Source: Novosphingobium barchaimii LL02 (GTDB lineage Bacteria; Pseudomonadota; Alphaproteobacteria; Sphingomonadales; Sphingomonadaceae). Taken from it: a stretch of 64,000 nucleotides of DNA. A model generated the notes under the pieces. The model was not told the DNA's origin. It searched no databases and worked only from the letters and a program-made list of their open reading frames with translations. Shown one piece after another: positions 1-64,000 of this stretch. The position numbers and the translations under genes are program-made. Position 1 is the first letter of the stretch. Every line of letters begins with the position of its first letter. The stretch is taken from positions 5,001 to 69,000 of the forward strand of contig NZ_KQ130453.1 of assembly GCF_001046635.1 (NCBI RefSeq). Direction: 5' to 3'.

Positions 1-121
1 TTCCTACGATGTGCCAACCTTCGCGCTCCGCCTGCTCCCGACAGATCAGAAACTGGTCATCGATCGAGGCAGCACTCTGCTTATCGTCGGAATAGCGGGC
101 ATAAAGGGCGACACGGGTCAT
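1..121 (-). CDS. Serine recombinase, N-terminal fragment (runs off the left edge)
   Basis: The first 40 codons of a serine site-specific recombinase are visible; the rest lies outside the window. The translation starts MTRVALYARYSDDKQSAASI, the resolvase/invertase N-terminal strand with YARYS, in which Ser11 would be the nucleophile that attacks DNA. The start is ATG at 121 because an AGGAG ribosome site lies six bases before it; an ATG at 126 gives only two codons. Large serine recombinases usually mobilise phages or integrative elements, but with only 40 residues I cannot tell an integrase from a small resolvase. The neighbouring 118 bases up to the IS256 insertion hold no gene and could contain its promoter or an attachment site; I see no proof of either. 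Confidence 0.75.
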   Translation of the reverse strand, partial: MTRVALYARYSDDKQSAASIDDQFLICREQAEREGWHIVG

Positions 122-239
122 ATCATTCTCCTTCGTGCAAATTATCACGATGCTCGTATCGGACCAAACTGGACGACCCCAAGTTTAACGTTTTGGAGCA
201 TTCATTCGTTTGCAACGCGACAACGCTGGGACTTTCGCG

Positions 240-1662
240 GTTAGCGTCCGCGCTCGTGGTGTAATTTCCGGTGTAGATTGAGGCGATCGCATGGGTGGGG
301 CATGCCCCACCCATGCGAATTCGATCTCGGTGGCCACCGGGCTCATCGGTAAGGTGGAGTTACCACACTTCACACGCCCACCGAGGAGTTGATCCCGATG
401 ACCGACGATAGATTACCGCTTGCCGAGCTGATGGCGAAGACCGGAGATGGAGATTTCCTGCGCACGATCGCCGAGAACGTATTACAGATCATCATGGAGG
501 CCGACGTCGATGGCTTGGTCGGCGCCGGCCGGCACGAGCGTTCCGGCGATCGCACGACCTGGCGCAATGGCTACCGCGACCGCAGTCTCGACACCCGGCT
601 CGGCACGCTCAATCTCAAGATCCCCAAACTGCGGACCGGCGCCTACTTTCCCGGCTTTCTGGAGCCAAGGAAGACCGTCGAGAAGGCGCTGGTCGCGGTG
701 ATCCAGGAAGCATGGATCGCCGGCGTCAGCACCCGGCGCGTCGATGAACTGGTGCAGGCGATGGGCATGACTGGCATCTCCAAGTCCTCGGTATCCAAGC
801 TGTGCAAGGACATCGACGAGCGGGTCCACGCCTTCCTCAAGCGGCCGCTCGCCGGCGACTGGCCCTACCTCTGGCTCGATGCTACCTATCTCAAGGTGCG
901 CGAGGGCGGGCGGATCGTCAGTGTCGCCGCGATAATCGCTGTGGCCGTCAACACCGAGGGCAAGCGCGAGATCGTCGGCCTGCACATCGGTCCTTCCGAA
1001 GCCGAGCCGTTCTGGTCGAGCTTCCTCAAGGACCTCGTCCGGCGCGGCCTGACCGGCGTGAAGCTGGTCATCTCCGATGCCCACGAGGGGCTCAAGGCGG
1101 CGATTACCCGCGTCATGGGCGCGACCTGGCAGCGCTGCCGCGTCCACTTCATGCGCAACGCCCTGGCCTATGTGCCCAAGGGCCAGAATACCGTCGTTGC
1201 CGCTGCAATCCGTCAGGTCTTCCTTCAGCCCGACCATGCCGCTGCGACGCAGGTCTGGCGGCAGGTCGCTGATCAGTTGCGCGCCCGCTGGCCAAAGCTC
1301 GGCGCTTGCATGGACGATGCCGAGCACGACGTGCTCGCCTACATGACCTTCCCCGAGCAGCACCGGGTCAAGCTCCACAGCACCAATCCGCTGGAACGCC
1401 TGAACAAGGAAGTGAAGCGCCGCGCCGATGTGGTCGGCATCTTCCCGAACGAGGACAGCATCATCCGCCTCGTCGGCGCCGTCCTGCTCGAGCAGAATGA
1501 CGAATACCAGCTCCAGCACCGCTACATGCAGATCGAGGGCATGGCCGCCCTTGCCACACCAATGATCGAGGAGGCACAGCCGCTACAGATTACACCCAAG
1601 GCCGCCTGAAAATGCAGCCCAGTGGCCACACCCGATTTTACACCACATTGACGGACGCGACC
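240..1662 (+). mobile_element. IS256-family insertion sequence, complete, 1423 bp
   Basis: The element is bounded by imperfect terminal inverted repeats. The left end begins GTTAGCGTCCG and the complement of the right end begins GGTCGCGTCCG; both continue to a shared GTGGTGTAA. It is flanked by a perfect 8-bp direct repeat CTTTCGCG at 232-239 and 1663-1670, the target duplication size expected for IS256 elements. It carries one intact transposase gene. The duplication and intact gene indicate a fairly recent simple insertion, here into the non-coding DNA upstream of the serine recombinase. Confidence 0.88.
398..1609 (+). CDS. IS256-family transposase (mutator-like, DDE)
   Basis: Transposase of 403 residues, the normal length for the family, which cuts and pastes the surrounding element. 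Family landmarks are present in order: an N-terminal region with a GRHERSGDRTTWRNGYRDR-like stretch, the first catalytic Asp in WLDATYLKVR, the second in VISDAHEGL, and the Glu in STNPLERLNKEVKRR. All three catalytic residues are intact, so the protein is probably active. The start is ATG 398, preceded at nine bases by GAGGAG; a TTG nine bases upstream is possible but less likely. It is the only gene in its element. Confidence 0.92.
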   Translation: MTDDRLPLAELMAKTGDGDFLRTIAENVLQIIMEADVDGLVGAGRHERSGDRTTWRNGYRDRSLDTRLGTLNLKIPKLRTGAYFPGFLEPRKTVEKALVAVIQEAWIAGVSTRRVDELVQAMGMTGISKSSVSKLCKDIDERVHAFLKRPLAGDWPYLWLDATYLKVREGGRIVSVAAIIAVAVNTEGKREIVGLHIGPSEAEPFWSSFLKDLVRRGLTGVKLVISDAHEGLKAAITRVMGATWQRCRVHFMRNALAYVPKGQNTVVAAAIRQVFLQPDHAAATQVWRQVADQLRARWPKLGACMDDAEHDVLAYMTFPEQHRVKLHSTNPLERLNKEVKRRADVVGIFPNEDSIIRLVGAVLLEQNDEYQLQHRYMQIEGMAALATPMIEEAQPLQITPKAA

Positions 1663-1792
1663 CTTTCGCGACCGTCGTCTGTGGATGGCTCCCGCGTTGC
1701 AAGTACAAATTGACGTATTGGCGTCGGTCGGTTGGGCCGTGTCCCGCGGGGTGGTGTAGGAACCGTCGATCTACGGCAGGATCGGGTTCAGG

Positions 1793-1906
1793 TCAGGCTG
1801 CCAGTGCTGGCAAGCTGACAATAGGGTTATGGCTCACCGAGCCGAGGGTTTCCAGTGTCATGTAGCGGCGCGATACCGCCCACTTGATGGCATGGACCAC
1901 CCCCAT
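1793..1906 (-). pseudogene. Small unassigned coding remnant between IS256 and IS110 elements
   Basis: An open frame of 37 codons on the minus strand reads MGVVHAIKWAVSRRYMTLET and ends in LPALAA. Its composition looks like real protein, but it is too short to be recognised and probably is the 3' end of a gene cut off by the IS110-type element that starts near 1906. The rest of the gap between the IS256 right repeat (1662) and the next gene (1939) holds nothing I can assign. Confidence 0.3.
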
Positions 1907-1938
1907 TGGATAAATCATATTCGGAGGGTTGCCATCAA

Positions 1939-2685
1939 ATGGAGAAAGCCATGTCAGTTGTTACGATCGGCCTCGATTTGGCCAAGACGGTATTCCAGGT
2001 GCACGGCGTTGACGAAGCCGGTGTGACCATATTGCGTCGCAAGCTTGCCCGCGCCGAGATAATGTCATTTTTCACTAAGCAGCCGGCATGCATTGTCGGG
2101 ATGGAAGCATGTTCCAGCGCCCACCACTGGGCTCGTATGTTGGTAGAGATCGGCCACACGGTTCGGCTTATTCCCCCTCAATACGTCAAGCCGTATGTGA
2201 AGCGGAACAAGACGGACGCGGCCGATGCTGAAGCGATCTGTGAGGCCACGACCAAGCCGAACATGCGGTTCGTCCCGATCAAGACGAAGCAACAGCAGTC
2301 TATCCTAGCTTTGCACCGCGTCCGCAGCATGCTGGTCCGACAGCGGACAACGACAATTAACGCGTTGCGCGGACTGCTGGGGGAATACGGCCTGATTGCA
2401 GGTAAAGGCGTGCGACAGCTCGCGACGTTGAGCCAGCGCCTGTCAACGGCCGACGAGACGACGGTGCCCCTCGAAGCAAGAGAGGCGTTGCAGTGCCTCT
2501 TCCGGCACATTGACGCGCTGACCGAGAAGCTCGGTGGGATGGAAGCGCGGATCGTCGCTTGGCATAAATCCAGTCCGGAAAGTCAACGTCTGGCTTCTGC
2601 CCCCGGCGTGGGCCCGATCAAAGCGACTGCGATCGTGGCCGCAGTCGGCGATGGCACACAGTTCCGGTCCTCCCAACTTTTTTAA
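1939..2685 (+). pseudogene. IS110-family transposase, 3'-truncated
   Basis: The first 248 codons of a DEDD transposase of the IS110 family (usually 320-400 residues). The RuvC-like N-terminal domain is present, with GLDLAKTVFQVHG carrying the first acidic residue, GMEACSSAHHWARML, and RNKTDAADAEAICEA with the conserved Asp pair. The C-terminal transposase-20 domain starts at LASAPGVGPIKATAIV but stops after GDGTQFRS, before the catalytic Ser region. The last codons and the TAA come from foreign DNA that joins at about 2670 and belongs to the SDR gene on the other strand. ATG 1939 is chosen because GGAGGG lies ten bases upstream. The enzyme cannot be functional. Confidence 0.85.
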
Positions 2686-3345
2686 CAGCCACGCTAGCGG
2701 TCGGGCAAAGCCAAGCTCGCGGCCAAGGCCTGTGACATTGAACCCGGGACAGAGGCAGTTGACGGCGACGCCAGTGCCTTCAAGCTGACGCGCGAGTTCG
2801 AGGGAAAACATAATGTCCAACAATTTGGAAAAGCCATAGACTTTAGACGATCCTCGCGCAGTGAAAGTCGCCGTTGCGAACAGATCGCTAATGATGTCGC
2901 GGCTAACACTCTGCTGCGATGCCTCCGATCCTACCGTAACGATGCGGGAAAAGGACGATGCTAAGAGGATATCGCGAAGAATATCGGTCAGCAGCCAGGG
3001 CGCGAGGTAATTCACCGCGATCATCTCGGCAAAGCCATCTTTGGTAACGCGCTGTTGGAAGGCATGAAGACCAGCATTGTTGATGAGTACGTCAATGCGG
3101 GGATGCCGCGCGGCGATTGCTCGACCGGTTGTAGCCACAGCGGCAAGATCAGCGAAATCGACCAGATATATATCGATTGAGGCAGTGGGGGCGACCGCCG
3201 CTATCGCCTCCCGCGTTCTCTCCGCCTTGTTTTCGTTACGCGCCGTCAGGATCAGATCGGCCCCACGTTGAGCAAGCTCCAGCGCTGCCGGATGGCCGAT
3301 GCCGTCTGTTGCTCCGGTGATAAGGATTAAGGGTCTATCGTTCAT
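2670..3345 (-). pseudogene. Short-chain dehydrogenase/reductase, 3'-truncated at an IS110 junction
   Basis: N-terminal part of an SDR of the retinol dehydrogenase-like group. The Rossmann motif TGATDGIG is near residue 10, NNAG near residue 89, and the catalytic Ser and YxxxK fall in the SSKVYGFSKLL stretch; PGFNVTGLG follows. Homology stops after LAWLLKKLGG, where the frame enters the antisense of the truncated IS110 transposase, so the last tens of residues are replaced by unrelated sequence. The active site is complete, but the fold is clipped. ATG 3345 starts the recognisable protein. It is divergent from a MarR-type regulator, the usual arrangement when the regulator controls the enzyme. 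Confidence 0.82.
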
Positions 3346-3359
3346 AACGGCACCATATC

Positions 3360-3375
3360 GTGGATATATATCCAC
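3360..3375. promoter_or_regulatory. Perfect 16-bp palindrome, probable MarR operator
   Basis: GTGGATATATATCCAC is its own reverse complement. It lies 15 bases from the SDR start and between the divergent SDR and marR genes. An imperfect second copy (GTTGATAAATGTCCAC) follows at about 3387-3402. MarR dimers typically bind 16-20 bp palindromes of this kind, so autoregulation plus control of the SDR gene is the likely role. The binding itself is inferred. Confidence 0.6.
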
Positions 3376-3434
3376 TAACCATGATTGTTGATAAATGTCC
3401 ACTACCTGTTATGGTGGCGATGAAGGACGAGAGG

Positions 3435-3869
3435 ATGGGTCAGGATCATTCAGACATTGTTGCCGCCGTTGGGAGGGAACTGAGTGCTTTGCTGGTCGAC
3501 TTTCGGGCGACGGTGAACGCCTGCGCCGAGGCGTTTGATGCCGACCTCCAACCCGCAGCCTATCAGGTCGCCGTGCTGCTTTCCGCACGCGGCGCGGCGA
3601 AGGCAGGCGCATTGGCAGGGAAGCTGGCTATGGATAAAAGTGCGGTGAGCCGTTTGGCGAAATCGCTGTGCGGCGCAGGGCTGGCGATGGCCACACCCGA
3701 CCCTGCGGATGGCCGCGGCGTCCTCTACAGCTTGACGGAGAAAGGTGAGGCTCAAATACGAGCCGCAAATTTGGTCAAGGTCGACGCTTATTACGCGCGT
3801 ATCGAGGGCTGGAGAGACCAGGATCTTGCGCAATTTGCTCATCTATTGAGAAAATTCAATCAGGTCTGA
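3435..3869 (+). CDS. MarR-family transcriptional regulator
   Basis: Winged-helix regulator of about 144 residues. The recognition region reads AYQVAVLLSARGAAKAGALA followed by MDKSAVSRLAKSL, and the wing contains TPDPADGRGVLYSLTEKGE, all typical of MarR proteins. The start is uncertain: ATG 3435 has AAGGA six bases upstream, while in-frame ATGs at 3411 and 3420 lack a good ribosome site, and a GTG at 3360 would lie inside the palindrome. It is divergent from the truncated SDR gene and probably represses it and itself in response to a small phenolic or oxidant ligand; the ligand cannot be read from sequence. Confidence 0.85.
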   Translation: MGQDHSDIVAAVGRELSALLVDFRATVNACAEAFDADLQPAAYQVAVLLSARGAAKAGALAGKLAMDKSAVSRLAKSLCGAGLAMATPDPADGRGVLYSLTEKGEAQIRAANLVKVDAYYARIEGWRDQDLAQFAHLLRKFNQV

Positions 3870-4207
3870 ACTTTCGGAATTTTGGTGCAATTTTAAAAAC
3901 TTCTTAAGATTAACTCTCCACCCAGCAATTGAACTAATTGTTTTCTCCGGTCATCTGGTGCAGACTCAACGGACGTACCATTCGCCAGTGGCGGGAATCA
4001 CATGAATCTCAGCCAGTCATAGCGCATTTGCACGGTGATCCCGTCGCGCACGGCGTTGCATGGGCATCTTGAACGCCTGACTGTCCGAGAATCACTGTCG
4101 GATTGAGAAAGTGTCCGACAACGCCAGTCGAGGGGTTTTCCGTCAGGCCATGATCGCTCCCCCTTGCGATCATTCCCAATTGGCGAACATGCCATTAGCT
4201 TGTTTCG
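3870..4207. other. Gene-poor spacer after marR
   Basis: About 340 bases with lower GC just after marR and no convincing gene. A minus-strand frame ending at 3998 closes with DGITVQMRYDWLRFM, which looks like the tail of some protein, but no start or family can be assigned. No terminator hairpin with a T-run was found. Confidence 0.3.
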
Positions 4208-4765
4208 ATGGCTGCTACCTCACGCATAAGCTCGATCCTTCGTGCAGACCCGCTCCGCTGGCATCTTCTGGGTGTGGTCGAAGCGTTAAACTTGCCAGAC
4301 TGCTGGATCGGAGCGGGCTTTGTGAGAAACGCTGTATGGGATCATCTTCATCAGCGTTCTATCGCGCCACCGAATGCAGACGTTGATGTGATCTGGTATG
4401 ATCCGGATTGCGCCGACGCGGCAGAAGATCGAAAATTCGAGGCCCACTTGCTGGCTCTGGAGCCTTCGATCACCTGGTCAGTAAAGAACCAGGCTCGAAT
4501 GCACGGTCGGAACGGCGATGCTCCCTACGCTTCCGCCACCGACGCCATGCGCTACTGGCCGGAAACCGCGACGGCGGTTGCCGCCCGGAGACGTGGATCG
4601 GATGGCTGCGATATCGCGGCCCCTTTCGGATTGGACGACCTGCTCGATCTTGTTTTGCGCCCAACCTCGCGCTTTCGCGTCGAAAAGCGCACAATCTATG
4701 AGGATCGGATACGCACCAAAGGATGGTTTGGCTCTTGGCCGCTTCTCACAAGGGCCGAGGGCTAA
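4208..4765 (+). CDS. Nucleotidyltransferase-family protein (DUF925-like)
   Basis: A 185-residue protein with the landmarks of the bacterial NTase family related to YitH/DUF925: an early WIGAGFVRNAVWDHLH segment (GxGxxRN) near residue 30, then NADVDVIWYDP with the acidic metal-binding pair near residue 58, ATDAMRYWPETATAVAAR, and a C-terminal FGLDDLLDLVLRPT motif. The family is predicted to transfer a nucleotide to an unknown acceptor; its substrate is not established. ATG 4208 has no strong ribosome site. It stands alone between the marR spacer and a short repeat next to the IS30 element. Confidence 0.75.
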   Translation: MAATSRISSILRADPLRWHLLGVVEALNLPDCWIGAGFVRNAVWDHLHQRSIAPPNADVDVIWYDPDCADAAEDRKFEAHLLALEPSITWSVKNQARMHGRNGDAPYASATDAMRYWPETATAVAARRRGSDGCDIAAPFGLDDLLDLVLRPTSRFRVEKRTIYEDRIRTKGWFGSWPLLTRAEG

Positions 4766-4780
4766 TCCGGTAATCCATGT

Positions 4781-4818
4781 GTTTTACGACAGGGTCAAGC
4801 TGCCTGTCGGCTAGCGCC
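4781..4818 (+). repeat. Dispersed 38-bp repeat, copy 1 (interrupted by IS30)
   Basis: These 38 bases match 9531-9568 at 32 positions. Both copies read as protein on the plus strand (FYDRVKLPVG here, IYYRVKLPDGWRP in the other), with several differences falling on third codon positions, so they look like remnants of the same coding sequence rather than a non-coding repeat. The IS30 element begins at the next base, so it may have inserted here and cut the copy short. Confidence 0.5.
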
Positions 4819-6044
4819 GGTGGGTTCAACGGGTGGTGGCAACACAAGCTTGAAAGCGCTCTGCGGGTGTTTGGTATTCGAGCGTTTTCCTTAGTCGTTC
4901 GTTGAGTTGCCGGGCAACGGCACTCAGCTTGGCCTGGCTGTATAGCGACAGATCTGTTCCTTTGGGAAAATACTGTCGCAGCAGGCGATTGGTGTTTTCG
5001 TTGGAGCCGCGCTGCCAGGGCGACTGCGGATCGCAGAAATAGACTTCGACATCGCTAGCCAGCGAGAGGCGCGGATGATCGGCCAGTTCCTTGCCGGGGT
5101 CCCATGTAAGCGACTTGTAGAGTTCGCGCGGCAGGCGCTGCGTCTGCCTGATCAGCGCCGACACGACGCTCCTTGTGTCCTTGTTGGCGACCTTGACCAG
5201 CATCACATAGCGCGAATGCCGTTCGACCAGCGTGGCGATGTAGCTGTTCTTCGTGCCGCCGATCAGATCGCCTTCCCAGTGACCGGGAATGGCGCGGTCC
5301 TCGACAGAGACGGGGCGTTCGCTGATCGAGACGGCATCCTTGATCTGGCCATGTCCGCTGCGCTTGAGGCTGGCGTGCCGGGACCTGCGGATGGTGCGCC
5401 GGGCGCGCAGATGCTCCAGCAACTCCTTCTTCAGAACCCCGCGTGCCTGTATGTAAAGGCTTCTGTAGATGGTCTCGTGCGACACCTGCCTGTGCGGCTC
5501 CTCAGGAAAATTGCGCCTGAGCCACCCCGCAATCTGTTCCGGCGACCATTTGCGGCGCAGCTTGGCCGATACTGCCCGGGCCAGTGGCGGCGAGCAAGCC
5601 AGCTTGCAGGGCTTGGGCCGCAAGGCTCGGTCCCAAGCCGCCTGATCGGACGCGGTCGCCCGATACCGTGCGCCACCGCCGTTACGCCTGACTTCCCGAC
5701 TGATCGTCGAGGGCGCGCGGCCCAGTCGCCGTGCTATCGCCCGCAAGGGTTCACTGACGCTCAGGCCCCGCGATATCTCCTCCCGCTCGGCAAGGCTCAG
5801 CGCACGGCTGCCACGCTTGCGATCGGCGGGCCGGATACCGCCGGCCGGCGAAATTACCGAGAATACCGACGATGACTCTCGATCAAACCTGCGCCCGATC
5901 GAACTCATCGACTCCCCGCGCTGCCAGCGATCCCATATCTCCGCTCGCTGGCTGGCCGTGTAATAGATCCGACGACGCTGCTTCATCGCGACACTCCATC
6001 TTCCCCAAAAGATTAAAGTGTTGCCGCCACCCGTTGAACCCACC
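4819..6044 (-). mobile_element. IS30-family insertion sequence, complete, 1226 bp
   Basis: Terminal inverted repeats of 27 bp with a single mismatch lie at 4819-4845 and 6018-6044 (outer part GGTGGGTTCAACGGGTGG). They enclose one transposase gene on the minus strand. A short target duplication of 2-3 bp is usual for the family and cannot be proven here because the flanks are C-rich. Both ends and the gene look complete. Confidence 0.85.
4826..5986 (-). CDS. IS30-family transposase
   Basis: DDE transposase of 386 residues. It has an N-terminal helix-turn-helix (LSLAEREEISRGLS and LGRAPSTISREVRRNGG), the WSPEQIAGWLRR motif, then the catalytic domain with HWEGDLIGG, SLTWDPGKELADH and QRGSNENTNRLLRQYFPKG. 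The three acidic residues D, D and E are present. The residue after the second Asp is Pro where IS30 proteins usually have Arg (WDRG), a change that may weaken activity. The start is ATG 5986; the frame extends 19 codons upstream into the inverted repeat, which is unlikely to be translated. Confidence 0.9.
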   Translation of the reverse strand: MKQRRRIYYTASQRAEIWDRWQRGESMSSIGRRFDRESSSVFSVISPAGGIRPADRKRGSRALSLAEREEISRGLSVSEPLRAIARRLGRAPSTISREVRRNGGGARYRATASDQAAWDRALRPKPCKLACSPPLARAVSAKLRRKWSPEQIAGWLRRNFPEEPHRQVSHETIYRSLYIQARGVLKKELLEHLRARRTIRRSRHASLKRSGHGQIKDAVSISERPVSVEDRAIPGHWEGDLIGGTKNSYIATLVERHSRYVMLVKVANKDTRSVVSALIRQTQRLPRELYKSLTWDPGKELADHPRLSLASDVEVYFCDPQSPWQRGSNENTNRLLRQYFPKGTDLSLYSQAKLSAVARQLNERLRKTLEYQTPAERFQACVATTR

Positions 6045-6081
6045 CCCCATTCCGGACATCAAACAATCGACTGAACATTGT

Positions 6082-6936
6082 TCATCGGTTTGGAATGCGT
6101 GAAGCAAAGGGGCGCGAAAACTCGTCCGGGATGCAACGGTCACTATCAAAAACCCTAAATGGGAGGGCAACATGAGACGGCGGCGATAAAGTATCTAGCT
6201 CTGTGTAACTTAGAGATATGCTTCCTGCCCAAGCGAGGATGCCGTTGCATTCGAGGGCGTCGGCAACGGCGGGACTAATAAACAGGGAATTATGAATGCC
6301 AGTGACTCGAAAAAATGGGTTTGAAGCGTAATCTATTGGACGCAGAATAAGTCGTCTTCGCCGGTCGATCGATGAACCCCAAGAGCGAACAGTTTGAATA
6401 GGGTGCCCCGGAAGGTCCATCCGCACCTGTTCCCGAAGAGGGTGCAACGGTTCGCGTTCACTCCTGACCTCATCGATTAAATCGAGCCAATTGTGACAAT
6501 TCCACAGCCAGTAAGCGCCACTAATTACCGCACCACCGCCCACCTCCATGTCCCCGCCTTCACCCTCGGCAAGCAAACTGGTCTCAACTGCGATAAATTC
6601 AGATTTTTTAGGGGTAAACGATTCGATGAACGCTTTCATCTTCGTTGAAACCAATTCTAATCTTCCTGCACCCGTATGGGCGAAATCACCTAGCTCATTA
6701 AGGCTTGTCTTAACCGCGCCCACAAAGAGTTTATTCTCAAGCCGCCCGGTTATGGACCCTATGTAGGTCGGTCTCACGACCTCGGAGGCCACGGATATTT
6801 CAGGATATGGCTCTCCGGGGGCGGGCCTACCCGGCTCAGTCCTCCATATATTAGGGCTGAAACTGGCTCCCAATGGCTCGATACGCAGCAGCACTTCTCG
6901 TTCAACTGCATGTTCGTGGGCATTCGAATTGCTCAT
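6082..6936 (-). CDS. Hypothetical protein, 284 residues
   Basis: I do not recognise the family. The protein has no signal peptide or membrane segment. It is mixed alpha/beta in character, with a Gly-rich SLLAEGEGGDMEVGGGAVIS stretch near the middle and an ISPAVADALECNGILAW segment near the C-terminus. It lies just outside the IS30 element, reads leftward, and follows the secreted HEXXH protein gene after about 100 bases, so the two may share transcription. Codon use resembles neighbouring accessory genes, with lower GC than the transfer operon. ATG 6936 is the first available start. Confidence 0.6.
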   Translation of the reverse strand: MSNSNAHEHAVEREVLLRIEPLGASFSPNIWRTEPGRPAPGEPYPEISVASEVVRPTYIGSITGRLENKLFVGAVKTSLNELGDFAHTGAGRLELVSTKMKAFIESFTPKKSEFIAVETSLLAEGEGGDMEVGGGAVISGAYWLWNCHNWLDLIDEVRSEREPLHPLREQVRMDLPGHPIQTVRSWGSSIDRRRRLILRPIDYASNPFFRVTGIHNSLFISPAVADALECNGILAWAGSISLSYTELDTLSPPSHVALPFRVFDSDRCIPDEFSRPFASRIPNR

Positions 6937-7033
6937 TGGTCGAGCCTACGATCACAAGTGGCAGCTTGCCACCCGGCTTAGCCGAAAATCAGGCTTGTGC
7001 CGCCACGCCGCCACCGTGTGATTGCCGATCAGC

Positions 7034-7942
7034 TTACGATCCCGGATGCCATCCGCTATCCCTCAAGATCGCTTTAGGGTCTTTAAGATCAAGCAAGGCC
7101 CTGATCGCGGCACGTTTGTCCGATGCCTTATCGTAATAGGCTTTCGCGATCTTAAATCCCACCCAATACCCCAAATCACCGGGGTTTTCAGGTGAGCCAA
7201 CTCCGTTGTAGAGCCAGGATGAAATATCTGCGTTATCGACGTCTGACAGAAAGCGTTGGCCTATTTCCTTAGATTTCCCCGCCGTCCACTTTTGCAGATG
7301 AATGTTGCTCACCTGTCCTGACGTCAACTCCGCGATAAGTTCAGCGACACCTTCTATAAGTGACTGCTTAAGAACAGTGGTGTCGTCACTATCTTCCTCA
7401 AGCGCGGGAGATTGCTCAACGTGGCCGTACTCATGGGCGATGAGGTGATAGAGCCTGTCAGTCAGGTCAGGTTGCAGCCAGGACGAACGGCAGGCCACTT
7501 CCAGACCGATCAAAACGCCGGACTTACCGGTCGTTCCTCCGCTATTATTCCGGCCTATTAGAATCGTGACGGGCGGGAATGTGGCTTGAGGGTCAAGGTC
7601 AGAGATACGTTGAAAAGCGCCTTGCAACTTCGACTTAACGGCAGGCAAGACCTCCATACACGACCGGGCTTGCCTATAGGTGGCCTCCTCGTTGGCGACT
7701 TCTTTGGAAAGCGCTTCACCTGAAATGATGCGGTAAGGAACGAACTGGCGCACACCGTCCGTTCCCATGTCGATGTAGTCCCGTTGCAGTGAACTGGCAG
7801 AAGGCTTGCCGTTTGCGGCGTCATAGAGCTGATAGAAGGTTGCCACATCAGACGTGCGGACCTCGACAGTCTCAGGGGTATTGGCGGGTGCCGCCGTAGC
7901 AGCCATGAATCCTATAGCCCCAATCGTCCATTTCTTGCTCAC
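7034..7942 (-). CDS. Secreted zinc metalloprotease-like protein (HEXXH, DUF2268-like)
   Basis: A 302-residue protein with an N-terminal signal peptide (TIGAIGFMAATAAPA) and therefore probably periplasmic. The motif HEYGH at residues 170-174 is a gluzincin-type zinc site, and the downstream EGVAELIAEL (Glu197 and Glu201) can supply the third ligand. This layout, followed by a YWVGFKIAKAYYDKA helix, matches the predicted Zn-dependent protease family DUF2268. Its substrate is unknown. It sits upstream of the unassigned gene ending at 6082 in the same direction. Assignment to the family is from motif order only. Confidence 0.65.
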   Translation of the reverse strand: MSKKWTIGAIGFMAATAAPANTPETVEVRTSDVATFYQLYDAANGKPSASSLQRDYIDMGTDGVRQFVPYRIISGEALSKEVANEEATYRQARSCMEVLPAVKSKLQGAFQRISDLDPQATFPPVTILIGRNNSGGTTGKSGVLIGLEVACRSSWLQPDLTDRLYHLIAHEYGHVEQSPALEEDSDDTTVLKQSLIEGVAELIAELTSGQVSNIHLQKWTAGKSKEIGQRFLSDVDNADISSWLYNGVGSPENPGDLGYWVGFKIAKAYYDKASDKRAAIRALLDLKDPKAILRDSGWHPGS

Positions 7943-8045
7943 GCCCTGTTCCCCTTGCCTTACTGATTATTCCATAAGCACAGCGGCTTGCCGTTGTTAA
8001 GGCGGCGATGGCGAAACGACGAAAATCCGGACAATCCAAGCACTT

Positions 8046-9230
8046 CTATGCGGTGGCGGATGCGGCACTCCATCGCCCATTGAACATCCGCCACCCGATC
8101 AGGCCCGCACCGACGCCTAGCAAGCCGCCGACGAGATACGCGGATGGCGCATCGTTTGGCACGAATAAGCCACCGGCGACATAGCCACCGATGACGGCGG
8201 TACGTGTCACCGCGCCATAGATCGCGGCGACCTTGCCATGATCGGCGGGCGAGTATTCCGATTGGAGCAGGGTGCGGACAGCGACGTTATGGATACTGTT
8301 CGCCCCGCCGCCCAGGATGAAGGCGACAGCGACGATCGCAAATCCAATCGGTGCGAGGCCGATCAACAGCATAGTCGCGCCCATGACAGCGCCCGTGCCG
8401 AACGCCGCCAAGCCAATCCTATGGCCGATGGTCCGTTCGGCCAGAGCAGCACCGATCAGCATCCCGCCTGCCCATAACGCCGTCAACACGCCGAAGGCGG
8501 TCGGCCCGCTTCCCATTGTCACGATGACGAGGAAAACGAAAGCAACGTCGGCAATGGCGGTCGCGAACACTTCGAGGCTGAGCGCGCCCGTCACCACCAT
8601 CAAGCGTCGATTGCGAATCAGCGGCAGATAGTCCGCGAACAGGCTTTGCTCCTCCTGATCGTCCGGTTGCGGGTTGCGACGTAGGCCGCTTGCCATCACG
8701 ACGAGCGCGAGAAGGGCGAAACTGGCGGCATCGGCCAAAAGCGCATTGCGCGATCCGATCCAGCCCACCAGCACCCCGCCGGCGACAGGACCAGCGAGCA
8801 TTCCAAGGCTGCGCACCATTTCCAGAAGGGAATTGGCGCGTGCGAGCGTCATCCCCAATCCGCTCGCTAGCACTGGAATCAGCGCAAATGTCGCGGCGCT
8901 GCTGATCGTGAACAGCAGGCTCAACAGGGCGGCTCCCGCAACCGTAAACATGGGATAGTGGGCGATGAGCGCGATTACGCCAGCTTGAAGCGCCGACGCC
9001 ATAACCAGAATCGGTGCCGCGTCCCGGCGATCGATCAGGCGACCCGCATAGGGCGCGACGATAAGGCCGGGCAGCAGCTCCGCGATCAACAGCATAGGCA
9101 CCGCGTAGGCCGGAGCGTTCTCGGCGGTGCGGAACATCAGCGTCAGCAGCGTGATTTCGTCGCCAATGGTTGAAAGCGTCAGCACGGCCAGGACCAGCCA
9201 TCCCCAGCCTTGCCGGAACTCAACACCCAC
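8046..9230 (-). CDS. MFS transporter (drug/siderophore exporter type)
   Basis: Inner-membrane transporter of 394 residues with about twelve hydrophobic helices. It has the loop-2/3 motif APYAGRLIDRRDAAPILV near residue 58, the signature of MFS_3 exporters related to EntS and macrolide efflux proteins, and a second-half copy ALAERTIGHRIGLA. These pumps use the proton gradient to export amphipathic compounds; the substrate here is unknown. It is monocistronic by position, with 103 bases to the next gene downstream and a long non-coding stretch upstream. Confidence 0.82.
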   Translation of the reverse strand: MGVEFRQGWGWLVLAVLTLSTIGDEITLLTLMFRTAENAPAYAVPMLLIAELLPGLIVAPYAGRLIDRRDAAPILVMASALQAGVIALIAHYPMFTVAGAALLSLLFTISSAATFALIPVLASGLGMTLARANSLLEMVRSLGMLAGPVAGGVLVGWIGSRNALLADAASFALLALVVMASGLRRNPQPDDQEEQSLFADYLPLIRNRRLMVVTGALSLEVFATAIADVAFVFLVIVTMGSGPTAFGVLTALWAGGMLIGAALAERTIGHRIGLAAFGTGAVMGATMLLIGLAPIGFAIVAVAFILGGGANSIHNVAVRTLLQSEYSPADHGKVAAIYGAVTRTAVIGGYVAGGLFVPNDAPSAYLVGGLLGVGAGLIGWRMFNGRWSAASATA

Positions 9231-9410
9231 TCACTTAACCTTCCAAACTGACCCGGCCCATGTCAGATTATTCTGCACCGATGAGATCGCAACCAATAAA
9301 CAGGCGAATGGCACCAGCATGCGTCTTGGATCACTTCGCTGTTGCGGAATTGATTTCGTAGGTGCAATATCGACATCGCCGACTGGCTCGGCGCCTCTCC
9401 TAACTGACTG

Positions 9411-9437
9411 AGGCCGACAACCACGTCGGCCTTTTTT
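9411..9437 (+). terminator. Rho-independent terminator
   Basis: An 8-bp perfect stem (AGGCCGAC, loop AACCAC, GTCGGCCT) is followed by a run of T residues. It points rightward but follows no recognisable gene. On the minus strand it has no matching T-run. Confidence 0.75.
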
Positions 9438-9530
9438 GTTGGCCCAATTTCATCTGACGTTCGGGCGGTATGTTTCCGCCACCGTCCATGATCGATAAAC
9501 AGGCCATTGCCGCCGCGCCGCCGATCGTGT

Positions 9531-9568
9531 GATTTACTACAGGGTAAAGCTGCCTGACGGTTGGCGCC
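9531..9568 (+). repeat. Dispersed 38-bp repeat, copy 2
   Basis: This copy matches 4781-4818 at 32 of 38 positions. In this copy the frame continues past the shared part as GWRPMADAHPDISASPERMF before a stop at 9622, so it keeps the 3' end of the original coding sequence. The parent gene is not recognised. Confidence 0.5.
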
Positions 9569-9713
9569 CCATGGCGGACGCTCATCCAGACATTTCGGCT
9601 TCCCCAGAGCGGATGTTCAGCTAGTCGGCCGTGAACAATGCGATGTTCGTTTCGGCGACGGGTAGATTGCGTCCGACGTGCCGTGAGGGGTTTATCGAAC
9701 TGGTACGCTGCTT

Positions 9714-11054
9714 TCAGGCAGCGCCCATTTTGGGCAGGACTGGGGATAGCCAGGCGGCGATGAGGGCGCGCAAAAGTGCAGTCAGCCATGCGACGAGCAA
9801 CCTCAGATTGTGCCCCGCGGCGACCAGGATGGCGTTGATGGCATCGCCGGTGGCACCGGCGAGGTGATTGCGCTCGAGCAGGCCATCGGACTTGGTGTGA
9901 CCGATGATCGGTTCGATGGCATTTCGTCGCCTGAGCTCGCGCTTGATCGTGGGTGAGGTGATCCCGCGGGTGTGGGCGATATAGACCCTGGCCTGCCCGC
10001 CATGCTTGTGCCCCTTGTAGCCGCGATCGACATAAGCCCGCTCAACGGTGACGCCGGTCAGGCGCTCGACTTGCTCGATCTGCCCGGACAGGGTGTGGCC
10101 ATCATAGGGGTTGCCGGGCAACGCCTGCATGCCGACGATGAACTGGCCACCGGCGGTGCGGGCGTTTGTCACCGCGATCGAGGTCTTTACCCCGAACTCG
10201 TAGCGGGTCTGCGCCTTGCCCTTGGCGATGCATTCCACCTCGGGCGCGTGCAGGGCATAAAGCTTGTCTGTGCTGCCAGCCTTCTGGGTGAGGATCTTCG
10301 CCACCCGCTCGCGGACGACGGCAAAGGCGGCCTCGAGTTCCTCATTTTCGGCGATCTTGCGGCCGATGTCGCGGTCGAGCCGGCCCAGCCAGGTGCGAAG
10401 TTTGCGCACCTGACGCATCGCCTGCTTGTGACCGCGCCCGTGGATCAGCCGGGAGACATCGCGCCGAGCCTGGCGGCCCACCCGCAGGAATGACTGGCGC
10501 AGCTTGATGCCGTGCTTGCGGGCAATCCGGTTCAGCCACTCGATGCCGCGTAGCAGCAGGTGGCTGTCGGTGGGATGGGCAATCGCCTTGGTCTGTACAG
10601 TCGCGTACACCGTCACCCGCTCGCAGGCCTGCGGCGGCATTGCCCCGGTTTCCATCGCCACGCGCAGCGTCTCGGCGAGCAGAAGTTCCAGCTTGTCGGC
10701 CCCGATCCGGTTCCGCCAGCGCGTCATCGACGAACGATCCAGTGGCAGCTTGTGGCGGAAGTACTGCTCGCCGCAAAAGAATTGGTGGTACGGGTTCCCG
10801 ACCCAGCGGGCGCAGACGGCTCCGTCCGACAGGCCCTGCATGTGCTTGAGCAGGTGCAGGCCTGCCATTAGCCGCGTCGACAGCCCAGGGCGGCCTTTCT
10901 CATGGTAGAACCGTCCATAGGCCGCATCGAACCGTGACCAGTCGATCAGCCCCGCCAATTTCACCAGCGCGTGTTCCATGTCGACCACGTTGTCGAGCTG
11001 ACTGCGGAACAACTCGTCACTGCGCGGCGCGGGCTTCTTCGGAGGCATCGGCAA
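9714..11054 (-). CDS. IS5-family transposase with a substituted catalytic Asp
   Basis: Full-length transposase of 446 residues. It has the N-terminal DUF772-type domain (GLHLLKHMQGLSDGAVCARW), a YHQFFCGEQYFRHKLPLDRSS-like stretch, and the catalytic domain with AYVDRGYKGHKH (second Asp) and RRNAIEPIIGHTKSDGLLER (Glu). The family normally reads VDTTVQ at the first Asp; here residue 150 is Tyr (VYATVQTKAIAHPTD), codon TAC at 10605-10607. If the read is right, the enzyme should be catalytically dead although the frame is open. Inverted repeats could not be placed with certainty. ATG 11054 is the start. Confidence 0.85.
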   Translation of the reverse strand: MPMPPKKPAPRSDELFRSQLDNVVDMEHALVKLAGLIDWSRFDAAYGRFYHEKGRPGLSTRLMAGLHLLKHMQGLSDGAVCARWVGNPYHQFFCGEQYFRHKLPLDRSSMTRWRNRIGADKLELLLAETLRVAMETGAMPPQACERVTVYATVQTKAIAHPTDSHLLLRGIEWLNRIARKHGIKLRQSFLRVGRQARRDVSRLIHGRGHKQAMRQVRKLRTWLGRLDRDIGRKIAENEELEAAFAVVRERVAKILTQKAGSTDKLYALHAPEVECIAKGKAQTRYEFGVKTSIAVTNARTAGGQFIVGMQALPGNPYDGHTLSGQIEQVERLTGVTVERAYVDRGYKGHKHGGQARVYIAHTRGITSPTIKRELRRRNAIEPIIGHTKSDGLLERNHLAGATGDAINAILVAAGHNLRLLVAWLTALLRALIAAWLSPVLPKMGAA

Positions 11055-11255
11055 AACCTCTTCGTGTCGTCCAACTCAGTGAATCACGACCCGACTTGCG
11101 AGGAAAGCCCCTACGTGCACAGGCGCGCGTAATCGCAAGCTTTTCGCCCGATTTCCCCAAAACCTTGCAAATTCGATTACTTCATATCCACCAAAACCCA
11201 CGCCTCTCTGCGGGCTTCAGCGCTTTTCACAGACGACCAGCTAGTGCTCTGCAAA

Positions 11256-11705
11256 CTATGGTTGGGATACGCTCATCCCCTTATAAAGATGTAGGCAGTT
11301 GAAAGAGGTAGGGCCGTCCAATGAACCTCCATACGAGTATATGAAGTCAACGAATTGAGCGACGGTCTTGTCGCCTTTCATGATAAATATGTCGTCCCGA
11401 ACAATTTCATTTCTAGCGAATGGGCGGAAGTATGTCCTATTATTTCCAAATTACGTCTTAAATTCTCCCACGGAATTGTAGTACGTTCTCCCAGTTATAG
11501 GTGGATCTTCTGCTGCTTCCTTCCGGTAAGCGGCCTGAGCTTCCGACCGAAACTGCTGCCAGAGAGGTTCATCGTGTACGATGACTTTAATGTTATCTCT
11601 GCATTTTAGCTCGTGCTCATCTACGAGGTCAGAAGTTGCAACAACGGCTGCTCCCCCAAAGATTAAGACAACAAGGAGCAATATGAAAATCTTGGCTCGG
11701 GACAT
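11256..11705 (-). pseudogene. Small membrane-anchored protein, interrupted by an in-frame TAA
   Basis: From ATG 11705 the frame encodes a protein with one N-terminal membrane helix (MSRAKIFILLLVVLIFGGAA), then a soluble part ending VGEFKT at a TAA codon at 11451-11453. The same frame continues for 64 more codons of protein-like sequence (FGNNRTYFRPFARNE through GGSLDGPTSFNCLHLYKG) to a TAG at 11256. The simplest reading is one gene of about 150 codons with a premature stop. Family and function are not recognised. An ATG at 11741 in the same frame is possible. Confidence 0.5.
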
Positions 11706-11887
11706 TTTGATACGCAAAACGACGGTACCGCCCGATATCAAGTATCTGACACCGCAATGCAGACATTCCTCTTCCTACCCATCCCGGCCATGGGATACCC
11801 GACAATCAGGCCATTGCCGCCTGGCATGTGAATTGCCTCACCCGATGGAGCTACAGGCGCTGAACGGGGCGGTGCCGCTCCGGTATT

Positions 11888-14103
11888 TCATATCAGCGAT
11901 AATACGCGTACGTTGCCAGTCCGGTGGGGCACATCCACGACGACTTTGCGACCGGAGCGACGCAGCAGAATATCTGCCTCGCCTCCGCAGACCCGCATAT
12001 GGCGGATGAGCAACTCATCAAGATCATAAGGCAATGTGGGTTCAGCGAACAGTATCTGCTCAGCCTGGGGATCAAAGCTCAAGCCGAGGCAGGATTGCAG
12101 CAGGAACAGCGGCGCAGCCGCAGCCCAGGCCTGCGGAATACAGGCCACGGGATAGAAGGTCGGCCCTTGGGCGGGTCGGCGAGGGAAACCGCAGAACAGT
12201 TCCGGCAGTCGCCGCAGATCGACATAGGTCGAAGCGGCTGTCAGCCCCTCAAAGATCCTGGCTGCCTCCGTCCGAAAGCCATAGCGGGCGAAGCCAGCGG
12301 CGATGAGCGCGTTGTCGTGCGGCGAGACCGACCCATTATGATAGCTCATCGGGTTATAGCGCACCTCCGTGGTTGGGATCGTGCGGATGCCCCAGCCGGA
12401 GAGGGATGGCGGCGCCATTAAAGTCTCGACCAGGCGCGCGACGCGTTCCTGCCTGGCCAGCCCCGTAAACAGAACATGACCTGCGGTGGAAGAGCGAACC
12501 CGGCACGGGCGCTTGTCTCCGTCCAGAGCCAAAACGTAGGTGCCAAGCGCCTCGTCGAAGAAGGTGCCGTCGAAGCGTTCCTGAAGCGCCGATGCCTTCT
12601 CGCGGAACACTGCCGCCTTATCGCTGTCGGCGAAGCTATCGAGCATTGTCGCCGCCGCCATCCAGGCGCCATAGACATAGGCCTGCACCTCAGCGAGGGC
12701 AATCGGTCCTCGGGCAATGCTTCCGTCCGCATGAAAGACGGAGTCGTAACTGTCTTTCCAGCCCTGATGGCAAGTCCCTGATCGGTATCTCGGCCATATT
12801 CGACATAGCCATCGCCGTCCCGATCGCCATGGTTGTCGATCCAGCCAAGCGCAGCTTCGATCTGAGGCCAGATCGAACGGATGAAGCCACGGTCGCCGGT
12901 CCGCTCGAGATATTGTCCGGCGAGCATGATGAACAAGGGCGTGGAATCGATGCTGCCATAATAATGACGAAAGGGCACCTCACCCAATATGGCCATCTCG
13001 CCGCGGCGAACCTCGTGCAGGATCTTGCCGGGCTCCGCATCGGCATCCGGATCGAACGCAGTCGCCTGATGCGCGGCAAGAAAGGAGAGCACACCGCGCG
13101 CTATTCCGGGATCGAGCCACAGCATCTCCATTGCGGTGATAATCGAATCCCGGCCGAACACTGTGCTGAACCAGGGAATCCCGGCGTAGGGGAACGGCCC
13201 ATGCTCGGTATCCGTCACCAGCATGTATGTGTCGGCTACGCAGCGACGCAGCGTCTCGTTGACGGTCTCGTTGGAGGAAACCAGTGATGCTGCGCGGCCG
13301 GAGGAACGTCGCAAGGCCCGCCGGGCCTGACGTATGGACTGGGCGAAGTGCTGCCGCAGATCCAGGTTTTGCTCCGCTTGTTCGCATCGAATTCGGATCA
13401 GCAGTGTCTGCCGCTCCTGCGGCGCGAGCGTCAGGGTGAAAACGGCGTGGGCAGCATCCAGTTCCTGCGGCATCGGCGCAAAGCAGAGGGAGGTCTCGCG
13501 GACCATGCCATCTAGCCCTTCATAGGCAAGAACGACCTGGTCCGTGCCAATCTGCGGCTCGCGCAGACGGCCTCGGGCCTCTCGGGTCGTTCCCCTGACC
13601 TCGAACAGATCCAGGAAATCCGCGCCAAACTCCAGCCTCAGGTTAATGGAATGAGCCTTGTCGTCATAGTTGCAAATGGTCAGCCTCTCGAGCAGGCCAG
13701 CATCCCATAGAAAGCGCGTGCGGCGGATATGGATCAGGTCATGCTTTAGCCCATGACCGCCATCTGATCCTGAAAAGTCCGGATTTGTAAGATCGCATGT
13801 CAGGGTGGCATTGTCGTCGCGCAGGGCCGAACTGAGAAGAATGGGACGCGCGCCATCTTCCATCGTCAAATAAAAATGAGAAAGATGGCGTGTATCACAA
13901 TGATATAGGCCTTCGGGACTACCAGGGCCGCCAATCGCGTCACCGCTATGATCGAAAAGAGCGAACGTATCTCCATGTTTGAGCGTACGGGGCCTTCTTT
14001 CATGCGACGAGGCGGATGCAGGCACAAAGAATTGAGCGGGCGCCCGGGATATGGTGTCAGATTGCGGCTGTAGGCTTAGCCGCCTTTCGCCAATCGCGTG
14101 CAT
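11888..14103 (-). pseudogene. Glycogen debranching enzyme (amylo-alpha-1,6-glucosidase), frameshifted
   Basis: Together the two frames give about 738 residues, the usual length for bacterial amylo-alpha-1,6-glucosidase-type proteins, which hydrolyse alpha-1,6 branch points. The N-terminal GDE_N_bis domain is followed by a GH-type catalytic half with PYAGIPWFSTVFGRDSIITA and HYYGSIDSTPLFIMLAGQYL. The frame 12418-14103 is correct to DTDQGLAI; homology then continues in a second frame (GWKDSYDSVFHADGSIARGP, then QAYVYGAWMAAATM) to the stop at 11888. One missing base near 12765 (ATCAGGGCTGG where ATCCAGGGCTGG is expected) explains it. It follows the GT4 gene by 11 bases and was probably its operon partner. 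A sequencing error cannot be excluded. Confidence 0.85.
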
Positions 14104-14114
14104 GACAGGCCTCC

Positions 14115-15209
14115 TCAGGCGACGACCTGCAGGTCCGCGCTCTCCCCCAGTAGCCGCCGATAGCGTGCGGCCTGCGTCCGGGAGCCGGGCAGATTGCGGT
14201 ACAGATCGAGATAGTCGGCTGCCATGTGGCCCGCAGAGAAGCGGCGTTCGAAGGTCTCGCGAACGCGCCGGCGATCAAGCGCGTCGAGATGCGATACTGC
14301 CGTCACCGCCTCCTCAAGCGTGTCGACAATGAACCCGGATACGCCGTGATCGATGACTTCAGGGACTGAGCCGCAGCGAAAAGCGATTACCGGCGTCGCG
14401 CATGCCATCGCCTCGATCATTACAAGGCCGAAGGGTTCGGGCCAGTCGATCGGAAACAGCAGGGCGCGCGCATTACCCAGAAACTCAGCCTTCTGTCGCT
14501 CGTCGATTTCCCCGATGAATTCGACGTTGGGCGAGACACGGATCATCGGCTCTATCACCTTTTCCCAATATTCGCGATCTGCCGGGTCGATCTTTGCGGC
14601 GATCTTCAGCTTCATGGCCGCGGCGGCTGCGATTGAGATAGCGCGATCGGGTCGCTTCTCGGGCGAGATGCGCCCCAGGAAAGCGAGATATTCGCCTTTG
14701 GGCTGGACCTTGGCCGACAACAGGTTGATGGGAAGCCCATGGTGAACCGTACGCACCCAATTGACCGGCGGCATGGGTCGCCGCTGATCATTGGAAATGG
14801 AAACCAGCGGCAGGTCCGGGAATGCGCGGTAAAAGGGCTGCAGATCAGGAAGATCGAGCCGCCCGTGCAATGTCGTCACCGCCCGCCCGGCAAAATCGGC
14901 CACCATTGGAGCGTGCAAAAGGTCGATATGGAAATGAAGCACGTCGAATTCGTCGGCGCGGCGGCGGACTTCCTCGAGCAGGACCATATGATGGGGAAGA
15001 GGATCCTTCACCCCCGGGTCTAGCCGCAGGGCCGTTTCGCAAGCCGGCACGAGCCGCGCACTGGTCCGGGAATCCCCACTTGCGAAGAGGGTGACATCGT
15101 GTCCCTCCCGCACCAGCTCTTCGGTCAGATAGGAAACAATGCGTTCGGTGCCGCCATAGAGTTTGGGGGGTACGCTTTCAGCAAGCGGTGCAATCTGTGC
15201 GATCTTCAT
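14115..15209 (-). CDS. GT4-family glycosyltransferase
   Basis: Retaining glycosyltransferase of 364 residues with the GT-B fold. The N-terminal Rossmann half starts MKIAQIAPLAESVPPKLYGG and includes GTERIVSYLTEELVREGHDV; the C-terminal nucleotide-sugar half has FLGRISPEKRPDRAISIA near residue 178 and the E-x7-E type motif EPFGLVMIEAMACATPVIAF near residue 278, typical of family 4. It transfers a sugar from a nucleotide donor to an unknown acceptor. It lies directly upstream of the debranching enzyme gene, a pairing found in alpha-glucan or glycan stress-protection clusters. It is separated from groEL by a terminator. Confidence 0.88.
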   Translation of the reverse strand: MKIAQIAPLAESVPPKLYGGTERIVSYLTEELVREGHDVTLFASGDSRTSARLVPACETALRLDPGVKDPLPHHMVLLEEVRRRADEFDVLHFHIDLLHAPMVADFAGRAVTTLHGRLDLPDLQPFYRAFPDLPLVSISNDQRRPMPPVNWVRTVHHGLPINLLSAKVQPKGEYLAFLGRISPEKRPDRAISIAAAAAMKLKIAAKIDPADREYWEKVIEPMIRVSPNVEFIGEIDERQKAEFLGNARALLFPIDWPEPFGLVMIEAMACATPVIAFRCGSVPEVIDHGVSGFIVDTLEEAVTAVSHLDALDRRRVRETFERRFSAGHMAADYLDLYRNLPGSRTQAARYRRLLGESADLQVVA

Positions 15210-15283
15210 CGTCCGGTTCTCCCTGGGCTGCCGGCCGGGCAGGGGAGATCGACGAGCCCCTGCCTGCCGATTGGAACAGAAAG

Positions 15284-15311
15284 TCGGGGCCGGCTTGAGC
15301 GCCGGCCCCGA
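15284..15311 (-). terminator. Terminator-like hairpin after groEL
   Basis: A perfect 11-bp stem (TCGGGGCCGGC paired with GCCGGCCCCGA, six-base loop) starts seven bases after the groEL stop on the minus strand. The T-run after it is weak (CTTTCTGTT), so it may also act as a 3' stabiliser. It separates groEL from the GT4 gene. Confidence 0.6.
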
Positions 15312-15317
15312 TTACGG

Positions 15318-16952
<1,635 letters not shown>

Positions 16953-16990
16953 CTATGTCCTTCCTGATGGTTAGAGGGATGGCAGGCGGC

Positions 16991-17305
16991 TCAGGCCGCC
17001 TGCTTCAGAGGCACGACGTTGTCGATGACGCCGAGAATGTCGCTCTCCTTCATGATGAGCAGATCCTCGCCATCGATCTTGACCTCGGTGCCCGACCATT
17101 TGCCGAACAGGATGCGGTCGCCGGCCTTGACGGACAACTCGACCAACTGGCCGCTGTCGTCGCGGGTGCCGGGTCCGACGGCGACGACTTCGCCTTCCTG
17201 CGGCTTTTCCTTGGCGGTGTCAGGGATGATGATGCCGCCCGAGGTCTTCTCCTCGGCTTCGATGCGACGGACGACCACACGGTCGTGCAAGGGGCGGAAA
17301 TGCAT
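16991..17305 (-). CDS. groS: GroES co-chaperonin
   Basis: Ten-kDa lid of the GroEL chamber, 104 residues. It begins [20 protein letters not shown], has the mobile loop [20 protein letters not shown] near residues 22-42, and ends with the usual [17 protein letters not shown] segment. The start ATG 17305 follows the RpoH-like promoter at 17371-17400 with a 65-base leader. It is transcribed with groEL downstream. Confidence 0.97.
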
Positions 17306-17370
17306 GCATAACCTCCAGATGCATTGATGATGTGATGCCCCTGCCGTTCATCTGAACGACAGGTTGGCGT

Positions 17371-17400
17371 GAACTAGGAAAAGAGATTTTCGGGTTCAAG
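17371..17400 (-). promoter_or_regulatory. RpoH-like heat-shock promoter of groES-groEL
   Basis: On the minus strand CTCTTGAACCC is followed after 16 bases by CCTAGTTC, close to the sigma-32 pattern CTTGAA-N13-17-CCCATNT as used in alphaproteobacteria. A near-identical arrangement occurs upstream of the hsp20 gene at 20779-20805, which supports both. No CIRCE inverted repeat was seen in the leader. Confidence 0.6.
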
Positions 17401-17574
17401 AGGGCGAATGAAAATTTTTGGTATTCGCCTTCGCAGAGTGCCAATCCCGCCCTTTCCAACAATATGCGATGACATCATCCCTCTTGACGCGACTCGCATC
17501 AGCACCAAAATCGCGAACCGCATGCGGCACCGCACGCATGAGAAAGGAGCGACACAAGGAAAGGAGCCACGGCC

Positions 17575-17811
17575 ATGTCGCAGCCATTTTCCCGTTTCTT
17601 GCATCCCTTTGACGTTGCACACCACCCGAGCCTGGAGCCGGAAGTCAAACGCGCCATCCTCGCCTCCTGGGCGTCCGATCGCTCTGCGGTAAAGGACCAG
17701 CCGGCGATGCGAAAGCCGCCCGGCGCCAAGCGCGCCGTTCCGATCGACGAGGTATTCGCCGCCATGCGATCGCTCGATGAACCGCGGACTGACGGTCGAC
17801 AGCGGCAATGA
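17575..17811 (+). CDS. Hypothetical protein, 78 residues, upstream of usg
   Basis: Small soluble protein beginning MSQPFSRFLHPFDVAHHPSL, with a central helix EVKRAILASWASDRSAVKDQ that is common in alphaproteobacterial small proteins found near heat-shock genes, and Pro/Arg-rich ends. An AAGGAG ribosome site lies about ten bases before ATG 17575. Its stop overlaps the usg start by four bases, so the two are translationally coupled. Function is unknown. Confidence 0.7.
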   Translation: MSQPFSRFLHPFDVAHHPSLEPEVKRAILASWASDRSAVKDQPAMRKPPGAKRAVPIDEVFAAMRSLDEPRTDGRQRQ

Positions 17812-18077
17812 GCGATCGCGGCTTCATCGCACAGCTGGAGGGCTACGGTCTCACCACTGCCGAGATCCATTATTACCGGCCCGATGCACCGTCGCTTCTC
17901 CAGCTGTTCACCTGGCAGGAATATGATCTCGCGCCCGATTTCCCTGTACTGTTCGATTTCCTCGATCACTGGCGGCGCGAGATCGAGGCCGCGCTCCATT
18001 CGGTCCGGATTGCCCATGGCCGGCTGATCGGCCCCACCGAGTGGCGCGCGGTCGATGGTATCATCCCGCTCCCATGA
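17808..18077 (+). CDS. Usg family protein
   Basis: An 89-residue protein matching the alphaproteobacterial Usg family: QLEGYGLTTAEIHYYRPDAP, LLQLFTWQEYDLAPDFPVLFDFLDHWRREIE and HSVRIAHGRLIGPTEWRAVDG. The biochemical role is not established; the name comes from genes found upstream of other loci. It overlaps the preceding gene (ATGA at 17808) and the next gene (ATGA at 18074), so three small genes form one coupled unit beside the heat-shock genes. Confidence 0.85.
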   Translation: MSDRGFIAQLEGYGLTTAEIHYYRPDAPSLLQLFTWQEYDLAPDFPVLFDFLDHWRREIEAALHSVRIAHGRLIGPTEWRAVDGIIPLP

Positions 18078-18439
18078 CACGCGGTCTTGGCGAGCGCTGG
18101 CGCACACGGGGCGGACGGACGGTCCGCCTCGTCCTCGCCTTCGCCTTCGACGACATCATGGAATTCGCGCTCGCGCTGCTATCGGTGCCGCCCGATGAAC
18201 TTGAGGCGCTGGGCTGGACCTTCGCTGACCGCAAGCGGCTCCTCGATCACTTCCTGCGATCCGGCAAGACAGCGCAGCGCATCCCGCGCGATGCGCTGGG
18301 ACAAAGCCTGATCACGCTGCGGCTGCCGCGGCGGGACCTCGCGCCGCTTCAGCGCTTCGCGCGCCGCAAACTGCCCAAGGCCGCTTCCAACGCCGCGATG
18401 CTCGATCGAGTTCTTCGGGTATTGGACGAGGCCGCATAG
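18074..18439 (+). CDS. Hypothetical protein, 121 residues, third gene of the usg unit
   Basis: The start is ATG 18074, overlapping the usg stop; an upstream in-frame start at 18041 would lie inside usg. The protein is basic and mostly helical, with FALALLSVPPDELEALGWTF and a C-terminal FARRKLPKAASNAAMLDRVL stretch. No family is recognised. It ends eight bases before the convergent marC gene. Confidence 0.6.
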   Translation: MTRGLGERWRTRGGRTVRLVLAFAFDDIMEFALALLSVPPDELEALGWTFADRKRLLDHFLRSGKTAQRIPRDALGQSLITLRLPRRDLAPLQRFARRKLPKAASNAAMLDRVLRVLDEAA

Positions 18440-18447
18440 CGGCGGAT

Positions 18448-19080
18448 TCAACCGGCCAGGAAGGGCGCGCCCGCGAGACCGTCAAAGACGAACTGGACAG
18501 CAAGGCCGGCGAGGAGCACGCCGGAGATGCGGCCCACGACGTCGGCACCGGTGCTCCCTAGCAGCAGAACAAGTCGGTCGGCTGCGAGCATCGCAAACCA
18601 GGTTAAAATCATGCACGCGGCGATCATCGCGAGCACGCTGCCCCCCTCGATCCAGTTGCCGGTGCGGCCCATGACGAGCACGGCGGCCGACAGGCTTCCG
18701 GGGCCCGCGATCAAGGGAAAGGCCAGCGGAAAGACCGCGATGTCGCCAGGCCCTTCGGATTCCCGGCGCTCGCCCTCGTTGATCGACGAGAGGCCGGGAC
18801 TGGAAAAGGTGAGCGTCAACGCTTGGAGGAACAGCAGCACGCCGCCCGCCACCCGGAACGCGGGCAGCGAAATATGCAGGAGCGAAAGAACGACGCCGCC
18901 CGCCACAGCGAACAGCAGCAGCACAGCGGCAGCGATCGTGACCGAGCGCGTGGCGAGACTGATCCGCTCGCTACGGTGAATTCCGGCCGTCAGGCCAGCG
19001 AAGACCACCGCCGTCTCGATCGGACCGATCGTGACGAGCAGGGTGATGAAGCTCGAAAGGATGCTGGCTGATATCGACAT
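18448..19080 (-). CDS. MarC/UPF0056 family membrane protein
   Basis: Inner-membrane protein of 210 residues with about six helices. Family landmarks are the N-terminal SFITLLVTIGPIETAVVFAG segment, a mid-protein FPLAFPLIAGPGSLSAAVLV and a C-terminal GRISGVLLAGLAVQFVFDGL. MarC proteins were once linked to multiple antibiotic resistance, but their transport role is unproven. It is convergent with the usg unit and has its own upstream gap of about 150 bases. Confidence 0.88.
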   Translation of the reverse strand: MSISASILSSFITLLVTIGPIETAVVFAGLTAGIHRSERISLATRSVTIAAAVLLLFAVAGGVVLSLLHISLPAFRVAGGVLLFLQALTLTFSSPGLSSINEGERRESEGPGDIAVFPLAFPLIAGPGSLSAAVLVMGRTGNWIEGGSVLAMIAACMILTWFAMLAADRLVLLLGSTGADVVGRISGVLLAGLAVQFVFDGLAGAPFLAG

Positions 19081-19230
19081 GACTGAAAAACTGAGATTTG
19101 CAAGGGGTGCGGCGCCTGACCGCTCCTTGACGATGTGACTTTGAACAACGAGTATGGATGCAACTCGAGTGAGCTACGGCACCAGCCCGGTGGACGCGGA
19201 GGCGAGATAGGGCCTCATGGTACGGCGTGC

Positions 19231-19613
19231 TCACGCCCCGCCATGGACCTTGAAGCGAACGCCTTCGCGCCGGCAATAGCGCTGCGCCGCTTCAAGGTCA
19301 GGAAAGCTTAGCTCGAACTGTGCGAGCGGATCGCCGCCGCTCGTCCATCCGGTCACGGGATCGGGCGTGGCCCCCAGCGCGCGGCAAAACGCAGCCGCCA
19401 GCCCTCTGCGCCCGCCCGGCTTGCCTGATTGACCGCCACCGGAGCGGGCTCGGTGATGGCCCGCGCATCGGGCGGTAATGCGCTCGGATAGCTCTGGCCA
19501 AGCTGGCAATTGTCATTGGCGACATTCGCTTCCGTTTCGCGCGGGATCTTGGACTGTCCGGAGCTAGGCCCGGGACTGAAGTCCCGGGCCTGCCGGTCAT
19601 GCCGCCTTGCCAT
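19231..19613 (-). pseudogene. NDUFS4-like complex I accessory protein, frameshifted
   Basis: Two frames join into one protein. Codons from ATG 19613 reach AGAEGWRLRFAARWG, and homology continues in the next frame as ATPDPVTGWTSGGDPLAQFE and LSFPDLEAAQRYCRREGVRF, the ETC complex I NDUFS4 pattern. The break falls in a run of five C (19371-19375); one more base would restore the frame. It is either a homopolymer error or a genuine one-base deletion. The start is uncertain because ATG 19613 overlaps the hsp20 3' end and the hairpin. Confidence 0.6.
19566..19591 (-). terminator. Perfect hairpin after the hsp20 pair
   Basis: A 12-bp perfect inverted repeat (AGGCCCGGGACT and AGTCCCGGGCCT, two-base spacer) starts just past the hsp20 stop at 19597. 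It has no T-run and is symmetrical, so it could end transcription or protect the 3' end of the hsp20 message. Confidence 0.55.
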
Positions 19614-20154
19614 TGACGGGAATGCGGCGAATGTTCTCGTTCGCGGCCTCCGTCTTCGGCAGTGTCACGGTAAGCACGCCGTTCTTGAAGCGAGCGTCCG
19701 CCCTGTCGCGATCGACGCCTTTCGGCAAGCCGATGCGCCGCTCGAAGCGCCCATAGCTGCGCTCGGTATAGCCACGATCCTTGTCCTCGACCTGCGACTT
19801 CTTCTCGCCGCGGAGCGTCAGCGCGCCGTCTTCGACAGTGATCTCCACATCCTCCTCGTCGAGGCCGGGAAGCTCGGCCGTTACCCGGATTTCCGTGTCG
19901 GTCTCGGCAAGCTCGAGGTTCGGCCAGGACAGACCGCGCTCGAGGCTGCCGAGCGACGGCACGCCGAAGCCGCGGAAGACATCGTCGAACAGCCGGTTCA
20001 CCTCGCGGTGGAGCGAAAGCAGCGGATGGGTATGGTCGTCGCGACCGCGCTCCGCGCTAATCGGGACGGGGAGCCGGTTCTCCTGCCGGCTCCAGGGTAT
20101 CAGATCACGGATAGCCACGATGCTTGTGTCCTTTGTCTGGCTAGAGTTGGGCAT
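19597..20154 (-). CDS. Hsp20 small heat-shock protein (second of two)
   Basis: Alpha-crystallin-type holdase of 185 residues that binds unfolding proteins in the cytoplasm. The N-terminal arm has HREVNRLFDDVFRGFGVPSL, the crystallin domain runs from WPNLELAETDTEIRVTAELP to GVLTVTLPK, and the C-terminal anchor is RRIPVNGKAA with an I-x-I/V-like motif. This is the class found near stress-tolerance islands. ATG 20154 (MPNSSQTKD) is chosen; the frame extends upstream but overlaps the other hsp20 gene. It lies 55 bases downstream of the first hsp20 gene and is probably co-transcribed. Confidence 0.9.
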   Translation of the reverse strand: MPNSSQTKDTSIVAIRDLIPWSRQENRLPVPISAERGRDDHTHPLLSLHREVNRLFDDVFRGFGVPSLGSLERGLSWPNLELAETDTEIRVTAELPGLDEEDVEITVEDGALTLRGEKKSQVEDKDRGYTERSYGRFERRIGLPKGVDRDRADARFKNGVLTVTLPKTEAANENIRRIPVNGKAA

Positions 20155-20209
20155 GGCCCGCCGGTCGCCGCCCTCCGGGGCGACGCCGGCGAGCCGGTGC
20201 TCGATCAGA

Positions 20210-20677
20210 TCAGGCCGCTTTGGCGCCCCTGGGCGCCTCGAGGCGATCATTGGCGGCCCTGCCACCACTGATCTCGATCTTGCGGGGCTTCATCGCTTCG
20301 GGAACGACCCGCTTGAGCTGGATGCTGAGCAGGCCATGCTCGAACTGCGCCTCGCCGGCCTCGATGAAGTCGGCAAGCTGGAACCGCCGTTCGAACGAAC
20401 GGGTCGCTATGCCGCGATGCAGATAATCGCCCTTGTCGCTGTCCTCGGCACGCTTGCCGGTGACGGTGAGCTGATTCTGCTGCACTACGACCTCGATCTC
20501 GTCAGGGCGGAAGCCGGCGACGGCCAGGGTGATGCGATAGCTGTCCTCGCCGTCCTTCACGATGTCGAATGGCGGAAAGCCGTCATCCTCGCGCTGACCC
20601 GCTTCGAGCATGTTGAACAGGCGATCGAAGCCGACCGTGGAGCGCCGATACGGCGCGAAGTCAAAAGCAGTTCTCAT
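20210..20677 (-). CDS. Hsp20 small heat-shock protein (IbpA-like)
   Basis: A 155-residue small heat-shock protein of the IbpA type: MRTAFDFAPYRRSTVGFDRL at the N-terminus, PPFDIVKDGEDSYRITLAVA leading into the crystallin domain, FERRFQLADFIEAGEAQFEH, and a conserved GLLSIQL strand. ATG 20677 has GGAGG nine bases upstream, which decides the start. It is the first gene after the RpoH-like promoter at 20779-20805. With the downstream hsp20 it likely forms a two-component disaggregase-linked holdase pair, as ibpA and ibpB do. Confidence 0.93.
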   Translation of the reverse strand: MRTAFDFAPYRRSTVGFDRLFNMLEAGQREDDGFPPFDIVKDGEDSYRITLAVAGFRPDEIEVVVQQNQLTVTGKRAEDSDKGDYLHRGIATRSFERRFQLADFIEAGEAQFEHGLLSIQLKRVVPEAMKPRKIEISGGRAANDRLEAPRGAKAA

Positions 20678-20778
20678 TTCCAAATCCTCCGGTTGAGCAA
20701 TTTGGGCATGAGACGCACCGGAGAGAGCCGGTGCTCTCAATGTCCAGCCGGACCCGGTTCGGCGTCCGGCGAGAAAAA

Positions 20779-20805
20779 AATAGGAAGGCTTGCCTGCGGT
20801 TCAAG
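20779..20805 (-). promoter_or_regulatory. RpoH-like promoter of the hsp20 pair
   Basis: On the minus strand CTCTTGAACCG is followed after 15 bases by CCTATTTT. This is the same architecture as the groES promoter (CTCTTGAACCC, 16 bases, CCTAGTTC). It lies about 100 bases upstream of the hsp20 start. Confidence 0.6.
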
Positions 20806-20953
20806 AGAAAATTTCGGCCATGTCGTCCCCCAGACTTTGAGGCAGTTCGGAAACCGGAATAGTCGTTTGCGGCCCTGGACATCGCCATGACGAGAACAGG
20901 TTTAAGATTGGCCCCATCCTTCCGAGCAAGCGACCCTCCTGGGCTGGAGCGGC

Positions 20954-21622
20954 ATGACCGCAGGCGTACCGCTTCGGGCCGGTCGGCCAGGCAACGACGC
21001 ACCGCCGCCATCGGACATCCCTGCCGATTAGCTATTGCACGGACGCATCGCTCGGCATTGGTGGGTGTTGGCGCTGAAAGGCGCGGCTGGGATCGTCTTG
21101 GGGCTGGTCGGAATCTCCTGGCCTGCGATCACCTTGTTGACGCTCGTTTTGGCTTTTGCCGCCTACTGTATCATCGGCGTCGGCTTGTCCGAAGTCCTCG
21201 GGGTTCGCTGGGCGCGGTACGGCGGCCACTGGGTTTGGCCGACGCTAACTGCAGTCGCAGCGCTGACCGCTGCCTCCATCGCATTGCTCAATCCAGGCCC
21301 GACGGTAGTCGCCTTTGCGATTATGCTTGCCATCTGGGCGATCGTCACCGGCGATCTTCACCATCGCCGAGGGTGCACGCCGCCCCGCGATCATGGCCGC
21401 CTGTGGATGCTCATCTCCGGCGGCGCGGCTGTCCTGCTGCTCGGCCTGGCACTCGCGGCCGTGCCTCCACTGGATTTGTTCACGCTCGTCTGGATGATTG
21501 CCGTCGGCATGGCTGCATCCGGCTTCGCCCTCCTGCGGATCGCCTTCCGGTTGTGCCTGCACAACCGAGATCATCGAACTCACGTTGATAGGCGGCCTAA
21601 GGCCGCGACCAGGCCTAGCTGA
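20954..21622 (+). pseudogene. HdeD-family (DUF308) acid-resistance membrane protein, broken by a TAG codon
   Basis: From ATG 20954 (GGAG six bases upstream) the frame reads MTAGVPLRAGRPGNDAPPPS and IPAD, then TAG at 21029-21031, then continues as LLHGRIARHWWVLALKGAAG with about six membrane helices. Homologues normally have Gln or another residue at the TAG position, so a CAG to TAG change is likely. A second defect is suggested around 21350, where the expected IFTIAEGAR segment appears only in the neighbouring frame (GDLHHRRGCTPP in this one), as if two indels compensate. Translation from the TTG at 21035 could still give a shorter product. HdeD proteins accompany heat and acid resistance islands. 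Confidence 0.7.
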
Positions 21623-21636
21623 ACGGAGAGATATCC

Positions 21637-21762
21637 ATGCGCATACTGCTCACCATCGCCGCGGCAAGCGCCTGCATCGTGCTGCCCGCTTGCAACTGCA
21701 ATCCCGAGAGGAGCGCCACTGATACGACCGCCGACGGCCCCGCCGCCAACGGGACCAGCTGA
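21637..21762 (+). CDS. Small lipoprotein, 41 residues
   Basis: MRILLTIAAASACIVLPACN is a lipoprotein signal with the lipobox LPAC (Cys19), followed by a short Thr/Ala-rich tail. A GGAG ribosome site lies seven bases before ATG 21637. It follows the hdeD remnant by 14 bases. Such entericidin-size lipoproteins are often linked to envelope stress; no specific role can be read. Confidence 0.6.
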   Translation: MRILLTIAAASACIVLPACNCNPERSATDTTADGPAANGTS

Positions 21763-21841
21763 AGCTGGCTTTCTTGCGGCGTCTTGTTTCGATATGTGCA
21801 AAAAGCTGCGTTAGAGTGCGCTTTAGAATGTCAGGAGGTCC

Positions 21842-23305
21842 ATGGGAGATATCCACGTCACGCGGCCGAGGGAAAGGGGTCCCATCATCCCCATTGCGGG
21901 AAGCGCGCTGTTTCTTGCAGCCCACTTTATCGGGATAATATCATTCCCCCATCAGGCGGGGATAATCTCGGTTGGTCTTCAGGTGGTGGCGCCCATCCTG
22001 GCCGCGGTCGCCTGTTACGTCAGGAGCCGAAAGGGTTATGCCCAAGGCTGGCGCGCGCTCGCGTTGGCCCTGACTTTCTGGTCGGGCGGGCTGTCCATCA
22101 ACTTGCTTGAAGTGTTGGGATTGCCCAATCCCGAACCGGGTCCAAGCATCAGTATTCTGTTATCGGTTCTCTATGGTGTTCCGATTTTATTTACAGTGGC
22201 GAGCCCTGTCACCGACGTGCTGTCTGTGCGGTTTACAGATGCTTGTTTGTCACTCGCCCTTGGTATCGTATTCTTCATTCACAGTTTCACCTTTTCAAGC
22301 ACAGCTGACATGAATTCGGTCGAGGTATTCCATATCCTGCTCGCATTCGACGTTGAAAACCTGCTAATCGCAATGTTCGCGCTGGTTCGGTTTATTGCGA
22401 GCCGCGAACAGGAGGAGAGACGATTCTTCGGGTCCTTACTCGTTTATGCAAGTCTCTACACGCCGGCGGCGTGGTGTTTGAACCATCTGTTCCACGACAC
22501 CGATTACGGGATTCCCGCCGATCTGATGATTGACGTTCCCTTCCTCGCGCTTTGGGTTATGGCGACAAGCGGAAATAACGGCGTCGTTCACAATTTCAGT
22601 CTGGCCGTTCGGCAGGAACGGTTGATCCTTGCCGCAAGCCCGTTGATGTTGCCGGCGATGCTGCTCGCGGTATCCGCGATCATTTTTCCGGCGAAACCGG
22701 CGTGGGCCATTGCCGGTTTCGCCACGGCGACGCTGGTGTCGGGTCTACGCAACGTGTTGACGCACATGACCAATCTGGAAGAGCGGGATCGCCTCGCGCG
22801 ACTTGCCCAGATCGACACCCTTACGAATCTCCCCAATCGCCGCTACTTCGAGGAAAGATATCGCGATGAATGGTCGCGGGCGGTGCGAGCGAAGATGCCG
22901 CTCGCCGTCCTGATGATAGACATTGACCATTTCAAGATGCTCAATGACGGCCTGGGTCATGCCCAGGGCGACAACTGCCTTCGTAACGTGGCGCAGGCTC
23001 TGGGGAACTGCGCCATGCGCGCATCAGATATGATTGCCAGGTACGGTGGAGAGGAATTTGTTGCCGTTCTTCCCGCCGCAAATCCAGCCCAGGCGATGCA
23101 ATTCGCCAAAATGCTCAAGCAGGCAATTTATGATCTCGATCTGCACTCGCCCGGCCCGAAGGGGCGCGTGACAATCAGTATCGGTATCGGACATACTGAA
23201 ACTGTGGATCAGACAGAACCGGCAATTCTGTTAAAGGCTGCAGACGATGCCTTGTATGTGGCTAAGAACGCGGGGCGGAACATGGAGCACATCAAACTTC
23301 TGTAA
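21842..23305 (+). CDS. Membrane-bound GGDEF diguanylate cyclase
   Basis: A 487-residue protein that should make cyclic di-GMP. The first 300 residues hold about eight to ten hydrophobic helices forming a MASE-like membrane sensor. The GGDEF domain starts at LAQIDTLTNLPNRRYFEERY, binds metal through LAVLMIDIDHFKMLND, has the active loop YGGEEF, and closes with SIGIGHTETVDQTEPAILLK and ADDALYVAKNAGRN. The loop variant GGEEF is catalytically competent. No inhibitory RxxD site is obvious just before it. It stands alone between the hdeD remnant and transposon debris. Confidence 0.92.
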   Translation: MGDIHVTRPRERGPIIPIAGSALFLAAHFIGIISFPHQAGIISVGLQVVAPILAAVACYVRSRKGYAQGWRALALALTFWSGGLSINLLEVLGLPNPEPGPSISILLSVLYGVPILFTVASPVTDVLSVRFTDACLSLALGIVFFIHSFTFSSTADMNSVEVFHILLAFDVENLLIAMFALVRFIASREQEERRFFGSLLVYASLYTPAAWCLNHLFHDTDYGIPADLMIDVPFLALWVMATSGNNGVVHNFSLAVRQERLILAASPLMLPAMLLAVSAIIFPAKPAWAIAGFATATLVSGLRNVLTHMTNLEERDRLARLAQIDTLTNLPNRRYFEERYRDEWSRAVRAKMPLAVLMIDIDHFKMLNDGLGHAQGDNCLRNVAQALGNCAMRASDMIARYGGEEFVAVLPAANPAQAMQFAKMLKQAIYDLDLHSPGPKGRVTISIGIGHTETVDQTEPAILLKAADDALYVAKNAGRNMEHIKLL

Positions 23306-23323
23306 GCCCATGAATTTTTTCCG

Positions 23324-23474
23324 GTCTCTCCGCAATCTCATGGCGCTCGGCAACCTGGCGGACCGATACGCCGTCTGCATCCGCCTCGGCGAAGATCGCC
23401 GCCTTCTCGACATCTGAAAAACTTCCTGCGCCGTTCGGTGCGCGCGATGATTTTCACCCGATCCTTCACTTGGC
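23324..23474 (-). pseudogene. Degenerate IS66/IS3-type TnpA fragment
   Basis: The minus strand reads VKDRVKIIARTERRRKF and then, in the next frame, SDVEKAAIFAEADADGVSVR followed by QVAERHEIAE, the helix-turn-helix of IS66-type OrfA proteins. One extra T in a short T-run separates the two parts and the protein is truncated soon after. It is distinct from the intact IS66 tnpA at 26127-26501. Confidence 0.5.
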
Positions 23475-23629
23475 CTCCTTCTGGAGTCCAGAAAGAGACT
23501 CCTTAGCGGAGTTCCATCCGCGCCCGGCCTCAATGCCGCAACACGCCGGAGTCCGTACGCTTACTCGCAAGCGTGCGCCTGCTGCTGCGTCAGGAAACCG
23601 TGAAGACCCTGAAATCTACTCAATGGCGG

Positions 23630-23795
23630 TCAACCGTGCCGTGCCGGATCGGCTTTACTTGCCCTCCCTATCTCGCCGCCCCAACCTTGCCTCGGCACCC
23701 GGCGGTGCACCCCAAGATTATCGCCCTGTCCGAGATCAGCCGCGTTGGATCGCAGGGTTTTCGATATAATCAACGTTCTTCCGGAAATATAAATG
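23630..23795 (-). pseudogene. 3' part of the Crp/Fnr gene, cut off by IS66
   Basis: When the IS66 element and one copy of its 8-bp duplication are removed, the frame of the Crp/Fnr gene runs straight from LRQDGAIY on the right into ISGRTLIISKTLRS here. That is the wing and final helix of the DNA-binding domain. The frame stays open to 23630, although the last part (GVHRRVPRQGWGG) no longer looks conserved. Confidence 0.6.
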
Positions 23796-23810
23796 GTAAC
23801 CGTCCGATTG

Positions 23811-24110
23811 TTACCGCAGTGGTTGGGCCTTGAAGCGAGTGGCGAGTTCTGGATCGTCAACGAAGTCGTCGTCGAGGAAGCCGTGCCAGGTCTGGGTGGT
23901 GCGGCGTGCTTCTCGAAGCATATCTGACAATTCGTCGACGCCGTCGTCGGTGAGCGCCGTAATGGTCTCATCCGGGCCAGTGTAAACGGTGATGATGCTG
24001 CCGTATGTCAGATTGTCGTCGTTCCAGACGATAGCTTGCAATAGCTCCACGTCCTCGCCGAGCATTTCGGCAGCATAGGCCAGTGTGTGCACATGGGTGA
24101 TCGTGGCCAT
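23811..24110 (-). CDS. IS66 accessory ORF, 99 residues, unknown
   Basis: The start ATG 24110 shares its A with the tnpC stop codon (TGATG), so the gene is translationally coupled to tnpC. The product is acidic, beginning [20 protein letters not shown] and including LTYGSIITVYTGPDETITAL and DELSDMLREARR. No signal or membrane segment is present. Some IS66 elements carry a fourth ORF at this place; its role in transposition is unknown. Confidence 0.65.
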   Translation of the reverse strand: MATITHVHTLAYAAEMLGEDVELLQAIVWNDDNLTYGSIITVYTGPDETITALTDDGVDELSDMLREARRTTQTWHGFLDDDFVDDPELATRFKAQPLR

Positions 24111-25720
24111 CAGGCTACCTCTGCCAACGGCACCAAGGGCACCCAGTTCCAAGGCAGCAATTCCTCGATCCGGTTGATCTTATGATCATGGATACGGCCG
24201 AGCACGTCGGCGAGATAAGCCTGCGGATCGAGTCCGCTCATCTTGGCACTTTCAATAAGCGTCATGGCCCGCGCCAGGGTTTCAGCGCCTGCTTCGGAGC
24301 CGGCGAAGAGCCAGTTGCGTCTTCCTAGACCAATAGGTCTCACGGCTCGCTCAGCGGCATTGTTATCGATGGCGACGCGCCCATCCTCGGTGAACAATGA
24401 GAAGGCTTGCCAGCGACCCAAGCCGTAACGAATAGCGCTGGCCAAGTCGCCCTTGACGGGGATGCGGGTGAGTTGCTGCTCGGCCCAGGCGCGCAACGCC
24501 TCGAGTTTGGGTTTGCTATGCTCCTGGCGGACGGCACGCCGAACATCGGCAGGCTTCCCGGCGATTTCGCGTTCAATGTCATACAACTGGCCGATGCGAT
24601 CGAGGGCTTCTCGCGCTATCGGGGATTTGTTCGCTTTCCAGATGTCGTGGAAGTCACGCCGCCAATGGGCGAAGCAGGCAGCTTCCCGGAAGCGCGGTTC
24701 GCCGTCCGCGCCGGGCTCATAGAGCTTCGCATATCCCTTGTAGGCGTCGGCCTGGAGAATGCCGCTCGCATTGCAAAGGTGGTTTTGCACGTGCTCCGCC
24801 TTCCAGTTGGGGGCAAAGCGATAGACCACACCCGGCGGTGCCGGCCCGTTCCACGGGCGCTGATCGCAGACATAACCCCAGATCCTGCCTTGCTTTACGC
24901 CCTTGCCGAGCCCCTTGGCTCGCCTTGTGTGGTCCAGCACCTGGATCGGTGTATCATCGGCGTGGATGACGGTGCTGGCCAGAACCGAAGCCTCAATACG
25001 CTCGATCAGGGGCTGGAGGCTTCGCATCGCCTTGCCGCACCAGTCAGCCAGCGTGCTGCGGGGAATGTCAGCGCCCATGCGGGCAAGGATTTCGTTCTGC
25101 CGGTACAGCGGCAAGTGATCGTCGAATTTTGAGACGAGCACGTAGGCCAGCAGGCTGCTTCCGGCCATGCTGCCGGGGATCGGGCGGCTCGGAGCCGGCA
25201 CCTGCACCATTTTCTCACAGCTGCGGCAGGACTTTTTCGGCCGCGCTACCTCGATCACCTTCAGCCTGGCTGTGATCATCTCGAGGATTTCGCTCACGTC
25301 CTCGCCGACGAGGCGTAACTCGCCCCCGCAATCGGGACAAGCGCTGCCCGGGTCGAGTTCTTTTCGCTCGCGCGGCGTGTCGGACGCAACGCGCGGACGC
25401 CGGGCCATGGCCCGTGCGCTGTCTACATGCGCAGTGGCTTCATCCTCTTCGACATCACTCGGCAAAGCGACGGTTTGTGCCGCAGCGACCAGAATGTCCT
25501 CTAGCGCCAGTTCCAGCTGCTCGATCTCGCGTTCGATCTTTTCCGAGGATTTGCCGAAGGCTTGTTTCTTCAGTTTTGCAATGCGCAGACGCAGTGCCTG
25601 AACCACCAGATCATGTGCACGGACCGTTGCCGCCAGCTTCGCGTTTTCCGCCTGCAAGTCGGCGATTATCGCCTTCAGCAAAGCCGGGTCTTCGGGAAGA
25701 TTTTGCGCCGCGCTCAGCAT
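24110..25720 (-). CDS. tnpC: IS66 transposase TnpC
   Basis: Main transposase of the element, 536 residues. An N-terminal leucine-zipper-like coiled coil ([20 protein letters not shown]) is followed by a zinc-finger-like CPDCGGEL and CRSCEK pair, then the DDE domain with [30 protein letters not shown] and [20 protein letters not shown]. All catalytic positions are present. ATG 25720 ([12 protein letters not shown]) is preferred over longer starts that have no family similarity. Confidence 0.93.
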
Positions 25721-25782
25721 GATCCTGCTTACCAGCCAGGGGCAGGAATATCCATGAAAACAAGTAGATTCAGGAACAAAAA

Positions 25783-26130
25783 TCAGCCCACATGGGCAGG
25801 CGGCGCGCCCCAATTTGGGCGTCTCCAGTCGATGCCTTCCCACAGCATTGCGAGCTGGGCTGAGGTCAGCCGCGCAGTCCCGTCCGCAGCAGAGGGCCAA
25901 GGAAAACGGCCACGCTGCAAAACCTTGTAGTACAGGCAAAATCCCTGCCCATCCCAGTACAGCAGCTTCACCCTGTCCCCGCGACGTCCTCGAAAAGCGA
26001 ACACCGCGCCGCTTGTCGGTTTCTGTCGCAGCACCGTCTGGGCCAGCTGACCAAGGCCAGAGATGCCTTTGCGCATATCAGTGACGCCGCAGGCCAGATA
26101 AACCCGCACGCCAGTTCCCGGCCCGATCAC
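25783..26130 (-). CDS. tnpB: IS66 accessory protein TnpB
   Basis: A 115-residue IS66 Orf2 protein: [54 protein letters not shown] and [16 protein letters not shown] are the family core. It is required with TnpA and TnpC for full transposition. It overlaps tnpA by four bases and precedes tnpC after a 62-base gap. Confidence 0.95.
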
Positions 26131-26501
26131 GCCGCCTCCACGCAGCGGATAAGCCGGGTCAGAGCGATGGCCTCGATGTCGCTTCCAAAGCGCAAAGTCC
26201 GCCCTTGCGTCAGACGCAGCTCAACCATGCACGTCCCGCCTGGGCTAGCGCTGTGGGCAACGCCAGGGCTCCGAACGGCAGGAATCTCCACAGGCAGAAA
26301 GGCTGGCTCCGGTGAGGCCAGCAAGAACCCGCGCTTCTTCAAATCATGGCGCCACGTGTAAATCTGCTGTCGGGTTACATCGTGGCGCCGGGCTACCTCT
26401 GCCAGCGTCGCGCCATTCACGCCGACAGATCCGATGATCTCAAGCCTCTGCTGGTCCGTCCACCGGCGCCGTCGTTCCTGACCCAGTATCTCCGCCCTCA
26501 T
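26127..26501 (-). CDS. tnpA: IS66 accessory protein TnpA (helix-turn-helix)
   Basis: A 124-residue Orf1 of IS66. The helix-turn-helix is RRRWTDQQRLEIIGSVGVNG with TLAEVARRHDVTRQQIYTWR, and the C-terminal part ends with RFGSDIEAIALTRLIRCVEA. It probably binds the element ends. It is the first gene inside the right end and overlaps tnpB (ATGA). Confidence 0.93.
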   Translation of the reverse strand: MRAEILGQERRRRWTDQQRLEIIGSVGVNGATLAEVARRHDVTRQQIYTWRHDLKKRGFLLASPEPAFLPVEIPAVRSPGVAHSASPGGTCMVELRLTQGRTLRFGSDIEAIALTRLIRCVEAA

Positions 26502-26600
26502 CGCAATCCCCGATCAAGAGACGTCGTTAGCGACGTCGCTATGACCGTCTCCTAAGAGATTATCGCGCCATCCGGCAGGCGGTACCAATCGGACGGTTAC

Positions 26601-27152
26601 TATAAATGGCGCCATCTTGTCGAAGCTGGCCCAGCACGCGGTTCACGTGCACCGCAGATAGACCCAGCAGATCCCCGATATCCTGCTGCGTTATGGGGAT
26701 CGGGCAAAGACTGTCACTTGCATAGCCGGCCCGCGAGAGCCGGAAATAAAGCTCGAAAAGAAAGTCTCTGATGCGATCCTTGGCCGATTTTCGTCCAAGA
26801 CTGACGATCAGTTCAATCTGACGGTCAAGCATTTCGACCATATCGACGAGGAGGCGCCGGACACCATCGCCCGGCGGCACGTGAATTGTCTTTAGCGGAA
26901 TTTCTACCGCCCGGATTGGTGTCAGCGCAATCACTGGAAGTTGCGACGCTCCGGTCAGCATCCATTGTGGCTCACACAAATCGCCTGGCAAGAAAAGCGA
27001 TGTGATCTGCCGTGCCCCGCCAGCAACCAGACGATAGCGTGCAGCCCATCCTTCTTCCAGCCGTAAGACCTTCTCTCGTCGGTCACCTTCACGGGCGAGA
27101 TGGTCATACCGGTTGAAATGTCGGATTTATTCGTCGCAACCGGCCAAGTCCA
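26601..27152 (-). pseudogene. Crp/Fnr-family regulator, broken by a stop codon and IS66
   Basis: From ATG 27152 (AGGAG just upstream) the frame reads MDLAGCDE, a TAA, then IRHFNRYDHLAREGDRREKV with the cyclic-nucleotide-like sensor domain LEEGWAARYRLVAGGARQIT and FLPGDLCEPQWML. The dimer helix LLVDMVEMLDRQIELIVSLG and the DNA-binding helix ITQQDIGDLLGLSAVHVNRV follow. IS66 cuts the gene after DGAIY. The stretch between the start and REGDR is shorter than usual, so a small deletion is also possible. An internal ATG could give only a headless product. This was a sphingomonad-type Crp/Fnr stress regulator. Confidence 0.8.
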
Positions 27153-27308
27153 TAGGTGCTCCTGCGCGTTTCAGTTCAAGGAGGGAGCCTGAAGCACAGA
27201 TGTCCGGGCGATTGCGGCCTCAATCAATCCTCCATCTACGAGCATGCCTCTCCCGCGAAACGGAACGGCCCGCAATGCGTTTTGCTCCAAAGCAATAGGA
27301 GAATGAAT

Positions 27309-27524
27309 ATGGGCTGGCTGAAATTGCTAGCCATGGGCGGGCTTGGTTATGCGATTTTCAAATATGCCGCGAAGGGCGATCGCGAGTTCGCGGGAGGTCC
27401 CGCTTGTCGCGACATTCGCGACGCGGGCCCGGAAAACATGTCCGCTCCCCCATCGTCTTGGAATAAAGTTGACGAAGCCAGCGACGAAAGCTTCCCCGCC
27501 AGTGATCCGTCGTCCACCTATTAG
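27309..27524 (+). CDS. Small protein with an N-terminal hydrophobic helix, 71 residues
   Basis: MGWLKLLAMGGLGYAIFKYA forms one hydrophobic segment. The acidic tail VDEASDESFPASDPSSTY carries the DEASDESFPASDPP-type motif common in small alphaproteobacterial stress proteins of unknown function. ATG 27309 is favoured because AGGAG lies seven bases upstream; ATG 27303 would be too close. It is divergent from the crp remnant and convergent with the histidine kinase gene. Confidence 0.7.
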   Translation: MGWLKLLAMGGLGYAIFKYAAKGDREFAGGPACRDIRDAGPENMSAPPSSWNKVDEASDESFPASDPSSTY

Positions 27525-27661
27525 GGTTTGCAGGACCCTGAACCGGACAATGAAATGCCGATACCGTTTTAGGCGTCCGGGTCTGGCGCAGGGTCCGGTG
27601 ATAATGGCGCTGCCGCAGAATAGGTAGCCATTGAGCGTCCATGGTGCCGCAGCGTGCAGTA

Positions 27662-28708
27662 TCAGCGGGCTATCTGGCCGAGCGGAAAGCGCATGACGAT
27701 TTCGACACCGCAATCGGTCCACGTGCGGGCGAGCTCACCTTTCAACCCGCGCAGGCTCGCTTGTTCGAGCCGGCTGCCAAAGCCCTCCGGCAAGGTCGTA
27801 TCTGCCCGCATCGGCGCGCCGGCCTCATGCCATCGGATTTCAGTAGCCGGCCCGTCCACTTTGATGCTGACATTCAACGCCCCATCGGACGAGGCCAAGG
27901 CGCCATATTTTGCGGCGTTAGTCGCCAGTTCATGAAGGAGAAGCGAAAGGGCGGGCAAAGAAATCTGGCCAACCGGCACAAAATCGCCTCCCACCTCGAT
28001 GCGTGACCCTTCCTCCTGATCATAGGGCGCCAGCACTGTCCGGAAAAGAGTGTCGAGGCTCGTTCCCGCGTCTTCGACGACCTCCTGATAAAGATCGGGC
28101 AGCGTCAGGGCATGTGCGCGCGAGAGGGCTTGTAGACGTGCCGTCAAATCTTGAGCCAACTCCGACACGCTCGATGCAGATCTGGCGCTGAGAGCGACCA
28201 GACTGTTCGCGAGGGTAAACAGATTTTTGATACGATGGTTCATCTCGCGGATGATGAGATCCTGGCGCACGGCGGCCTCTCTGGCCGATGAGATATCGCG
28301 GACGATCTTCGCGGCGCCAAGGATATTACCCTCATCATCCTTTACCGGCGAGATAGTCAAGGAGACGTCCACGAGGGTTCCATCCTTGCGCCTGCGAACC
28401 GTTTCGAAATATTCCACCCGCTCGCCGGAGCGCAGGCGGCTCAGGATCGCTTCTTCCTCGTCAAGCCGGTCTTCCGGTATGATGAGTGTTACCGACTTTC
28501 CGATAGCTTCGTCTGCTCGGTAACCGAAAAGCCGCTCGGCCCCGGCATTCCAGCTCAGGATGATGCCGTCCAACGTCTTGGACAATATAGCATCCTCGCT
28601 ATTCTGCACGATCGCGGCGAGCCACGCGCCTGCCTCGTGCAATCCGTTGCGAACCGTCTTTTGCGGGTTCGACGCCCGTCGTTCGGCGTCTAGGGGAAGC
28701 CCCGTCAT
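27662..28708 (-). CDS. PAS-HWE histidine kinase
   Basis: Soluble sensor kinase of 348 residues. The PAS domain (residues about 28-140) includes AILSKTLDGIILSWNAGAER and SLTISPVKDDEGNILGAAKI. The HWE-type kinase core has the phosphoacceptor His158 in EMNHRIKNLFTLANSLVALS, the N-box LLHELATNAAKYGALAS, WHEAGAP and GFGSRLEQASLRGLKGEL. The WxE of the HWE name reads IRWHEAG here. HWE kinases often act in light or general stress signalling in this group. The response regulator gene at 28929 faces away from it and may be its partner. Confidence 0.9.
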   Translation of the reverse strand: MTGLPLDAERRASNPQKTVRNGLHEAGAWLAAIVQNSEDAILSKTLDGIILSWNAGAERLFGYRADEAIGKSVTLIIPEDRLDEEEAILSRLRSGERVEYFETVRRRKDGTLVDVSLTISPVKDDEGNILGAAKIVRDISSAREAAVRQDLIIREMNHRIKNLFTLANSLVALSARSASSVSELAQDLTARLQALSRAHALTLPDLYQEVVEDAGTSLDTLFRTVLAPYDQEEGSRIEVGGDFVPVGQISLPALSLLLHELATNAAKYGALASSDGALNVSIKVDGPATEIRWHEAGAPMRADTTLPEGFGSRLEQASLRGLKGELARTWTDCGVEIVMRFPLGQIAR

Positions 28709-28928
28709 ACACTAGGTTTCCTGCCGATCATTGATCCGCTCTTGTGTCGTAAAAGGGATGCTCCCCAGACCGGAACCAGGGAGTAGCCTGATGAACCTAG
28801 TCCGGCAGGGCTGCCAACTCAACACGGCAAATGCATGGGACTGCTAGCTGAATTCAGGGACCTACAGATTTTGAGCTGGGTGCATCGGCTTGTGGAGAAC
28901 ATTTTCGCCCCGAAAACCTTTAAGGAGA

Positions 28929-29336
28929 ATGGAGAGCAGCACCGCGCCCTTTGCCCTTGTCGTGGACGATGACGTCCTCGTCCTCATGCATGCGAGCGAC
29001 ATGCTGACCGATGCCGGTTTTCAGGCCCTGGAAGCACGCGACGGGGACGAGGCCAAGGCGATCATCGCGGAACATGGCGAGGAGATCGTGTTGGTGTTCA
29101 CGGACGTTCAGATGCCCGGCGAAACCGATGGATTTGCGCTTGCCCACTATGTGGCCGAGCGCTGGAAGGAAATAAGGATCGTCGTCGCCAGCGGCGGTAT
29201 CCGGCCGGCTCCCGGGGAACTGCCCATCGGCGCTATCTTTATCGCCAAGCCGTTCACGGCCGAGGTGGTTCACGATCATTTGCGAAGCCTCCTGCCTGAG
29301 GGCAAGCTTCCGATATCGCTCAGACCGAGACCATGA
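28929..29336 (+). CDS. Single-domain response regulator
   Basis: A receiver-only protein of 135 residues: ALVVDDDVLVLMHASDMLTD with the acidic pocket, phosphoacceptor Asp59 in VLVFTDVQMPGETDGFALAH, and the Lys in IFIAKPFTAEVV. No output domain follows. The start is uncertain: AAGGAG lies only one base before ATG 28929, and a GTG at 28890 is in frame. It is divergent from the HWE kinase gene and is its likely phosphorylation partner. Confidence 0.87.
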   Translation: MESSTAPFALVVDDDVLVLMHASDMLTDAGFQALEARDGDEAKAIIAEHGEEIVLVFTDVQMPGETDGFALAHYVAERWKEIRIVVASGGIRPAPGELPIGAIFIAKPFTAEVVHDHLRSLLPEGKLPISLRPRP

Positions 29337-29574
29337 TCCTGTTCGAGACGAATGAAGCGCGGTTTTTCCTCAACGACAAAAGTCGTTTGCCCCATTCCCG
29401 TGCTTCGGGCGTCGAGTGCAAGAGCACGAAGCGAGCATATGGAATACTGTGCCGACGGCATCTCTACCGGAGGCGTGCAGGCGCTGCCACCTCCTCGCTT
29501 GAAAGTTGTGATGTAAACAGCGCACCTTGCTTTGCATTGAAATGGCTTCCACGGGCTGGAGGAGATTTTCGGCG

Positions 29575-29759
29575 GGCATCAGCGCTCGCCGCACGATGTC
29601 GACGCCTGACTGCTGGTCGTCGTTCGCGACCCTGATACCCTCGAGCGCTTTGAGCGAGCGCAGAAGGGCAATGCCCCCACCAGGAAGGATGCCTTCCTCG
29701 ACGGCAGCGCGGGTCGCATGCAGCGCATCATCGACGCGCTTATCTGAAATGCCTTCGAC
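29575..29759 (-). pseudogene. groEL fragment (second chaperonin, about 60 codons left)
   Basis: The minus strand encodes [40 protein letters not shown] and [15 protein letters not shown], corresponding to about residues 385-445 of GroEL. It differs from the intact copy at several positions ([10 protein letters not shown] against [10 protein letters not shown]), so it is not a copy of it. Both flanks are unrelated. No other part of this gene is in the window. Confidence 0.85.
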
Positions 29760-30014
29760 TTATACAGGGGAACGACGATTTTGCGGGGGCGTCTCGATGT
29801 AGGTGATCGCATCCTGCACCGTGAGTATGTTCTCGATATCGGCGTCGTCAATCGACACGCCGAACTCATCCTCGAGGGCCATCACCAGTTCCACCACGTC
29901 AAGACTGTCGCCGCCAAGATCCTCGATGAACCTTGCTTCGGGCGTGACCTGATCGGCGTAGACGCCCATATGTTCGATCACGATCCTGGTAACCCGTCCG
30001 GCGACCTCGTCCAT
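29760..30014 (-). CDS. Acyl carrier protein
   Basis: An 84-residue AcpP-like carrier. The phosphopantetheine site is Ser37 in [20 protein letters not shown], and [20 protein letters not shown] follows as in fatty-acid ACPs. ATG 30014 gives the standard length. It carries acyl chains as thioesters, but no fatty acid synthase, ketosynthase or transferase gene is near, so its partner enzyme is not in the window. The gene ends right beside the groEL fragment, a sign of rearrangement. Confidence 0.9.
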
Positions 30015-30251
30015 ATAGCCCAACCCCTGCTGATCCCGGACCCCCAATCATGTCCGGACCGGTGACACCCATCGTGCGGAAACGCCGCCGGAGCGAGGGC
30101 CTCTCCACATGGTCGCTTCATCCGCCCCGCCGCGTCAAGAGAGGATCTGTAGGCCAGACGTGCAGCTTCACCGCCAGATCATGCCACGCACACGCAAATC
30201 CAACGTCGACAGGAATGGGGCAGTCGGAGAAGGCTTGCAGAAGAGCCGCTG

Positions 30252-30608
30252 TTATAGCGGCAAGTGCCTCGCTCCGGATCGCCGAGGGGCGGCCGAACGA
30301 TGGTTCCCGCCGCCCAGGACGTGCGCTGCAGGATCGATGATGGTGACGCCATCGCATGAACTGCTCGCGATGGCGTCGGCTATGCCGAAAAGTTCCACCC
30401 GTCCGCCGTCGTTATAGATGCGCCCGGCGACGGTTCCGCGCACAACCGCGCGGGCATCTTTCTCCACCCGCAGATCGCCGGCGATCGTGCCGTGGAGGAT
30501 GAAGCGTTTGCCGCTGCGAACTGTCGCGCCCCCGGAAATCCGGCCGTAGAGCGCGATATCCTCCTCGAGCGCGAGAGGGCCATCGATGTTGCCGTGAACT
30601 GCCTTCAC
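30252..30608 (-). CDS. Bactofilin-like (polymer-forming) beta-helix protein
   Basis: A 118-residue protein whose repeated short turns (GNIDGPLALEEDIALYGRIS, KRFILHGTIAGDLRVEKDA, VVRGTVAGRIYNDGGRVELF) have the periodicity of bactofilin or polymer-forming cytoskeletal domains. It lacks the usual hydrophobic tails and has an unrelated Arg-rich end, so it may be truncated. Whether it polymerises is not known. No partner gene is evident. Confidence 0.6.
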   Translation of the reverse strand: MKAVHGNIDGPLALEEDIALYGRISGGATVRSGKRFILHGTIAGDLRVEKDARAVVRGTVAGRIYNDGGRVELFGIADAIASSSCDGVTIIDPAAHVLGGGNHRSAAPRRSGARHLPL

Positions 30609-30617
30609 TTCAGTTAC

Positions 30618-30821
30618 TCAAAATATCAGTGTTATATCCGCGCTGGCAAAATGCCGCGCCGGGATGCATCCATGCCCAACGGCACTTGGCTGCGAGGACC
30701 AGGCGCGAAGCGCGCCCATACCGAATATAGCTTCGGGCGTCAGCCATTCGTCGCTGAAGCGGGCGAAACCAGCGTTCAACGCAGCTTCGCTGCCCGCCAA
30801 ATCCGGTCCGCATCTTTCCAA
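30618..30821 (-). CDS. Possible small ORF
   Basis: A minus-strand frame with protein-like content (GSEAALNAGFARFSDEWLTP, EAIFGMGALRAWSSQPSAVG). The frame stays open upstream of the first possible start and has no clear ribosome site, so it may be a remnant of a longer gene. No family is recognised. Confidence 0.25.
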   Translation of the reverse strand: MERCGPDLAGSEAALNAGFARFSDEWLTPEAIFGMGALRAWSSQPSAVGHGCIPARHFASADITLIF

Positions 30822-30874
30822 CGAAATTGCCGCAGACCCGATTAACTCCGCCTCCTGATGGCGGCTTACGACCG

Positions 30875-31045
30875 CTATGGCTGTCTCGCCGGATCATCCT
30901 TCTGTTCCCTCTGCCGGTTCTGCTCTTCATGCAGTTCCCGCGCGATCTGGCGGCCGAGAAGCTCCGCAAGACGCACGATAGCAGCTTCGGCTCGCGGTGA
31001 CAGAGCGGGGCAGGGCTCGGGATCAAGCCGCTTGCGCTTCGTCAT
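30875..31045 (-). CDS. Hypothetical protein, 56 residues
   Basis: A short, highly charged helical protein: KRKRLDPEPCPALSPRAEAA then IVRLAELLGRQIARELHEEQ. Similar small proteins are, to my memory, common on sphingomonad mobile elements near recombinases. ATG 31045 gives the compact form; the frame extends upstream with low-complexity Pro/Ser sequence that is unlikely to be translated. Confidence 0.5.
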   Translation of the reverse strand: MTKRKRLDPEPCPALSPRAEAAIVRLAELLGRQIARELHEEQNRQREQKDDPARQP

Positions 31046-31236
31046 GACGGCTTTTCGGACGGCAGATACCGTGTCGCGCGAGAAACGACCGGAGAACATC
31101 GGCGGGGAGGGGGGATAGCGGAAGGGAGAAGGTGAGGGCGGTGATCGTTCGGCCTCGCCTTTTCCCTCCACCCGCCGCGCCAGGTTTCTCTGCTGTGGGA
31201 ACCTGTGCTATTCTTCAATTCGGAAAGGCTCTGCAC

Positions 31237-31629
31237 ATGCAGGATGTTGATCACGTCGAACCGGCAGACGAGGCGCTCCCGCCATCGCCGCGCGCCGCCA
31301 ACTGGTTCTGGTGCCCCTGGTATGCCAAACTCTACCTGGCCTTGGCGTTGCTCTACTCGATCGGCCTGGAGCTGATGATCACTATTCCCTATGATCGACT
31401 GAACATCTATCTCGCCAACACGATGGTGCTGCTGATCTTCGTGTTTAATCCGGTCACGGTGGTTGCGGTCCTGGGATATGGCTTTCTCAAGGCCAAAGTC
31501 GCCTGCGGCGAGTGGGTGATTACGCCAGGTCCACCCTCGCAGAGGCCAATTGGCGATCCTTATACCGATCCGGCTGACGCGCGCTCGGGGCTCCGACATC
31601 TCCGGCACATCGGAGCAATAAAGCACTGA
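31237..31629 (+). CDS. Small membrane protein, convergent with traG
   Basis: A 130-residue protein with two to three membrane helices (WYAKLYLALALLYSIGLELM and NTMVLLIFVFNPVTVVAVLG) after an acidic Pro-rich N-terminus. Its stop lies two bases from the traG stop on the other strand. Family unknown. Position and topology resemble those of entry-exclusion proteins encoded near traG on F-type plasmids, but that is inference only. ATG 31237 starts the conserved-looking part. Confidence 0.55.
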   Translation: MQDVDHVEPADEALPPSPRAANWFWCPWYAKLYLALALLYSIGLELMITIPYDRLNIYLANTMVLLIFVFNPVTVVAVLGYGFLKAKVACGEWVITPGPPSQRPIGDPYTDPADARSGLRHLRHIGAIKH

Positions 31630-31631
31630 TC

Positions 31632-34600
31632 TCATGGATCCCGACGCTCCTTGAAGCTGGAATCTCCATCCGTCAGCCCTTGATCCCGGTCGAAAACCAA
31701 TCGACCGGAACTGAGAATTGAGGATTGTTCCATCGATATGACGGGGCCCGTGACATCAATTGTGCCGCGACCGGAGTCAGCTTGCCTTAGATATCTGTTC
31801 CGGAGTCCATCATTGCCTAGCACACGTTCGCTGAGATCACCGGCAAAAGCCTCCTCGGGGCGACCAGCACGAGCGGCTTTTTTCTCGGCTAAGGCGATCG
31901 CCTCCCGGACGTCGTAATTTACAATGTCGATCGATGCTTGCGCAGCAACCCCCGCTATTCCTCGATCTGAAATGTCTGCACTCAACTTTCCGGTTAAAGA
32001 GCCAACGGCACTGGCTTTCGCACCATCCTTTTCTTTACCGTCTTTGCCGGTTGACCCAACTCCACGTGAGGTGGAAGCAGTAAGATCGCCGGAAATGCTC
32101 TGGCTATCCTGCGTCTGGTGTTCTGCATTTCGCGTAATCGATCTTTGCCACCCGGTTTGCGCGATGATCGCGGTCACGTCCCTTTCCAGCGTATCGGCCA
32201 CCTGCGGTTTCAGCCGCCAGTTGCCGCGCCGGTCCATCTCGAACCCGCCGCGCAGCCAGTTGGCCATGTCGGCCTGCCCTTCCTTACCGCTGCCCAGGAA
32301 GTGCTCGATGGTATCGGGCCCCGCTTGCTTTCCCGCTTCAAACCGCGTGCTGGTGTCGTTGCGCGCGGACCGGCTGAACCCGGTGCTACTGGAGACAAGC
32401 AGGTCGTTGTGCGCGAAACTGAAGCGCGCATGCCCACCATTGGCGATGGCGCCGAGCTGGCTCTCGTTGATAAGGCCGCCCCGCCACATCTGCGCCGCGA
32501 GTTCCGGTGTTAGGTTGAGACTGAGGTCGCCATTCTGGTCCATGGCGATCTGGCGCTTCGACATTTCGACGCCATGCGCGCGCAGCAGTGCCTGGGTGCG
32601 GGTAAGGCGCTCCCTGTCGACAATTCCGGTCAGACGCTCGTTGCGCGCGCGATCGGCGATGCCTTCCGCGCCGCCCTCGGCCATGTCGACCTGGTTGCCG
32701 GCCGTACCGGCGAGCGCGCGGATGAAGGAATCGAGGCGTGCAACTTCCCGCACCGATACACCGGCGGCCGCCGCGCCTTCGGCAAAGCCAGCATTGTCCG
32801 CCTGCCGCCGCTGCTCGCCAATCTGGGCATTGCTGCGTACCCCGTCGGGCCCGATCTCGCGCTGCGCATCGAGCTTGCCCGAGCGCTCGGCAAAATCATA
32901 GCCTGCAGCCTCCCGCGTGCGCCCATAGACGCTAGTGCCTTCGCGCGCCGCCTCCGCGGTCGCGCCATCGGCCGTGCCGACCTGCACAGCGGCATTGTAG
33001 CTCTCCAGCGCGCGCAGGACCTGCGCCTCGTCGCGCCCGGTCGAACGGGAGAGCTGGCTGATCGCGCTCGACCGCGCCTCGCCCGAGAGCGCATTGATGA
33101 ACCCGATGCGGCGGCTGGTTTCGGTCACGGAAAGGCCGAGCATGGCGGCCGCCTGCCGCTGCCCCTGATTGCCGCCGGTCCGATGCGCCTGCTCGGTCGC
33201 GACATTGCCACGCTCGACGGCGGCAACCCTGTCGCCCGCATAATCGCGTCGGCCTTCCATCGCGCCCACCTGGGTCTCAGCCGCAGTCACGTCGTTGCGC
33301 AGCATCTGCTCCTGCTCGAAGGCGTTGGCGGTCAGCTTGGCGAAGGTCGGATCGGCGCCCGCCTGGGCGATGACGGTCGAAGCCTTGAGCGCGGCGTCCT
33401 TGGCATCATAGCCGCTGCGCTCGAAATGCCGCTGCGCGCCCGACTGCATCATCTCATAGGCGCGTTGGTCACCGAAGGCTTTCCATTGCACCATATTCTG
33501 CGCGAAAGCCGCAAAGGCAGGCTCGCCGCCCTGGGCCTGCCCGAAATAGGTGGTGCCAAGTTTGCGCAGGGCATCGCCCTGGGCAAAATTGTGGATCGCC
33601 GCGGTCGCGGCATTGGCGCGGACGGCCCGCGCCGTGGCCGGTTCGTTCAGATCCCGGCCGACAAGGGCAGGAGAGAGCCCTCCGAGTTCCCGCGCGGCAT
33701 CCGCCCGGCCGAGACCAAAGGCCGCCGTGCCTGCAGCGCCCCCTCCATGCTCGCCCAGCACCGATCCGGCAGCCGCAAAGGACCGGTCGAGACCGAAGCT
33801 GCTGCGCTCGCCAAAATCCCCGAAGCCCGAGGATGCAGCGCGCCGCGACAGGGTGCCGCCGGCCGATGCCTGCGCCTCCAGCGCCGAGGCATAGCCCTCG
33901 CTGGTTCCGACCGTCGCGGCCGCCATGCTCCCCTGGCCCTGAACCCCGAGCATGCCCGAGGTGAAGGCCGTGAACATATTGCCCGAGAAGCGAAACACGG
34001 TGAACACGAAAGCGCCGGCAAGGCCTGCCGCGGCAGTCCGGAACGACCCGAAGATGGCAAGCGCCTTCATCGCCGCCGAGGGCGCAAGGATCCAGCTATC
34101 GGCCGCGACATTGGTCGCGCGCAGCTCGGCCAGCACGTCCATCGCCCGGCCGAGGGTCAGCTGGTATATGCCCGCATCGATCACACCCCACAGCGCAACG
34201 AACACGAACAGCCCCAGCGCGAAGCTGGCCACCCTGAGGTTGATCGGCGTCAAGATGAACAATAGCGCGATCGGCATCATCATCAGCATGATCGCGAAGA
34301 CCGACGCACGGATGGTCGGCATCCATTCGTTAGCGGTCGAGAGGGTGGCGAGCCCGTTGGATTCGATGGCGCGGTTCGCCATCACGCGGGCGGTCGCCGC
34401 CGGGGAGTCCTCGAACAGCACGTCGCCGACGGTCTGGCCGAGCAGGATGTTGGTCAGGAACTTCTGCCGGCTCATGGAATGTCCCAGCATCATGTCGCCG
34501 AGCGCATCGATCTGCTGGCGACAGCGATCGCGTTGGCCCGCCTGGGTCACGTCGAAGCCGGTACGGGCGCAGACCTGGTTACTATAGGCGTCGAATAACG

Positions 34601-35375
34601 TGCTGTCCGACAGGCGATCGGCGATATAGCCCCATGCCGCCTCGCAGCTCATCGTCGTGCCGGCCTTGTCGCTTGCCGTGTACACGGTCGAGAAGGTTGC
34701 CGGTCCCGCCATCGCCGCGAAGGAGGCGGGAAGATCGGTCGACGTCCGGAACAGCTGATCGTCGTCGACCCCATAGGCCGGCGAGACGCGGGCGACAGGA
34801 TAGCATTGCCGCATATAATCCTTCACCGTCGCATCAAGGAAGGTGTCCACGATCGGGCTGCTGGGACTGACGGCGTTCAGGAACAGGTCGAACGCATGGC
34901 CGCCAGCGCCGAATTCCAGCTTGGCATTGGGATCAGTGGTATTGTCGTCGATCGTCTCAGCAAGCGCCCGTTCCATGAGATTGGTGACGCCCGCGACCAG
35001 CACAATGAGATTGGGCACATCACCGACCGGTTGATAGGCGTTGCGCACCCGGTCGTAGATGTGGATCGTGCCGGTCGTGGCGATCATTCCCGCGAACAGG
35101 CCAATGCCAATCAGCATCTGGAAGCCGAAGGCGACCAGGCCCATGGCGGAGCCCTTGATGCTCGCCAGAATTGCACCGAACCCAATCCCGGCAACCGCGA
35201 TGATCACCACCAACGTTTCGTAGCGCGGATCTCCGAACATCATCGCGACCAGATGAAACGCATCGACGGTCTCTGAGAAGCCGTCCCATGTGTGATAGCT
35301 CGCGTCGATCGCCAGCGCGGGCGTCGCGCTCAAACACCCGACGATAGCGAGGAACAGGCGGATGATGTGTCGCAT
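31632..35375 (-). CDS. traG: TraG, mating-pair stabilisation and pilus assembly protein
   Basis: Last gene of the transfer operon, 1247 residues. A signal peptide (MRHIIRLFLAIVGCLSATPA) is followed by several inner-membrane helices (to about residue 480: VIIAVAGIGFGAILASIKGS, ALLFILTPINLRVASFALGL), then a long periplasmic Ala/Gln-rich coiled-coil C-terminal half. In F the N-terminal part serves pilus assembly and the C-terminal part stabilises mating pairs and is read by entry exclusion. ATG 35375 is preferred: GAGG lies seven bases upstream, while the GTG at 35387 overlaps the traH stop. Confidence 0.9.
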   Translation of the reverse strand: MRHIIRLFLAIVGCLSATPALAIDASYHTWDGFSETVDAFHLVAMMFGDPRYETLVVIIAVAGIGFGAILASIKGSAMGLVAFGFQMLIGIGLFAGMIATTGTIHIYDRVRNAYQPVGDVPNLIVLVAGVTNLMERALAETIDDNTTDPNAKLEFGAGGHAFDLFLNAVSPSSPIVDTFLDATVKDYMRQCYPVARVSPAYGVDDDQLFRTSTDLPASFAAMAGPATFSTVYTASDKAGTTMSCEAAWGYIADRLSDSTLFDAYSNQVCARTGFDVTQAGQRDRCRQQIDALGDMMLGHSMSRQKFLTNILLGQTVGDVLFEDSPAATARVMANRAIESNGLATLSTANEWMPTIRASVFAIMLMMMPIALLFILTPINLRVASFALGLFVFVALWGVIDAGIYQLTLGRAMDVLAELRATNVAADSWILAPSAAMKALAIFGSFRTAAAGLAGAFVFTVFRFSGNMFTAFTSGMLGVQGQGSMAAATVGTSEGYASALEAQASAGGTLSRRAASSGFGDFGERSSFGLDRSFAAAGSVLGEHGGGAAGTAAFGLGRADAARELGGLSPALVGRDLNEPATARAVRANAATAAIHNFAQGDALRKLGTTYFGQAQGGEPAFAAFAQNMVQWKAFGDQRAYEMMQSGAQRHFERSGYDAKDAALKASTVIAQAGADPTFAKLTANAFEQEQMLRNDVTAAETQVGAMEGRRDYAGDRVAAVERGNVATEQAHRTGGNQGQRQAAAMLGLSVTETSRRIGFINALSGEARSSAISQLSRSTGRDEAQVLRALESYNAAVQVGTADGATAEAAREGTSVYGRTREAAGYDFAERSGKLDAQREIGPDGVRSNAQIGEQRRQADNAGFAEGAAAAGVSVREVARLDSFIRALAGTAGNQVDMAEGGAEGIADRARNERLTGIVDRERLTRTQALLRAHGVEMSKRQIAMDQNGDLSLNLTPELAAQMWRGGLINESQLGAIANGGHARFSFAHNDLLVSSSTGFSRSARNDTSTRFEAGKQAGPDTIEHFLGSGKEGQADMANWLRGGFEMDRRGNWRLKPQVADTLERDVTAIIAQTGWQRSITRNAEHQTQDSQSISGDLTASTSRGVGSTGKDGKEKDGAKASAVGSLTGKLSADISDRGIAGVAAQASIDIVNYDVREAIALAEKKAARAGRPEEAFAGDLSERVLGNDGLRNRYLRQADSGRGTIDVTGPVISMEQSSILSSGRLVFDRDQGLTDGDSSFKERRDP

Positions 35376-35383
35376 GGCCCGCC

Positions 35384-36808
35384 TCACCGGTTGCGATTGG
35401 CGTTGGCGCCCGCCGCATCGCGGGCATCGCGGTCGCGCTGGCGGACCACCCCGGCATAGTTGGCCGAGAGGTTCGCCTGGTTCATGGCGGCCATGTAGGA
35501 CTGGCGCATCTGCGCGCGCTGGCGCAGCACCTCGTCTCGTAGCTCGCGCAACTGCTCGATACCCTTGGTCAGGATACGCGTCTGGCAGATGTTCGTGTTC
35601 TCAGCGTCCGAAGCCCCCGCTGTCGTCACGCCGCGTTCGGCATTCTGCAGCGCGAAGTCGATCGAGCGGGTGAGGTCGTTCAGCATCTGATAGGCGAGGG
35701 TGAGCGCCACCAGTTCATCGGTGTCGGCGATGACACTGTCGCTCAAACCCTGCCGCACGCCCCATTCGAGCAGACGATAGACCGGCAGCGTTCGCACATT
35801 GGCGACGAACTGTTTTTCTTCCGTCGTCAGCGCCGCGCGCGTCCGGATTTTGACGGAGATCGCCTCCATTCGCTCGCGCGCAAGGATCAGCGCGCCGCGT
35901 CCGGCGCCGTTCACCGAACAATCCGCGGCGCTCGCGGGGATATTGAGCGCACGGCTCGGGACGCGGCCGGTCAGGAAATCGTCGGCACTCTCGGTATCCT
36001 GGCGCGGGCAGGCGGGAATGGCCGAGAAGAGCGGAACCTTGTCGTTCGCATCCCAGCGCATGTAGACGTCGCCAACCCGGGCGCGCATGACGCCGGCCCA
36101 GTCGGATGCGCCGACCCGCGCCGCGGCGTGCGCCAGCAGCGATCCGGTCTTGAAGATATCCGTCACCTCGGCCGGGCAATTGGCGAGCGCTTCCTTCAGA
36201 TCCTCGGTCGGATTGCCCTTGTTGGCCTGGATCCTCTCGCGGCTCTGTTGCCAGCTATTGGCATAGCCTTCACGGATCGACTTGTAGCCGGTCATCTCCT
36301 CGACGATGCCCGACATATTATCGTCACCCTTCGCAATCTGGACCATGCGATTGGCAAGGCGGCAGTCATTCACCTGAATGGAATTGAGGAAATTGGTGGC
36401 CGCCTCCATCTTTGAAATTATATTCCCCATCTTCTCGTCGAGCGTTTCCAGTAGATACTGGAAGGCGACGGCCGGCGCGGCTTGCAGGATGGTCTCCAGC
36501 TTCTGGACGAGATAATCGGGATCGAGGAACGACATGCCGCCCAGGAACATATCGATACCGCCGCAGCCGGCCTTAACCTTGGGCAGCGTCAGCGACATGA
36601 GATAGTCGTCATGGACGTCGACACGGCCAGACATGCCGCCCGCGGTCACATAGCCCCTTGTCTGGTCCTCGAAGCTGCCCGGCGAAGTGTAGGTGACATT
36701 GTCGAACCAGCTCTCGGCCCAACCCTGGGCGTGGGCCGGAACGGTCTGGCCGCAGGAAGCTGCAATCAGGCAGAGCGCGAGAAACGGACGGCGGAGAGGG
36801 TGGGCCAT
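35384..36808 (-). CDS. traH: TraH, pilus assembly protein
   Basis: Periplasmic F-type assembly protein of 474 residues. A signal peptide (RRPFLALCLIAASCGQTVPA HA) is cleaved near residue 27. The family motif AGCGGIDMFLGGMSFLDPDY is near residue 80, and a long C-terminal coiled coil (ELRDEVLRQRAQMRQSYMAA) is present. TraH works with TraF, TraU, TraW and TrbI at the outer-membrane end of the pilus machine. ATG 36808 with AGGAA eight bases upstream fits the signal peptide; longer frames do not. Confidence 0.93.
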   Translation of the reverse strand: MAHPLRRPFLALCLIAASCGQTVPAHAQGWAESWFDNVTYTSPGSFEDQTRGYVTAGGMSGRVDVHDDYLMSLTLPKVKAGCGGIDMFLGGMSFLDPDYLVQKLETILQAAPAVAFQYLLETLDEKMGNIISKMEAATNFLNSIQVNDCRLANRMVQIAKGDDNMSGIVEEMTGYKSIREGYANSWQQSRERIQANKGNPTEDLKEALANCPAEVTDIFKTGSLLAHAAARVGASDWAGVMRARVGDVYMRWDANDKVPLFSAIPACPRQDTESADDFLTGRVPSRALNIPASAADCSVNGAGRGALILARERMEAISVKIRTRAALTTEEKQFVANVRTLPVYRLLEWGVRQGLSDSVIADTDELVALTLAYQMLNDLTRSIDFALQNAERGVTTAGASDAENTNICQTRILTKGIEQLRELRDEVLRQRAQMRQSYMAAMNQANLSANYAGVVRQRDRDARDAAGANANRNR

Positions 36809-36854
36809 GACAGGTTTCCTGAAGGCAAGAGTTGACGACACAGCCCCGGCACGA

Positions 36855-37457
36855 TCAGCGTTCCTTGTCATAGGAAGAGACCGGCGCCCTCACGCCGACA
36901 ATTCCGGTAAATTTAGACATGGCGCGCACGCCCACCGCGGCCCGCGCTCCGGTCAGCATCCGGGCGGCAAGCCAGGCGTTGCGCGCGATATTGGCGCCAT
37001 GATCGGTGCCGATCGCGATCGGCACAGTGCGATCCGGATCAGCCAGCGGCCGCACCCATGCGACCGGATGCCCGACCCAGGGAAGACCAAGACGCCCCGA
37101 TCGCAGCGCTGCCTCATCTTGTCGCAACGTTCGGACCTGCCAGCCATAGCGGCCACGCAATGCGAGAAGCTTCGTCCAGAGATCGCCGCAGGGCAGGCAG
37201 CCGGGCGCCGTGCTCATCTCGATGACATAGAGCGATGCCTGGCTGCGCAGCATGGTCTCGAAGTCGGGCGGAAAATCGCGCGTCACCGGCACGCGCGATA
37301 GCCAAAGGCGCATGTCCGCAGCCGTCGACACCGGATGGATGGCGGCCTGCCGCGCGACGTCCCGGTCTGCCGGCTGTGCCAGCACGCTCGCCGACAGCAC
37401 CATCAGTGGCGCCAGCAGCGAGACGCCGCAGGCAAGCGTGGAACTCAGGCGCCTCAT
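36855..37457 (-). CDS. Thioredoxin-fold protein of the transfer operon
   Basis: A 200-residue secreted protein (MRRLSSTLACGVSLLAPLMV signal). The redox motif CLPC sits at residues 87-90 in STAPGCLPCGDLWTKLLALR, followed by GLPWVGHPVAWVRPL with the cis-Pro region. It probably handles disulfides in Cys-rich transfer proteins, as TrbB does in F. Its start overlaps the traF stop (ATGA), so it is coupled to traF. Confidence 0.75.
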   Translation of the reverse strand: MRRLSSTLACGVSLLAPLMVLSASVLAQPADRDVARQAAIHPVSTAADMRLWLSRVPVTRDFPPDFETMLRSQASLYVIEMSTAPGCLPCGDLWTKLLALRGRYGWQVRTLRQDEAALRSGRLGLPWVGHPVAWVRPLADPDRTVPIAIGTDHGANIARNAWLAARMLTGARAAVGVRAMSKFTGIVGVRAPVSSYDKER

Positions 37458-38341
37458 GGCCTGCGCTCCCTGGCATCGATGGGATCGCCGCCGATCACGC
37501 GCGGATCGGTCGAGGAGACCGGGCCATTGGCCAGCGCATCGAAGAAGCCGTCTTCCTCCCCCGCGCCGGTCAGCCATTGCTCGGGCCGGATGTCGCCGCT
37601 CAGCAATCGCACGGCCTGATAGGCCATCTGGGCGAGATTTGGGTAGGTCTCGACCCCCGCCGCAATCACCATGCGCTGGGGACTGCCCCGACGGATGACC
37701 ATGGTGGTCGGTGTCACCTCGACCCCGAAGCGCTGCTTGAGGTCCGGCCTGCGATCGAGGTCCATCAGGCTCACCTGCCAGCCCATGTCATCCTGGAAGC
37801 GCTGGACGATCGGCCACTGCACCTTGCAGTAACCGCAGGATTCGCGGGCAAACATGACGAGCGCGAATTCCCCGGCGTGCGCACGCAGATATTGGCGGCG
37901 TACCTGATCCTTCTGCGCGCCCAGCGCATCGCGGGCCTCGCCGACCATCGGGTTGGCGGCCTTGGCGTTGAGTTCGGGATGGGTGAGCATGGCAAGCTGC
38001 GTGACGCCGGCAAAGGCGCGGGCCTTGCGCCGGGCGAAATCCTGCAGCCGCCAGAAGTCGGCGACCGCTTCGATCGTCAACACAGTGGCGGCGTAATCGC
38101 GCTGCTCCGTAATCAGCTTGGCGATCCGGGGCGGTGACCATTTGGCCAGTTCCACCATCGGCGGGATGACCGGCCTGTGGACCGTTTCGTCCTGCGCTTC
38201 TGCTTCAGCATCGGATCTGGGTGTCTCGTACCACCAATAGCCCCGCGCCGTACGATCGCCCGCGCTCGCAGGCACCGCTTGCGCGCACGCAGGACCCGCG
38301 GGCAGGAGCAAGGCCATGCCCAGGACGAGCATGCGCTTCAC
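37454..38341 (-). CDS. traF: TraF, type-F conjugation assembly protein
   Basis: A 295-residue periplasmic protein with a signal peptide ending near residue 20. Features are GYWWYETP, the helical LAMLTHPELNAKAANPMVGE region and the thioredoxin-like C-terminal domain with FARESCGYCKVQWPIVQRFQ. F TraF lost its CxxC, but here Cys169 and Cys172 keep it, so it may be an active oxidoreductase. It overlaps genes on both sides (ATGA at 37454 and at 38338). Confidence 0.92.
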   Translation of the reverse strand: MKRMLVLGMALLLPAGPACAQAVPASAGDRTARGYWWYETPRSDAEAEAQDETVHRPVIPPMVELAKWSPPRIAKLITEQRDYAATVLTIEAVADFWRLQDFARRKARAFAGVTQLAMLTHPELNAKAANPMVGEARDALGAQKDQVRRQYLRAHAGEFALVMFARESCGYCKVQWPIVQRFQDDMGWQVSLMDLDRRPDLKQRFGVEVTPTTMVIRRGSPQRMVIAAGVETYPNLAQMAYQAVRLLSGDIRPEQWLTGAGEEDGFFDALANGPVSSTDPRVIGGDPIDARERRP

Positions 38342-38934
38342 AGCAGCTTCTCCATGCGGGTAAGGCGCTCGACCGCCACCGGGCCATAATAGCGGCTGTC
38401 ATACCCGTCGGGATGGCGCGAGCCGACGAAGATCATCCCCTCGCGAATGTGCGGGCTGTCCGGCTGCCAGTGAATGAGCGCCTTGCCATTGCGCGTCGCA
38501 GGCTTGCTGACGCCCATCAACCTGCCATTGCAATAGTACCAGCCATTCGCGATCAGCCCGCCAATCCCACGCTTCTCGACCATGCTGATCTGATCGCCGG
38601 GCAGGCAGAGCGCATATTTGGTGATGGCGACAGGTTTCGGGCCGACGATGGGATCGGACAAAGTGAACGATATGAGATCACCGCGATGGATCGGACCAGG
38701 CGATCGATGCACGACCCAGGCGTCGATCGAGGGCGTCATGACCAAGGTGATCTGCGGCATCGCCCACCAGGCGAAGAGACCGATGGGCAGCACGATACCA
38801 TAGGCCTTGAGCAGCTGGGCAGGCCGGGCCGGTTGCCCAAGACCGCTTGCGCCGAGCGCCACCGCTGCCCGAAGGGGCAGGTCCTTGAGCTCGCGCCAGA
38901 GGCGATTACCGGCGCGCCAGGTGAGCAAGAGCAT
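38338..38934 (-). CDS. S26-family signal peptidase (TraF-type, conjugation)
   Basis: A 198-residue membrane peptidase related to RP4 TraF. One membrane helix (YGIVLPIGLFAWWAMPQITL) precedes the catalytic Ser in TPSIDAWVVHR, then HRGDLISFTL, and the Lys in PVAITKYALCLPGDQISMVE. The C-terminal part has SRHPDGYDSRYYGPVAVERL with the S26 SxDSRxxG motif. It should mature the pilin or other secreted transfer proteins. ATG 38934 has GGAGG eight bases upstream, inside trbC. It overlaps trbC by 29 bases. Confidence 0.88.
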   Translation of the reverse strand: MLLLTWRAGNRLWRELKDLPLRAAVALGASGLGQPARPAQLLKAYGIVLPIGLFAWWAMPQITLVMTPSIDAWVVHRSPGPIHRGDLISFTLSDPIVGPKPVAITKYALCLPGDQISMVEKRGIGGLIANGWYYCNGRLMGVSKPATRNGKALIHWQPDSPHIREGMIFVGSRHPDGYDSRYYGPVAVERLTRMEKLL

Positions 38935-39796
38935 CTCGCACCTCCTCCTTGCCGGCAAGGCGGCCATATTCCTCGAGCAATCCTGAAAGGGCAGCGTCGC
39001 CCAGCACGATGTGCGCGGCACGCGGGCTGGCCGCGTCGCGTTCGCAATAGGGCAAGGTGGGATCACCCGGCACCATCGCCAGCGCGGGCACCTGGGTGAC
39101 GCCATGCTGCCGAAAGACCAGGGGATCGACGATGACTTGTACGTCCCGCATCGCGCAGGCGGGGCCTTCGCAGCCCGGATCGCGGCGCAATATGGCGGCC
39201 GACAATTTCGCCATCGGCGCCACTTGCCGCATCCCACCCGGCATGCCGCGGAAGGCCATGACGCCGCCGGCACGTTCGAGCTGCCCGGCATAAGTGCGAA
39301 GCGTCTCGACCGGCATCGAGGAGGACACGAACAGCACCGGAACCCAGCGTTTCGTACCCCCCGTCGATACGACACCGGCCAGCGCCGCCGCTTCTGGCTG
39401 TTCAAGGCCCAGGGCCTGGGCGATACGCCGGCTTGCGGCCTCCCGCTCGACGGCCAATACGTCGCGGGCGGCCGCGACGTCGGCCTCCACCCGTCTCACC
39501 ATGGCGGGATCCTGCTTGCGCCTGTTGATCCCCTCGAAAGCGCGGCGCTGCGTGGCGGCATCCGCTTTGGCTGGCAGAGTGGGCGAGGCTTTCGCGGAAG
39601 CCTTGGCCTTAGCGGCGGCGCGCTTCACCCGCTCCATCGCCGCCTCGCCCTGATCCTGGACGCGTGTGCGGGCATTGCCATCCCGCTGCTGACCGGCCGT
39701 ACCCTGCGGTTCGCTCGCACCGACCAGCAGCGGGACGAGGGCAATGGCTGCCAAGAGGGCCGCGCGGCTAGTTGTTGATCGTTTGCATAGTGGCAT
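38906..39796 (-). CDS. trbC: TrbC, type-F pilus assembly protein
   Basis: Secreted protein of 296 residues. After a signal peptide and a charged coiled-coil region (AMERVKRAAAKAKASAKASP) comes the TrbC_Ftype domain: VPVLFVSSSMPVETLRTYAG, GGVMAFRGMPGGMRQVAPMA, VQVIVDPLVFRQHGVTQVPA. It is needed for pilus assembly with TraW. It overlaps the second traN-type gene by 29 bases and the S26 peptidase gene by 29 bases. Confidence 0.9.
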   Translation of the reverse strand: MPLCKRSTTSRAALLAAIALVPLLVGASEPQGTAGQQRDGNARTRVQDQGEAAMERVKRAAAKAKASAKASPTLPAKADAATQRRAFEGINRRKQDPAMVRRVEADVAAARDVLAVEREAASRRIAQALGLEQPEAAALAGVVSTGGTKRWVPVLFVSSSMPVETLRTYAGQLERAGGVMAFRGMPGGMRQVAPMAKLSAAILRRDPGCEGPACAMRDVQVIVDPLVFRQHGVTQVPALAMVPGDPTLPYCERDAASPRAAHIVLGDAALSGLLEEYGRLAGKEEVRDALAHLARR

Positions 39797-40862
39797 CGAT
39801 CTTGTCCTTCATGTCGATCTGGATTTCGGATTGGGCGCGCGCCTCGATGTCCGCATAATATTCCGACAGGTCCATCCGCGAGAAATCGAGCGCCTGGAAT
39901 TCTTCGGGCGTGAAGCCCCGGCAATAGGGCTCCTTTGCTGTGCCCCAGCCGATCGCGCTGAAGGTCTTCAATTGCGGCCGGCCCTGTTCCTGGATGATCC
40001 GGCCCAGCTTGGTGTTGAAGCAGCAATGGCCGCGAGCCTTCTGCACGCAGATGCCAAGGATGCTCGATGCGCAGTAACTGCCGATCTCATGGCACATGCC
40101 CGAGCCGCGCAGCATGCCCACTTCCATGTCCTGCTGGTCGCAGCCCTGGAGCAGCACCTCGATCATGAAATTGACGGCAAGGCTGATCGCGATCGAGGTG
40201 GGATCGATACCGACGATGATCGCATTGGCCCCGGCGCTCGCCGCCTGGCTTGCGGTCGCGCCCGCCTTGAAGGCGGTGTAGGCCGCCTTCATCCCCGTGA
40301 AGACGCTCTTCGCGACGGCAATCTTGGTGCCGATCGACGAGATCGAACCACCCATGCCGTCTTTCACGATCTTGCCCTTGTCCTTGCAGCAATTCGAGAA
40401 GCTGGTCTTGAGCCCTGCCGGGCGGCACCGCGCGGCGCGGCCGGAGAAAATCTCGATCGTGCCAAGACAATTGCCCTCGGCATCGACGCCGCCATCCGCC
40501 TCGACACCCGGGTCGTCGACGACCGGATCATCGACGACTGGGTTCATGCTGGTGTCGATGCAGGCATTGGCCGAACAGGTCGGCGCGCCGCCGCTGGCCG
40601 GCACGGCGCACGCATATTGATCGCCGAGCGGGCAGCGCATCGCTCCGGCCGGATCCGCCTCGCAGCGCGTTTCGCCGATCGGGCACATCCATCCGCCCGG
40701 ACCGGTCAAATGGCAGCTGGCGGTCTCGCCGTCATCGGCCGCATCGCCGTTGCCGTTCAGATCGACCGCGCACAGCTGCTGCGCCACGGCGGTTGCGGGC
40801 AGTAGCGACAGGCTCGCCCCGACAAACAGAAGCGTCGAAAGGAGAGCGCGTATCAGTGTCAT
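39768..40862 (-). CDS. TraN-like protein carrying the conserved TraN C-terminus
   Basis: Secreted 364-residue protein (signal peptide to about residue 27) rich in Cys. Its last 100 residues match the C-terminus of F TraN: CCFNTKLGRIIQEQGRPQLK, WGTAKEPYCRGFTPEEFQAL and DFSRMDLSEYYADIEARA. It starts in the ATGA overlap of the larger traN gene. The usual single TraN thus appears split into two separately exported proteins. An acidic stretch with VVDDPVVDDPG may bind calcium. ATG 40862 fits the signal peptide. Confidence 0.82.
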   Translation of the reverse strand: MTLIRALLSTLLFVGASLSLLPATAVAQQLCAVDLNGNGDAADDGETASCHLTGPGGWMCPIGETRCEADPAGAMRCPLGDQYACAVPASGGAPTCSANACIDTSMNPVVDDPVVDDPGVEADGGVDAEGNCLGTIEIFSGRAARCRPAGLKTSFSNCCKDKGKIVKDGMGGSISSIGTKIAVAKSVFTGMKAAYTAFKAGATASQAASAGANAIIVGIDPTSIAISLAVNFMIEVLLQGCDQQDMEVGMLRGSGMCHEIGSYCASSILGICVQKARGHCCFNTKLGRIIQEQGRPQLKTFSAIGWGTAKEPYCRGFTPEEFQALDFSRMDLSEYYADIEARAQSEIQIDMKDKIDATMQTINN

Positions 40863-42790
40863 CGCACGGCACCCGTGCAGATCATATCCGCGCCGCCCAG
40901 ACGCACGGTCTGCATCATCACCACCGCTTCGGGGAAATCATCGATGCAGCCGCAGCCCTGCACCAGCTCCTCGCCCTCGCCTGCGGGGCAGACATTGCTG
41001 TCCTGGCAGGCGTGATAGAAAAAGTCCCAGCCCGTTGGATTGGTCTGCTTCGAACCTGTCACGCCGTCAGGAGCCGCGGCGCTATTGGCCTGCGCCTTGC
41101 GCGTCTTGCAGATGGCCTCGCAGGCATTGACGCTGCCACGATCAGGCAGCGCGAAGGTGCGGGTCGTGAGGCTATGGCCGCCATCGGCCGTCCGCACCCG
41201 GTCGGCCAGCAGCGTCTCTGTCGAATGGTCGATGATATAGGCGCCGCGCGACAGATCGGGCTGGGGAACCGCGCCCTGATCGACCGTGCAGGCATACCCC
41301 CGCCGACGTTCGAAGAAATCGCGGGCGACCTGCATCGTGCAGGCGCCGGTGCCCATCAGCCGGGTCTGAGGCAGGGGGCTCAGCCCGGTCTTGACGCCAT
41401 TGCGGAAGGTGGTGACGCCGTCGACATCTTCATCGCCGAGCCGGCACATCGCATTCGACGCATAGCCTGAGCAGGTGTCGACAAGCTGCTCGGACGTCTT
41501 GCAGCCCGCGTCCATCTGCGCCTCGATCGAGGCATAGGCCTCGCCGCCATCGGCAACCGCCACGCGCAGCCAGATGTCATGATCGCCTTGTGTCAGCCGC
41601 CCCGTAATGTCCAGATTGGGATAGGCATGGAAGGTGGCCTTCTTCTCGCATTTACCCGGCGGCAAGCCCATGCCGGTCCAGGCCTGCGGCCCTGACCCCA
41701 CCAGTTCGCCATCGATCCGGATCTGCGCCCAGTCGTCGGCCCCGAAGCGGGTCAACAGAACCTTCTGCAGCCTGTCCGGCTCCTTGACGCGCAGCGTCAT
41801 GTGGAAGTCGAAGATGCTGCAGGCCCCGCCGGTAAGGCTGTCATCGGCCGGCGAACCCATGAGAAAGGTGCGGCGACCGGGGACCAGGTCATTGGTGGCA
41901 TAGCCGCCAGAGATCCGATCGATGATCTTTTCCGGCGTTAGCTCCTCGAGCGCGATCTGGCGGGTCACGGTGCAGGTGCGAGCGATCTCGGATTTGCCGG
42001 TTCCTGTGGACGAAGCCGACAGCGCCCGGAACACGCTGCTCGTCTGCGCGGCTTTGAAGGCATCGCCGGCGATGGCGCCCGGGTTGGCCTTGTAGGCGAC
42101 CGCACCGGCCTGTGGCTGCGCGGCGCAGGAGGTGGTCTGTGCGCCGGTATAGCGAATAACCGGTCCCTCGATCGAGGCCTGGGCGATGCCGATCCGCGGA
42201 TCGCTCGTGGTAAGGGCGCCCACCACGCCGCCACCCAGGTCCTTGAGCACGGAGGCCATATTGCTCCAGACAAGATTGCTGCCGCAGCTGTTGTTGACGC
42301 AGTAACAGCCGGCAAGATCGGTCAGTTCAACCTCGGTGAGCTTGAGCGATCCCGACGCGGCGGTATCCCAGCGGAAGAAGCGGCAGGCGTTCCAGCTGCC
42401 GGGCGCACAGGAAATGAGCCCGTTCGCGCAGATTCCTGATACCGGAACCGGGACTGTCATCGCTTCATCGAAACTGCCGTCGAGATCGCGGTCCCGCGAA
42501 ATGCTGAGCGTTCCGATGTCTCCGGTTGCACTGGGCTGCGCGAGCAGTTCGAGCAATGTCGCGCTCTTCTGGCAGGCGAGGTTGGGCGTAAAGGTCTTCG
42601 AGGCATCGACCGTGGTGATCGACTCTCCGGCCAAGCCCGGAGTGACATAATGCTCAAGGATCGCGTCGCTGTCGGCGCTCTTCGCCCGGGCGGCCTGCGC
42701 CGCGGCGCGGGCGCGATCCTCCGCCGTCTGGGCATGTGACGCCATCGGCAGGCTGAGTGCCGCCATGAGGAGCAGGGCGCGCTGTCTCAT
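40859..42790 (-). CDS. traN: TraN, mating-pair stabilisation protein (large part)
   Basis: Secreted outer-membrane protein of 643 residues with many Cys residues. The signal peptide is MRQRALLLMAALSLPMASHA. TraN-type segments are SWNACRFFRWDTAASGSLKL, LAGCYCVNNSCGSNLVW with SNMASVLKDLGGGVVGAL, a middle domain with adhesin-like beta content, and EAICKTRKAQ near the end. In F it contacts recipient LPS or OmpA and stabilises mating pairs. Start ATG 42790 overlaps the upstream small gene (ATGA). Confidence 0.88.
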   Translation of the reverse strand: MRQRALLLMAALSLPMASHAQTAEDRARAAAQAARAKSADSDAILEHYVTPGLAGESITTVDASKTFTPNLACQKSATLLELLAQPSATGDIGTLSISRDRDLDGSFDEAMTVPVPVSGICANGLISCAPGSWNACRFFRWDTAASGSLKLTEVELTDLAGCYCVNNSCGSNLVWSNMASVLKDLGGGVVGALTTSDPRIGIAQASIEGPVIRYTGAQTTSCAAQPQAGAVAYKANPGAIAGDAFKAAQTSSVFRALSASSTGTGKSEIARTCTVTRQIALEELTPEKIIDRISGGYATNDLVPGRRTFLMGSPADDSLTGGACSIFDFHMTLRVKEPDRLQKVLLTRFGADDWAQIRIDGELVGSGPQAWTGMGLPPGKCEKKATFHAYPNLDITGRLTQGDHDIWLRVAVADGGEAYASIEAQMDAGCKTSEQLVDTCSGYASNAMCRLGDEDVDGVTTFRNGVKTGLSPLPQTRLMGTGACTMQVARDFFERRRGYACTVDQGAVPQPDLSRGAYIIDHSTETLLADRVRTADGGHSLTTRTFALPDRGSVNACEAICKTRKAQANSAAAPDGVTGSKQTNPTGWDFFYHACQDSNVCPAGEGEELVQGCGCIDDFPEAVVMMQTVRLGGADMICTGAVR

Positions 42791-43113
42791 GGCCGGATCT
42801 CGCTCGGTATGATCCACCGGGATCCGTCCCGCAGCCGGAACAGGAGCGTGGATGGAACTGTGCCTGGCAGTTCTGCCCGAAACACTGGCTGTCCTTCAAA
42901 AACGGTCAGCGTGGCCACGACGACATGCGGCGAGGAGGGGGGTACCGCACCGTCGTTGGGGGTAGTGGCCACGCCGACCGTCCGGCCGGCGCCGCAGGGG
43001 CTATGCGGCGCCGGTCTAGCCGCGCAAGAGATGCCTGGCTCCTTGGGGTGACGGACAGGCGATCGGCTGATCCCAGGCGTACCGGCGCGGGCTTGGCGAG
43101 ACGGACTGCTCAT
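42787..43113 (-). CDS. Small hypothetical protein coupled between traU and traN
   Basis: A 108-residue product whose start overlaps the traU stop and whose stop overlaps the traN start (ATGA on both sides), so the gene is kept for translation in this operon. The N-terminal half is Pro/Arg-rich and disordered; the C-terminal half reads VVVATLTVFEGQPVFRAELP then GTVPSTLLFRLRDGSRWIIP, which looks like beta-strands. No signal peptide is clear and no family is recognised. Confidence 0.6.
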   Translation of the reverse strand: MSSPSRQARAGTPGISRSPVRHPKEPGISCAARPAPHSPCGAGRTVGVATTPNDGAVPPSSPHVVVATLTVFEGQPVFRAELPGTVPSTLLFRLRDGSRWIIPSEIRP

Positions 43114-44123
43114 GGTGCCCCGACCCCGGCGCAGCAGATCGTCTTCTCGAAGAGCATGAACTGGGCGTTGTCCTTGCCCGGCGCATGCTTGGCCGATGTC
43201 CAGAGCGCGCCTGGCCGGCCGACATTTACGCATTGGCCGCCCTTGACCGGTTCCATCAGCTGGAACTTGTAGCGGCTCTTGGTCCAGACCGGCTGGGGAA
43301 TGAACGAGCAGCCGTCCGCCGAACTGAGGGTGAGCGCCCCCAAGCGCCCCATCATGAAGACGCCGCGCGCGGCGAGCCCCGCCCAGGCCTCGACGCTGTC
43401 CCCAAAATGGATATCGCCCGCCACCGGATAGGTCGCGCCCCAGGAGCCCATGCGCCAGAAGAGCGGATCGACGACCTTGCCGGCGGCCGCGGCTGCGCTG
43501 TCGGCCATGCAGGCAAGGCCCGCTGCCGGATTGCCGAACAGGATCGCCTCGGGCTGGATGATCGCGCCCAGCGTCGCCGATTGCCAAGTCGGCAGCACTT
43601 CGGTGATCAGCGCCACATCGAAGCCATTATCCTCGATGCACGGCAGGTCGGTGAACATGTCCAGCATCTTCCAGACCGGCGCGATATAATAATGCATCTG
43701 CGCGAACATCTTTCGGCTGTTCGTGCCGTCCGAGATGCTGGTCTGGCTGCCCTGGAGCCTGCCGCCGGTCGGCATGATGTCGGCACCGAGCGCCATCATG
43801 CAGCCCGGTTCGGTCACCACATCGACCATGCGACCCGGCGACCAGAAGCTGACCTTGACGCCGAACCAGAAGGTCACGCCCTTGCGGCAGGCGCACAGCG
43901 GCTTGGAGGCGGACTGGGCATCGAGCGCCTTGCCCAGCGGATCGCTCGGACCCACCTTTACGCCGCCGATGGAGACGGGGAAAATGCAGTTCCAGCGCAC
44001 TTTGGTAATTGGATTGAACACGGTGCCTGCCTCGCATTTGGAGGCATGGGCCGGAGCCGCGACCGCCAGGGCGGCAAAGCCGCAACCCAGCGCGAGCAGT
44101 CTGCGAAGCGACATTATTTTCAT
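43110..44123 (-). CDS. traU: TraU, pilus assembly and DNA transfer protein
   Basis: Periplasmic F-type protein of 337 residues with signal peptide (to about residue 27) and many conserved Cys. Family segments are FPVSIGGVKVGPSDPLGKAL, PLCACRKGVTFWFGVKVSFW, LGADIMPTGGRLQGSQ, MHYYIAPVWKMLDMFTDLPC and GDIHFGDSVEAWAGLAARG. TraU is needed for efficient DNA transfer and works with TraW and TrbC. It overlaps traW and the next small gene by ATGA. Confidence 0.95.
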   Translation of the reverse strand: MKIMSLRRLLALGCGFAALAVAAPAHASKCEAGTVFNPITKVRWNCIFPVSIGGVKVGPSDPLGKALDAQSASKPLCACRKGVTFWFGVKVSFWSPGRMVDVVTEPGCMMALGADIMPTGGRLQGSQTSISDGTNSRKMFAQMHYYIAPVWKMLDMFTDLPCIEDNGFDVALITEVLPTWQSATLGAIIQPEAILFGNPAAGLACMADSAAAAAGKVVDPLFWRMGSWGATYPVAGDIHFGDSVEAWAGLAARGVFMMGRLGALTLSSADGCSFIPQPVWTKSRYKFQLMEPVKGGQCVNVGRPGALWTSAKHAPGKDNAQFMLFEKTICCAGVGAP

Positions 44124-44776
44124 CGCGTTGCCCTCCGGTCAGTCTTGCTTCTGTCGACCTCGGTGAGCATCAGCTTCTGCCCGGTCTGAGCGACGATCAC
44201 CGGCGCAACCGTCAGGCCGAGCCGCACCTTGACGCGCTCTTCGAGCAGGAACAGCGCGCGCCCATGACGCTCGCCGAGCGTGATCGCGTCGGGATCGCCG
44301 GGACTGCCGGCCGCCAGCAGGATGAAATCGGCCGGCCTCGCGGTGCGCAGCGCCCAGGCGAGATCGCGCGGATGGACCACGATGAGCCGCTGCGGAAGCG
44401 ACACATAGGCCAGCGGATTGAAGCTGTAGCCCCTGGCGTAGAGCAGCTTGCCGTCCGGCAGCCGGATGTCAGAATCAAGGGTATAGAAGGGCACGACCGT
44501 CCGGGCCCTGTCGGCCTGGGCGATCCCGAGTGTCGCCGCCTTCATCGCCGACCAGTTCGCGCGCGGCCCGAAGGCACTCTTCATGTCGGGGACGTGCGCG
44601 GCCCGGCCCTCGATTTCGCTGAGGGCGTCGGGCTCGGCGATGGGCCAGGTACGCCCGATCTTGCTGGTTGCCGCCATGCCCGACGAAGATGTCAGGACAC
44701 CCATCGTCGCGATAGCGGCGAGCGCGGGTAGGACAGGACAGCGATCCAAGCGCCGATACAGCGAACTAGCGACCAT
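44120..44776 (-). CDS. traW: TraW, pilus assembly protein
   Basis: Secreted 218-residue protein. After the signal peptide come KIGRTWPIAEPDALSEIEGR, PFYTLDSDIRLPDGKLLYAR and GYSFNPLAYVSLPQRLIVVH, the TraW core, and RLGLTVAPVIVAQTGQKLML near the end. ATG 44776 is chosen because GGAG lies eight bases upstream within the preceding gene. It interacts with TrbC and TraU in F. Confidence 0.93.
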   Translation of the reverse strand: MVASSLYRRLDRCPVLPALAAIATMGVLTSSSGMAATSKIGRTWPIAEPDALSEIEGRAAHVPDMKSAFGPRANWSAMKAATLGIAQADRARTVVPFYTLDSDIRLPDGKLLYARGYSFNPLAYVSLPQRLIVVHPRDLAWALRTARPADFILLAAGSPGDPDAITLGERHGRALFLLEERVKVRLGLTVAPVIVAQTGQKLMLTEVDRSKTDRRATR

Positions 44777-45002
44777 GGCGCCGTCTCCAATAGGGCTGAG
44801 CATGCTCGCGATCCTCGCCGATCGCGGCGCTCAGGAGCGCTGCCATCGCGATGATCGCCGTGACCGCCACCAGAACGCGGAACAGGTCCGGCACGGCCGG
44901 GAGCTGCCAGGCGATGAAGGATTGCACCAGCAACAGACCCTGGCTGCCGACTATGAGGCGGATCGGTCCTGGCGCCGGCGTGGAGGAGAAGATGCCGTTC
45001 AT
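44766..45002 (-). CDS. Small membrane protein of the transfer operon, 78 residues (third of three)
   Basis: It starts at ATG 45002 inside the stop of the previous gene (ATGA). It has one or two hydrophobic helices (IRLIVGSQGLLLVQSFIAWQ and LFRVLVAVTAIIAMAALLSA) and a basic tail (YWRRRHGR). Family unknown. It overlaps traW by 11 bases. In F this place between traC and traW holds trbI and other small genes, but no TrbI motif is visible. Confidence 0.65.
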   Translation of the reverse strand: MNGIFSSTPAPGPIRLIVGSQGLLLVQSFIAWQLPAVPDLFRVLVAVTAIIAMAALLSAAIGEDREHAQPYWRRRHGR

Positions 45003-45376
45003 GCCCGCCTCCATCGCCGTGTGAGGTCGCGAAGCTGTCGGGCCAAGACGTCCCAGGGCATAAGGATGACGGCGGTCGACGCAGCCCCCATTGCGGCGCT
45101 GAGGCCAATAATGACGGCGCCCGGAAGCGGGGCGTGCAGATTCCATGCCGCCGTGAAAGCGCTCAGCGACGACAGGGCCATGCTGCCCGTCACGAGCAGG
45201 ACATAGCTGATCCTGGCAAAGCGACGTTCCGCCTTGATCACCGTGACGATCGCGTGGGCAACCGCCTCGATGCCCAGGACCTCATTGTTCACGCTTCGCG
45301 CATAAGCGAGAAGCACATCAAGGTCGGCGCCGATGTCCGTGACCGGGCCGATATCCCTGCCATGACGCGGGTTCAT
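44999..45376 (-). CDS. Small membrane protein of the transfer operon, 125 residues (second of three)
   Basis: It starts at ATG 45376 in an ATGA overlap. The soluble N-terminus has ADLDVLLAYARSVNNEVLGI, then two helices (ISYVLLVTGSMALSSLSAFT and LPGAVIIGLSAAMGAASTAV) and a basic C-terminus. No family is recognised. Coupling on both sides implies it belongs to the secretion machine. Confidence 0.65.
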   Translation of the reverse strand: MNPRHGRDIGPVTDIGADLDVLLAYARSVNNEVLGIEAVAHAIVTVIKAERRFARISYVLLVTGSMALSSLSAFTAAWNLHAPLPGAVIIGLSAAMGAASTAVILMPWDVLARQLRDLTRRWRRA

Positions 45377-45702
45377 TTCGCCCTCCATTTCTGCAAACGC
45401 GAAAGTATCATTCCGCATGCACCGGACAGGCCGATCAGCAGCATCCCGCTGGCAAAGCAGGCGGCCGCCACGATGAGGCCCGTGCGAACCGCCTGGAGCA
45501 TGGGCTGATCAAGCGCGATCCCAGCTGCAATGACGAGGCTGCCCATCATGCACGTCTCGATCGCCACCAGGCGCAGCCGCCACTGGAAGGCGGCCGCTTC
45601 GGCGCGGGCGGCAACGCGCGCTTCGATCAATGCCTCGATCGCCGGGTCCTTTTCCCAGTCGAGCGCGAGCTGGTCGGGATGGGGAAGGTCCTTGTGCGTC
45701 AT
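45373..45702 (-). CDS. Small membrane protein of the transfer operon, 109 residues (first of three)
   Basis: Directly after traC (ATGA overlap at 45699). An N-terminal charged helix (DPAIEALIEARVAARAEAAA) precedes two hydrophobic helices (LVAIETCMMGSLVIAAGIAL and TGLIVAAACFASGMLLIGLS). Topology resembles the next gene, so the pair may be diverged relatives. Family unknown. Confidence 0.65.
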   Translation of the reverse strand: MTHKDLPHPDQLALDWEKDPAIEALIEARVAARAEAAAFQWRLRLVAIETCMMGSLVIAAGIALDQPMLQAVRTGLIVAAACFASGMLLIGLSGACGMILSRLQKWRAK

Positions 45703-48221
45703 GCGACCCTCCAGCCTTCAGGGCCGGCACCGCCTAGCACATCGACCGGATCGACGCCGGCCAGTTCGCATACCGCCTCCAGCGGATTGCGGCCGGCCCG
45801 CACCAGCGCCTCGAAGGCGGTGACCTCATTGGGCGCCGAGGTGTTGATCCAGTAGCTGAACGGATCGACCACCAGCCGTGCGATGCCGAGCCCAAGCGGG
45901 CTGTCGATGAAGACCTCGCTATAATGGGGTTTAGCATTGCGGACCGATTTCAGGAGGTCGAGCACGAACCCGGAATAGTCGAGGATCTTGTTGTCGACCG
46001 CCTTGTCATAGGTGGAACCCTGCAGCAGGAATTTGGTCGCGGCATTTTCCAGGATCACCTGGCCCGTGCCGCCGAAGAGCATGAGATCATTCATGCTCTG
46101 GAGGACGATGCCAAAGCTGCCCTGATATTTGCGCGCCCGGCGGTAGCCCTGGCCGAACGCCTCGGCGAGACGCGAGAGATCTTGTCCGTCGCTGCGCGTC
46201 ATGAACTGGGCGGCTTCGTCGCACAGGACAAAACGGGGCTTGTCTCGCGCCGAGAGATAGAGCTCCTGGGTGACGGCGTTCACCACCACCATCACGATCA
46301 CGTTGAAGAGGTCCGGAAGAGCCTTGAGGCGCTCGAGTTCCAGCACCACGAACTCGTCGCGGGAAATATCGAAGGTGGAGGGGCCGTTGAAGAAATGCCC
46401 GTAAGCGCCCTGCGATCCGAAATCGCGCAGATTGAATGCGAGTTCGCGCGCGACCGGCACGAGATGGTCGACCCGGTCGAGGTCGGAGGCGGCATTATCG
46501 GGATAGCGGCCGAGCCAGTCGCGCACCGCATCGATCCCGTCCACGCCCCGTCCGCTGTCGACCGTCCATTGCACCGCGGACTTCAGGAGATTCCACTCCG
46601 ACGTGGTGACGGGCTTGCGCGTCGAGGCATTCGCCATCTCGGCGACGATGGCGACCGCCATGGCGATCGCCGACTGCTTGTCCTCGCCGTCGAGCGCCAG
46701 CCCCATATCGAACGGGTTGAGGACGAGGCGCTCTTCGCCGATGTCGATGTAGCGCCCGGAACAGAGCGTGCAGAGCTTGCGGTAGGAACCACCGATATCG
46801 ATGATGCGGATGAGCGCGCCTTGCGCATAATATTGCTGGCACAGATTGTTGAGCAGGAAGCTCTTGCCAGCACCGCTCTCGGCCGAGACGATAAAGTTGT
46901 AGTTGTTGATCCGCGGGTCGAAGAGATCGAGCGTGATCAGCTGGCCCTTCCGCCCAACATAGAGAAGGGCCGGCCGGCCGCCGCCGCGAAAATCGGTCTG
47001 CACCGGCGCCATCAGGGTCGCGGCCTTGACCGGCATGCGAAAATCGCGCTCCAGAAGCTTCAATGTGCGCTTTTCCGGGTAAAGCCCGAAGGGCAGGCTG
47101 GCGGCGAGCAGCACCGGCAGCAGGTAGCTCTCCTCCTGCACCATGAAGGGCAGGGGTTCCGATTCCCAGAGCCGCTTGGCACGCGCTGCCATTTCGCGCG
47201 CCTGCGCGCTGTCGCGGCCGAACACCCACATGGTCGGGATCACCGAGACGAACCGGCTGTTCGACGCTTCGTCGAGGATCCAACCGATCTCCTCGATCTG
47301 CTTGCCTACCTCGACCGCAAAGCTGCCGGCTGCCTTCTGCGCCGACAGGATTTGCGCGCGCTTGTGGATCTCGAACTGCGAATGGTCGAACAGAACCGAG
47401 AGACAATAAAGGAACGGCCCGCCGATCTGGTCGCTGTCCTCGGCAGAGCCGCGCATTCCGCCCATGAGCCGATTGGCGCGCTCGGCGGTGATCCGCCGCG
47501 CCGGCGCCTTGGGCGTCAGGCATCGCGCGACCTGGTTGCCGAGAAAGACCTCCGGCCCTTCGAAGCAGAGGTCCGGCCCCGCCTCAATGATCTGCCGCGC
47601 GATCGAGGGCGCAGGCATGCCGCCGACGCTGTCGCTGAGGAACACACCGGGCGCTGGGGCAAAGACGCCGTTGAAGATCCGGCGATAGAAGCTGACCAGT
47701 TCGTCCGGCGGCAAGCGCCGGATGCCCATCTTCGCCAGTTGCTCCTCGACCTGGCGGCGAAGATCGGCGCCGAGCTTCACCCGCGTCTTGATGACGAGGA
47801 ACAGCCGAAAATCGCGCACCGGGATCGAATGCAGCGCATCGAGCCCCCCGGTTCCGGCGCGTAGATAATCGGCCGTACGCCGGGCCGAGGCCTGGACCAG
47901 TGGATCGGGCCGCACCTTGAGGTCGAGATAGGCGTCGAGCGCCGGATCGATCAGCGGATCGGCGAAGGTGATGAGCTGAAGGACCGTGCCTTCGGGAAAA
48001 TGGATATTGAGAAGACCAAGTAATGCCTGCTGAACATGGGCGAACATATAGGCGGAAGGGACGAGTTCCCACGCCTGGCCCCAGCCATCGTCGATGCACA
48101 GGAAGGCTTCTTCTTCCTCGACCCAGGCGACCATCGGCAGGAAATCCGAATAGGCGTCGCGGGTCACGGCGGCGCGCAGGCGCTGATAGCTCAGATCCCT
48201 GTGGGATGCGCCCGCGCTCAT
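45699..48221 (-). CDS. traC: TraC, type IV secretion ATPase (VirB4-like)
   Basis: Cytoplasmic, membrane-associated motor ATPase of 840 residues that drives pilus assembly. The TraC_F_IV N-terminal domain begins MSAGASHRDLSYQRLRAAVT. The Walker A loop is at residues 450-454 in VSAESGAGKSFLLNNL, and the Walker B region is KPRFVLCDEAAQFMTRSDGQ. RKYQGSFGIVLQSMNDLMLF and ATKFLLQGSTYDKAV follow, as in VirB4 proteins. It overlaps traV at its start and a small gene at its end (ATGA each). Confidence 0.96.
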   Translation of the reverse strand: MSAGASHRDLSYQRLRAAVTRDAYSDFLPMVAWVEEEEAFLCIDDGWGQAWELVPSAYMFAHVQQALLGLLNIHFPEGTVLQLITFADPLIDPALDAYLDLKVRPDPLVQASARRTADYLRAGTGGLDALHSIPVRDFRLFLVIKTRVKLGADLRRQVEEQLAKMGIRRLPPDELVSFYRRIFNGVFAPAPGVFLSDSVGGMPAPSIARQIIEAGPDLCFEGPEVFLGNQVARCLTPKAPARRITAERANRLMGGMRGSAEDSDQIGGPFLYCLSVLFDHSQFEIHKRAQILSAQKAAGSFAVEVGKQIEEIGWILDEASNSRFVSVIPTMWVFGRDSAQAREMAARAKRLWESEPLPFMVQEESYLLPVLLAASLPFGLYPEKRTLKLLERDFRMPVKAATLMAPVQTDFRGGGRPALLYVGRKGQLITLDLFDPRINNYNFIVSAESGAGKSFLLNNLCQQYYAQGALIRIIDIGGSYRKLCTLCSGRYIDIGEERLVLNPFDMGLALDGEDKQSAIAMAVAIVAEMANASTRKPVTTSEWNLLKSAVQWTVDSGRGVDGIDAVRDWLGRYPDNAASDLDRVDHLVPVARELAFNLRDFGSQGAYGHFFNGPSTFDISRDEFVVLELERLKALPDLFNVIVMVVVNAVTQELYLSARDKPRFVLCDEAAQFMTRSDGQDLSRLAEAFGQGYRRARKYQGSFGIVLQSMNDLMLFGGTGQVILENAATKFLLQGSTYDKAVDNKILDYSGFVLDLLKSVRNAKPHYSEVFIDSPLGLGIARLVVDPFSYWINTSAPNEVTAFEALVRAGRNPLEAVCELAGVDPVDVLGGAGPEGWRVA

Positions 48222-48823
48222 GGCCGTTTCTCCGGTTCGATCGCCATCGGCGCGGCGTCACCGGTCACCGCCTCCGCACGGCCGGGCTCGGGCGCCCGCA
48301 TCGTGCGCAGCACCGGCGGGGCGGGGGTTCGCCCGCCCGGTTCGACCAGATAATCGCCCACGACCCAGGCTGGCCTGTTGAGGATCGAATAGACATAGCG
48401 CGCCATGTAGAGCCGGTCGGGCCGCTGCTTGTCGGCATAAGGCAGGATCAGCGTGCGGATCGTGCGCGACGGGCGCAGCATCGGCGAACCGGCCCCCTCG
48501 ATCACCGCGCCGACATTGCCCTGCCCAGCTTGCGGCGACACGGCTACGGCGGTCGCTTTCGCGCGGCCCTTACCCGTTGCCGGCGCTCGCCCCTTCCGGT
48601 TGGTGCTGAGCAGCTTGCGATCGTTGGTCACCATCGGATCGGATTTCGACGCCCGCCCGGCAACCGCGTCGGCATAGGCCTGATCCGGATGGATGCACTG
48701 GCCATGGTCGCTGTTCTTGCAGGAGAATTTCTCGCTATAGGGCGACATCATCGATCCGACGGTGGCGCAGCCGGGAAGCACGAGAAGCGGCAGAACTATA
48801 AGGCAGGGATGAATTTTCTTCAT
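48218..48823 (-). CDS. traV: TraV, outer-membrane lipoprotein of the secretion core
   Basis: Lipoprotein of 201 residues: MKKIHPCLIVLPLLVLPGCA carries the lipobox LPGC. Then SPYSEKFSCKNSDHGQCIHP shows the two conserved Cys of TraV, with AYADAVAGR after it. It forms the outer-membrane core with TraK and TraB. ATG 48823 has GGAG nine bases upstream; an ATG at 48850 overlapping the traB stop would add nine residues before the signal. Confidence 0.9.
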   Translation of the reverse strand: MKKIHPCLIVLPLLVLPGCATVGSMMSPYSEKFSCKNSDHGQCIHPDQAYADAVAGRASKSDPMVTNDRKLLSTNRKGRAPATGKGRAKATAVAVSPQAGQGNVGAVIEGAGSPMLRPSRTIRTLILPYADKQRPDRLYMARYVYSILNRPAWVVGDYLVEPGGRTPAPPVLRTMRAPEPGRAEAVTGDAAPMAIEPEKRP

Positions 48824-48849
48824 CGTTTTGACTCCGGATTGAGCACGCA

Positions 48850-50196
48850 TCAGAACTTCACTCCCGCGCCGGGCTTGATCTCGAGGGTCGCGCCCTCCTG
48901 GATCACCACGACCACATCCTTGGCGGCGCCCACCTCGACGATGGGGCCGGCCTGCCGTGCGAGATCGAGATAGAAATCGGTGAGCTTGTCCGAGGATTTG
49001 GAGAGGCCGCCGGCAATGCCGGTCTTTGCGGCATCGCCGGCATCGAGCGAGCGGACCGTTCCCAGCGCCGAGGTAGAGGTGTCGCCGAAGGTATTTTCGA
49101 CCGACTGGGATATGCCGCTGATGGTGCCGGCGATGAAGGCGCGGGCCAGCGTCGCACCGGCCCGCGTCACCACCTTGCCCGACAGGCCTTTCTTGCCGTC
49201 GGTATCGACGAAGAAGCCCTTGACCGGCTGATCGACGATGGAATGTTCGTCGAAGTCGACGCAGGACAGCGAGACGAGCTGGACCTCGACCCGTTCCTTG
49301 GCGAGGCTGCCCGTGGCGTTGCCGATCACGAAGCATCCGGCAAGGTTCGCCTTCACCTCATTGGGCAGCACTGCAGGCGCCTGCACCCGGGCGATGATCG
49401 GTTCGGGATTACTGGTCGCGTCCCGGCTCGCCAGCGCGTCGATCCCGGTCAGCAGCCGCGCTTTCATGAAACCAGGCGGTAAATAGATCGTCCGATTCTT
49501 TTTTTTGGACGAAGTTGAACCGTCCGCCGCGCCCTGGGCACCGCCTGTGCCGACCACCTGACCCATTGCCGTCCCGATCGCGCCGACCGTCTTCTCAACC
49601 GGCGGCGCGGGCGGCGCAGGAGGCGCTACAGGCCCTGTGGGCGGCGCCGGCAACTTGTCGGCATCCGCGCTGACCTCGCCGGTTTCCGGGGGATAAGGGA
49701 GGGCGGGCACGTCATCAGTCAGAGCGGGTGGCAGATCGCCATCGACAGCTCCGGCACTCCTGCTGCCCGGAGCGCGCGATCCGGGAACGACCTTACCTTC
49801 CTCGATCGCGCTGACACGGTCGCCAAGCAGCTGCTGGCCATCGAGGACCTCCTTCAAGTCACCGCGCAGCTTCACCTCGAGGCTGTCGCCCCGCAGGCCC
49901 GCCCCCATGTTGAGCGAGGAGGCGGGGTTGGCGGGCTTCGCCTCCTCCTTACTGCCGGAGACCATATAGAGGCCGACGCCGAGCGCGCCGACCGCGACGC
50001 CGACGGCAAGCTGGCGGGCGCGCAGCTTCTGGCGGGCGGAGAGTTTGGCCCATTGCGCCTTCCAGTCGAGCAGCGCCGGCGAGGTGCTGCGCAGGGCCTC
50101 ATCCCTCTCCCGTGCGCCTCGCGCGGCGAGATGGGCCTGATAGGGCGACAACTCTTCCGGCGCCTGTGCCGGATCCTTGTCCATGTCGCCGTTCAT
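48850..50196 (-). CDS. traB: TraB, secretion core protein (VirB10-like)
   Basis: Inner-membrane to outer-membrane scaffold of 448 residues. A cytoplasmic N-terminus is followed by a single membrane helix (RQLAVGVAVGALGVGLYMVS), a coiled coil, a Pro-rich linker (APPTGPVAPPAPPAPP) and the VirB10-type beta-barrel domain: TIYLPPGFMKARLLTGIDAL, ARVQAPAVLPNEVKANLAGC, GKKGLSGKVVTRAGATLARA. The C-terminus VEVGAAKDVVVVIQEGATLE is typical. Start overlaps the traK stop (ATGA). Confidence 0.95.
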   Translation of the reverse strand: MNGDMDKDPAQAPEELSPYQAHLAARGARERDEALRSTSPALLDWKAQWAKLSARQKLRARQLAVGVAVGALGVGLYMVSGSKEEAKPANPASSLNMGAGLRGDSLEVKLRGDLKEVLDGQQLLGDRVSAIEEGKVVPGSRAPGSRSAGAVDGDLPPALTDDVPALPYPPETGEVSADADKLPAPPTGPVAPPAPPAPPVEKTVGAIGTAMGQVVGTGGAQGAADGSTSSKKKNRTIYLPPGFMKARLLTGIDALASRDATSNPEPIIARVQAPAVLPNEVKANLAGCFVIGNATGSLAKERVEVQLVSLSCVDFDEHSIVDQPVKGFFVDTDGKKGLSGKVVTRAGATLARAFIAGTISGISQSVENTFGDTSTSALGTVRSLDAGDAAKTGIAGGLSKSSDKLTDFYLDLARQAGPIVEVGAAKDVVVVIQEGATLEIKPGAGVKF

Positions 50197-51041
50197 TGCC
50201 GGGCCTCCCTGCGCACGACGACAAGCCGCGCCGTTTCACCGGCGTCGAGACGCACCCGGTCGAGGGTGAGCGAGAAAATCCGCTCCCCGAGCACGGGCTC
50301 GACCAGCAAGCGTTCGTCGAGCGTCACCGGCGTGGCCGCGCGCAGATGATATTCGGAAGCGGAAAGCCCGGCGCCCTCGACCGCGATGCGCCGCCCTTCG
50401 GTAATCGACAGGCCCGGGATCGCCGCTATGCCGATCGTGTCGCCGGATGGCGCGACCTCGCTGAAAGAGGCAGGGACGCGATCGTCGAGCAGCGACAGGG
50501 TGATCGAGACAGCACGGTCCTCGTCGGCGAGCGCCGCCATGAGCTCGTTGTTCGCCTGCGCCCGCTGGCGGGTACCGGGCATCAGCACCACCGTCTGCGC
50601 CGGAATCTCCGCCGGCTCGGCATAGAGCGGATAGGTGGCGCCGTTGCAGCTAACGAAGAATTCGGAGGGCTGCGTCACATAGGTGCGCGTCACCTGGCCG
50701 GCATCGTCGATCTCGCGGGCCAGGAACTTGATCCAGGCGTCCGCGCCGCCTTTCTCGACGGCGAGACCTTTCTCGGCCGAGAATTTGATGTCCTCGATCT
50801 CGCCGCCCTCGCACACGACATGGTTGATGTCGCGGTTGGACAGGCGGATATGGCTGGTCTGGTCGGGCAGCGCATGGATCGTCTGCGCCGATGCCGGCGC
50901 TGCCAACGGCGCTGCGCCAAGCAGCAGGAAAAGCGTCAGGGCGCGGCGCATCGGCGAGCCGCAGAATTTTCTTGTTTCCGTGATTTCCGAGCCAGCAGAC
51001 GCTGCCGCCTGCTTCGAAATCACTTCAATGGGTTTCGGCAT
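50193..51041 (-). CDS. traK: TraK, secretin-like core protein (VirB9-like)
   Basis: Periplasmic core protein of 282 residues. The signal peptide MRRALTLFLLLGAAPLAAPA begins at residue 31, so the true start may be ATG 50951; ATG 51041 has a GGAG seven bases upstream inside traE. TraK segments are DQTSHIRLSNRDINHVVCEG, YVTQPSEFFVSCNGATYPLY and a C-terminal beta domain. It links TraB and TraV in the outer-membrane complex. Confidence 0.92.
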   Translation of the reverse strand: MPKPIEVISKQAAASAGSEITETRKFCGSPMRRALTLFLLLGAAPLAAPASAQTIHALPDQTSHIRLSNRDINHVVCEGGEIEDIKFSAEKGLAVEKGGADAWIKFLAREIDDAGQVTRTYVTQPSEFFVSCNGATYPLYAEPAEIPAQTVVLMPGTRQRAQANNELMAALADEDRAVSITLSLLDDRVPASFSEVAPSGDTIGIAAIPGLSITEGRRIAVEGAGLSASEYHLRAATPVTLDERLLVEPVLGERIFSLTLDRVRLDAGETARLVVVRREARQ

Positions 51042-51660
51042 CGAACTGCTCCTCGGAAAGACGCGTCAGCCAGAAGCGGCCGTTTTCGATGGCGTAGCCG
51101 ATGCGTAAAATGCCGCGGAATTTGCGGATCACGCCGCCGATGACGCGCACCTTCTCGACAGGGACCACGATCTCATGCGTGGTCCATCGCACCGGCTGAT
51201 CGCCCCGGATATAAGTGGCGATCGACAGGGTCGGGTTATTCGCCAGTTCGTCGAGCACGGCATTGAGACTGTCGCGCATGGCGCCGTAGGCGGACGGATG
51301 AACAAGCCCGAGCAGCTCCTGGAACTGGCGGTCCGCCGAATAGGCCGACCAGGTGCCCGACAGCGCGACAATGTTGCGCGTCATCGCGACGATATAGGCC
51401 TCGGACGGTTTGTTGCCCGAGACATGGAGATCGCCGGTGGCCCCGAAGGGCACGATGACGGTCCGGGCATTCTGGTTGGTCGTGTAGATCACCGCGCCCA
51501 GCACCGCGGTGACGCCGAACATCCCGGTGATGGCGACCTTGAGCAGCCGGTTCTCCTCGAAGAGGTTCGCCGAGCCCTGCAGGTAGCGATGGATGCCGAA
51601 GCTGGCGGGCTTGCCGTGCAGCACGTCCTCGTTCGTTCGCTTGCGCGTGAAGATGCCCAT
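51025..51660 (-). CDS. traE: TraE, VirB5-like assembly protein
   Basis: A 211-residue F-type TraE. The start is ATG 51660 (MGIFTRKRTNEDVLHGKPAS). A membrane helix (VAITGMFGVTAVLGAVIYTT) near residue 50 precedes a periplasmic domain with LSGTWSAYSADRQFQELLGL and KVRVIGGVIRKFRGILRIGY. It is needed for pilus formation. It overlaps the traK 5' end by 17 bases. Confidence 0.9.
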   Translation of the reverse strand: MGIFTRKRTNEDVLHGKPASFGIHRYLQGSANLFEENRLLKVAITGMFGVTAVLGAVIYTTNQNARTVIVPFGATGDLHVSGNKPSEAYIVAMTRNIVALSGTWSAYSADRQFQELLGLVHPSAYGAMRDSLNAVLDELANNPTLSIATYIRGDQPVRWTTHEIVVPVEKVRVIGGVIRKFRGILRIGYAIENGRFWLTRLSEEQFDAETH

Positions 51661-51665
51661 GGCGC

Positions 51666-51932
51666 CTACTCGAAGAAGCGGGTCTGCGTGGGACCCGGAT
51701 AATGAGGGAAGGAAACCAGGCCCCAGCGCCACGCGAGGTGCGCGAGATAGCCCCTGGGCTTGGTCCGCTTCCACGGGATGAAAAGGAGAAGGGCAGCGAT
51801 GAGCGCCCAGCCGACAAGTCCGCCCACGATCGCGGCCACGAACACGCTCGAGGTCGCGAGCAGGAACTCGTCCGATCCGAACCACAGGATCTGGACCGGC
51901 CGATGCAGATATTGCGGAAGGCGTTCGTCCAC
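51666..51932 (-). CDS. traL: TraL, VirB3-like inner-membrane protein
   Basis: About 88 residues, beginning at GTG 51932 (VDERLPQYLHRPVQILWFGS), which has AAGGG upstream; an ATG at 51956 would add eight residues containing the ribosome site itself. Two membrane helices (FLLATSSVFVAAIVGGLVGW and WALIAALLLFIPWKR) are followed by GYLAHLAWRWGLVSFPHYPG, typical of TraL. It ends six bases before traE. Confidence 0.9.
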   Translation of the reverse strand: MDERLPQYLHRPVQILWFGSDEFLLATSSVFVAAIVGGLVGWALIAALLLFIPWKRTKPRGYLAHLAWRWGLVSFPHYPGPTQTRFFE

Positions 51933-52063
51933 TTGCCCTTCTCCTCCTGGCTTCATGACACCTGTGAAGGTGCCGGTTTCCGGAGACCGACCATCGGTCC
52001 CCAGCGCTTTGCCGGTGCGAATGCGCCTGGCCGGTCAGCCGGCGCGCAGCCGCACACAGCGTC

Positions 52064-52378
52064 TCAGACGACCATCCCGAAGGTCTGGAGAATGGAGTCC
52101 GCCTTGATCAGGCAGACGGCCGCGACGATGGTCGGGATGCCGATCATGATGTTCGAGAAGAGGCGCGAGACGCCGAACAGGAAGGCAGCGACGCCGCCCA
52201 CGAAGCCGAGCGGGCCCTTCACACCCTGGTTCACGACGATATCGTAGATATCGTAGCCGAGGTCGCCTTGGGCCGGCGCCGAGAAGGCGTGGGCGGGAAC
52301 GCCCACCAGGGTCATCGCGCCCAAAGGGAGACCGAAATTGGCCACCGCCAGGGCCTTGTTACCGAGTTTACGCATCAT
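52064..52378 (-). CDS. traA: TraA, pilin precursor
   Basis: A 104-residue F-type pilin. The leader (MMRKLGNKALAVANFGLPLG to AHA) is cut near residue 30, leaving a mature pilin with two hydrophobic helices (KGPLGFVGGVAAFLFGVSRL and NIMIGIPTIVAAVCLIKADS) separated by a short polar loop. ATG 52378 has GGAG eight bases upstream. It lies between dsbC and traL. The S26 peptidase at 38338 is a candidate processing enzyme. Confidence 0.85.
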   Translation of the reverse strand: MMRKLGNKALAVANFGLPLGAMTLVGVPAHAFSAPAQGDLGYDIYDIVVNQGVKGPLGFVGGVAAFLFGVSRLFSNIMIGIPTIVAAVCLIKADSILQTFGMVV

Positions 52379-52569
52379 GGCATTGCTCCAAAGAGAGCCG
52401 TCCAACAAAGCCTGCCGGCATCGACAGAAGATCGGTGTCGGCCGGGGCGTCGGTGGACGGCTCCGAGAGCCCGCCGCCGCCGGCATCCGGTTCATCCGCC
52501 GGGCCGAATCGGCCCAGCCTGGATGCCCTCCGAAAGAGATCGCCGCTTCCCGCGACGGTGCGTGTGAAC

Positions 52570-53520
52570 TCAGCGCGGCGCATCGGTCGCGGCCTTCGCC
52601 AGCGCGGGTTTGGCATGCCGGTCGAGGAACGCCTCGAGCTCCGCCTGCTGGAAGCCCGAGATGAGCTTGCCGTCCGCGATGAGGGTCGGCGTTCCCGAGA
52701 CACCCACCTTGGCGACCAGTTCGGCATCGGCGGCGACCTTGTCGTGGCCGGCCGCGCATTGGCGCAGAACCGGCGGGGTCTGACCCAAATAGGCGGCCCT
52801 GAACGCTGCCTCGCGATCTGGCGAGCACAGGATGTGCTCCGCCCTGGCCGCTGCGGTCGCGTGGATGCCGCTCACGAAGAAGATAAGCCGCCGGACCGGT
52901 TTGCCTTCGGCCGCCTTCGCGGCCCAGAAGCGGTCGAGCGCCTGGCAGTAGGGGCAGTCGGGATCGGTGAACTCGATCACCGTTGGCGCATTGACCGGCC
53001 CGATCGCCAGCCCCTTGGCGGGATCGATCGCCTTCAGGCGCCGGCTGGCGCCCTGTTCCTGGGCGAGCGCCGTCAGGTTCACGCCATTGCGGTCGTAGAC
53101 CGTGGCGAACAGCAGGTGCTCGCTCCGCGGTGCGAAATAGATGATCTTGCCGCCTGCGGTGGCTTGATAGAGCGGACCTTCGACCGGTGCGGGACCGAAG
53201 TCCTCGAAGCGCAGATTTGTGAAGGTTTGGTGCAACTGCTGCTCGGCTTCGGCGTGCGCGTTGGCCAGGGGGTCACCGTGAGTCTGCGCTCGCGCAGCAT
53301 CTTGGGGCTGGGCGGTGACAAGTTCCGGTTTACCGGCATGGACAGGGGCAGCCGACATGAGCGCCAGCGCTGCGACACCAGCTACACTACCAAATAAACC
53401 CGGCCGCTTCGGCCATGAGGAAGTCGTGACTGAGCCTTTCCGCCGCGCCGCAGCGCGCCCGGTCCCAGGCACAAGATGTAACCTGACTGTCATCGCCAAT
53501 TCAAGAGGATTGTGGAACAT
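52570..53520 (-). CDS. DsbC-family thiol-disulfide isomerase of the transfer operon
   Basis: Secreted 316-residue protein. The N-terminal dimerisation-like domain (FEDFGPAPVEGPLYQATAGG, KIIYFAPRSEHLLFATVYDR) and the thioredoxin domain with CPYC at residues 189-192 (FTDPDCPYCQALDRFWA) and the cis-Pro loop VGVSGTPTLIADG match DsbC and TrbB-type isomerases. It should repair disulfides in Cys-rich TraN and TraU. ATG 53520 is favoured by AAGGAGG nine bases upstream. It is the first gene of the leftward operon. Confidence 0.9.
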   Translation of the reverse strand: MFHNPLELAMTVRLHLVPGTGRAAARRKGSVTTSSWPKRPGLFGSVAGVAALALMSAAPVHAGKPELVTAQPQDAARAQTHGDPLANAHAEAEQQLHQTFTNLRFEDFGPAPVEGPLYQATAGGKIIYFAPRSEHLLFATVYDRNGVNLTALAQEQGASRRLKAIDPAKGLAIGPVNAPTVIEFTDPDCPYCQALDRFWAAKAAEGKPVRRLIFFVSGIHATAAARAEHILCSPDREAAFRAAYLGQTPPVLRQCAAGHDKVAADAELVAKVGVSGTPTLIADGKLISGFQQAELEAFLDRHAKPALAKAATDAPR

Positions 53521-53827
53521 TGGCACACGCCTCCTTCTTCCGGCGCGTGCGGTTCCGCGCGCCGGCTTTCGTCATGCGGTTCGGGCTGGGAGCGTGGTTT
53601 GGGCTGCGCTCGCCTTCCCCGTGGTGATCGGATGGATGAAGGATGAAGCGAAGAAATAACCCGCACAATAGGCAGGGTACTGAGATGCCGGTTCGGAAAT
53701 ACAGTGCCGAAATCGGCACGTCAGTTCCGCTTTTCGTGCCCTGCCACGTGGATTTTACCGTCTTGTCTGTGGGAGCGCTGTCGCACGACGGTTCGCTTCG
53801 ATTGCGAATCAGCCAGGGAGTCTCGGC
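53521..53827. other. Divergent promoter region of the transfer operon
   Basis: About 300 bases between the leftward dsbC and a rightward small gene. Short open frames exist (for example 53643-53831), but none has a ribosome site or protein-like content I trust. It must contain the promoter of the transfer operon; no clear -35/-10 pair or palindrome could be picked out by eye. Confidence 0.35.
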
Positions 53828-54250
53828 ATGAGGACTTCGAGAACATACAAACTGCAGCTCTCGGGGCAGGGCATCGACCAATTCCTCGCCTGCCACTGCC
53901 GGGTCGCACGCCTGGCGAAGGAATTCATCCCCTATGGCATGACCCTCTATGTCGCCATGAGCCTGCTCGACGCCAGCGACCCGGCCGATATCGCTGCCGA
54001 ACTGGAATCCCCGGCGTGCAATGCGCTCGGAGGTTCCTCGAACCGCTTCGTGGGAACGACGTCACACCTTGCCGATCTCGTTGAGCAGGTTGGCGCGCGC
54101 CTCGCCGATAGTGGCCATTGTGGTCGATCCATAGCGACATGGCGCCTTTATAATGCCGGGCTCAGTCTGCTGCTGAGTTCCGAAGACGGGGAGCTACAGG
54201 CCGCCTTTCGAAGAGCCGCCCAGACCATTCCAGTCCGGCGATCTCGCTGA
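53828..54250 (+). CDS. Hypothetical protein, 140 residues, at the start of the lasso region
   Basis: A soluble protein, starting at ATG 53828 with GGGAG upstream: MRTSRTYKLQLSGQGIDQFL, RVARLAKEFIPYGMTLYVAM and a C-terminal RSIATWRLYNAGLSLLLSSE helix. Family unknown. It is followed by the 17-bp palindrome and the XRE gene. It may belong to the regulators or to the transfer region. Confidence 0.55.
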   Translation: MRTSRTYKLQLSGQGIDQFLACHCRVARLAKEFIPYGMTLYVAMSLLDASDPADIAAELESPACNALGGSSNRFVGTTSHLADLVEQVGARLADSGHCGRSIATWRLYNAGLSLLLSSEDGELQAAFRRAAQTIPVRRSR

Positions 54251-54282
54251 TACCGAATATCTGTAGAGATTATTTGAATAAT

Positions 54283-54299
54283 GCTTTCACCATGAAAGC
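54283..54299. promoter_or_regulatory. 17-bp palindrome, operator copy 1
   Basis: GCTTTCACCATGAAAGC has two perfect 7-bp arms around CCA. It lies 93 bases upstream of the XRE gene. The same site, 15 of 17 bases, recurs upstream of the lasso precursor at 55509-55525. A further pair of short arms (CGTTAC and GTAACG) follows at 54299-54327. It is probably bound by one of the two regulators encoded next to it. Confidence 0.6.
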
Positions 54300-54391
54300 G
54301 TTACCGGATTGACGTTTGGCGTAACGAACAACATTTTCTCCGAACTGGGCTGTGCACGGGAGCTTTGAGCCATTGGCAGGGAGATCTTGTC

Positions 54392-54802
54392 ATGCCGCTT
54401 CAGGCGATGCCCACTGCACGCGATCCCTCGGTGCTTGCGACGATCAAGCTGATGTCGGGGAGACGGATAGAAATGCAACGGCGGACCGAAAAGATTACGC
54501 AGGAAGACTTTGCGGCCCGCGTCGGCATCGGCGCGCGCTGGCTGCGCGAGATCGAGGCCGGCAACCCCAAGTCGCGGCTCGACGATCACTTCCGCTGCGC
54601 CCATGCCCTCGGGCTATCGACTGGGCATCTAGTCATTCCCCTGCTGTTCATGGAACATCAGCGGGTTTTTCCCCGCGGCTTACTCGAAGGAGACCTCTCG
54701 AAGCTCGAAACCGTCTGCATAGATGCTATCGCCCGGCACAACCTCGACACGCTCTCGCACCAGCTCTTCGCACGCGATGCCGACCAAACTCCCGACGACT
54801 GA
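54392..54802 (+). CDS. XRE-type helix-turn-helix regulator
   Basis: A 136-residue protein with an HTH near residues 30-65: RRTEKITQEDFAARVGIGAR then WLREIEAGNPKSRLDDHFRC. The C-terminal part, HALGLSTGHLVIPLLFMEHQ, is not a known ligand domain. ATG 54392 (MPLQAMPTARD) has GGGAG about eight bases upstream; an ATG at 54365 is less likely. It is followed three bases later by the GntR gene, so they form one operon with the palindrome in front. Confidence 0.75.
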   Translation: MPLQAMPTARDPSVLATIKLMSGRRIEMQRRTEKITQEDFAARVGIGARWLREIEAGNPKSRLDDHFRCAHALGLSTGHLVIPLLFMEHQRVFPRGLLEGDLSKLETVCIDAIARHNLDTLSHQLFARDADQTPDD

Positions 54803-54805
54803 ACG

Positions 54806-55444
54806 ATGATGTCGCCGGGAATGCGCCAGGGTGAGAAAGTCTATGCAGACCTCAAGGAGGCTGTGCTCTCGGGGCGCCATGCGCCCGACACGGAGCTATC
54901 GATCGCGGCTATCGCCGAGGATATCGGGGCGACCGGCTCTCCGGTCCGCGATGGCCTGCATCGCCTTTTTGGAGAGGGGCTCCTGCAGATGGGCCCGCAT
55001 CGGGGATTTAGAGTGCCCAGCTGGAGTGCAGATGCGCTGCGGGACTGCTACACATGGCACGGTCATCTCGTTCGCATGGCCATCAAAACGATCGGCCCCA
55101 AGGCGCTCCGGGAACCGGTGGCGCCCGAGGGATGGCTGACCGACTACAGCACTCCCGATCGCATCGTCGCGACCGCCGAGCGTATGTTTCTCACGCTGGC
55201 GAATAGGTCCCCATCCAACGAGCTCGTGGCTGCTGTCGCCAACGCGGGTGAGCGTCTGCGCACTATCCGACTCGTCGAAACGGGACGCTGGTCGGATTGC
55301 GGCGACGAGCTCGTCTCTGCCAATGTATTGGCAAGATTTGAGCCCGGAAGCAGGCTTCTGGAGGCACTCTGGAACTATCACCGTCGCCGAATTCGGGCCG
55401 CCAACATGCTTTCTGAAGCGCTGAAATCGCGATTAAAAGGCTGA
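54806..55444 (+). CDS. GntR-family regulator (FadR-like) of the lasso locus
   Basis: A 212-residue regulator. The winged helix reads VYADLKEAVLSGRHAPDTEL, SIAAIAEDIGATGSPVRDGL and HRLFGEGLLQMGPHRGFRVP, and a helical FadR C-terminal domain follows (ADALRDCYTWHGHLVRMAIK). GntR regulators are found beside several lasso clusters of sphingomonads. It is co-directional with the precursor gene 160 bases downstream and is a candidate for binding the 17-bp palindrome. Confidence 0.85.
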   Translation: MMSPGMRQGEKVYADLKEAVLSGRHAPDTELSIAAIAEDIGATGSPVRDGLHRLFGEGLLQMGPHRGFRVPSWSADALRDCYTWHGHLVRMAIKTIGPKALREPVAPEGWLTDYSTPDRIVATAERMFLTLANRSPSNELVAAVANAGERLRTIRLVETGRWSDCGDELVSANVLARFEPGSRLLEALWNYHRRRIRAANMLSEALKSRLKG

Positions 55445-55508
55445 AATCACCGTATAAAATGACGATAGATGCATGCGAAAGATAATTTCGCAATATAGGT
55501 CATTTATT

Positions 55509-55525
55509 AGTTTCACCATGAAAGC
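55509..55525. promoter_or_regulatory. 17-bp palindrome, operator copy 2
   Basis: AGTTTCACCATGAAAGC matches the copy at 54283-54299 in 15 of 17 bases, including the whole TTTCACCATGAAA core. It lies 80 bases upstream of the lasso precursor start, where an operator for the biosynthetic genes is expected. The flanks on both sides are AT-rich in both copies. Confidence 0.6.
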
Positions 55526-55604
55526 AAAAGCGGCTGAATATATTAGAGTTCCGGCTTAGCCTTTCTCTCGCCACGATGAGTGTGGCGAATTGAAGGAGGT
55601 AAGT

Positions 55605-55739
55605 ATGGAACGCGAATACGAAGCCGCCGAAGGCAATATTTTCGAACTGGGTGCCGCCAGCGAACTGACGAACGGAGTGGGTATCGGCACTACCGATCTT
55701 CCCGCGCGGCAGCAGTCGCCTGGTATTCTCGACGACTGA
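55605..55739 (+). CDS. Lasso peptide precursor (44 residues)
   Basis: The gene encodes MEREYEAAEGNIFELGAASE followed by LTN and a 21-residue core. The leader has the conserved Thr at the position two before the core (Thr22), and the core starts at Gly24 with GVGIGTTD, so an isopeptide bond from Gly1 to the Asp8 side chain would give an 8-residue ring. The tail is LPARQQSP and ends GILDD. The ring size and GILDD end resemble syanodin I as I remember it. An excellent ribosome site AAGGAGG lies five bases before ATG 55605. B and C genes follow directly. A different processing site cannot be excluded. Confidence 0.9.
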   Translation: MEREYEAAEGNIFELGAASELTNGVGIGTTDLPARQQSPGILDD

Positions 55740-55753
55740 TACTTCCCCCAAGA

Positions 55754-55781
55754 CCCGGTCCGGCTACTGTGCCGGGCCGGG
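55754..55781 (+). promoter_or_regulatory. Stem-loop between lasso precursor and B gene
   Basis: CCCGGTCCGGC pairs with GCCGGGCCGGG around a six-base loop, 11 pairs with one G-U. It starts 15 bases after the precursor stop. It has no T-run, so it probably acts as a partial terminator or 3' stabiliser that raises the precursor-to-enzyme ratio, as proposed for other proteobacterial lasso operons. Confidence 0.65.
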
Positions 55782-55801
55782 CACTGGCCAGGGAGACAAC
55801 C

Positions 55802-56473
55802 GTGACCGACCTGATTCTCAATCCCGATGTCGGATATTGCAAGCTTAACGGAAGGCTGTACTTTCTCGACATAGGTCGTGATAGGTATTTCAAAATCACG
55901 CCCGCACTCGAGGGTGCGGTAGAGTTTCTTTCCGAGGGGAAAATTATTACCGTCGAATTGCGCCGTGATCTGGTTGCAATTGGTTTGCTCGTTCCTGTAT
56001 CCGCGAAGAGGAAATTCACGAGCTCACGCGGGCCTAGTCTTCCCAGGACGGCTGTTGGTAAACGCTCCTCGGCAAAGCCGAGACTATGGAGCGGACTGCT
56101 TGGCATTCCGCGAGCCTTCTTGTTCCTAGCGTTGTTCCATTTGGCCGTCGGCAGGCTTGGACTCAAGAAGTGCCTTTCACTTCGGACTGTGCGGTCTTGC
56201 CAGAGCTGCGAAGATGCGCTGCCATCCAAGCTTGAAGCGGTTTTGTCACCGTTCTTTCGGGCAAGCCGGTTCTTCAGCCGGAGGGACAAATGTCTTCCCG
56301 ATGCGCTTGCCCTCCGGGCCTATCTCGCCCGCAGCGGTGTCAAGGCTGCTATAGTATTCGGAATCCAGGCCGATCCATTCCTGGCCCATTGTTGGGTTCA
56401 GCACGGTGATACAGTCATCGGCCAGGAGCTCGAGGCGGTACGCCCCTTTCATCCGATCATGGCAGTCTCATGA
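55802..56473 (+). CDS. Lasso peptide B protein (RRE fused to leader peptidase)
   Basis: A 223-residue fusion. Residues 1-70 (VTDLILNPDVGYCKLNGRLY, FLDIGRDRYFKITPALEGAV) are a PqqD-like RiPP recognition element that binds the leader. The C-terminal half is a transglutaminase-like Cys protease with Cys164 in SRRDKCLPDALALRAYLARS, His196 in DPFLAHCWVQ and Asp203. It cuts the leader before Gly24 of the precursor. GTG 55802 is the start, with GGGAG about seven bases upstream; longer frames overlap the precursor gene. Its stop overlaps the C gene (ATGA). Confidence 0.92.
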   Translation: MTDLILNPDVGYCKLNGRLYFLDIGRDRYFKITPALEGAVEFLSEGKIITVELRRDLVAIGLLVPVSAKRKFTSSRGPSLPRTAVGKRSSAKPRLWSGLLGIPRAFLFLALFHLAVGRLGLKKCLSLRTVRSCQSCEDALPSKLEAVLSPFFRASRFFSRRDKCLPDALALRAYLARSGVKAAIVFGIQADPFLAHCWVQHGDTVIGQELEAVRPFHPIMAVS

Positions 56474-58164
56474 ACACCAGCTATCTCATTCGCTTGCCCC
56501 ACCGCCCATCGTCAGGCGCAGCCTTTCCATTGACGCAAGCTTCATGGGAAGACGATCTTAGCCACAGTTCGGATCTGGCTGTCGAGTGCCTATCCTCTGG
56601 CACAATGATGATAATCGGAGATTACTTCCGCAAGGGCGGCGAACGTTCCCAGAATGCCTTCGACGCCTCGCTGGAAACTGAGATCGAAGAGTTCTGCAAG
56701 CTCTATTGGGGAAGGTTTGTCCTGATTGGCTATGACCCAGCTCGAGGCATCGTAGCGGTATATCGAGACCCGTCCGGAATGATTCCCTGCTACTATCATC
56801 TTGGCCACGATAGCGTCGCAATTGGTTCTGATCTCTACGAGATCACGGCTCGTTCTGGAGCTCGCATTGGGATAGACTGGGCCGGCGTGGCGGGTGCGCT
56901 GCTGGCTTCAGATTTGCGATCTACACGTACCTGTCTCGATGGCATATCCGAAATCGCACCCGGAGAATTGGTCGTCATTACCCAAAGCGGAACAACATCC
57001 CGGTTACTGTGGGATCCAACTTCTACACTCGGGCGCAACTCGAATTGCACATTTGACGACTGCGCCGAACAATTGAAGAAGACATTATCTGCGGTGGTTT
57101 CCTCGTGGTGCGAGCGTTATCCCAAACCTGCAATATCCGTCTCGGGGGGCTTTGATTCCTCTTTGCTCGCATCGCTTGCAAAGCAGGCGGGCGAGACCGG
57201 TTTGCAGCACTTCTACACGGGTTCACCGACAGGTGATGAGCGGATATATGCGCGCGCGCTGGGAGATTACCTGGATCGGCCAATCGACTATGTACTCGCC
57301 GCACCAGATGCGAACGATATCTTTGAAAATCGATCCGCGAGGCGTCCTCGCCCGACGGCCTGCTCATTCACTCAGGTCTTTGATGACGCGGCGGAAAAAT
57401 ACTCCCGATCAATCGGCGCAACGGCGCATTTCAATGGCGGGGGCGGAGACAATGTCTTTGGAAAATTGCATTCGGCTTTTCCGCTCGTGGACTGCCTTCA
57501 CCATCGTTCTAACCTCGGAAATCTGGTTAAATCAGCTGTCAATATATCGGACGTTACTGACGTGGCGCTGCCCGCCGTAATCGGGCAGGCGCTGGCAGCG
57601 ATTTTGAAACCAACTCGTGCCACGGCCTCCTGGCAGCATCAATCCAGTTTACTCGCGCCGTACGCAATTGCGGTGGGCTGCGCGGAAATTCACCCCTGGA
57701 TGGAGTCTGCAGCGAATGCATTGCCGGGACAACGACAACATCTACGCAATGTAGCTCGCGGGATCGCATCGACCGATTACCTCAATATCGAAAGCGACCT
57801 GCCGACTATTTATCCGCTGCTCTCACAACCTGTTGTCGAGCTGTGCCTCTCATTTCCAACCTGGTTCTGGTTCGAATACGGGCGCGATCGATCTCTCGCG
57901 CGGACAGCCGCGGAATCACTGCTGCCGGAGACGATTAGAAATCGAACGGGAAAAGGCGCCTTCGACGGGCTCCTCTACAATATGTTGATGCCGCACAAGC
58001 ACATGATATTCGACAACCTCGAAAATGGTGTCCTTGCCGGCCAAGGATTGATAGATAACAAGAGAATTCGAAATCTCAGAAATTCCGGTTTGCTGTCCCA
58101 AGCAGACTGCGCACGAATATTGCAAGTGCATGATGTCGAGGTCTGGTGTAGGCAACGGTGCTAG
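56470..58164 (+). CDS. Lasso cyclase C (asparagine synthetase-like)
   Basis: A 564-residue enzyme that adenylates the Asp8 side chain of the core and closes the macrolactam with Gly1. An N-terminal glutaminase-like domain, without the catalytic N-terminal Cys of true synthetases, includes YRDPSGMIPCYYHLGHDSVA. The ATP domain has the PP-loop AISVSGGFDSSLLASLAKQA at about residues 221-240, then HFNGGGGDNVFGKLH and a C-terminal RNRTGKGAFDGLLYNMLMPH. It overlaps the B gene and converges with the isopeptidase gene (four-base overlap). Confidence 0.95.
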   Translation: MNTSYLIRLPHRPSSGAAFPLTQASWEDDLSHSSDLAVECLSSGTMMIIGDYFRKGGERSQNAFDASLETEIEEFCKLYWGRFVLIGYDPARGIVAVYRDPSGMIPCYYHLGHDSVAIGSDLYEITARSGARIGIDWAGVAGALLASDLRSTRTCLDGISEIAPGELVVITQSGTTSRLLWDPTSTLGRNSNCTFDDCAEQLKKTLSAVVSSWCERYPKPAISVSGGFDSSLLASLAKQAGETGLQHFYTGSPTGDERIYARALGDYLDRPIDYVLAAPDANDIFENRSARRPRPTACSFTQVFDDAAEKYSRSIGATAHFNGGGGDNVFGKLHSAFPLVDCLHHRSNLGNLVKSAVNISDVTDVALPAVIGQALAAILKPTRATASWQHQSSLLAPYAIAVGCAEIHPWMESAANALPGQRQHLRNVARGIASTDYLNIESDLPTIYPLLSQPVVELCLSFPTWFWFEYGRDRSLARTAAESLLPETIRNRTGKGAFDGLLYNMLMPHKHMIFDNLENGVLAGQGLIDNKRIRNLRNSGLLSQADCARILQVHDVEVWCRQRC

Positions 58165-60209
58165 TTAGGGTTCTCAGGCACTACGGAAAATTGGGTTTTA
58201 AGCCAGTCGATATTGCGCAGATAAATGGACAGTCGATGAGAGGCCGACGTTTTTACGTGTCCTTCGTTGGGGTAGACGTACATATCTATCGGCCATCCGC
58301 GATCCTTGAGATTGCGATATGTCATGAGCGCCATCCGGTACTCGTCCGATGATGCCTGTATGAGGACGGGCACGGGCCGAGCGGCAGAGGCGCCGATCAA
58401 GGAGCCTTCCTGCCAGAAGAGTTGGCTCTCGTCTTGCGAACGGGGATAGCCTATGCTGGTGTAGAAGCTGTACAGACCATCCCCTGCAACGGCCAACGTT
58501 GACGCAGCCTCGCAGCAGGTGCTCAGGATCGCCGCGGAAAATAGTGTGGAGTTCGAAAGCGCAAAAGTCGCTGTCGATGCGCCATCACTCAATCCGGTGA
58601 TCGCTACCCGCTTGGCATCGATGATCCCTTCGTCGGCAAGCTGTACGATGATCGAGTTAAGCGATGAAAGATTGCTTTTGCGATCGCCCCACCCTTTGAT
58701 GGACGCTTTCATGCTCGCGAGTTCGTCGCCTGCATTCTGCAACGAACCATACCATGGAGGGCGATTAAAGCTGAGAACGGCAAAGCCTTGGGCAGCGAGA
58801 GGCTGAATGGGATACTCGTCGCCCGTTCCGCCGCGCAGGAAACCTCGAGAGTCGTATTGGACAATCACGAGAGGGAGCTTCGCGCCCCGATGATATCCAG
58901 GTGGGAGCACAAGGTCGCCGAACGTCGCAATCCCGAAATCGTTGGCCCACTCCAGGCGCCGCACTTCCCCGAGGGAAAAGTGCGCGAAATCCGGATTAGG
59001 CTCGAAGAGGGGCGCGCGACCGCCATCATTAGGAGATATCGCCACTATTTTACGCGGATTTGTCGACGTTTCCTGCGCGCAGATCAGCCGATCGTCGGCC
59101 ATACGACATCCAAACAGAGCGTCGGTCGTGCTTAGAAGCAGACGCGGGGCGGCCGTACCTGGCTGCCAGGTGTAGAATTCTGTCCGACTGTTTCCGAACC
59201 CGGTTCGCCGCTGATATAAAAGGCCTTTCCCCGTGGTCCACCAAAACATCGCGATGTTCGAGCAAGTCTCCCAATGACAGGTCAGTTGTCGCGCGCCGAC
59301 GCTGACGTGGAGTTCGGATTTCCCGGCGGAGCCATCTCCGGCCTGCGTCGTCCAGGCGCTCCGAGATCCGGCGGGAATCTGAGCAAATGCCAGACTGCCC
59401 TTGGGCCCGTTGCTGCGGGGGCGCAGAGCATCCACATCACGAACGTCGAACTCTTTCGGACGCCCGCTTTCCAAATCGACCGCCTGATCGACCGACGGGA
59501 TGGCAGACGAAAGTAAGGGCCGATCGCTGGAGAGGGGCCAGAAGCGATCGTCATAATGATACCCATTGCGACCTTCCGCCGTGATTTTTTCTAGCGCTGC
59601 GGTTTCGCCCACTCGGCTTGTGAAGAGAATGCGTTTCCCGTCCGACGACCATGCAAGGGCTTGGATGTCCACCGGGCTGATGAATATCTGGCGAACCGAA
59701 GATGTGGCGTGATCGTAAACCCAGATTTCCGATCCCGAGCCCCTCACCTTGGTGTAGGCAAGGTGAGCACCGGAAGGGGACCAGCTGATGAATGTTGCTT
59801 TGGGCGTTCCCACGGGAATTTCCGCCAAGCCGTAGATGTCACCCTTGGCAGACACGATATCGCCTCCGTCATCCACGACGTGCGGCGATCGCTTGGGATC
59901 GGTCGGCACCAACACGATTGACGTGCAGTATGTGTCGTTGTCGGCATCAGCCTGCCTGAGACGAAGTGCGACAATATCTCCGCGTGGTGAAAGTTCGAAC
60001 GGAGAGGTTGTTGGGGCTACTCCTAGGTCACCAAAATCTCTCAGAGCCGAGAGATCTCTGGCAGTGATAATTTCTCCCGGCTGTGTCGGCGATGCTCCAG
60101 GCGCAGGCAATGCGCAGCGATTTGCAAAAGCATGCCCCGGAAACGCGATAGAGGAGAAAGCGAGCAGCGCAAACATCTTTGCACGAGAAACTGATCTTAG
60201 GCGTGTCAT
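58161..60209 (-). CDS. Lasso peptide isopeptidase (S9 prolyl oligopeptidase fold)
   Basis: Secreted enzyme of 682 residues with a signal peptide (MFALLAFSSIAFPGHAFA). A seven-bladed propeller-like half (SWSPSGAHLAYTKVRGSGSE, LAWSSDGKRILFTSR) precedes an alpha/beta hydrolase with Ser541 in ITGLSDGASTATFALS, Asp622 in QASSDEYRMALM and His651 in YPNEGHVKTSASH. This matches AtxE2-type isopeptidases that hydrolyse the isopeptide bond of the cognate lasso peptide. It is downstream of the TonB receptor in the same direction and convergent with the cyclase. Confidence 0.92.
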   Translation of the reverse strand: MTRLRSVSRAKMFALLAFSSIAFPGHAFANRCALPAPGASPTQPGEIITARDLSALRDFGDLGVAPTTSPFELSPRGDIVALRLRQADADNDTYCTSIVLVPTDPKRSPHVVDDGGDIVSAKGDIYGLAEIPVGTPKATFISWSPSGAHLAYTKVRGSGSEIWVYDHATSSVRQIFISPVDIQALAWSSDGKRILFTSRVGETAALEKITAEGRNGYHYDDRFWPLSSDRPLLSSAIPSVDQAVDLESGRPKEFDVRDVDALRPRSNGPKGSLAFAQIPAGSRSAWTTQAGDGSAGKSELHVSVGARQLTCHWETCSNIAMFWWTTGKGLLYQRRTGFGNSRTEFYTWQPGTAAPRLLLSTTDALFGCRMADDRLICAQETSTNPRKIVAISPNDGGRAPLFEPNPDFAHFSLGEVRRLEWANDFGIATFGDLVLPPGYHRGAKLPLVIVQYDSRGFLRGGTGDEYPIQPLAAQGFAVLSFNRPPWYGSLQNAGDELASMKASIKGWGDRKSNLSSLNSIIVQLADEGIIDAKRVAITGLSDGASTATFALSNSTLFSAAILSTCCEAASTLAVAGDGLYSFYTSIGYPRSQDESQLFWQEGSLIGASAARPVPVLIQASSDEYRMALMTYRNLKDRGWPIDMYVYPNEGHVKTSASHRLSIYLRNIDWLKTQFSVVPENPN

Positions 60210-60251
60210 TGTGATTCATCTTTTGAATAAAGATCTTAGAATCGAGGCGAT

Positions 60252-62825
60252 TCAAAACTCTTTGGCGAGCGTGATGCTCATAAATCGCCCAACCGCTGAG
60301 AAATTAGTCGAGTCATAGTTTGCGTAGTATGTGTAGCCTCCGCTGGGGGCGGCGTAGGGTGGCTTTTTGTCGAAAATGTTCTGCGTATTGACTGTCAGGC
60401 TGGTGCCGGAGAATGCCCCCGACCGAGCCGGCGACTTGTATATCATCGAGAAGTCGAAAGTCGTCTGCCGAGAGAGACGAGTGTATGGCTCGGTCCGATT
60501 ATCTGTGATGCCTGCTATATGACTGATGTAGAGGAGGGCCGAAGATGAACCATCGGTCCAGCCAACGCTGGCCCGTGCTTTGAACCTCGCTGGATTGAAA
60601 ATGGTGCCTGCCAGCTGCATCCAGCCTGCATCGGAAGTTAGCTCCTGCTTGGACCAAAGCCAGGCGGCGTTCGCATTGAACATGAATGCCGATCCGGAAT
60701 CCGTGTTGAGCCTGTAGTCAACGGAAAGATCTACGCCTTCTATGCGCTGTCGTACCGCGTTTGTATTTCGATCATGCAAGATTGCGACAACATTCTCTAT
60801 CACGGAGGAACCGGAGTAGTTGTAGAATTGGACAGAGTTCGCGATTATGCTCTTGATTGCTGCGGCATTGGGATCGTAAGTCACGAAATCCGAGAAGCTG
60901 GCATCGGAGAGAGCTCTGAAAATGGCCGTCCCGGCTACGGGCTGGACCACGCGATCCCTGTAATCGACATGGAAGTACGTCGCATTCAGGCGCAGTCCAT
61001 CAATAGCTCGAGGGTGCAAAGTGGCTGTCGTGGACCATGAAGTTGCTTTTTCAGGCTTGAGGTTTTTGCTCCCGCCGGTATCGACCAGCAAAGTAGATCC
61101 ATTAGGAAATCGTTCGCCGCCAAAATAATTTGCCTGGTAGAGGTAGCTGTAATTGGTGGCAAATTGGTCGTAAAGGCTAGGTGCCTTGAAAGACTTCCCC
61201 CATGTGCCTTTGAGCTCGAGATCGTCCGAAATTCCGTAGATAACGCCGAGCTTGGGTACGAGTACGGATGCGATTTGCGGATAATGTTCGAAGCGCAACG
61301 CTGCATCGAATTCCAGCTTCTTCATGAATGGAATATTTTGCCCGGGGGTGACAAGAGGAATTACGGTCTCGGTGAAGCCGTAATAGCTGTCTACCGAACC
61401 GTTGGAGTCCGGAGAAGTTGCCGCGTAACGAACCGATTTGTGGCTATTGTACCGATAGCCACCACCGGCGACCACTTGTATCGGGGCCCCGTTGATATCA
61501 AACAGCGGGCCAGAGGCATAAGTCTCTACGCCGACCAATTCATTGCAATAGCAACCGCGGACATGGCTCATCGTGTTTCCATCTGAGACCCATGCCTGAT
61601 CGAACTTGGTCCGATCTCGGCCATAGGTGCTCGACAGATGCAAGTCCCAATCGGCGCTCACGGCAATTCGGAGCGATGGCGTTACGGAATAGGAATCGCT
61701 TTTCGGCGTGTTCTGGTAGACATACTGAGGCGATTCTGCATAAGACTGAAATGAAGTCCTATGGCTGTACGTTGCGTCTAACGAAAAATTGATCGATGGC
61801 GAGATGCGGTGATTTAGTGCCAAGATTGCGCTGGTTTTCGATATTCGCGGAAAGAGGGTGTTGCCTTCGGGCATATAGCCGGTGAAAGTTCTATCTTCGG
61901 AGTTTATTTCGGAATTGCGATCATAGCTGAGCGCGGCCATGACATTTCCAGAGGCCCAGCTCTTACCCGCAACAACGCTATATTGTTGCTGAAAATCGCC
62001 GCCGGAAGTTGCCCCACCTATAGTGCTGGAGATCGTGGCGCCTTCATAGTTTCGCTTGAGGATGACGTTCACTACGCCGCCGACAGCGTCGGTGCCGTAG
62101 ATTGCGGAGGCCCCATCTGGCACGATTTCTACTCTGTCGACCGCCGCAAGAGGTATGGCACTGAGATCGACCGCCTGCACAACTGATCCGTAAGCGAGGC
62201 GGTGGCCGTTCAGCAACGTCAGCGTCGCGTCGCCGCCCAAACCGCGAAGGTTTGCCGACGAACCGGAGGACAAGTTAATGTTGTTCGAACCTACCGCGCC
62301 GGAAAGAACTCCGGGGTTCTGACCGCCGCTGAAATTCTGAGGTAGCGACCCGATAGCTTGTCCGAGGTCGGTTTGCCCGGCCAGTTTGATAGAATTTGCG
62401 TCCAAGCGAATTGTTGGCGAGGCAGACTCTGCTTTGGACAGATGAGAGCCTGTTACGACAATTTCGGAATTTTCACTGGCCTCGTTTTCCGCCGCGACCG
62501 ATGCTTGCGGCCGGTGGACTGTTCTTACAATTAAGGCTCCCTCGATGACTTCCGCAACGAGATTAGTACCTTTCAATAGTTCCCGTGCGGCTTCAGCTGG
62601 CAAGAAGTGCCCTCTCAGGCGCGGGGACCTTTTACCGCGTAGGGGATCAGCGGGGGCCGAGAATTCCAAGCCACTTTGACGGGCGATGGCTCGTAGTGCC
62701 TCCGTGAGGGACTGGGCAGGCAAATCAAAATCCAGTACCTGATCGGATTGTGCCAGTGCAGGTGTAGCGCCGATCAACGCGCAAGCCCAAACACCGACGA
62801 AAAAGCCGTTACGAACCACTCGCAT
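60252..62825 (-). CDS. TonB-dependent receptor with STN signalling domain
   Basis: Outer-membrane transporter of about 857 residues. After a signal peptide (RNGFFVGVWACALIGATPAL) comes the STN domain LDFDLPAQSLTEALRAIARQ with LKGTNLVAEVIEGALIVRTV, then the plug (NLSSGSSANLRGLGGDATLT, RVEIVPDGASAIYGTDAVGG) and a beta-barrel ending in RFMSITLAKEF with terminal Phe. STN domains contact FecR-type anti-sigma factors. The likely ligand is the lasso peptide, imported for cleavage by the isopeptidase. ATG 62825 is preferred over 62867 by the signal peptide and a GGGGG site. Confidence 0.92.
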   Translation of the reverse strand: MRVVRNGFFVGVWACALIGATPALAQSDQVLDFDLPAQSLTEALRAIARQSGLEFSAPADPLRGKRSPRLRGHFLPAEAARELLKGTNLVAEVIEGALIVRTVHRPQASVAAENEASENSEIVVTGSHLSKAESASPTIRLDANSIKLAGQTDLGQAIGSLPQNFSGGQNPGVLSGAVGSNNINLSSGSSANLRGLGGDATLTLLNGHRLAYGSVVQAVDLSAIPLAAVDRVEIVPDGASAIYGTDAVGGVVNVILKRNYEGATISSTIGGATSGGDFQQQYSVVAGKSWASGNVMAALSYDRNSEINSEDRTFTGYMPEGNTLFPRISKTSAILALNHRISPSINFSLDATYSHRTSFQSYAESPQYVYQNTPKSDSYSVTPSLRIAVSADWDLHLSSTYGRDRTKFDQAWVSDGNTMSHVRGCYCNELVGVETYASGPLFDINGAPIQVVAGGGYRYNSHKSVRYAATSPDSNGSVDSYYGFTETVIPLVTPGQNIPFMKKLEFDAALRFEHYPQIASVLVPKLGVIYGISDDLELKGTWGKSFKAPSLYDQFATNYSYLYQANYFGGERFPNGSTLLVDTGGSKNLKPEKATSWSTTATLHPRAIDGLRLNATYFHVDYRDRVVQPVAGTAIFRALSDASFSDFVTYDPNAAAIKSIIANSVQFYNYSGSSVIENVVAILHDRNTNAVRQRIEGVDLSVDYRLNTDSGSAFMFNANAAWLWSKQELTSDAGWMQLAGTIFNPARFKARASVGWTDGSSSALLYISHIAGITDNRTEPYTRLSRQTTFDFSMIYKSPARSGAFSGTSLTVNTQNIFDKKPPYAAPSGGYTYYANYDSTNFSAVGRFMSITLAKEF

Positions 62826-62910
62826 TTCATCCCCCATTGCCTGGATGGCGCGTTGTGTGACGCGCATACAAAGCTTGACGGGAGAAATTCAGTGACGAGC
62901 ATTGCGACGA

Positions 62911-63948
62911 TTATTTCGTCAGCACGAGCCTGTCTGACCGTTGATTTTCAACAATAAGGCCGAGCGCCCGGGCAAGATGCTTCGCCACACTTTCGGGATT
63001 GCGGATATGCAGTTCTGCACTCACCCGCATCGCGGCAATTTCCGGAGAAGCTGCCACCAGCTTGACGTCGGAATAGTGGTTCACCTCGGCGAGGATCACA
63101 CTCACGGCTTCATCGTCGTAGCTCTTCACGCCGGTTGTCCATTGCTCGTCGTTAGCCGGCGCCGGTTCGGTGATAGCATTGCCGGTTACCGTGGGTGTGC
63201 CAGAGTAGCGTATCCTTTCGCCTGGTTGAAGGTAGCTCTTCGCCGCCGGCTCCGAGGGCTTGCGTGCCTCGCATGGCGGAGTAACTGCGACACGCCCTTC
63301 GTACAGTACCACATTCATCTGGCAATGCGCGCGACGTTCCACACCGAACCGCGTGCCGAGCGCTGTGGTAGTGCCGCCATCAGCGGTGACGGTGAAAGGG
63401 CGCGAAGCGTCATGAGCAACAGCGAAGATGGCGCGGCCGTGATCGAGCGTGACGTCGCGGTGGTCTCGATGCATCCGCACGAGCAAGCGACTATCGGTAT
63501 CGAGCGTCACGACCGAGCCATCCACAAGCGTGATATTTCTAACCTCACCTTTCCGGGTCGTGAAGATAAGCGGCGGGTCGTCACGCTTCCCGTCGGAGGA
63601 TGCAATCGGCGTAGGTGTGGAGGGCAAACGCAGATTCTGGTCGAGCACAAAAGGCGCTCCCAGCAAAAGGATGGTGGCGAGCGAGGCGGCGATCGCCAAC
63701 TTTGCCGAGGGCCTTCGGGGACGGCTGTCGCTCTTGTGACTGTTCTGTCGTTCGCGAAATCTTACTGATGCGGGATCAACGATGTTCGATATCGCGGCGT
63801 CGGCGATGTCGAATGCGGCCTGGTGCTCGGGCGACTGAGCGCACCAACTCCTAGCAGCAGGCTTTCGTGCCGGGTTCTCGCGGACCGCCAGCGCCCAGCG
63901 GCGTGCCTGCTGGCTGAGGGTGAGCGAGCCCGGTTCTTCGTCGGTCAT
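62911..63948 (-). CDS. FecR-family sigma factor regulator
   Basis: Inner-membrane protein of 345 residues. The N-terminal DUF4880-type helix bundle (SQQARRWALAVRENPARKPA, RSWCAQSPEHQAAFDIADAA) binds the sigma factor, one membrane helix (KLAIAASLATILLLGAPFVL) follows, and the periplasmic FecR domain has VRNITLVDGSVVTLDTDSRL, DVTLDHGRAIFAVAHDASRP and the C-terminal ALGLIVENQRSDRLVLTK that contacts the STN domain. It overlaps the upstream sigma gene (ATGA) and lies 85 bases before the receptor. Confidence 0.93.
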   Translation of the reverse strand: MTDEEPGSLTLSQQARRWALAVRENPARKPAARSWCAQSPEHQAAFDIADAAISNIVDPASVRFRERQNSHKSDSRPRRPSAKLAIAASLATILLLGAPFVLDQNLRLPSTPTPIASSDGKRDDPPLIFTTRKGEVRNITLVDGSVVTLDTDSRLLVRMHRDHRDVTLDHGRAIFAVAHDASRPFTVTADGGTTTALGTRFGVERRAHCQMNVVLYEGRVAVTPPCEARKPSEPAAKSYLQPGERIRYSGTPTVTGNAITEPAPANDEQWTTGVKSYDDEAVSVILAEVNHYSDVKLVAASPEIAAMRVSAELHIRNPESVAKHLARALGLIVENQRSDRLVLTK

Positions 63949-64000
63949 TGCCCTTCCATCCCATCCAGCAGATGGTCCAACACCTTGAATATCTTTCTCT
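63945..64000 (-). CDS. FecI-type ECF sigma factor, C-terminal end only
   Basis: The last 17 codons are visible: KIFKVLDHLLDGMEGQ, then TGA overlapping the fecR start (ATGA at 63945-63948). Position and overlap make a FecI-like sigma factor very likely; the sequence itself is too short to prove it. It would direct transcription of the receptor and isopeptidase genes. Confidence 0.55.
   Translation of the reverse strand, partial: RKIFKVLDHLLDGMEGQ

Follow-up and report, generated by a model that had tools for sequence, protein, structure and literature searches.

The window analysed here, a 64-kb stretch of DNA taken at its full length, contains a lasso peptide cluster which by its parts is of the isopeptidase type (benenodin family), and the predicted product has a new core that was not met elsewhere in the comparisons made. 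Judged from sequence, the best reading is that the lasso peptide is sensed by its own receptor and is wired into conjugation or quorum sensing. What look like its own receptor and degrading enzyme, and the DNA-transfer or cell-to-cell signalling genes that often adjoin such clusters in relatives, suggest that the peptide is a message and not a weapon. We tentatively propose, at slightly short of an even chance, that the isopeptidase-type lasso module provides a peptide signal private to a conjugative element. The features of the window are listed in Table 1.

Table 1 Features of the lasso peptide region and its conjugative neighbourhood (positions in the window)
Feature	Position	Strand	Basis and remarks
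F-type conjugative transfer operon (TraG, TraH, TraF, TraN, TraU, TraC, TraV, TraB/TrbI, TraK, TraE, DsbC-like)	31632–53526	−	Pfam
140-aa protein of unknown family	53828–54250	+	Adjoins tra in relatives
Palindrome GCTTTCA-N3-TGAAAGC, candidate operator	54283–54299		5′ of HTH gene
XRE-like HTH regulator	54365–54802	+	Profiles; retained beside tra where relatives lack the lasso genes
GntR regulator	54806–55444	+	Profile and structure model; starts 3 nt behind HTH gene
Palindrome, copy 2 (2 mismatches)	55509–55525		5′ of precursor A
Hairpin	55568–55588	+	Directly 5′ of ribosome-binding site
Lasso precursor A	55605–55739	+	Profile matches and residue pattern; leader 55605–55673, core 55674–55736
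B, cysteine protease with fused leader-binding domain (predicted)	55802–56473	+	NF033537 profile, alignment, structure model
C, asparagine-synthetase-like lasso cyclase	56470–58164	+	Asn_synthase profile
Atxe2-family lasso isopeptidase	58161–60209	−	Profile, PDB match, alignment
TonB-dependent receptor (STN-like N-terminus, plug, barrel)	60252–62867	−	Domain profiles
FecR-type anti-sigma regulator	62911–63999	−	Profile; 5′ end may lie past window end

The open reading frame of precursor A translates into 44 residues with Thr at position −2 and a 21-residue core that holds Gly1 and Asp8, as the preliminary description had stated. The comparison with known lasso precursors that it proposed gave scores above the curated cut-off for the NCBIfam benenodin model (36.5 bits, cut-off 33) and the Pfam Subterisin model (28.6 bits, cut-off 27). 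Together with Thr at −2, Gly1 and an Asp or Glu at positions 7–9, all of which precursor A has, such a score defines the family. The 8-residue ring stands as a prediction. Less one water, the 21-mer has a calculated mass of 2091.06 Da ([M+2H]2+ 1046.54). The core had also been taken as uncharacterised, and among the pattern-found precursors of loci L001–L091 no identical core occurs; the nearest one is that of L012 (core identity 0.76). Searches with precursor A gave no hit among the PDB sequences nor, by tblastn at E ≤ 10, in 72,556 plasmid records.

B and C had been described as a fused RRE-protease and a cyclase with ATGA coupling. The coupling is confirmed, as the genes overlap by ATGA at 56470–56473, and C passes the Asn_synthase profile that is expected of a cyclase in this family. 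B, which starts with GTG at 55802, reaches 69.1 bits in the NF033537 profile (lasso_biosyn_B2, cut-off 33), which upholds the protease part. Cys164 and His196 of B are kept in 38/38 aligned copies. For the third triad residue, an Asp, we presume the position known from McjB. The window copy carries Gln there instead, and the aligned copies have Asp (27), Gln (6), Glu (4) or Gly (1). Because 11 of the 38 copies lack it, we did not treat this Asp as family-defining. Pfam gave no RRE call for B even at E ≤ 10. The AlphaFold model (pLDDT 89.5) has the lasso B1-leader complex 6jx3 as its top Foldseek match (probability 0.93, E = 0.11), with no match reaching E = 0.001. The RRE part of the claim is thus retained through the structure model, which with its weak fold-search E-values points to a fused leader-binding domain in B.

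The isopeptidase scores 700.7 bits against a cut-off of 400 and matches the AtxE2 structure 5txc (E = 1.1e-110). The Ser-Glu-His triad that the family requires is present as S541, E623 and H651 in 11/11 copies. The TonB receptor, whose STN signalling domain scores weakly, and FecR adjoin the isopeptidase, and no ABC exporter, nor an exporter of any kind, was recognised among the genes scanned; this is the arrangement of the family. The sigma gene is expected beyond the window, on the pattern of loci L001 and L002, and luxR-luxI-phyH may lie there as well. The unit had been given as A-B-C, which is correct for these genes, but the lasso unit is larger: it begins near 53.8 kb, continues to where the window stops and takes in two regulators as well as the isopeptidase, TonB receptor and FecR. 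The known isopeptidase-type clusters (astexin-2/3 with AtxE2, benenodin-1, sphingopyxin I, subterisin, sphingocin) likewise have A, B, C, a convergent isopeptidase, a TonB receptor, a sigma/anti-sigma pair and a GntR before the precursor. A review calls this architecture “almost constant” (PMC9266682). The window differs from these clusters in its new core and in the placement of its GntR gene, which immediately follows the HTH gene belonging to an F-type tra operon.

If the module is a signal, the lasso peptide would leave the cell and bind the matching TonB receptor barrel, and the peptide-bound receptor would trigger the STN-FecR-sigma output. The peptide would then enter the periplasm, where the isopeptidase would linearise it and end the signal. 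With GntR wired to tra, as in the window, or to luxI-phyH, as among relatives, peptide production would be tied to the transfer state or to cell density, and carriers of the same element could recognise one another. We count in favour of the signal reading that isopeptidases cleave cognate peptides only (PMC9266682). For lasso peptides that come with an isopeptidase, the same review, from 2022, describes the function as “enigmatic.”

Two other functions have to be weighed here. As a siderophore-like carrier, the peptide would bind a metal or a hydrophobic compound outside, the TonB receptor would import it and the isopeptidase would free the cargo, with FecR and sigma controlling uptake as in ferric citrate transport. 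The ferric-citrate system has this same layout of STN-TonB receptor, FecR and sigma, the idea is already named in the review (PMC9266682), and a Sphingomonas mutant of such a cluster is reported to be deficient in phenanthrene use (PMC11006600), which the signal reading does not obviously explain. A shared cargo, however, would not require hypervariable cores that are exchanged jointly with the barrel, and the coupling of GntR to luxI or tra genes is left unexplained; we therefore consider a carrier unlikely. As a narrow-spectrum weapon, the peptide would kill related cells through their TonB receptors, the isopeptidase would shield the carrier cell and the plasmid would exclude rivals. Hypervariable cores would fit this, as would the entry of Microcin J25 by a siderophore receptor (PMC11006600). 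Against it, the known isopeptidase-type lasso peptides are without antimicrobial activity except for astexin-1 (PMC9266682), a carrier is hardly expected to make an importer that lets its own poison in, and the scanned genes include no recognised ABC exporter. A weapon is hence quite improbable.

The exchange among relatives argues for the peptide and its receptor as a pair. The window is 90.6–91.0% identical to L014, L017 and L018 from 51032 to 55675–55680, and this high-identity block stops at the leader/core border. With L014 and L017, similarity (79%) sets in again at 61963, a position between the plug and the barrel. The reverse case is the pair L049–L060, with identities of 0.95 for the core and 0.79 for the barrel against 0.34 for FecR and 0.36 for STN. 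Cores are hypervariable among the compared loci. The barrel tracks the core when FecR is controlled for (partial r = 0.331, p = 0.0005). The core tracks FecR, too, when the barrel is controlled for (r = 0.222, p = 0.0005), and therefore common descent contributes to the covariation. Gene trees conflict with AU p values from 0.0056 to 2e-35 for clades that were chosen after the identities were known. In these sequence comparisons, the core, B, C, the isopeptidase and the barrel of the receptor are exchanged together like a single cassette, while the leader, regulators, STN, FecR and sigma remain with the flank.

The pherotype loci agr and comQXP have a hypervariable stretch over the peptide, the maturation enzymes and the ligand-binding receptor part, flanked by conserved signalling parts. 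The lasso module shares this layout, and its peptide and ligand-binding receptor part change jointly relative to the conserved signalling parts, with the contribution of common descent noted above. In contrast to the lasso peptide, TonB receptor and FecR/sigma of the window, agr and comQXP are Gram-positive and use other peptide chemistry and histidine kinases. In a more general proposal, which we regard as possible but doubtful, lasso peptides of the isopeptidase type would act as pheromones, each specific to its pherotype, for Gram-negative conjugative elements and for AHL quorum-sensing loci. A swappable cassette (core, maturase, cyclase, degrading isopeptidase, barrel) would connect to a conserved STN-FecR-sigma output and to a GntR that is transcribed together with tra or luxI regulators. 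If true, this would be a peptide quorum-sensing class operating via TonB receptors. The results name a likely receptor for each peptide, the joint movement of core and barrel and the tie of the regulator to conjugation or AHL operons, which makes the function testable.

The conjugative operon that had been noted next to the cluster is an F-type tra operon. It had been thought able to spread the lasso genes; the adjacency holds, and tra seems to do more than carry the cluster, since other genomes show the same junction and 3 nt separate GntR from the preceding HTH gene on the tra side. The structure model of GntR resembles FCD-type repressors. The palindrome is common to 9/9 loci of the window clade. 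Peptide-controlled conjugation would require a site shared by the peptide operon and the tra promoter; the palindrome is found at the HTH and precursor promoters, and was not found at the tra promoter or in the more distant tra-lasso loci examined. Another inverted repeat (55474–55492) has 1 match in the window, and one also arises in 25/100 shuffles. An Rfam scan of 53.4–64.0 kb at E ≤ 1 gave no match.

In enterococcal pheromone systems and with TraR of the Ti plasmid, conjugation is under peptide or AHL control. As in these systems, a self-made signal would be linked with transfer genes in the window, where the lasso peptide may control tra. Open PMC papers that we found contained no link of lasso peptides with conjugation, T4SS or AHL/LuxI systems, and no cassette exchange. 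Sphingomonads are known to have luxI-phyH and luxI-phyH-virB topologies (PMC3704786, PMC4288048), and their luxR-luxI-phyH module also adjoins lasso clusters in relatives. The word “lasso” is absent from both papers, and their examined text does not give the coupled gntR and lasso cluster. Some sphingomonad plasmids bear pollutant-degradation genes (PMC4288048); if the signal reading is true, sphingomonad plasmids would sense kin elements through lasso peptides.

We surveyed 249 sphingomonad genomes. A cyclase query of genome contigs gave 14 pattern matches with 0 confirmed, and the isopeptidase alignment was used as query instead, which found 37 loci above the cut-off in 29 genomes. Within 15 kb of the isopeptidase, an AHL synthase (LuxI) occurs in 23/37 loci (expected 0.49), a type IV secretion gene (TrbI) in 9/37 (expected 0.96) and either of them in 25/37; these loci are related and not independent of each other. 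Twelve of the 29 genomes were used for a control, in which LuxI was within 15 kb of 12/17 isopeptidase loci and 0/31 other FecR genes (Fisher 8.9e-8), and none of these 31 was near TrbI. Of 76 loci, 31 have the lasso GntR coupled to luxI-phyH (28 by an identical 4-nt overlap), 25, including the window, have it coupled to the tra-side HTH gene, and in 20 it is coupled to neither partner. The lasso-conjugation junctions differ, lying at the F-tra start, the F-tra end (including L101) or a trb operon. One natural plasmid that bears both tra and lasso genes is pCHQ1.

Accessory islands might simply bring lasso clusters together with AHL synthases and conjugation genes, with no functional meaning. 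Neither LuxI nor TrbI is near in 12/37 loci, the relatedness of loci inflates the counts, and 6 of the 12 window-type tra loci, as followed by TraU, showed no adjoining lasso genes. Such hitchhiking is nevertheless improbable in view of the 0/31 other FecR genes, the several distinct junction types, the tight coupling of GntR in 56/76 loci and the palindrome conserved throughout the window clade. A contig end cuts 1 further TraU locus, and of the 5 remaining, 1 has a lasso cluster followed by IS21-like genes, with no isopeptidase found. In a comparison of 25 kb of the window with plasmids, 9 records matched, on the tra side.

The preliminary description placed a lasso peptide cluster with a 21-residue core beside a conjugative transfer operon. 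The precursor has the core of 21 residues, the Gly start, the Asp at core position 8 and the Thr at position −2 ascribed to it, and it clears the curated cut-offs of the NCBIfam benenodin family and the Pfam subterisin family. The maturation protease B matches the lasso B2 model above its cut-off. Its structure model has an N-terminal domain that resembles lasso B1 leader-binding proteins most closely, none of the fold matches reaching E 0.001. At the third triad position, the window B has Gln; the usual Asp is absent from 11 of 38 aligned copies. The peptide and its cluster are new, and the isopeptidase-type lasso kind itself is already known.

Coordinates of the lasso biosynthesis genes in the window
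Feature	Position	Strand	Remark
Lasso precursor gene	55605-55739	+	lasso gene A
B gene	55802-56473	+	lasso B2 model passed
C gene	56470-58164	+	lasso C gene

The description omitted the isopeptidase, TonB receptor and FecR genes (minus strand) and, upstream, the genes for a 140-aa protein, an HTH protein and GntR. The isopeptidase belongs to the Atxe2 family (700.7 bits, cut-off 400; AtxE2 structure 5txc at E 1.1e-110). The TonB-dependent receptor consists of plug and barrel, and its STN domain scores under the Pfam cut-off; among ten related receptors scanned, STN was found at E ≤ 0.05 in nine and above the cut-off in seven. The FecR protein extends to the window end. The upstream regulators, lying with the 140-aa protein gene, are XRE-like (HTH) and GntR, the structure model of the latter resembling VanR-type and FCD-family repressors. 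In excerpts of PMC9266682, the layout of GntR, precursor, isopeptidase, TonB receptor and sigma pair is near-constant across isopeptidase clusters, and their function is termed enigmatic. In four sphingomonad genomes (G040, G132, G215, G166), the FecR gene was not found near the isopeptidase, hence the output side may differ there; TrbI is 3.2 kb off in three of them.

The neighborhood with conjugation genes recurs. Among 72,556 plasmid records, 20 have isopeptidase matches at E ≤ 1e-20. The window TraU occurs at ≥ 80% identity in nine, and in seven of these the isopeptidase is about 14-15 kb away. Three of the seven were inspected and repeat the window gene order, with sigma and FecR unannotated in one; the other two records, pDC02 and pMSHV, have tra, and lasso genes were not found adjoining it. 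The junction varies: in Sphingomonas panacis the cluster follows TraG, and on plasmid Lpl of Novosphingobium PP1Y it adjoins a trb operon. In six more inspected plasmid stretches, the region up to 9 kb from the isopeptidase match contains no transfer genes; two of these stretches carry luxI-phyH. On pCHQ1 of Sphingobium indicum UT26S (L001), a benenodin-family precursor at record 75728-75868 adjoins the tra operon; this plasmid, typed as conjugative, is a candidate model for mating.

When genome contigs were scanned with an isopeptidase alignment, 287 relatives were confirmed. The analysis covered the best 80, which are the closest to the window isopeptidase and therefore not a random sample. 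An F-type tra start was found on at least 24, trb genes on at least 7 and a LuxI match on at least 41, these being lower bounds because 14 of the 80 stretches span less than 18 kb. At least 57 of the 80 have one or more of the three, at least 15 combine LuxI with transfer genes, and on 23 none was found.

An unbiased count used an even sample of 249 genomes from the family to which Sphingobium SYK-6 belongs; 37 isopeptidase loci lie above the curated cut-off, in 29 genomes. LuxI (PF00765) and TrbI/VirB10 (PF03743) were located in these 29. Of the 37 loci, 23 have LuxI and 9 have TrbI at a distance of 15 kb or less; random placement would give 0.49 and 0.96, with maxima of 6 and 8 in 200,000 simulations. 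Either gene is that close to 25 loci and both are that close to 7. As the loci share descent, such probabilities overstate the evidence. As a control for islands of similar kind, 31 FecR genes remote from isopeptidases were taken from 12 of the 29 genomes, chosen for long contigs. None has LuxI or TrbI within 15 kb, and in the same genomes LuxI is that close to 12 of 17 isopeptidase loci and either gene to 13. The position of LuxI relative to the isopeptidase varies (about +4.4, −5.5, −9 and −13 kb), and the varied placements of LuxI and transfer genes argue for repeated association with lasso loci. The luxI-phyH and virB topologies of sphingomonads are already described in excerpts of PMC3704786 and PMC4288048.

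Viewed from tra, the association is weaker than from the lasso side. TraU is present in 59 of the 249 genomes, and 12 full-length matches, set apart by score, form the window-type group. Lasso genes lie beside tra in five of the 12 (G001, G168, G175, G061, G228) and were not found there in six; one is on a contig that is too short. In one of the five (stretch L099, 4616-9971), the lasso cluster is at the tra start and IS21-like transposase genes follow the cyclase frame; isopeptidase and receptor were not found on that stretch. None of the remaining TraU matches is within 15 kb of an above-cut-off isopeptidase, from lists compared by eye. Since only part of the window-type tra loci have lasso genes, the module accompanies one tra family optionally. 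At each of the six loci where lasso genes were not found beside tra, an HTH homologue (37-48% identity) still adjoins DsbC. Hence, we counted the HTH gene as part of tra and the GntR gene as part of the lasso module.

GntR coupling was assessed in the 76 loci having a GntR gene, with operons inferred from spacing. GntR is coupled to phyH of a luxI-phyH pair in 31 loci (identical 4-nt overlap in 28). In 25 loci, including the window (gap 3), it follows the HTH gene on the tra side at −1 to +17 nt, and in 20 it is coupled to neither. In the window clade (nine loci, some almost identical), the palindrome GCTTTCA-N3-TGAAAGC occurs ahead of the HTH gene in 9/9 without mismatch and ahead of the precursor in 9/9 with 0-2 mismatches; it was not found at the tra promoter, and it is not shared by the more distant loci. 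In one quorum-sensing-linked clade (L028, L035, L044, L046), a TTATAA-type palindromic motif upstream of the precursor is a possible GntR operator.

The comparison indicates exchange of a specificity cassette (core, B, C, isopeptidase and receptor barrel). Over 51032 to 55675-55680, a segment comprising the tra start, the HTH and GntR genes, the promoter and the leader, the window is 90.6-91.0% identical to three relatives (L014, L017, L018). This match breaks off at the core start (55674), beyond which core, B, C and isopeptidase can be aligned only as short or 64-66% pieces. In L014 and L017, 79% similarity is back from 61963, between receptor plug and barrel, through FecR; the L018 stretch ends short of this point. 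Against L014, identity is high for HTH (0.99), GntR (0.92), STN (0.84) and FecR (0.82) and low for barrel (0.49), isopeptidase (0.49) and core (0.43). L012 shows the opposite trend (core 0.76, barrel 0.69, GntR 0.58, FecR 0.54), and the pair L049 and L060 has core 0.95 and barrel 0.79 with STN 0.36 and FecR 0.34. L018 is a hybrid of a window-type flank (92.4%) and an L015-like cassette, matching L015 at 80.2% from −93 to +4123 versus 69.9% farther upstream.

Among 55 pairs with flanks aligning into the gene, 17, from at least three clades, end −3 to +9 nt from the leader/core border; the other 38 extend past it, at least 23 nt further. Over 52 loci, barrel identity correlates with core identity when FecR is controlled (partial r 0.331, p 0.0005) and tracks isopeptidase (0.682) and C (0.634). 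STN correlates with FecR when barrel is controlled (0.594). Core also tracks FecR with barrel controlled (0.222, p 0.0005), a sign of residual common descent. The trees conflict, for clades chosen after identities were seen: signalling parts reject window + L012 (AU p 0.0056) and L049 + L060 (0.00018), and specificity parts reject window + L014 (0.00034) and L012 + L016 (2e-35). Pherotype loci may serve as the comparison system for exchange of core and barrel.

Exchange of the barrel together with the core points to this receptor as the cognate receptor of the peptide. It fits with the isopeptidases cleaving their own peptide alone (sphingopyxin I, 1 of 24 tested, in excerpts of PMC9266682). 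STN, FecR and sigma remain with the flank, in keeping with a role on the output side. Given a GntR gene next to tra or luxI regulators, the simplest interpretation is a private peptide signal tied to transfer or density sensing, in which the lasso peptide would be secreted and bound, would signal and might affect conjugation. The main rival is a siderophore-like role. In excerpts of PMC11006600, a mutant in a related lasso cluster was affected in phenanthrene use, which a private signal leaves without explanation. Searches of the open full-text literature, a scope outside which most subscription papers lie, including many original lasso reports, gave no earlier account of the link to LuxI or type IV secretion genes, of the GntR coupling or of the cassette exchange.

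A hairpin at 55568-55588 lies immediately 5′ of the precursor ribosome-binding site. Such stems of at least 5 pairs, varying in sequence, occur in 51 of 63 loci versus 17.8% of shuffles, and RNA-level control is possible. Two to three precursor-like frames with differing cores lie near a single lasso cluster in seven relatives (L003, L019, L032, L055, L070, L072, L090). Within 1-30000 of the window, genes named by eye are transposase-like (389-1609, 4826-6043, 9714-11054, 24110-25939), GroEL-like (15318-16937) and Hsp20-like (19597-20268).
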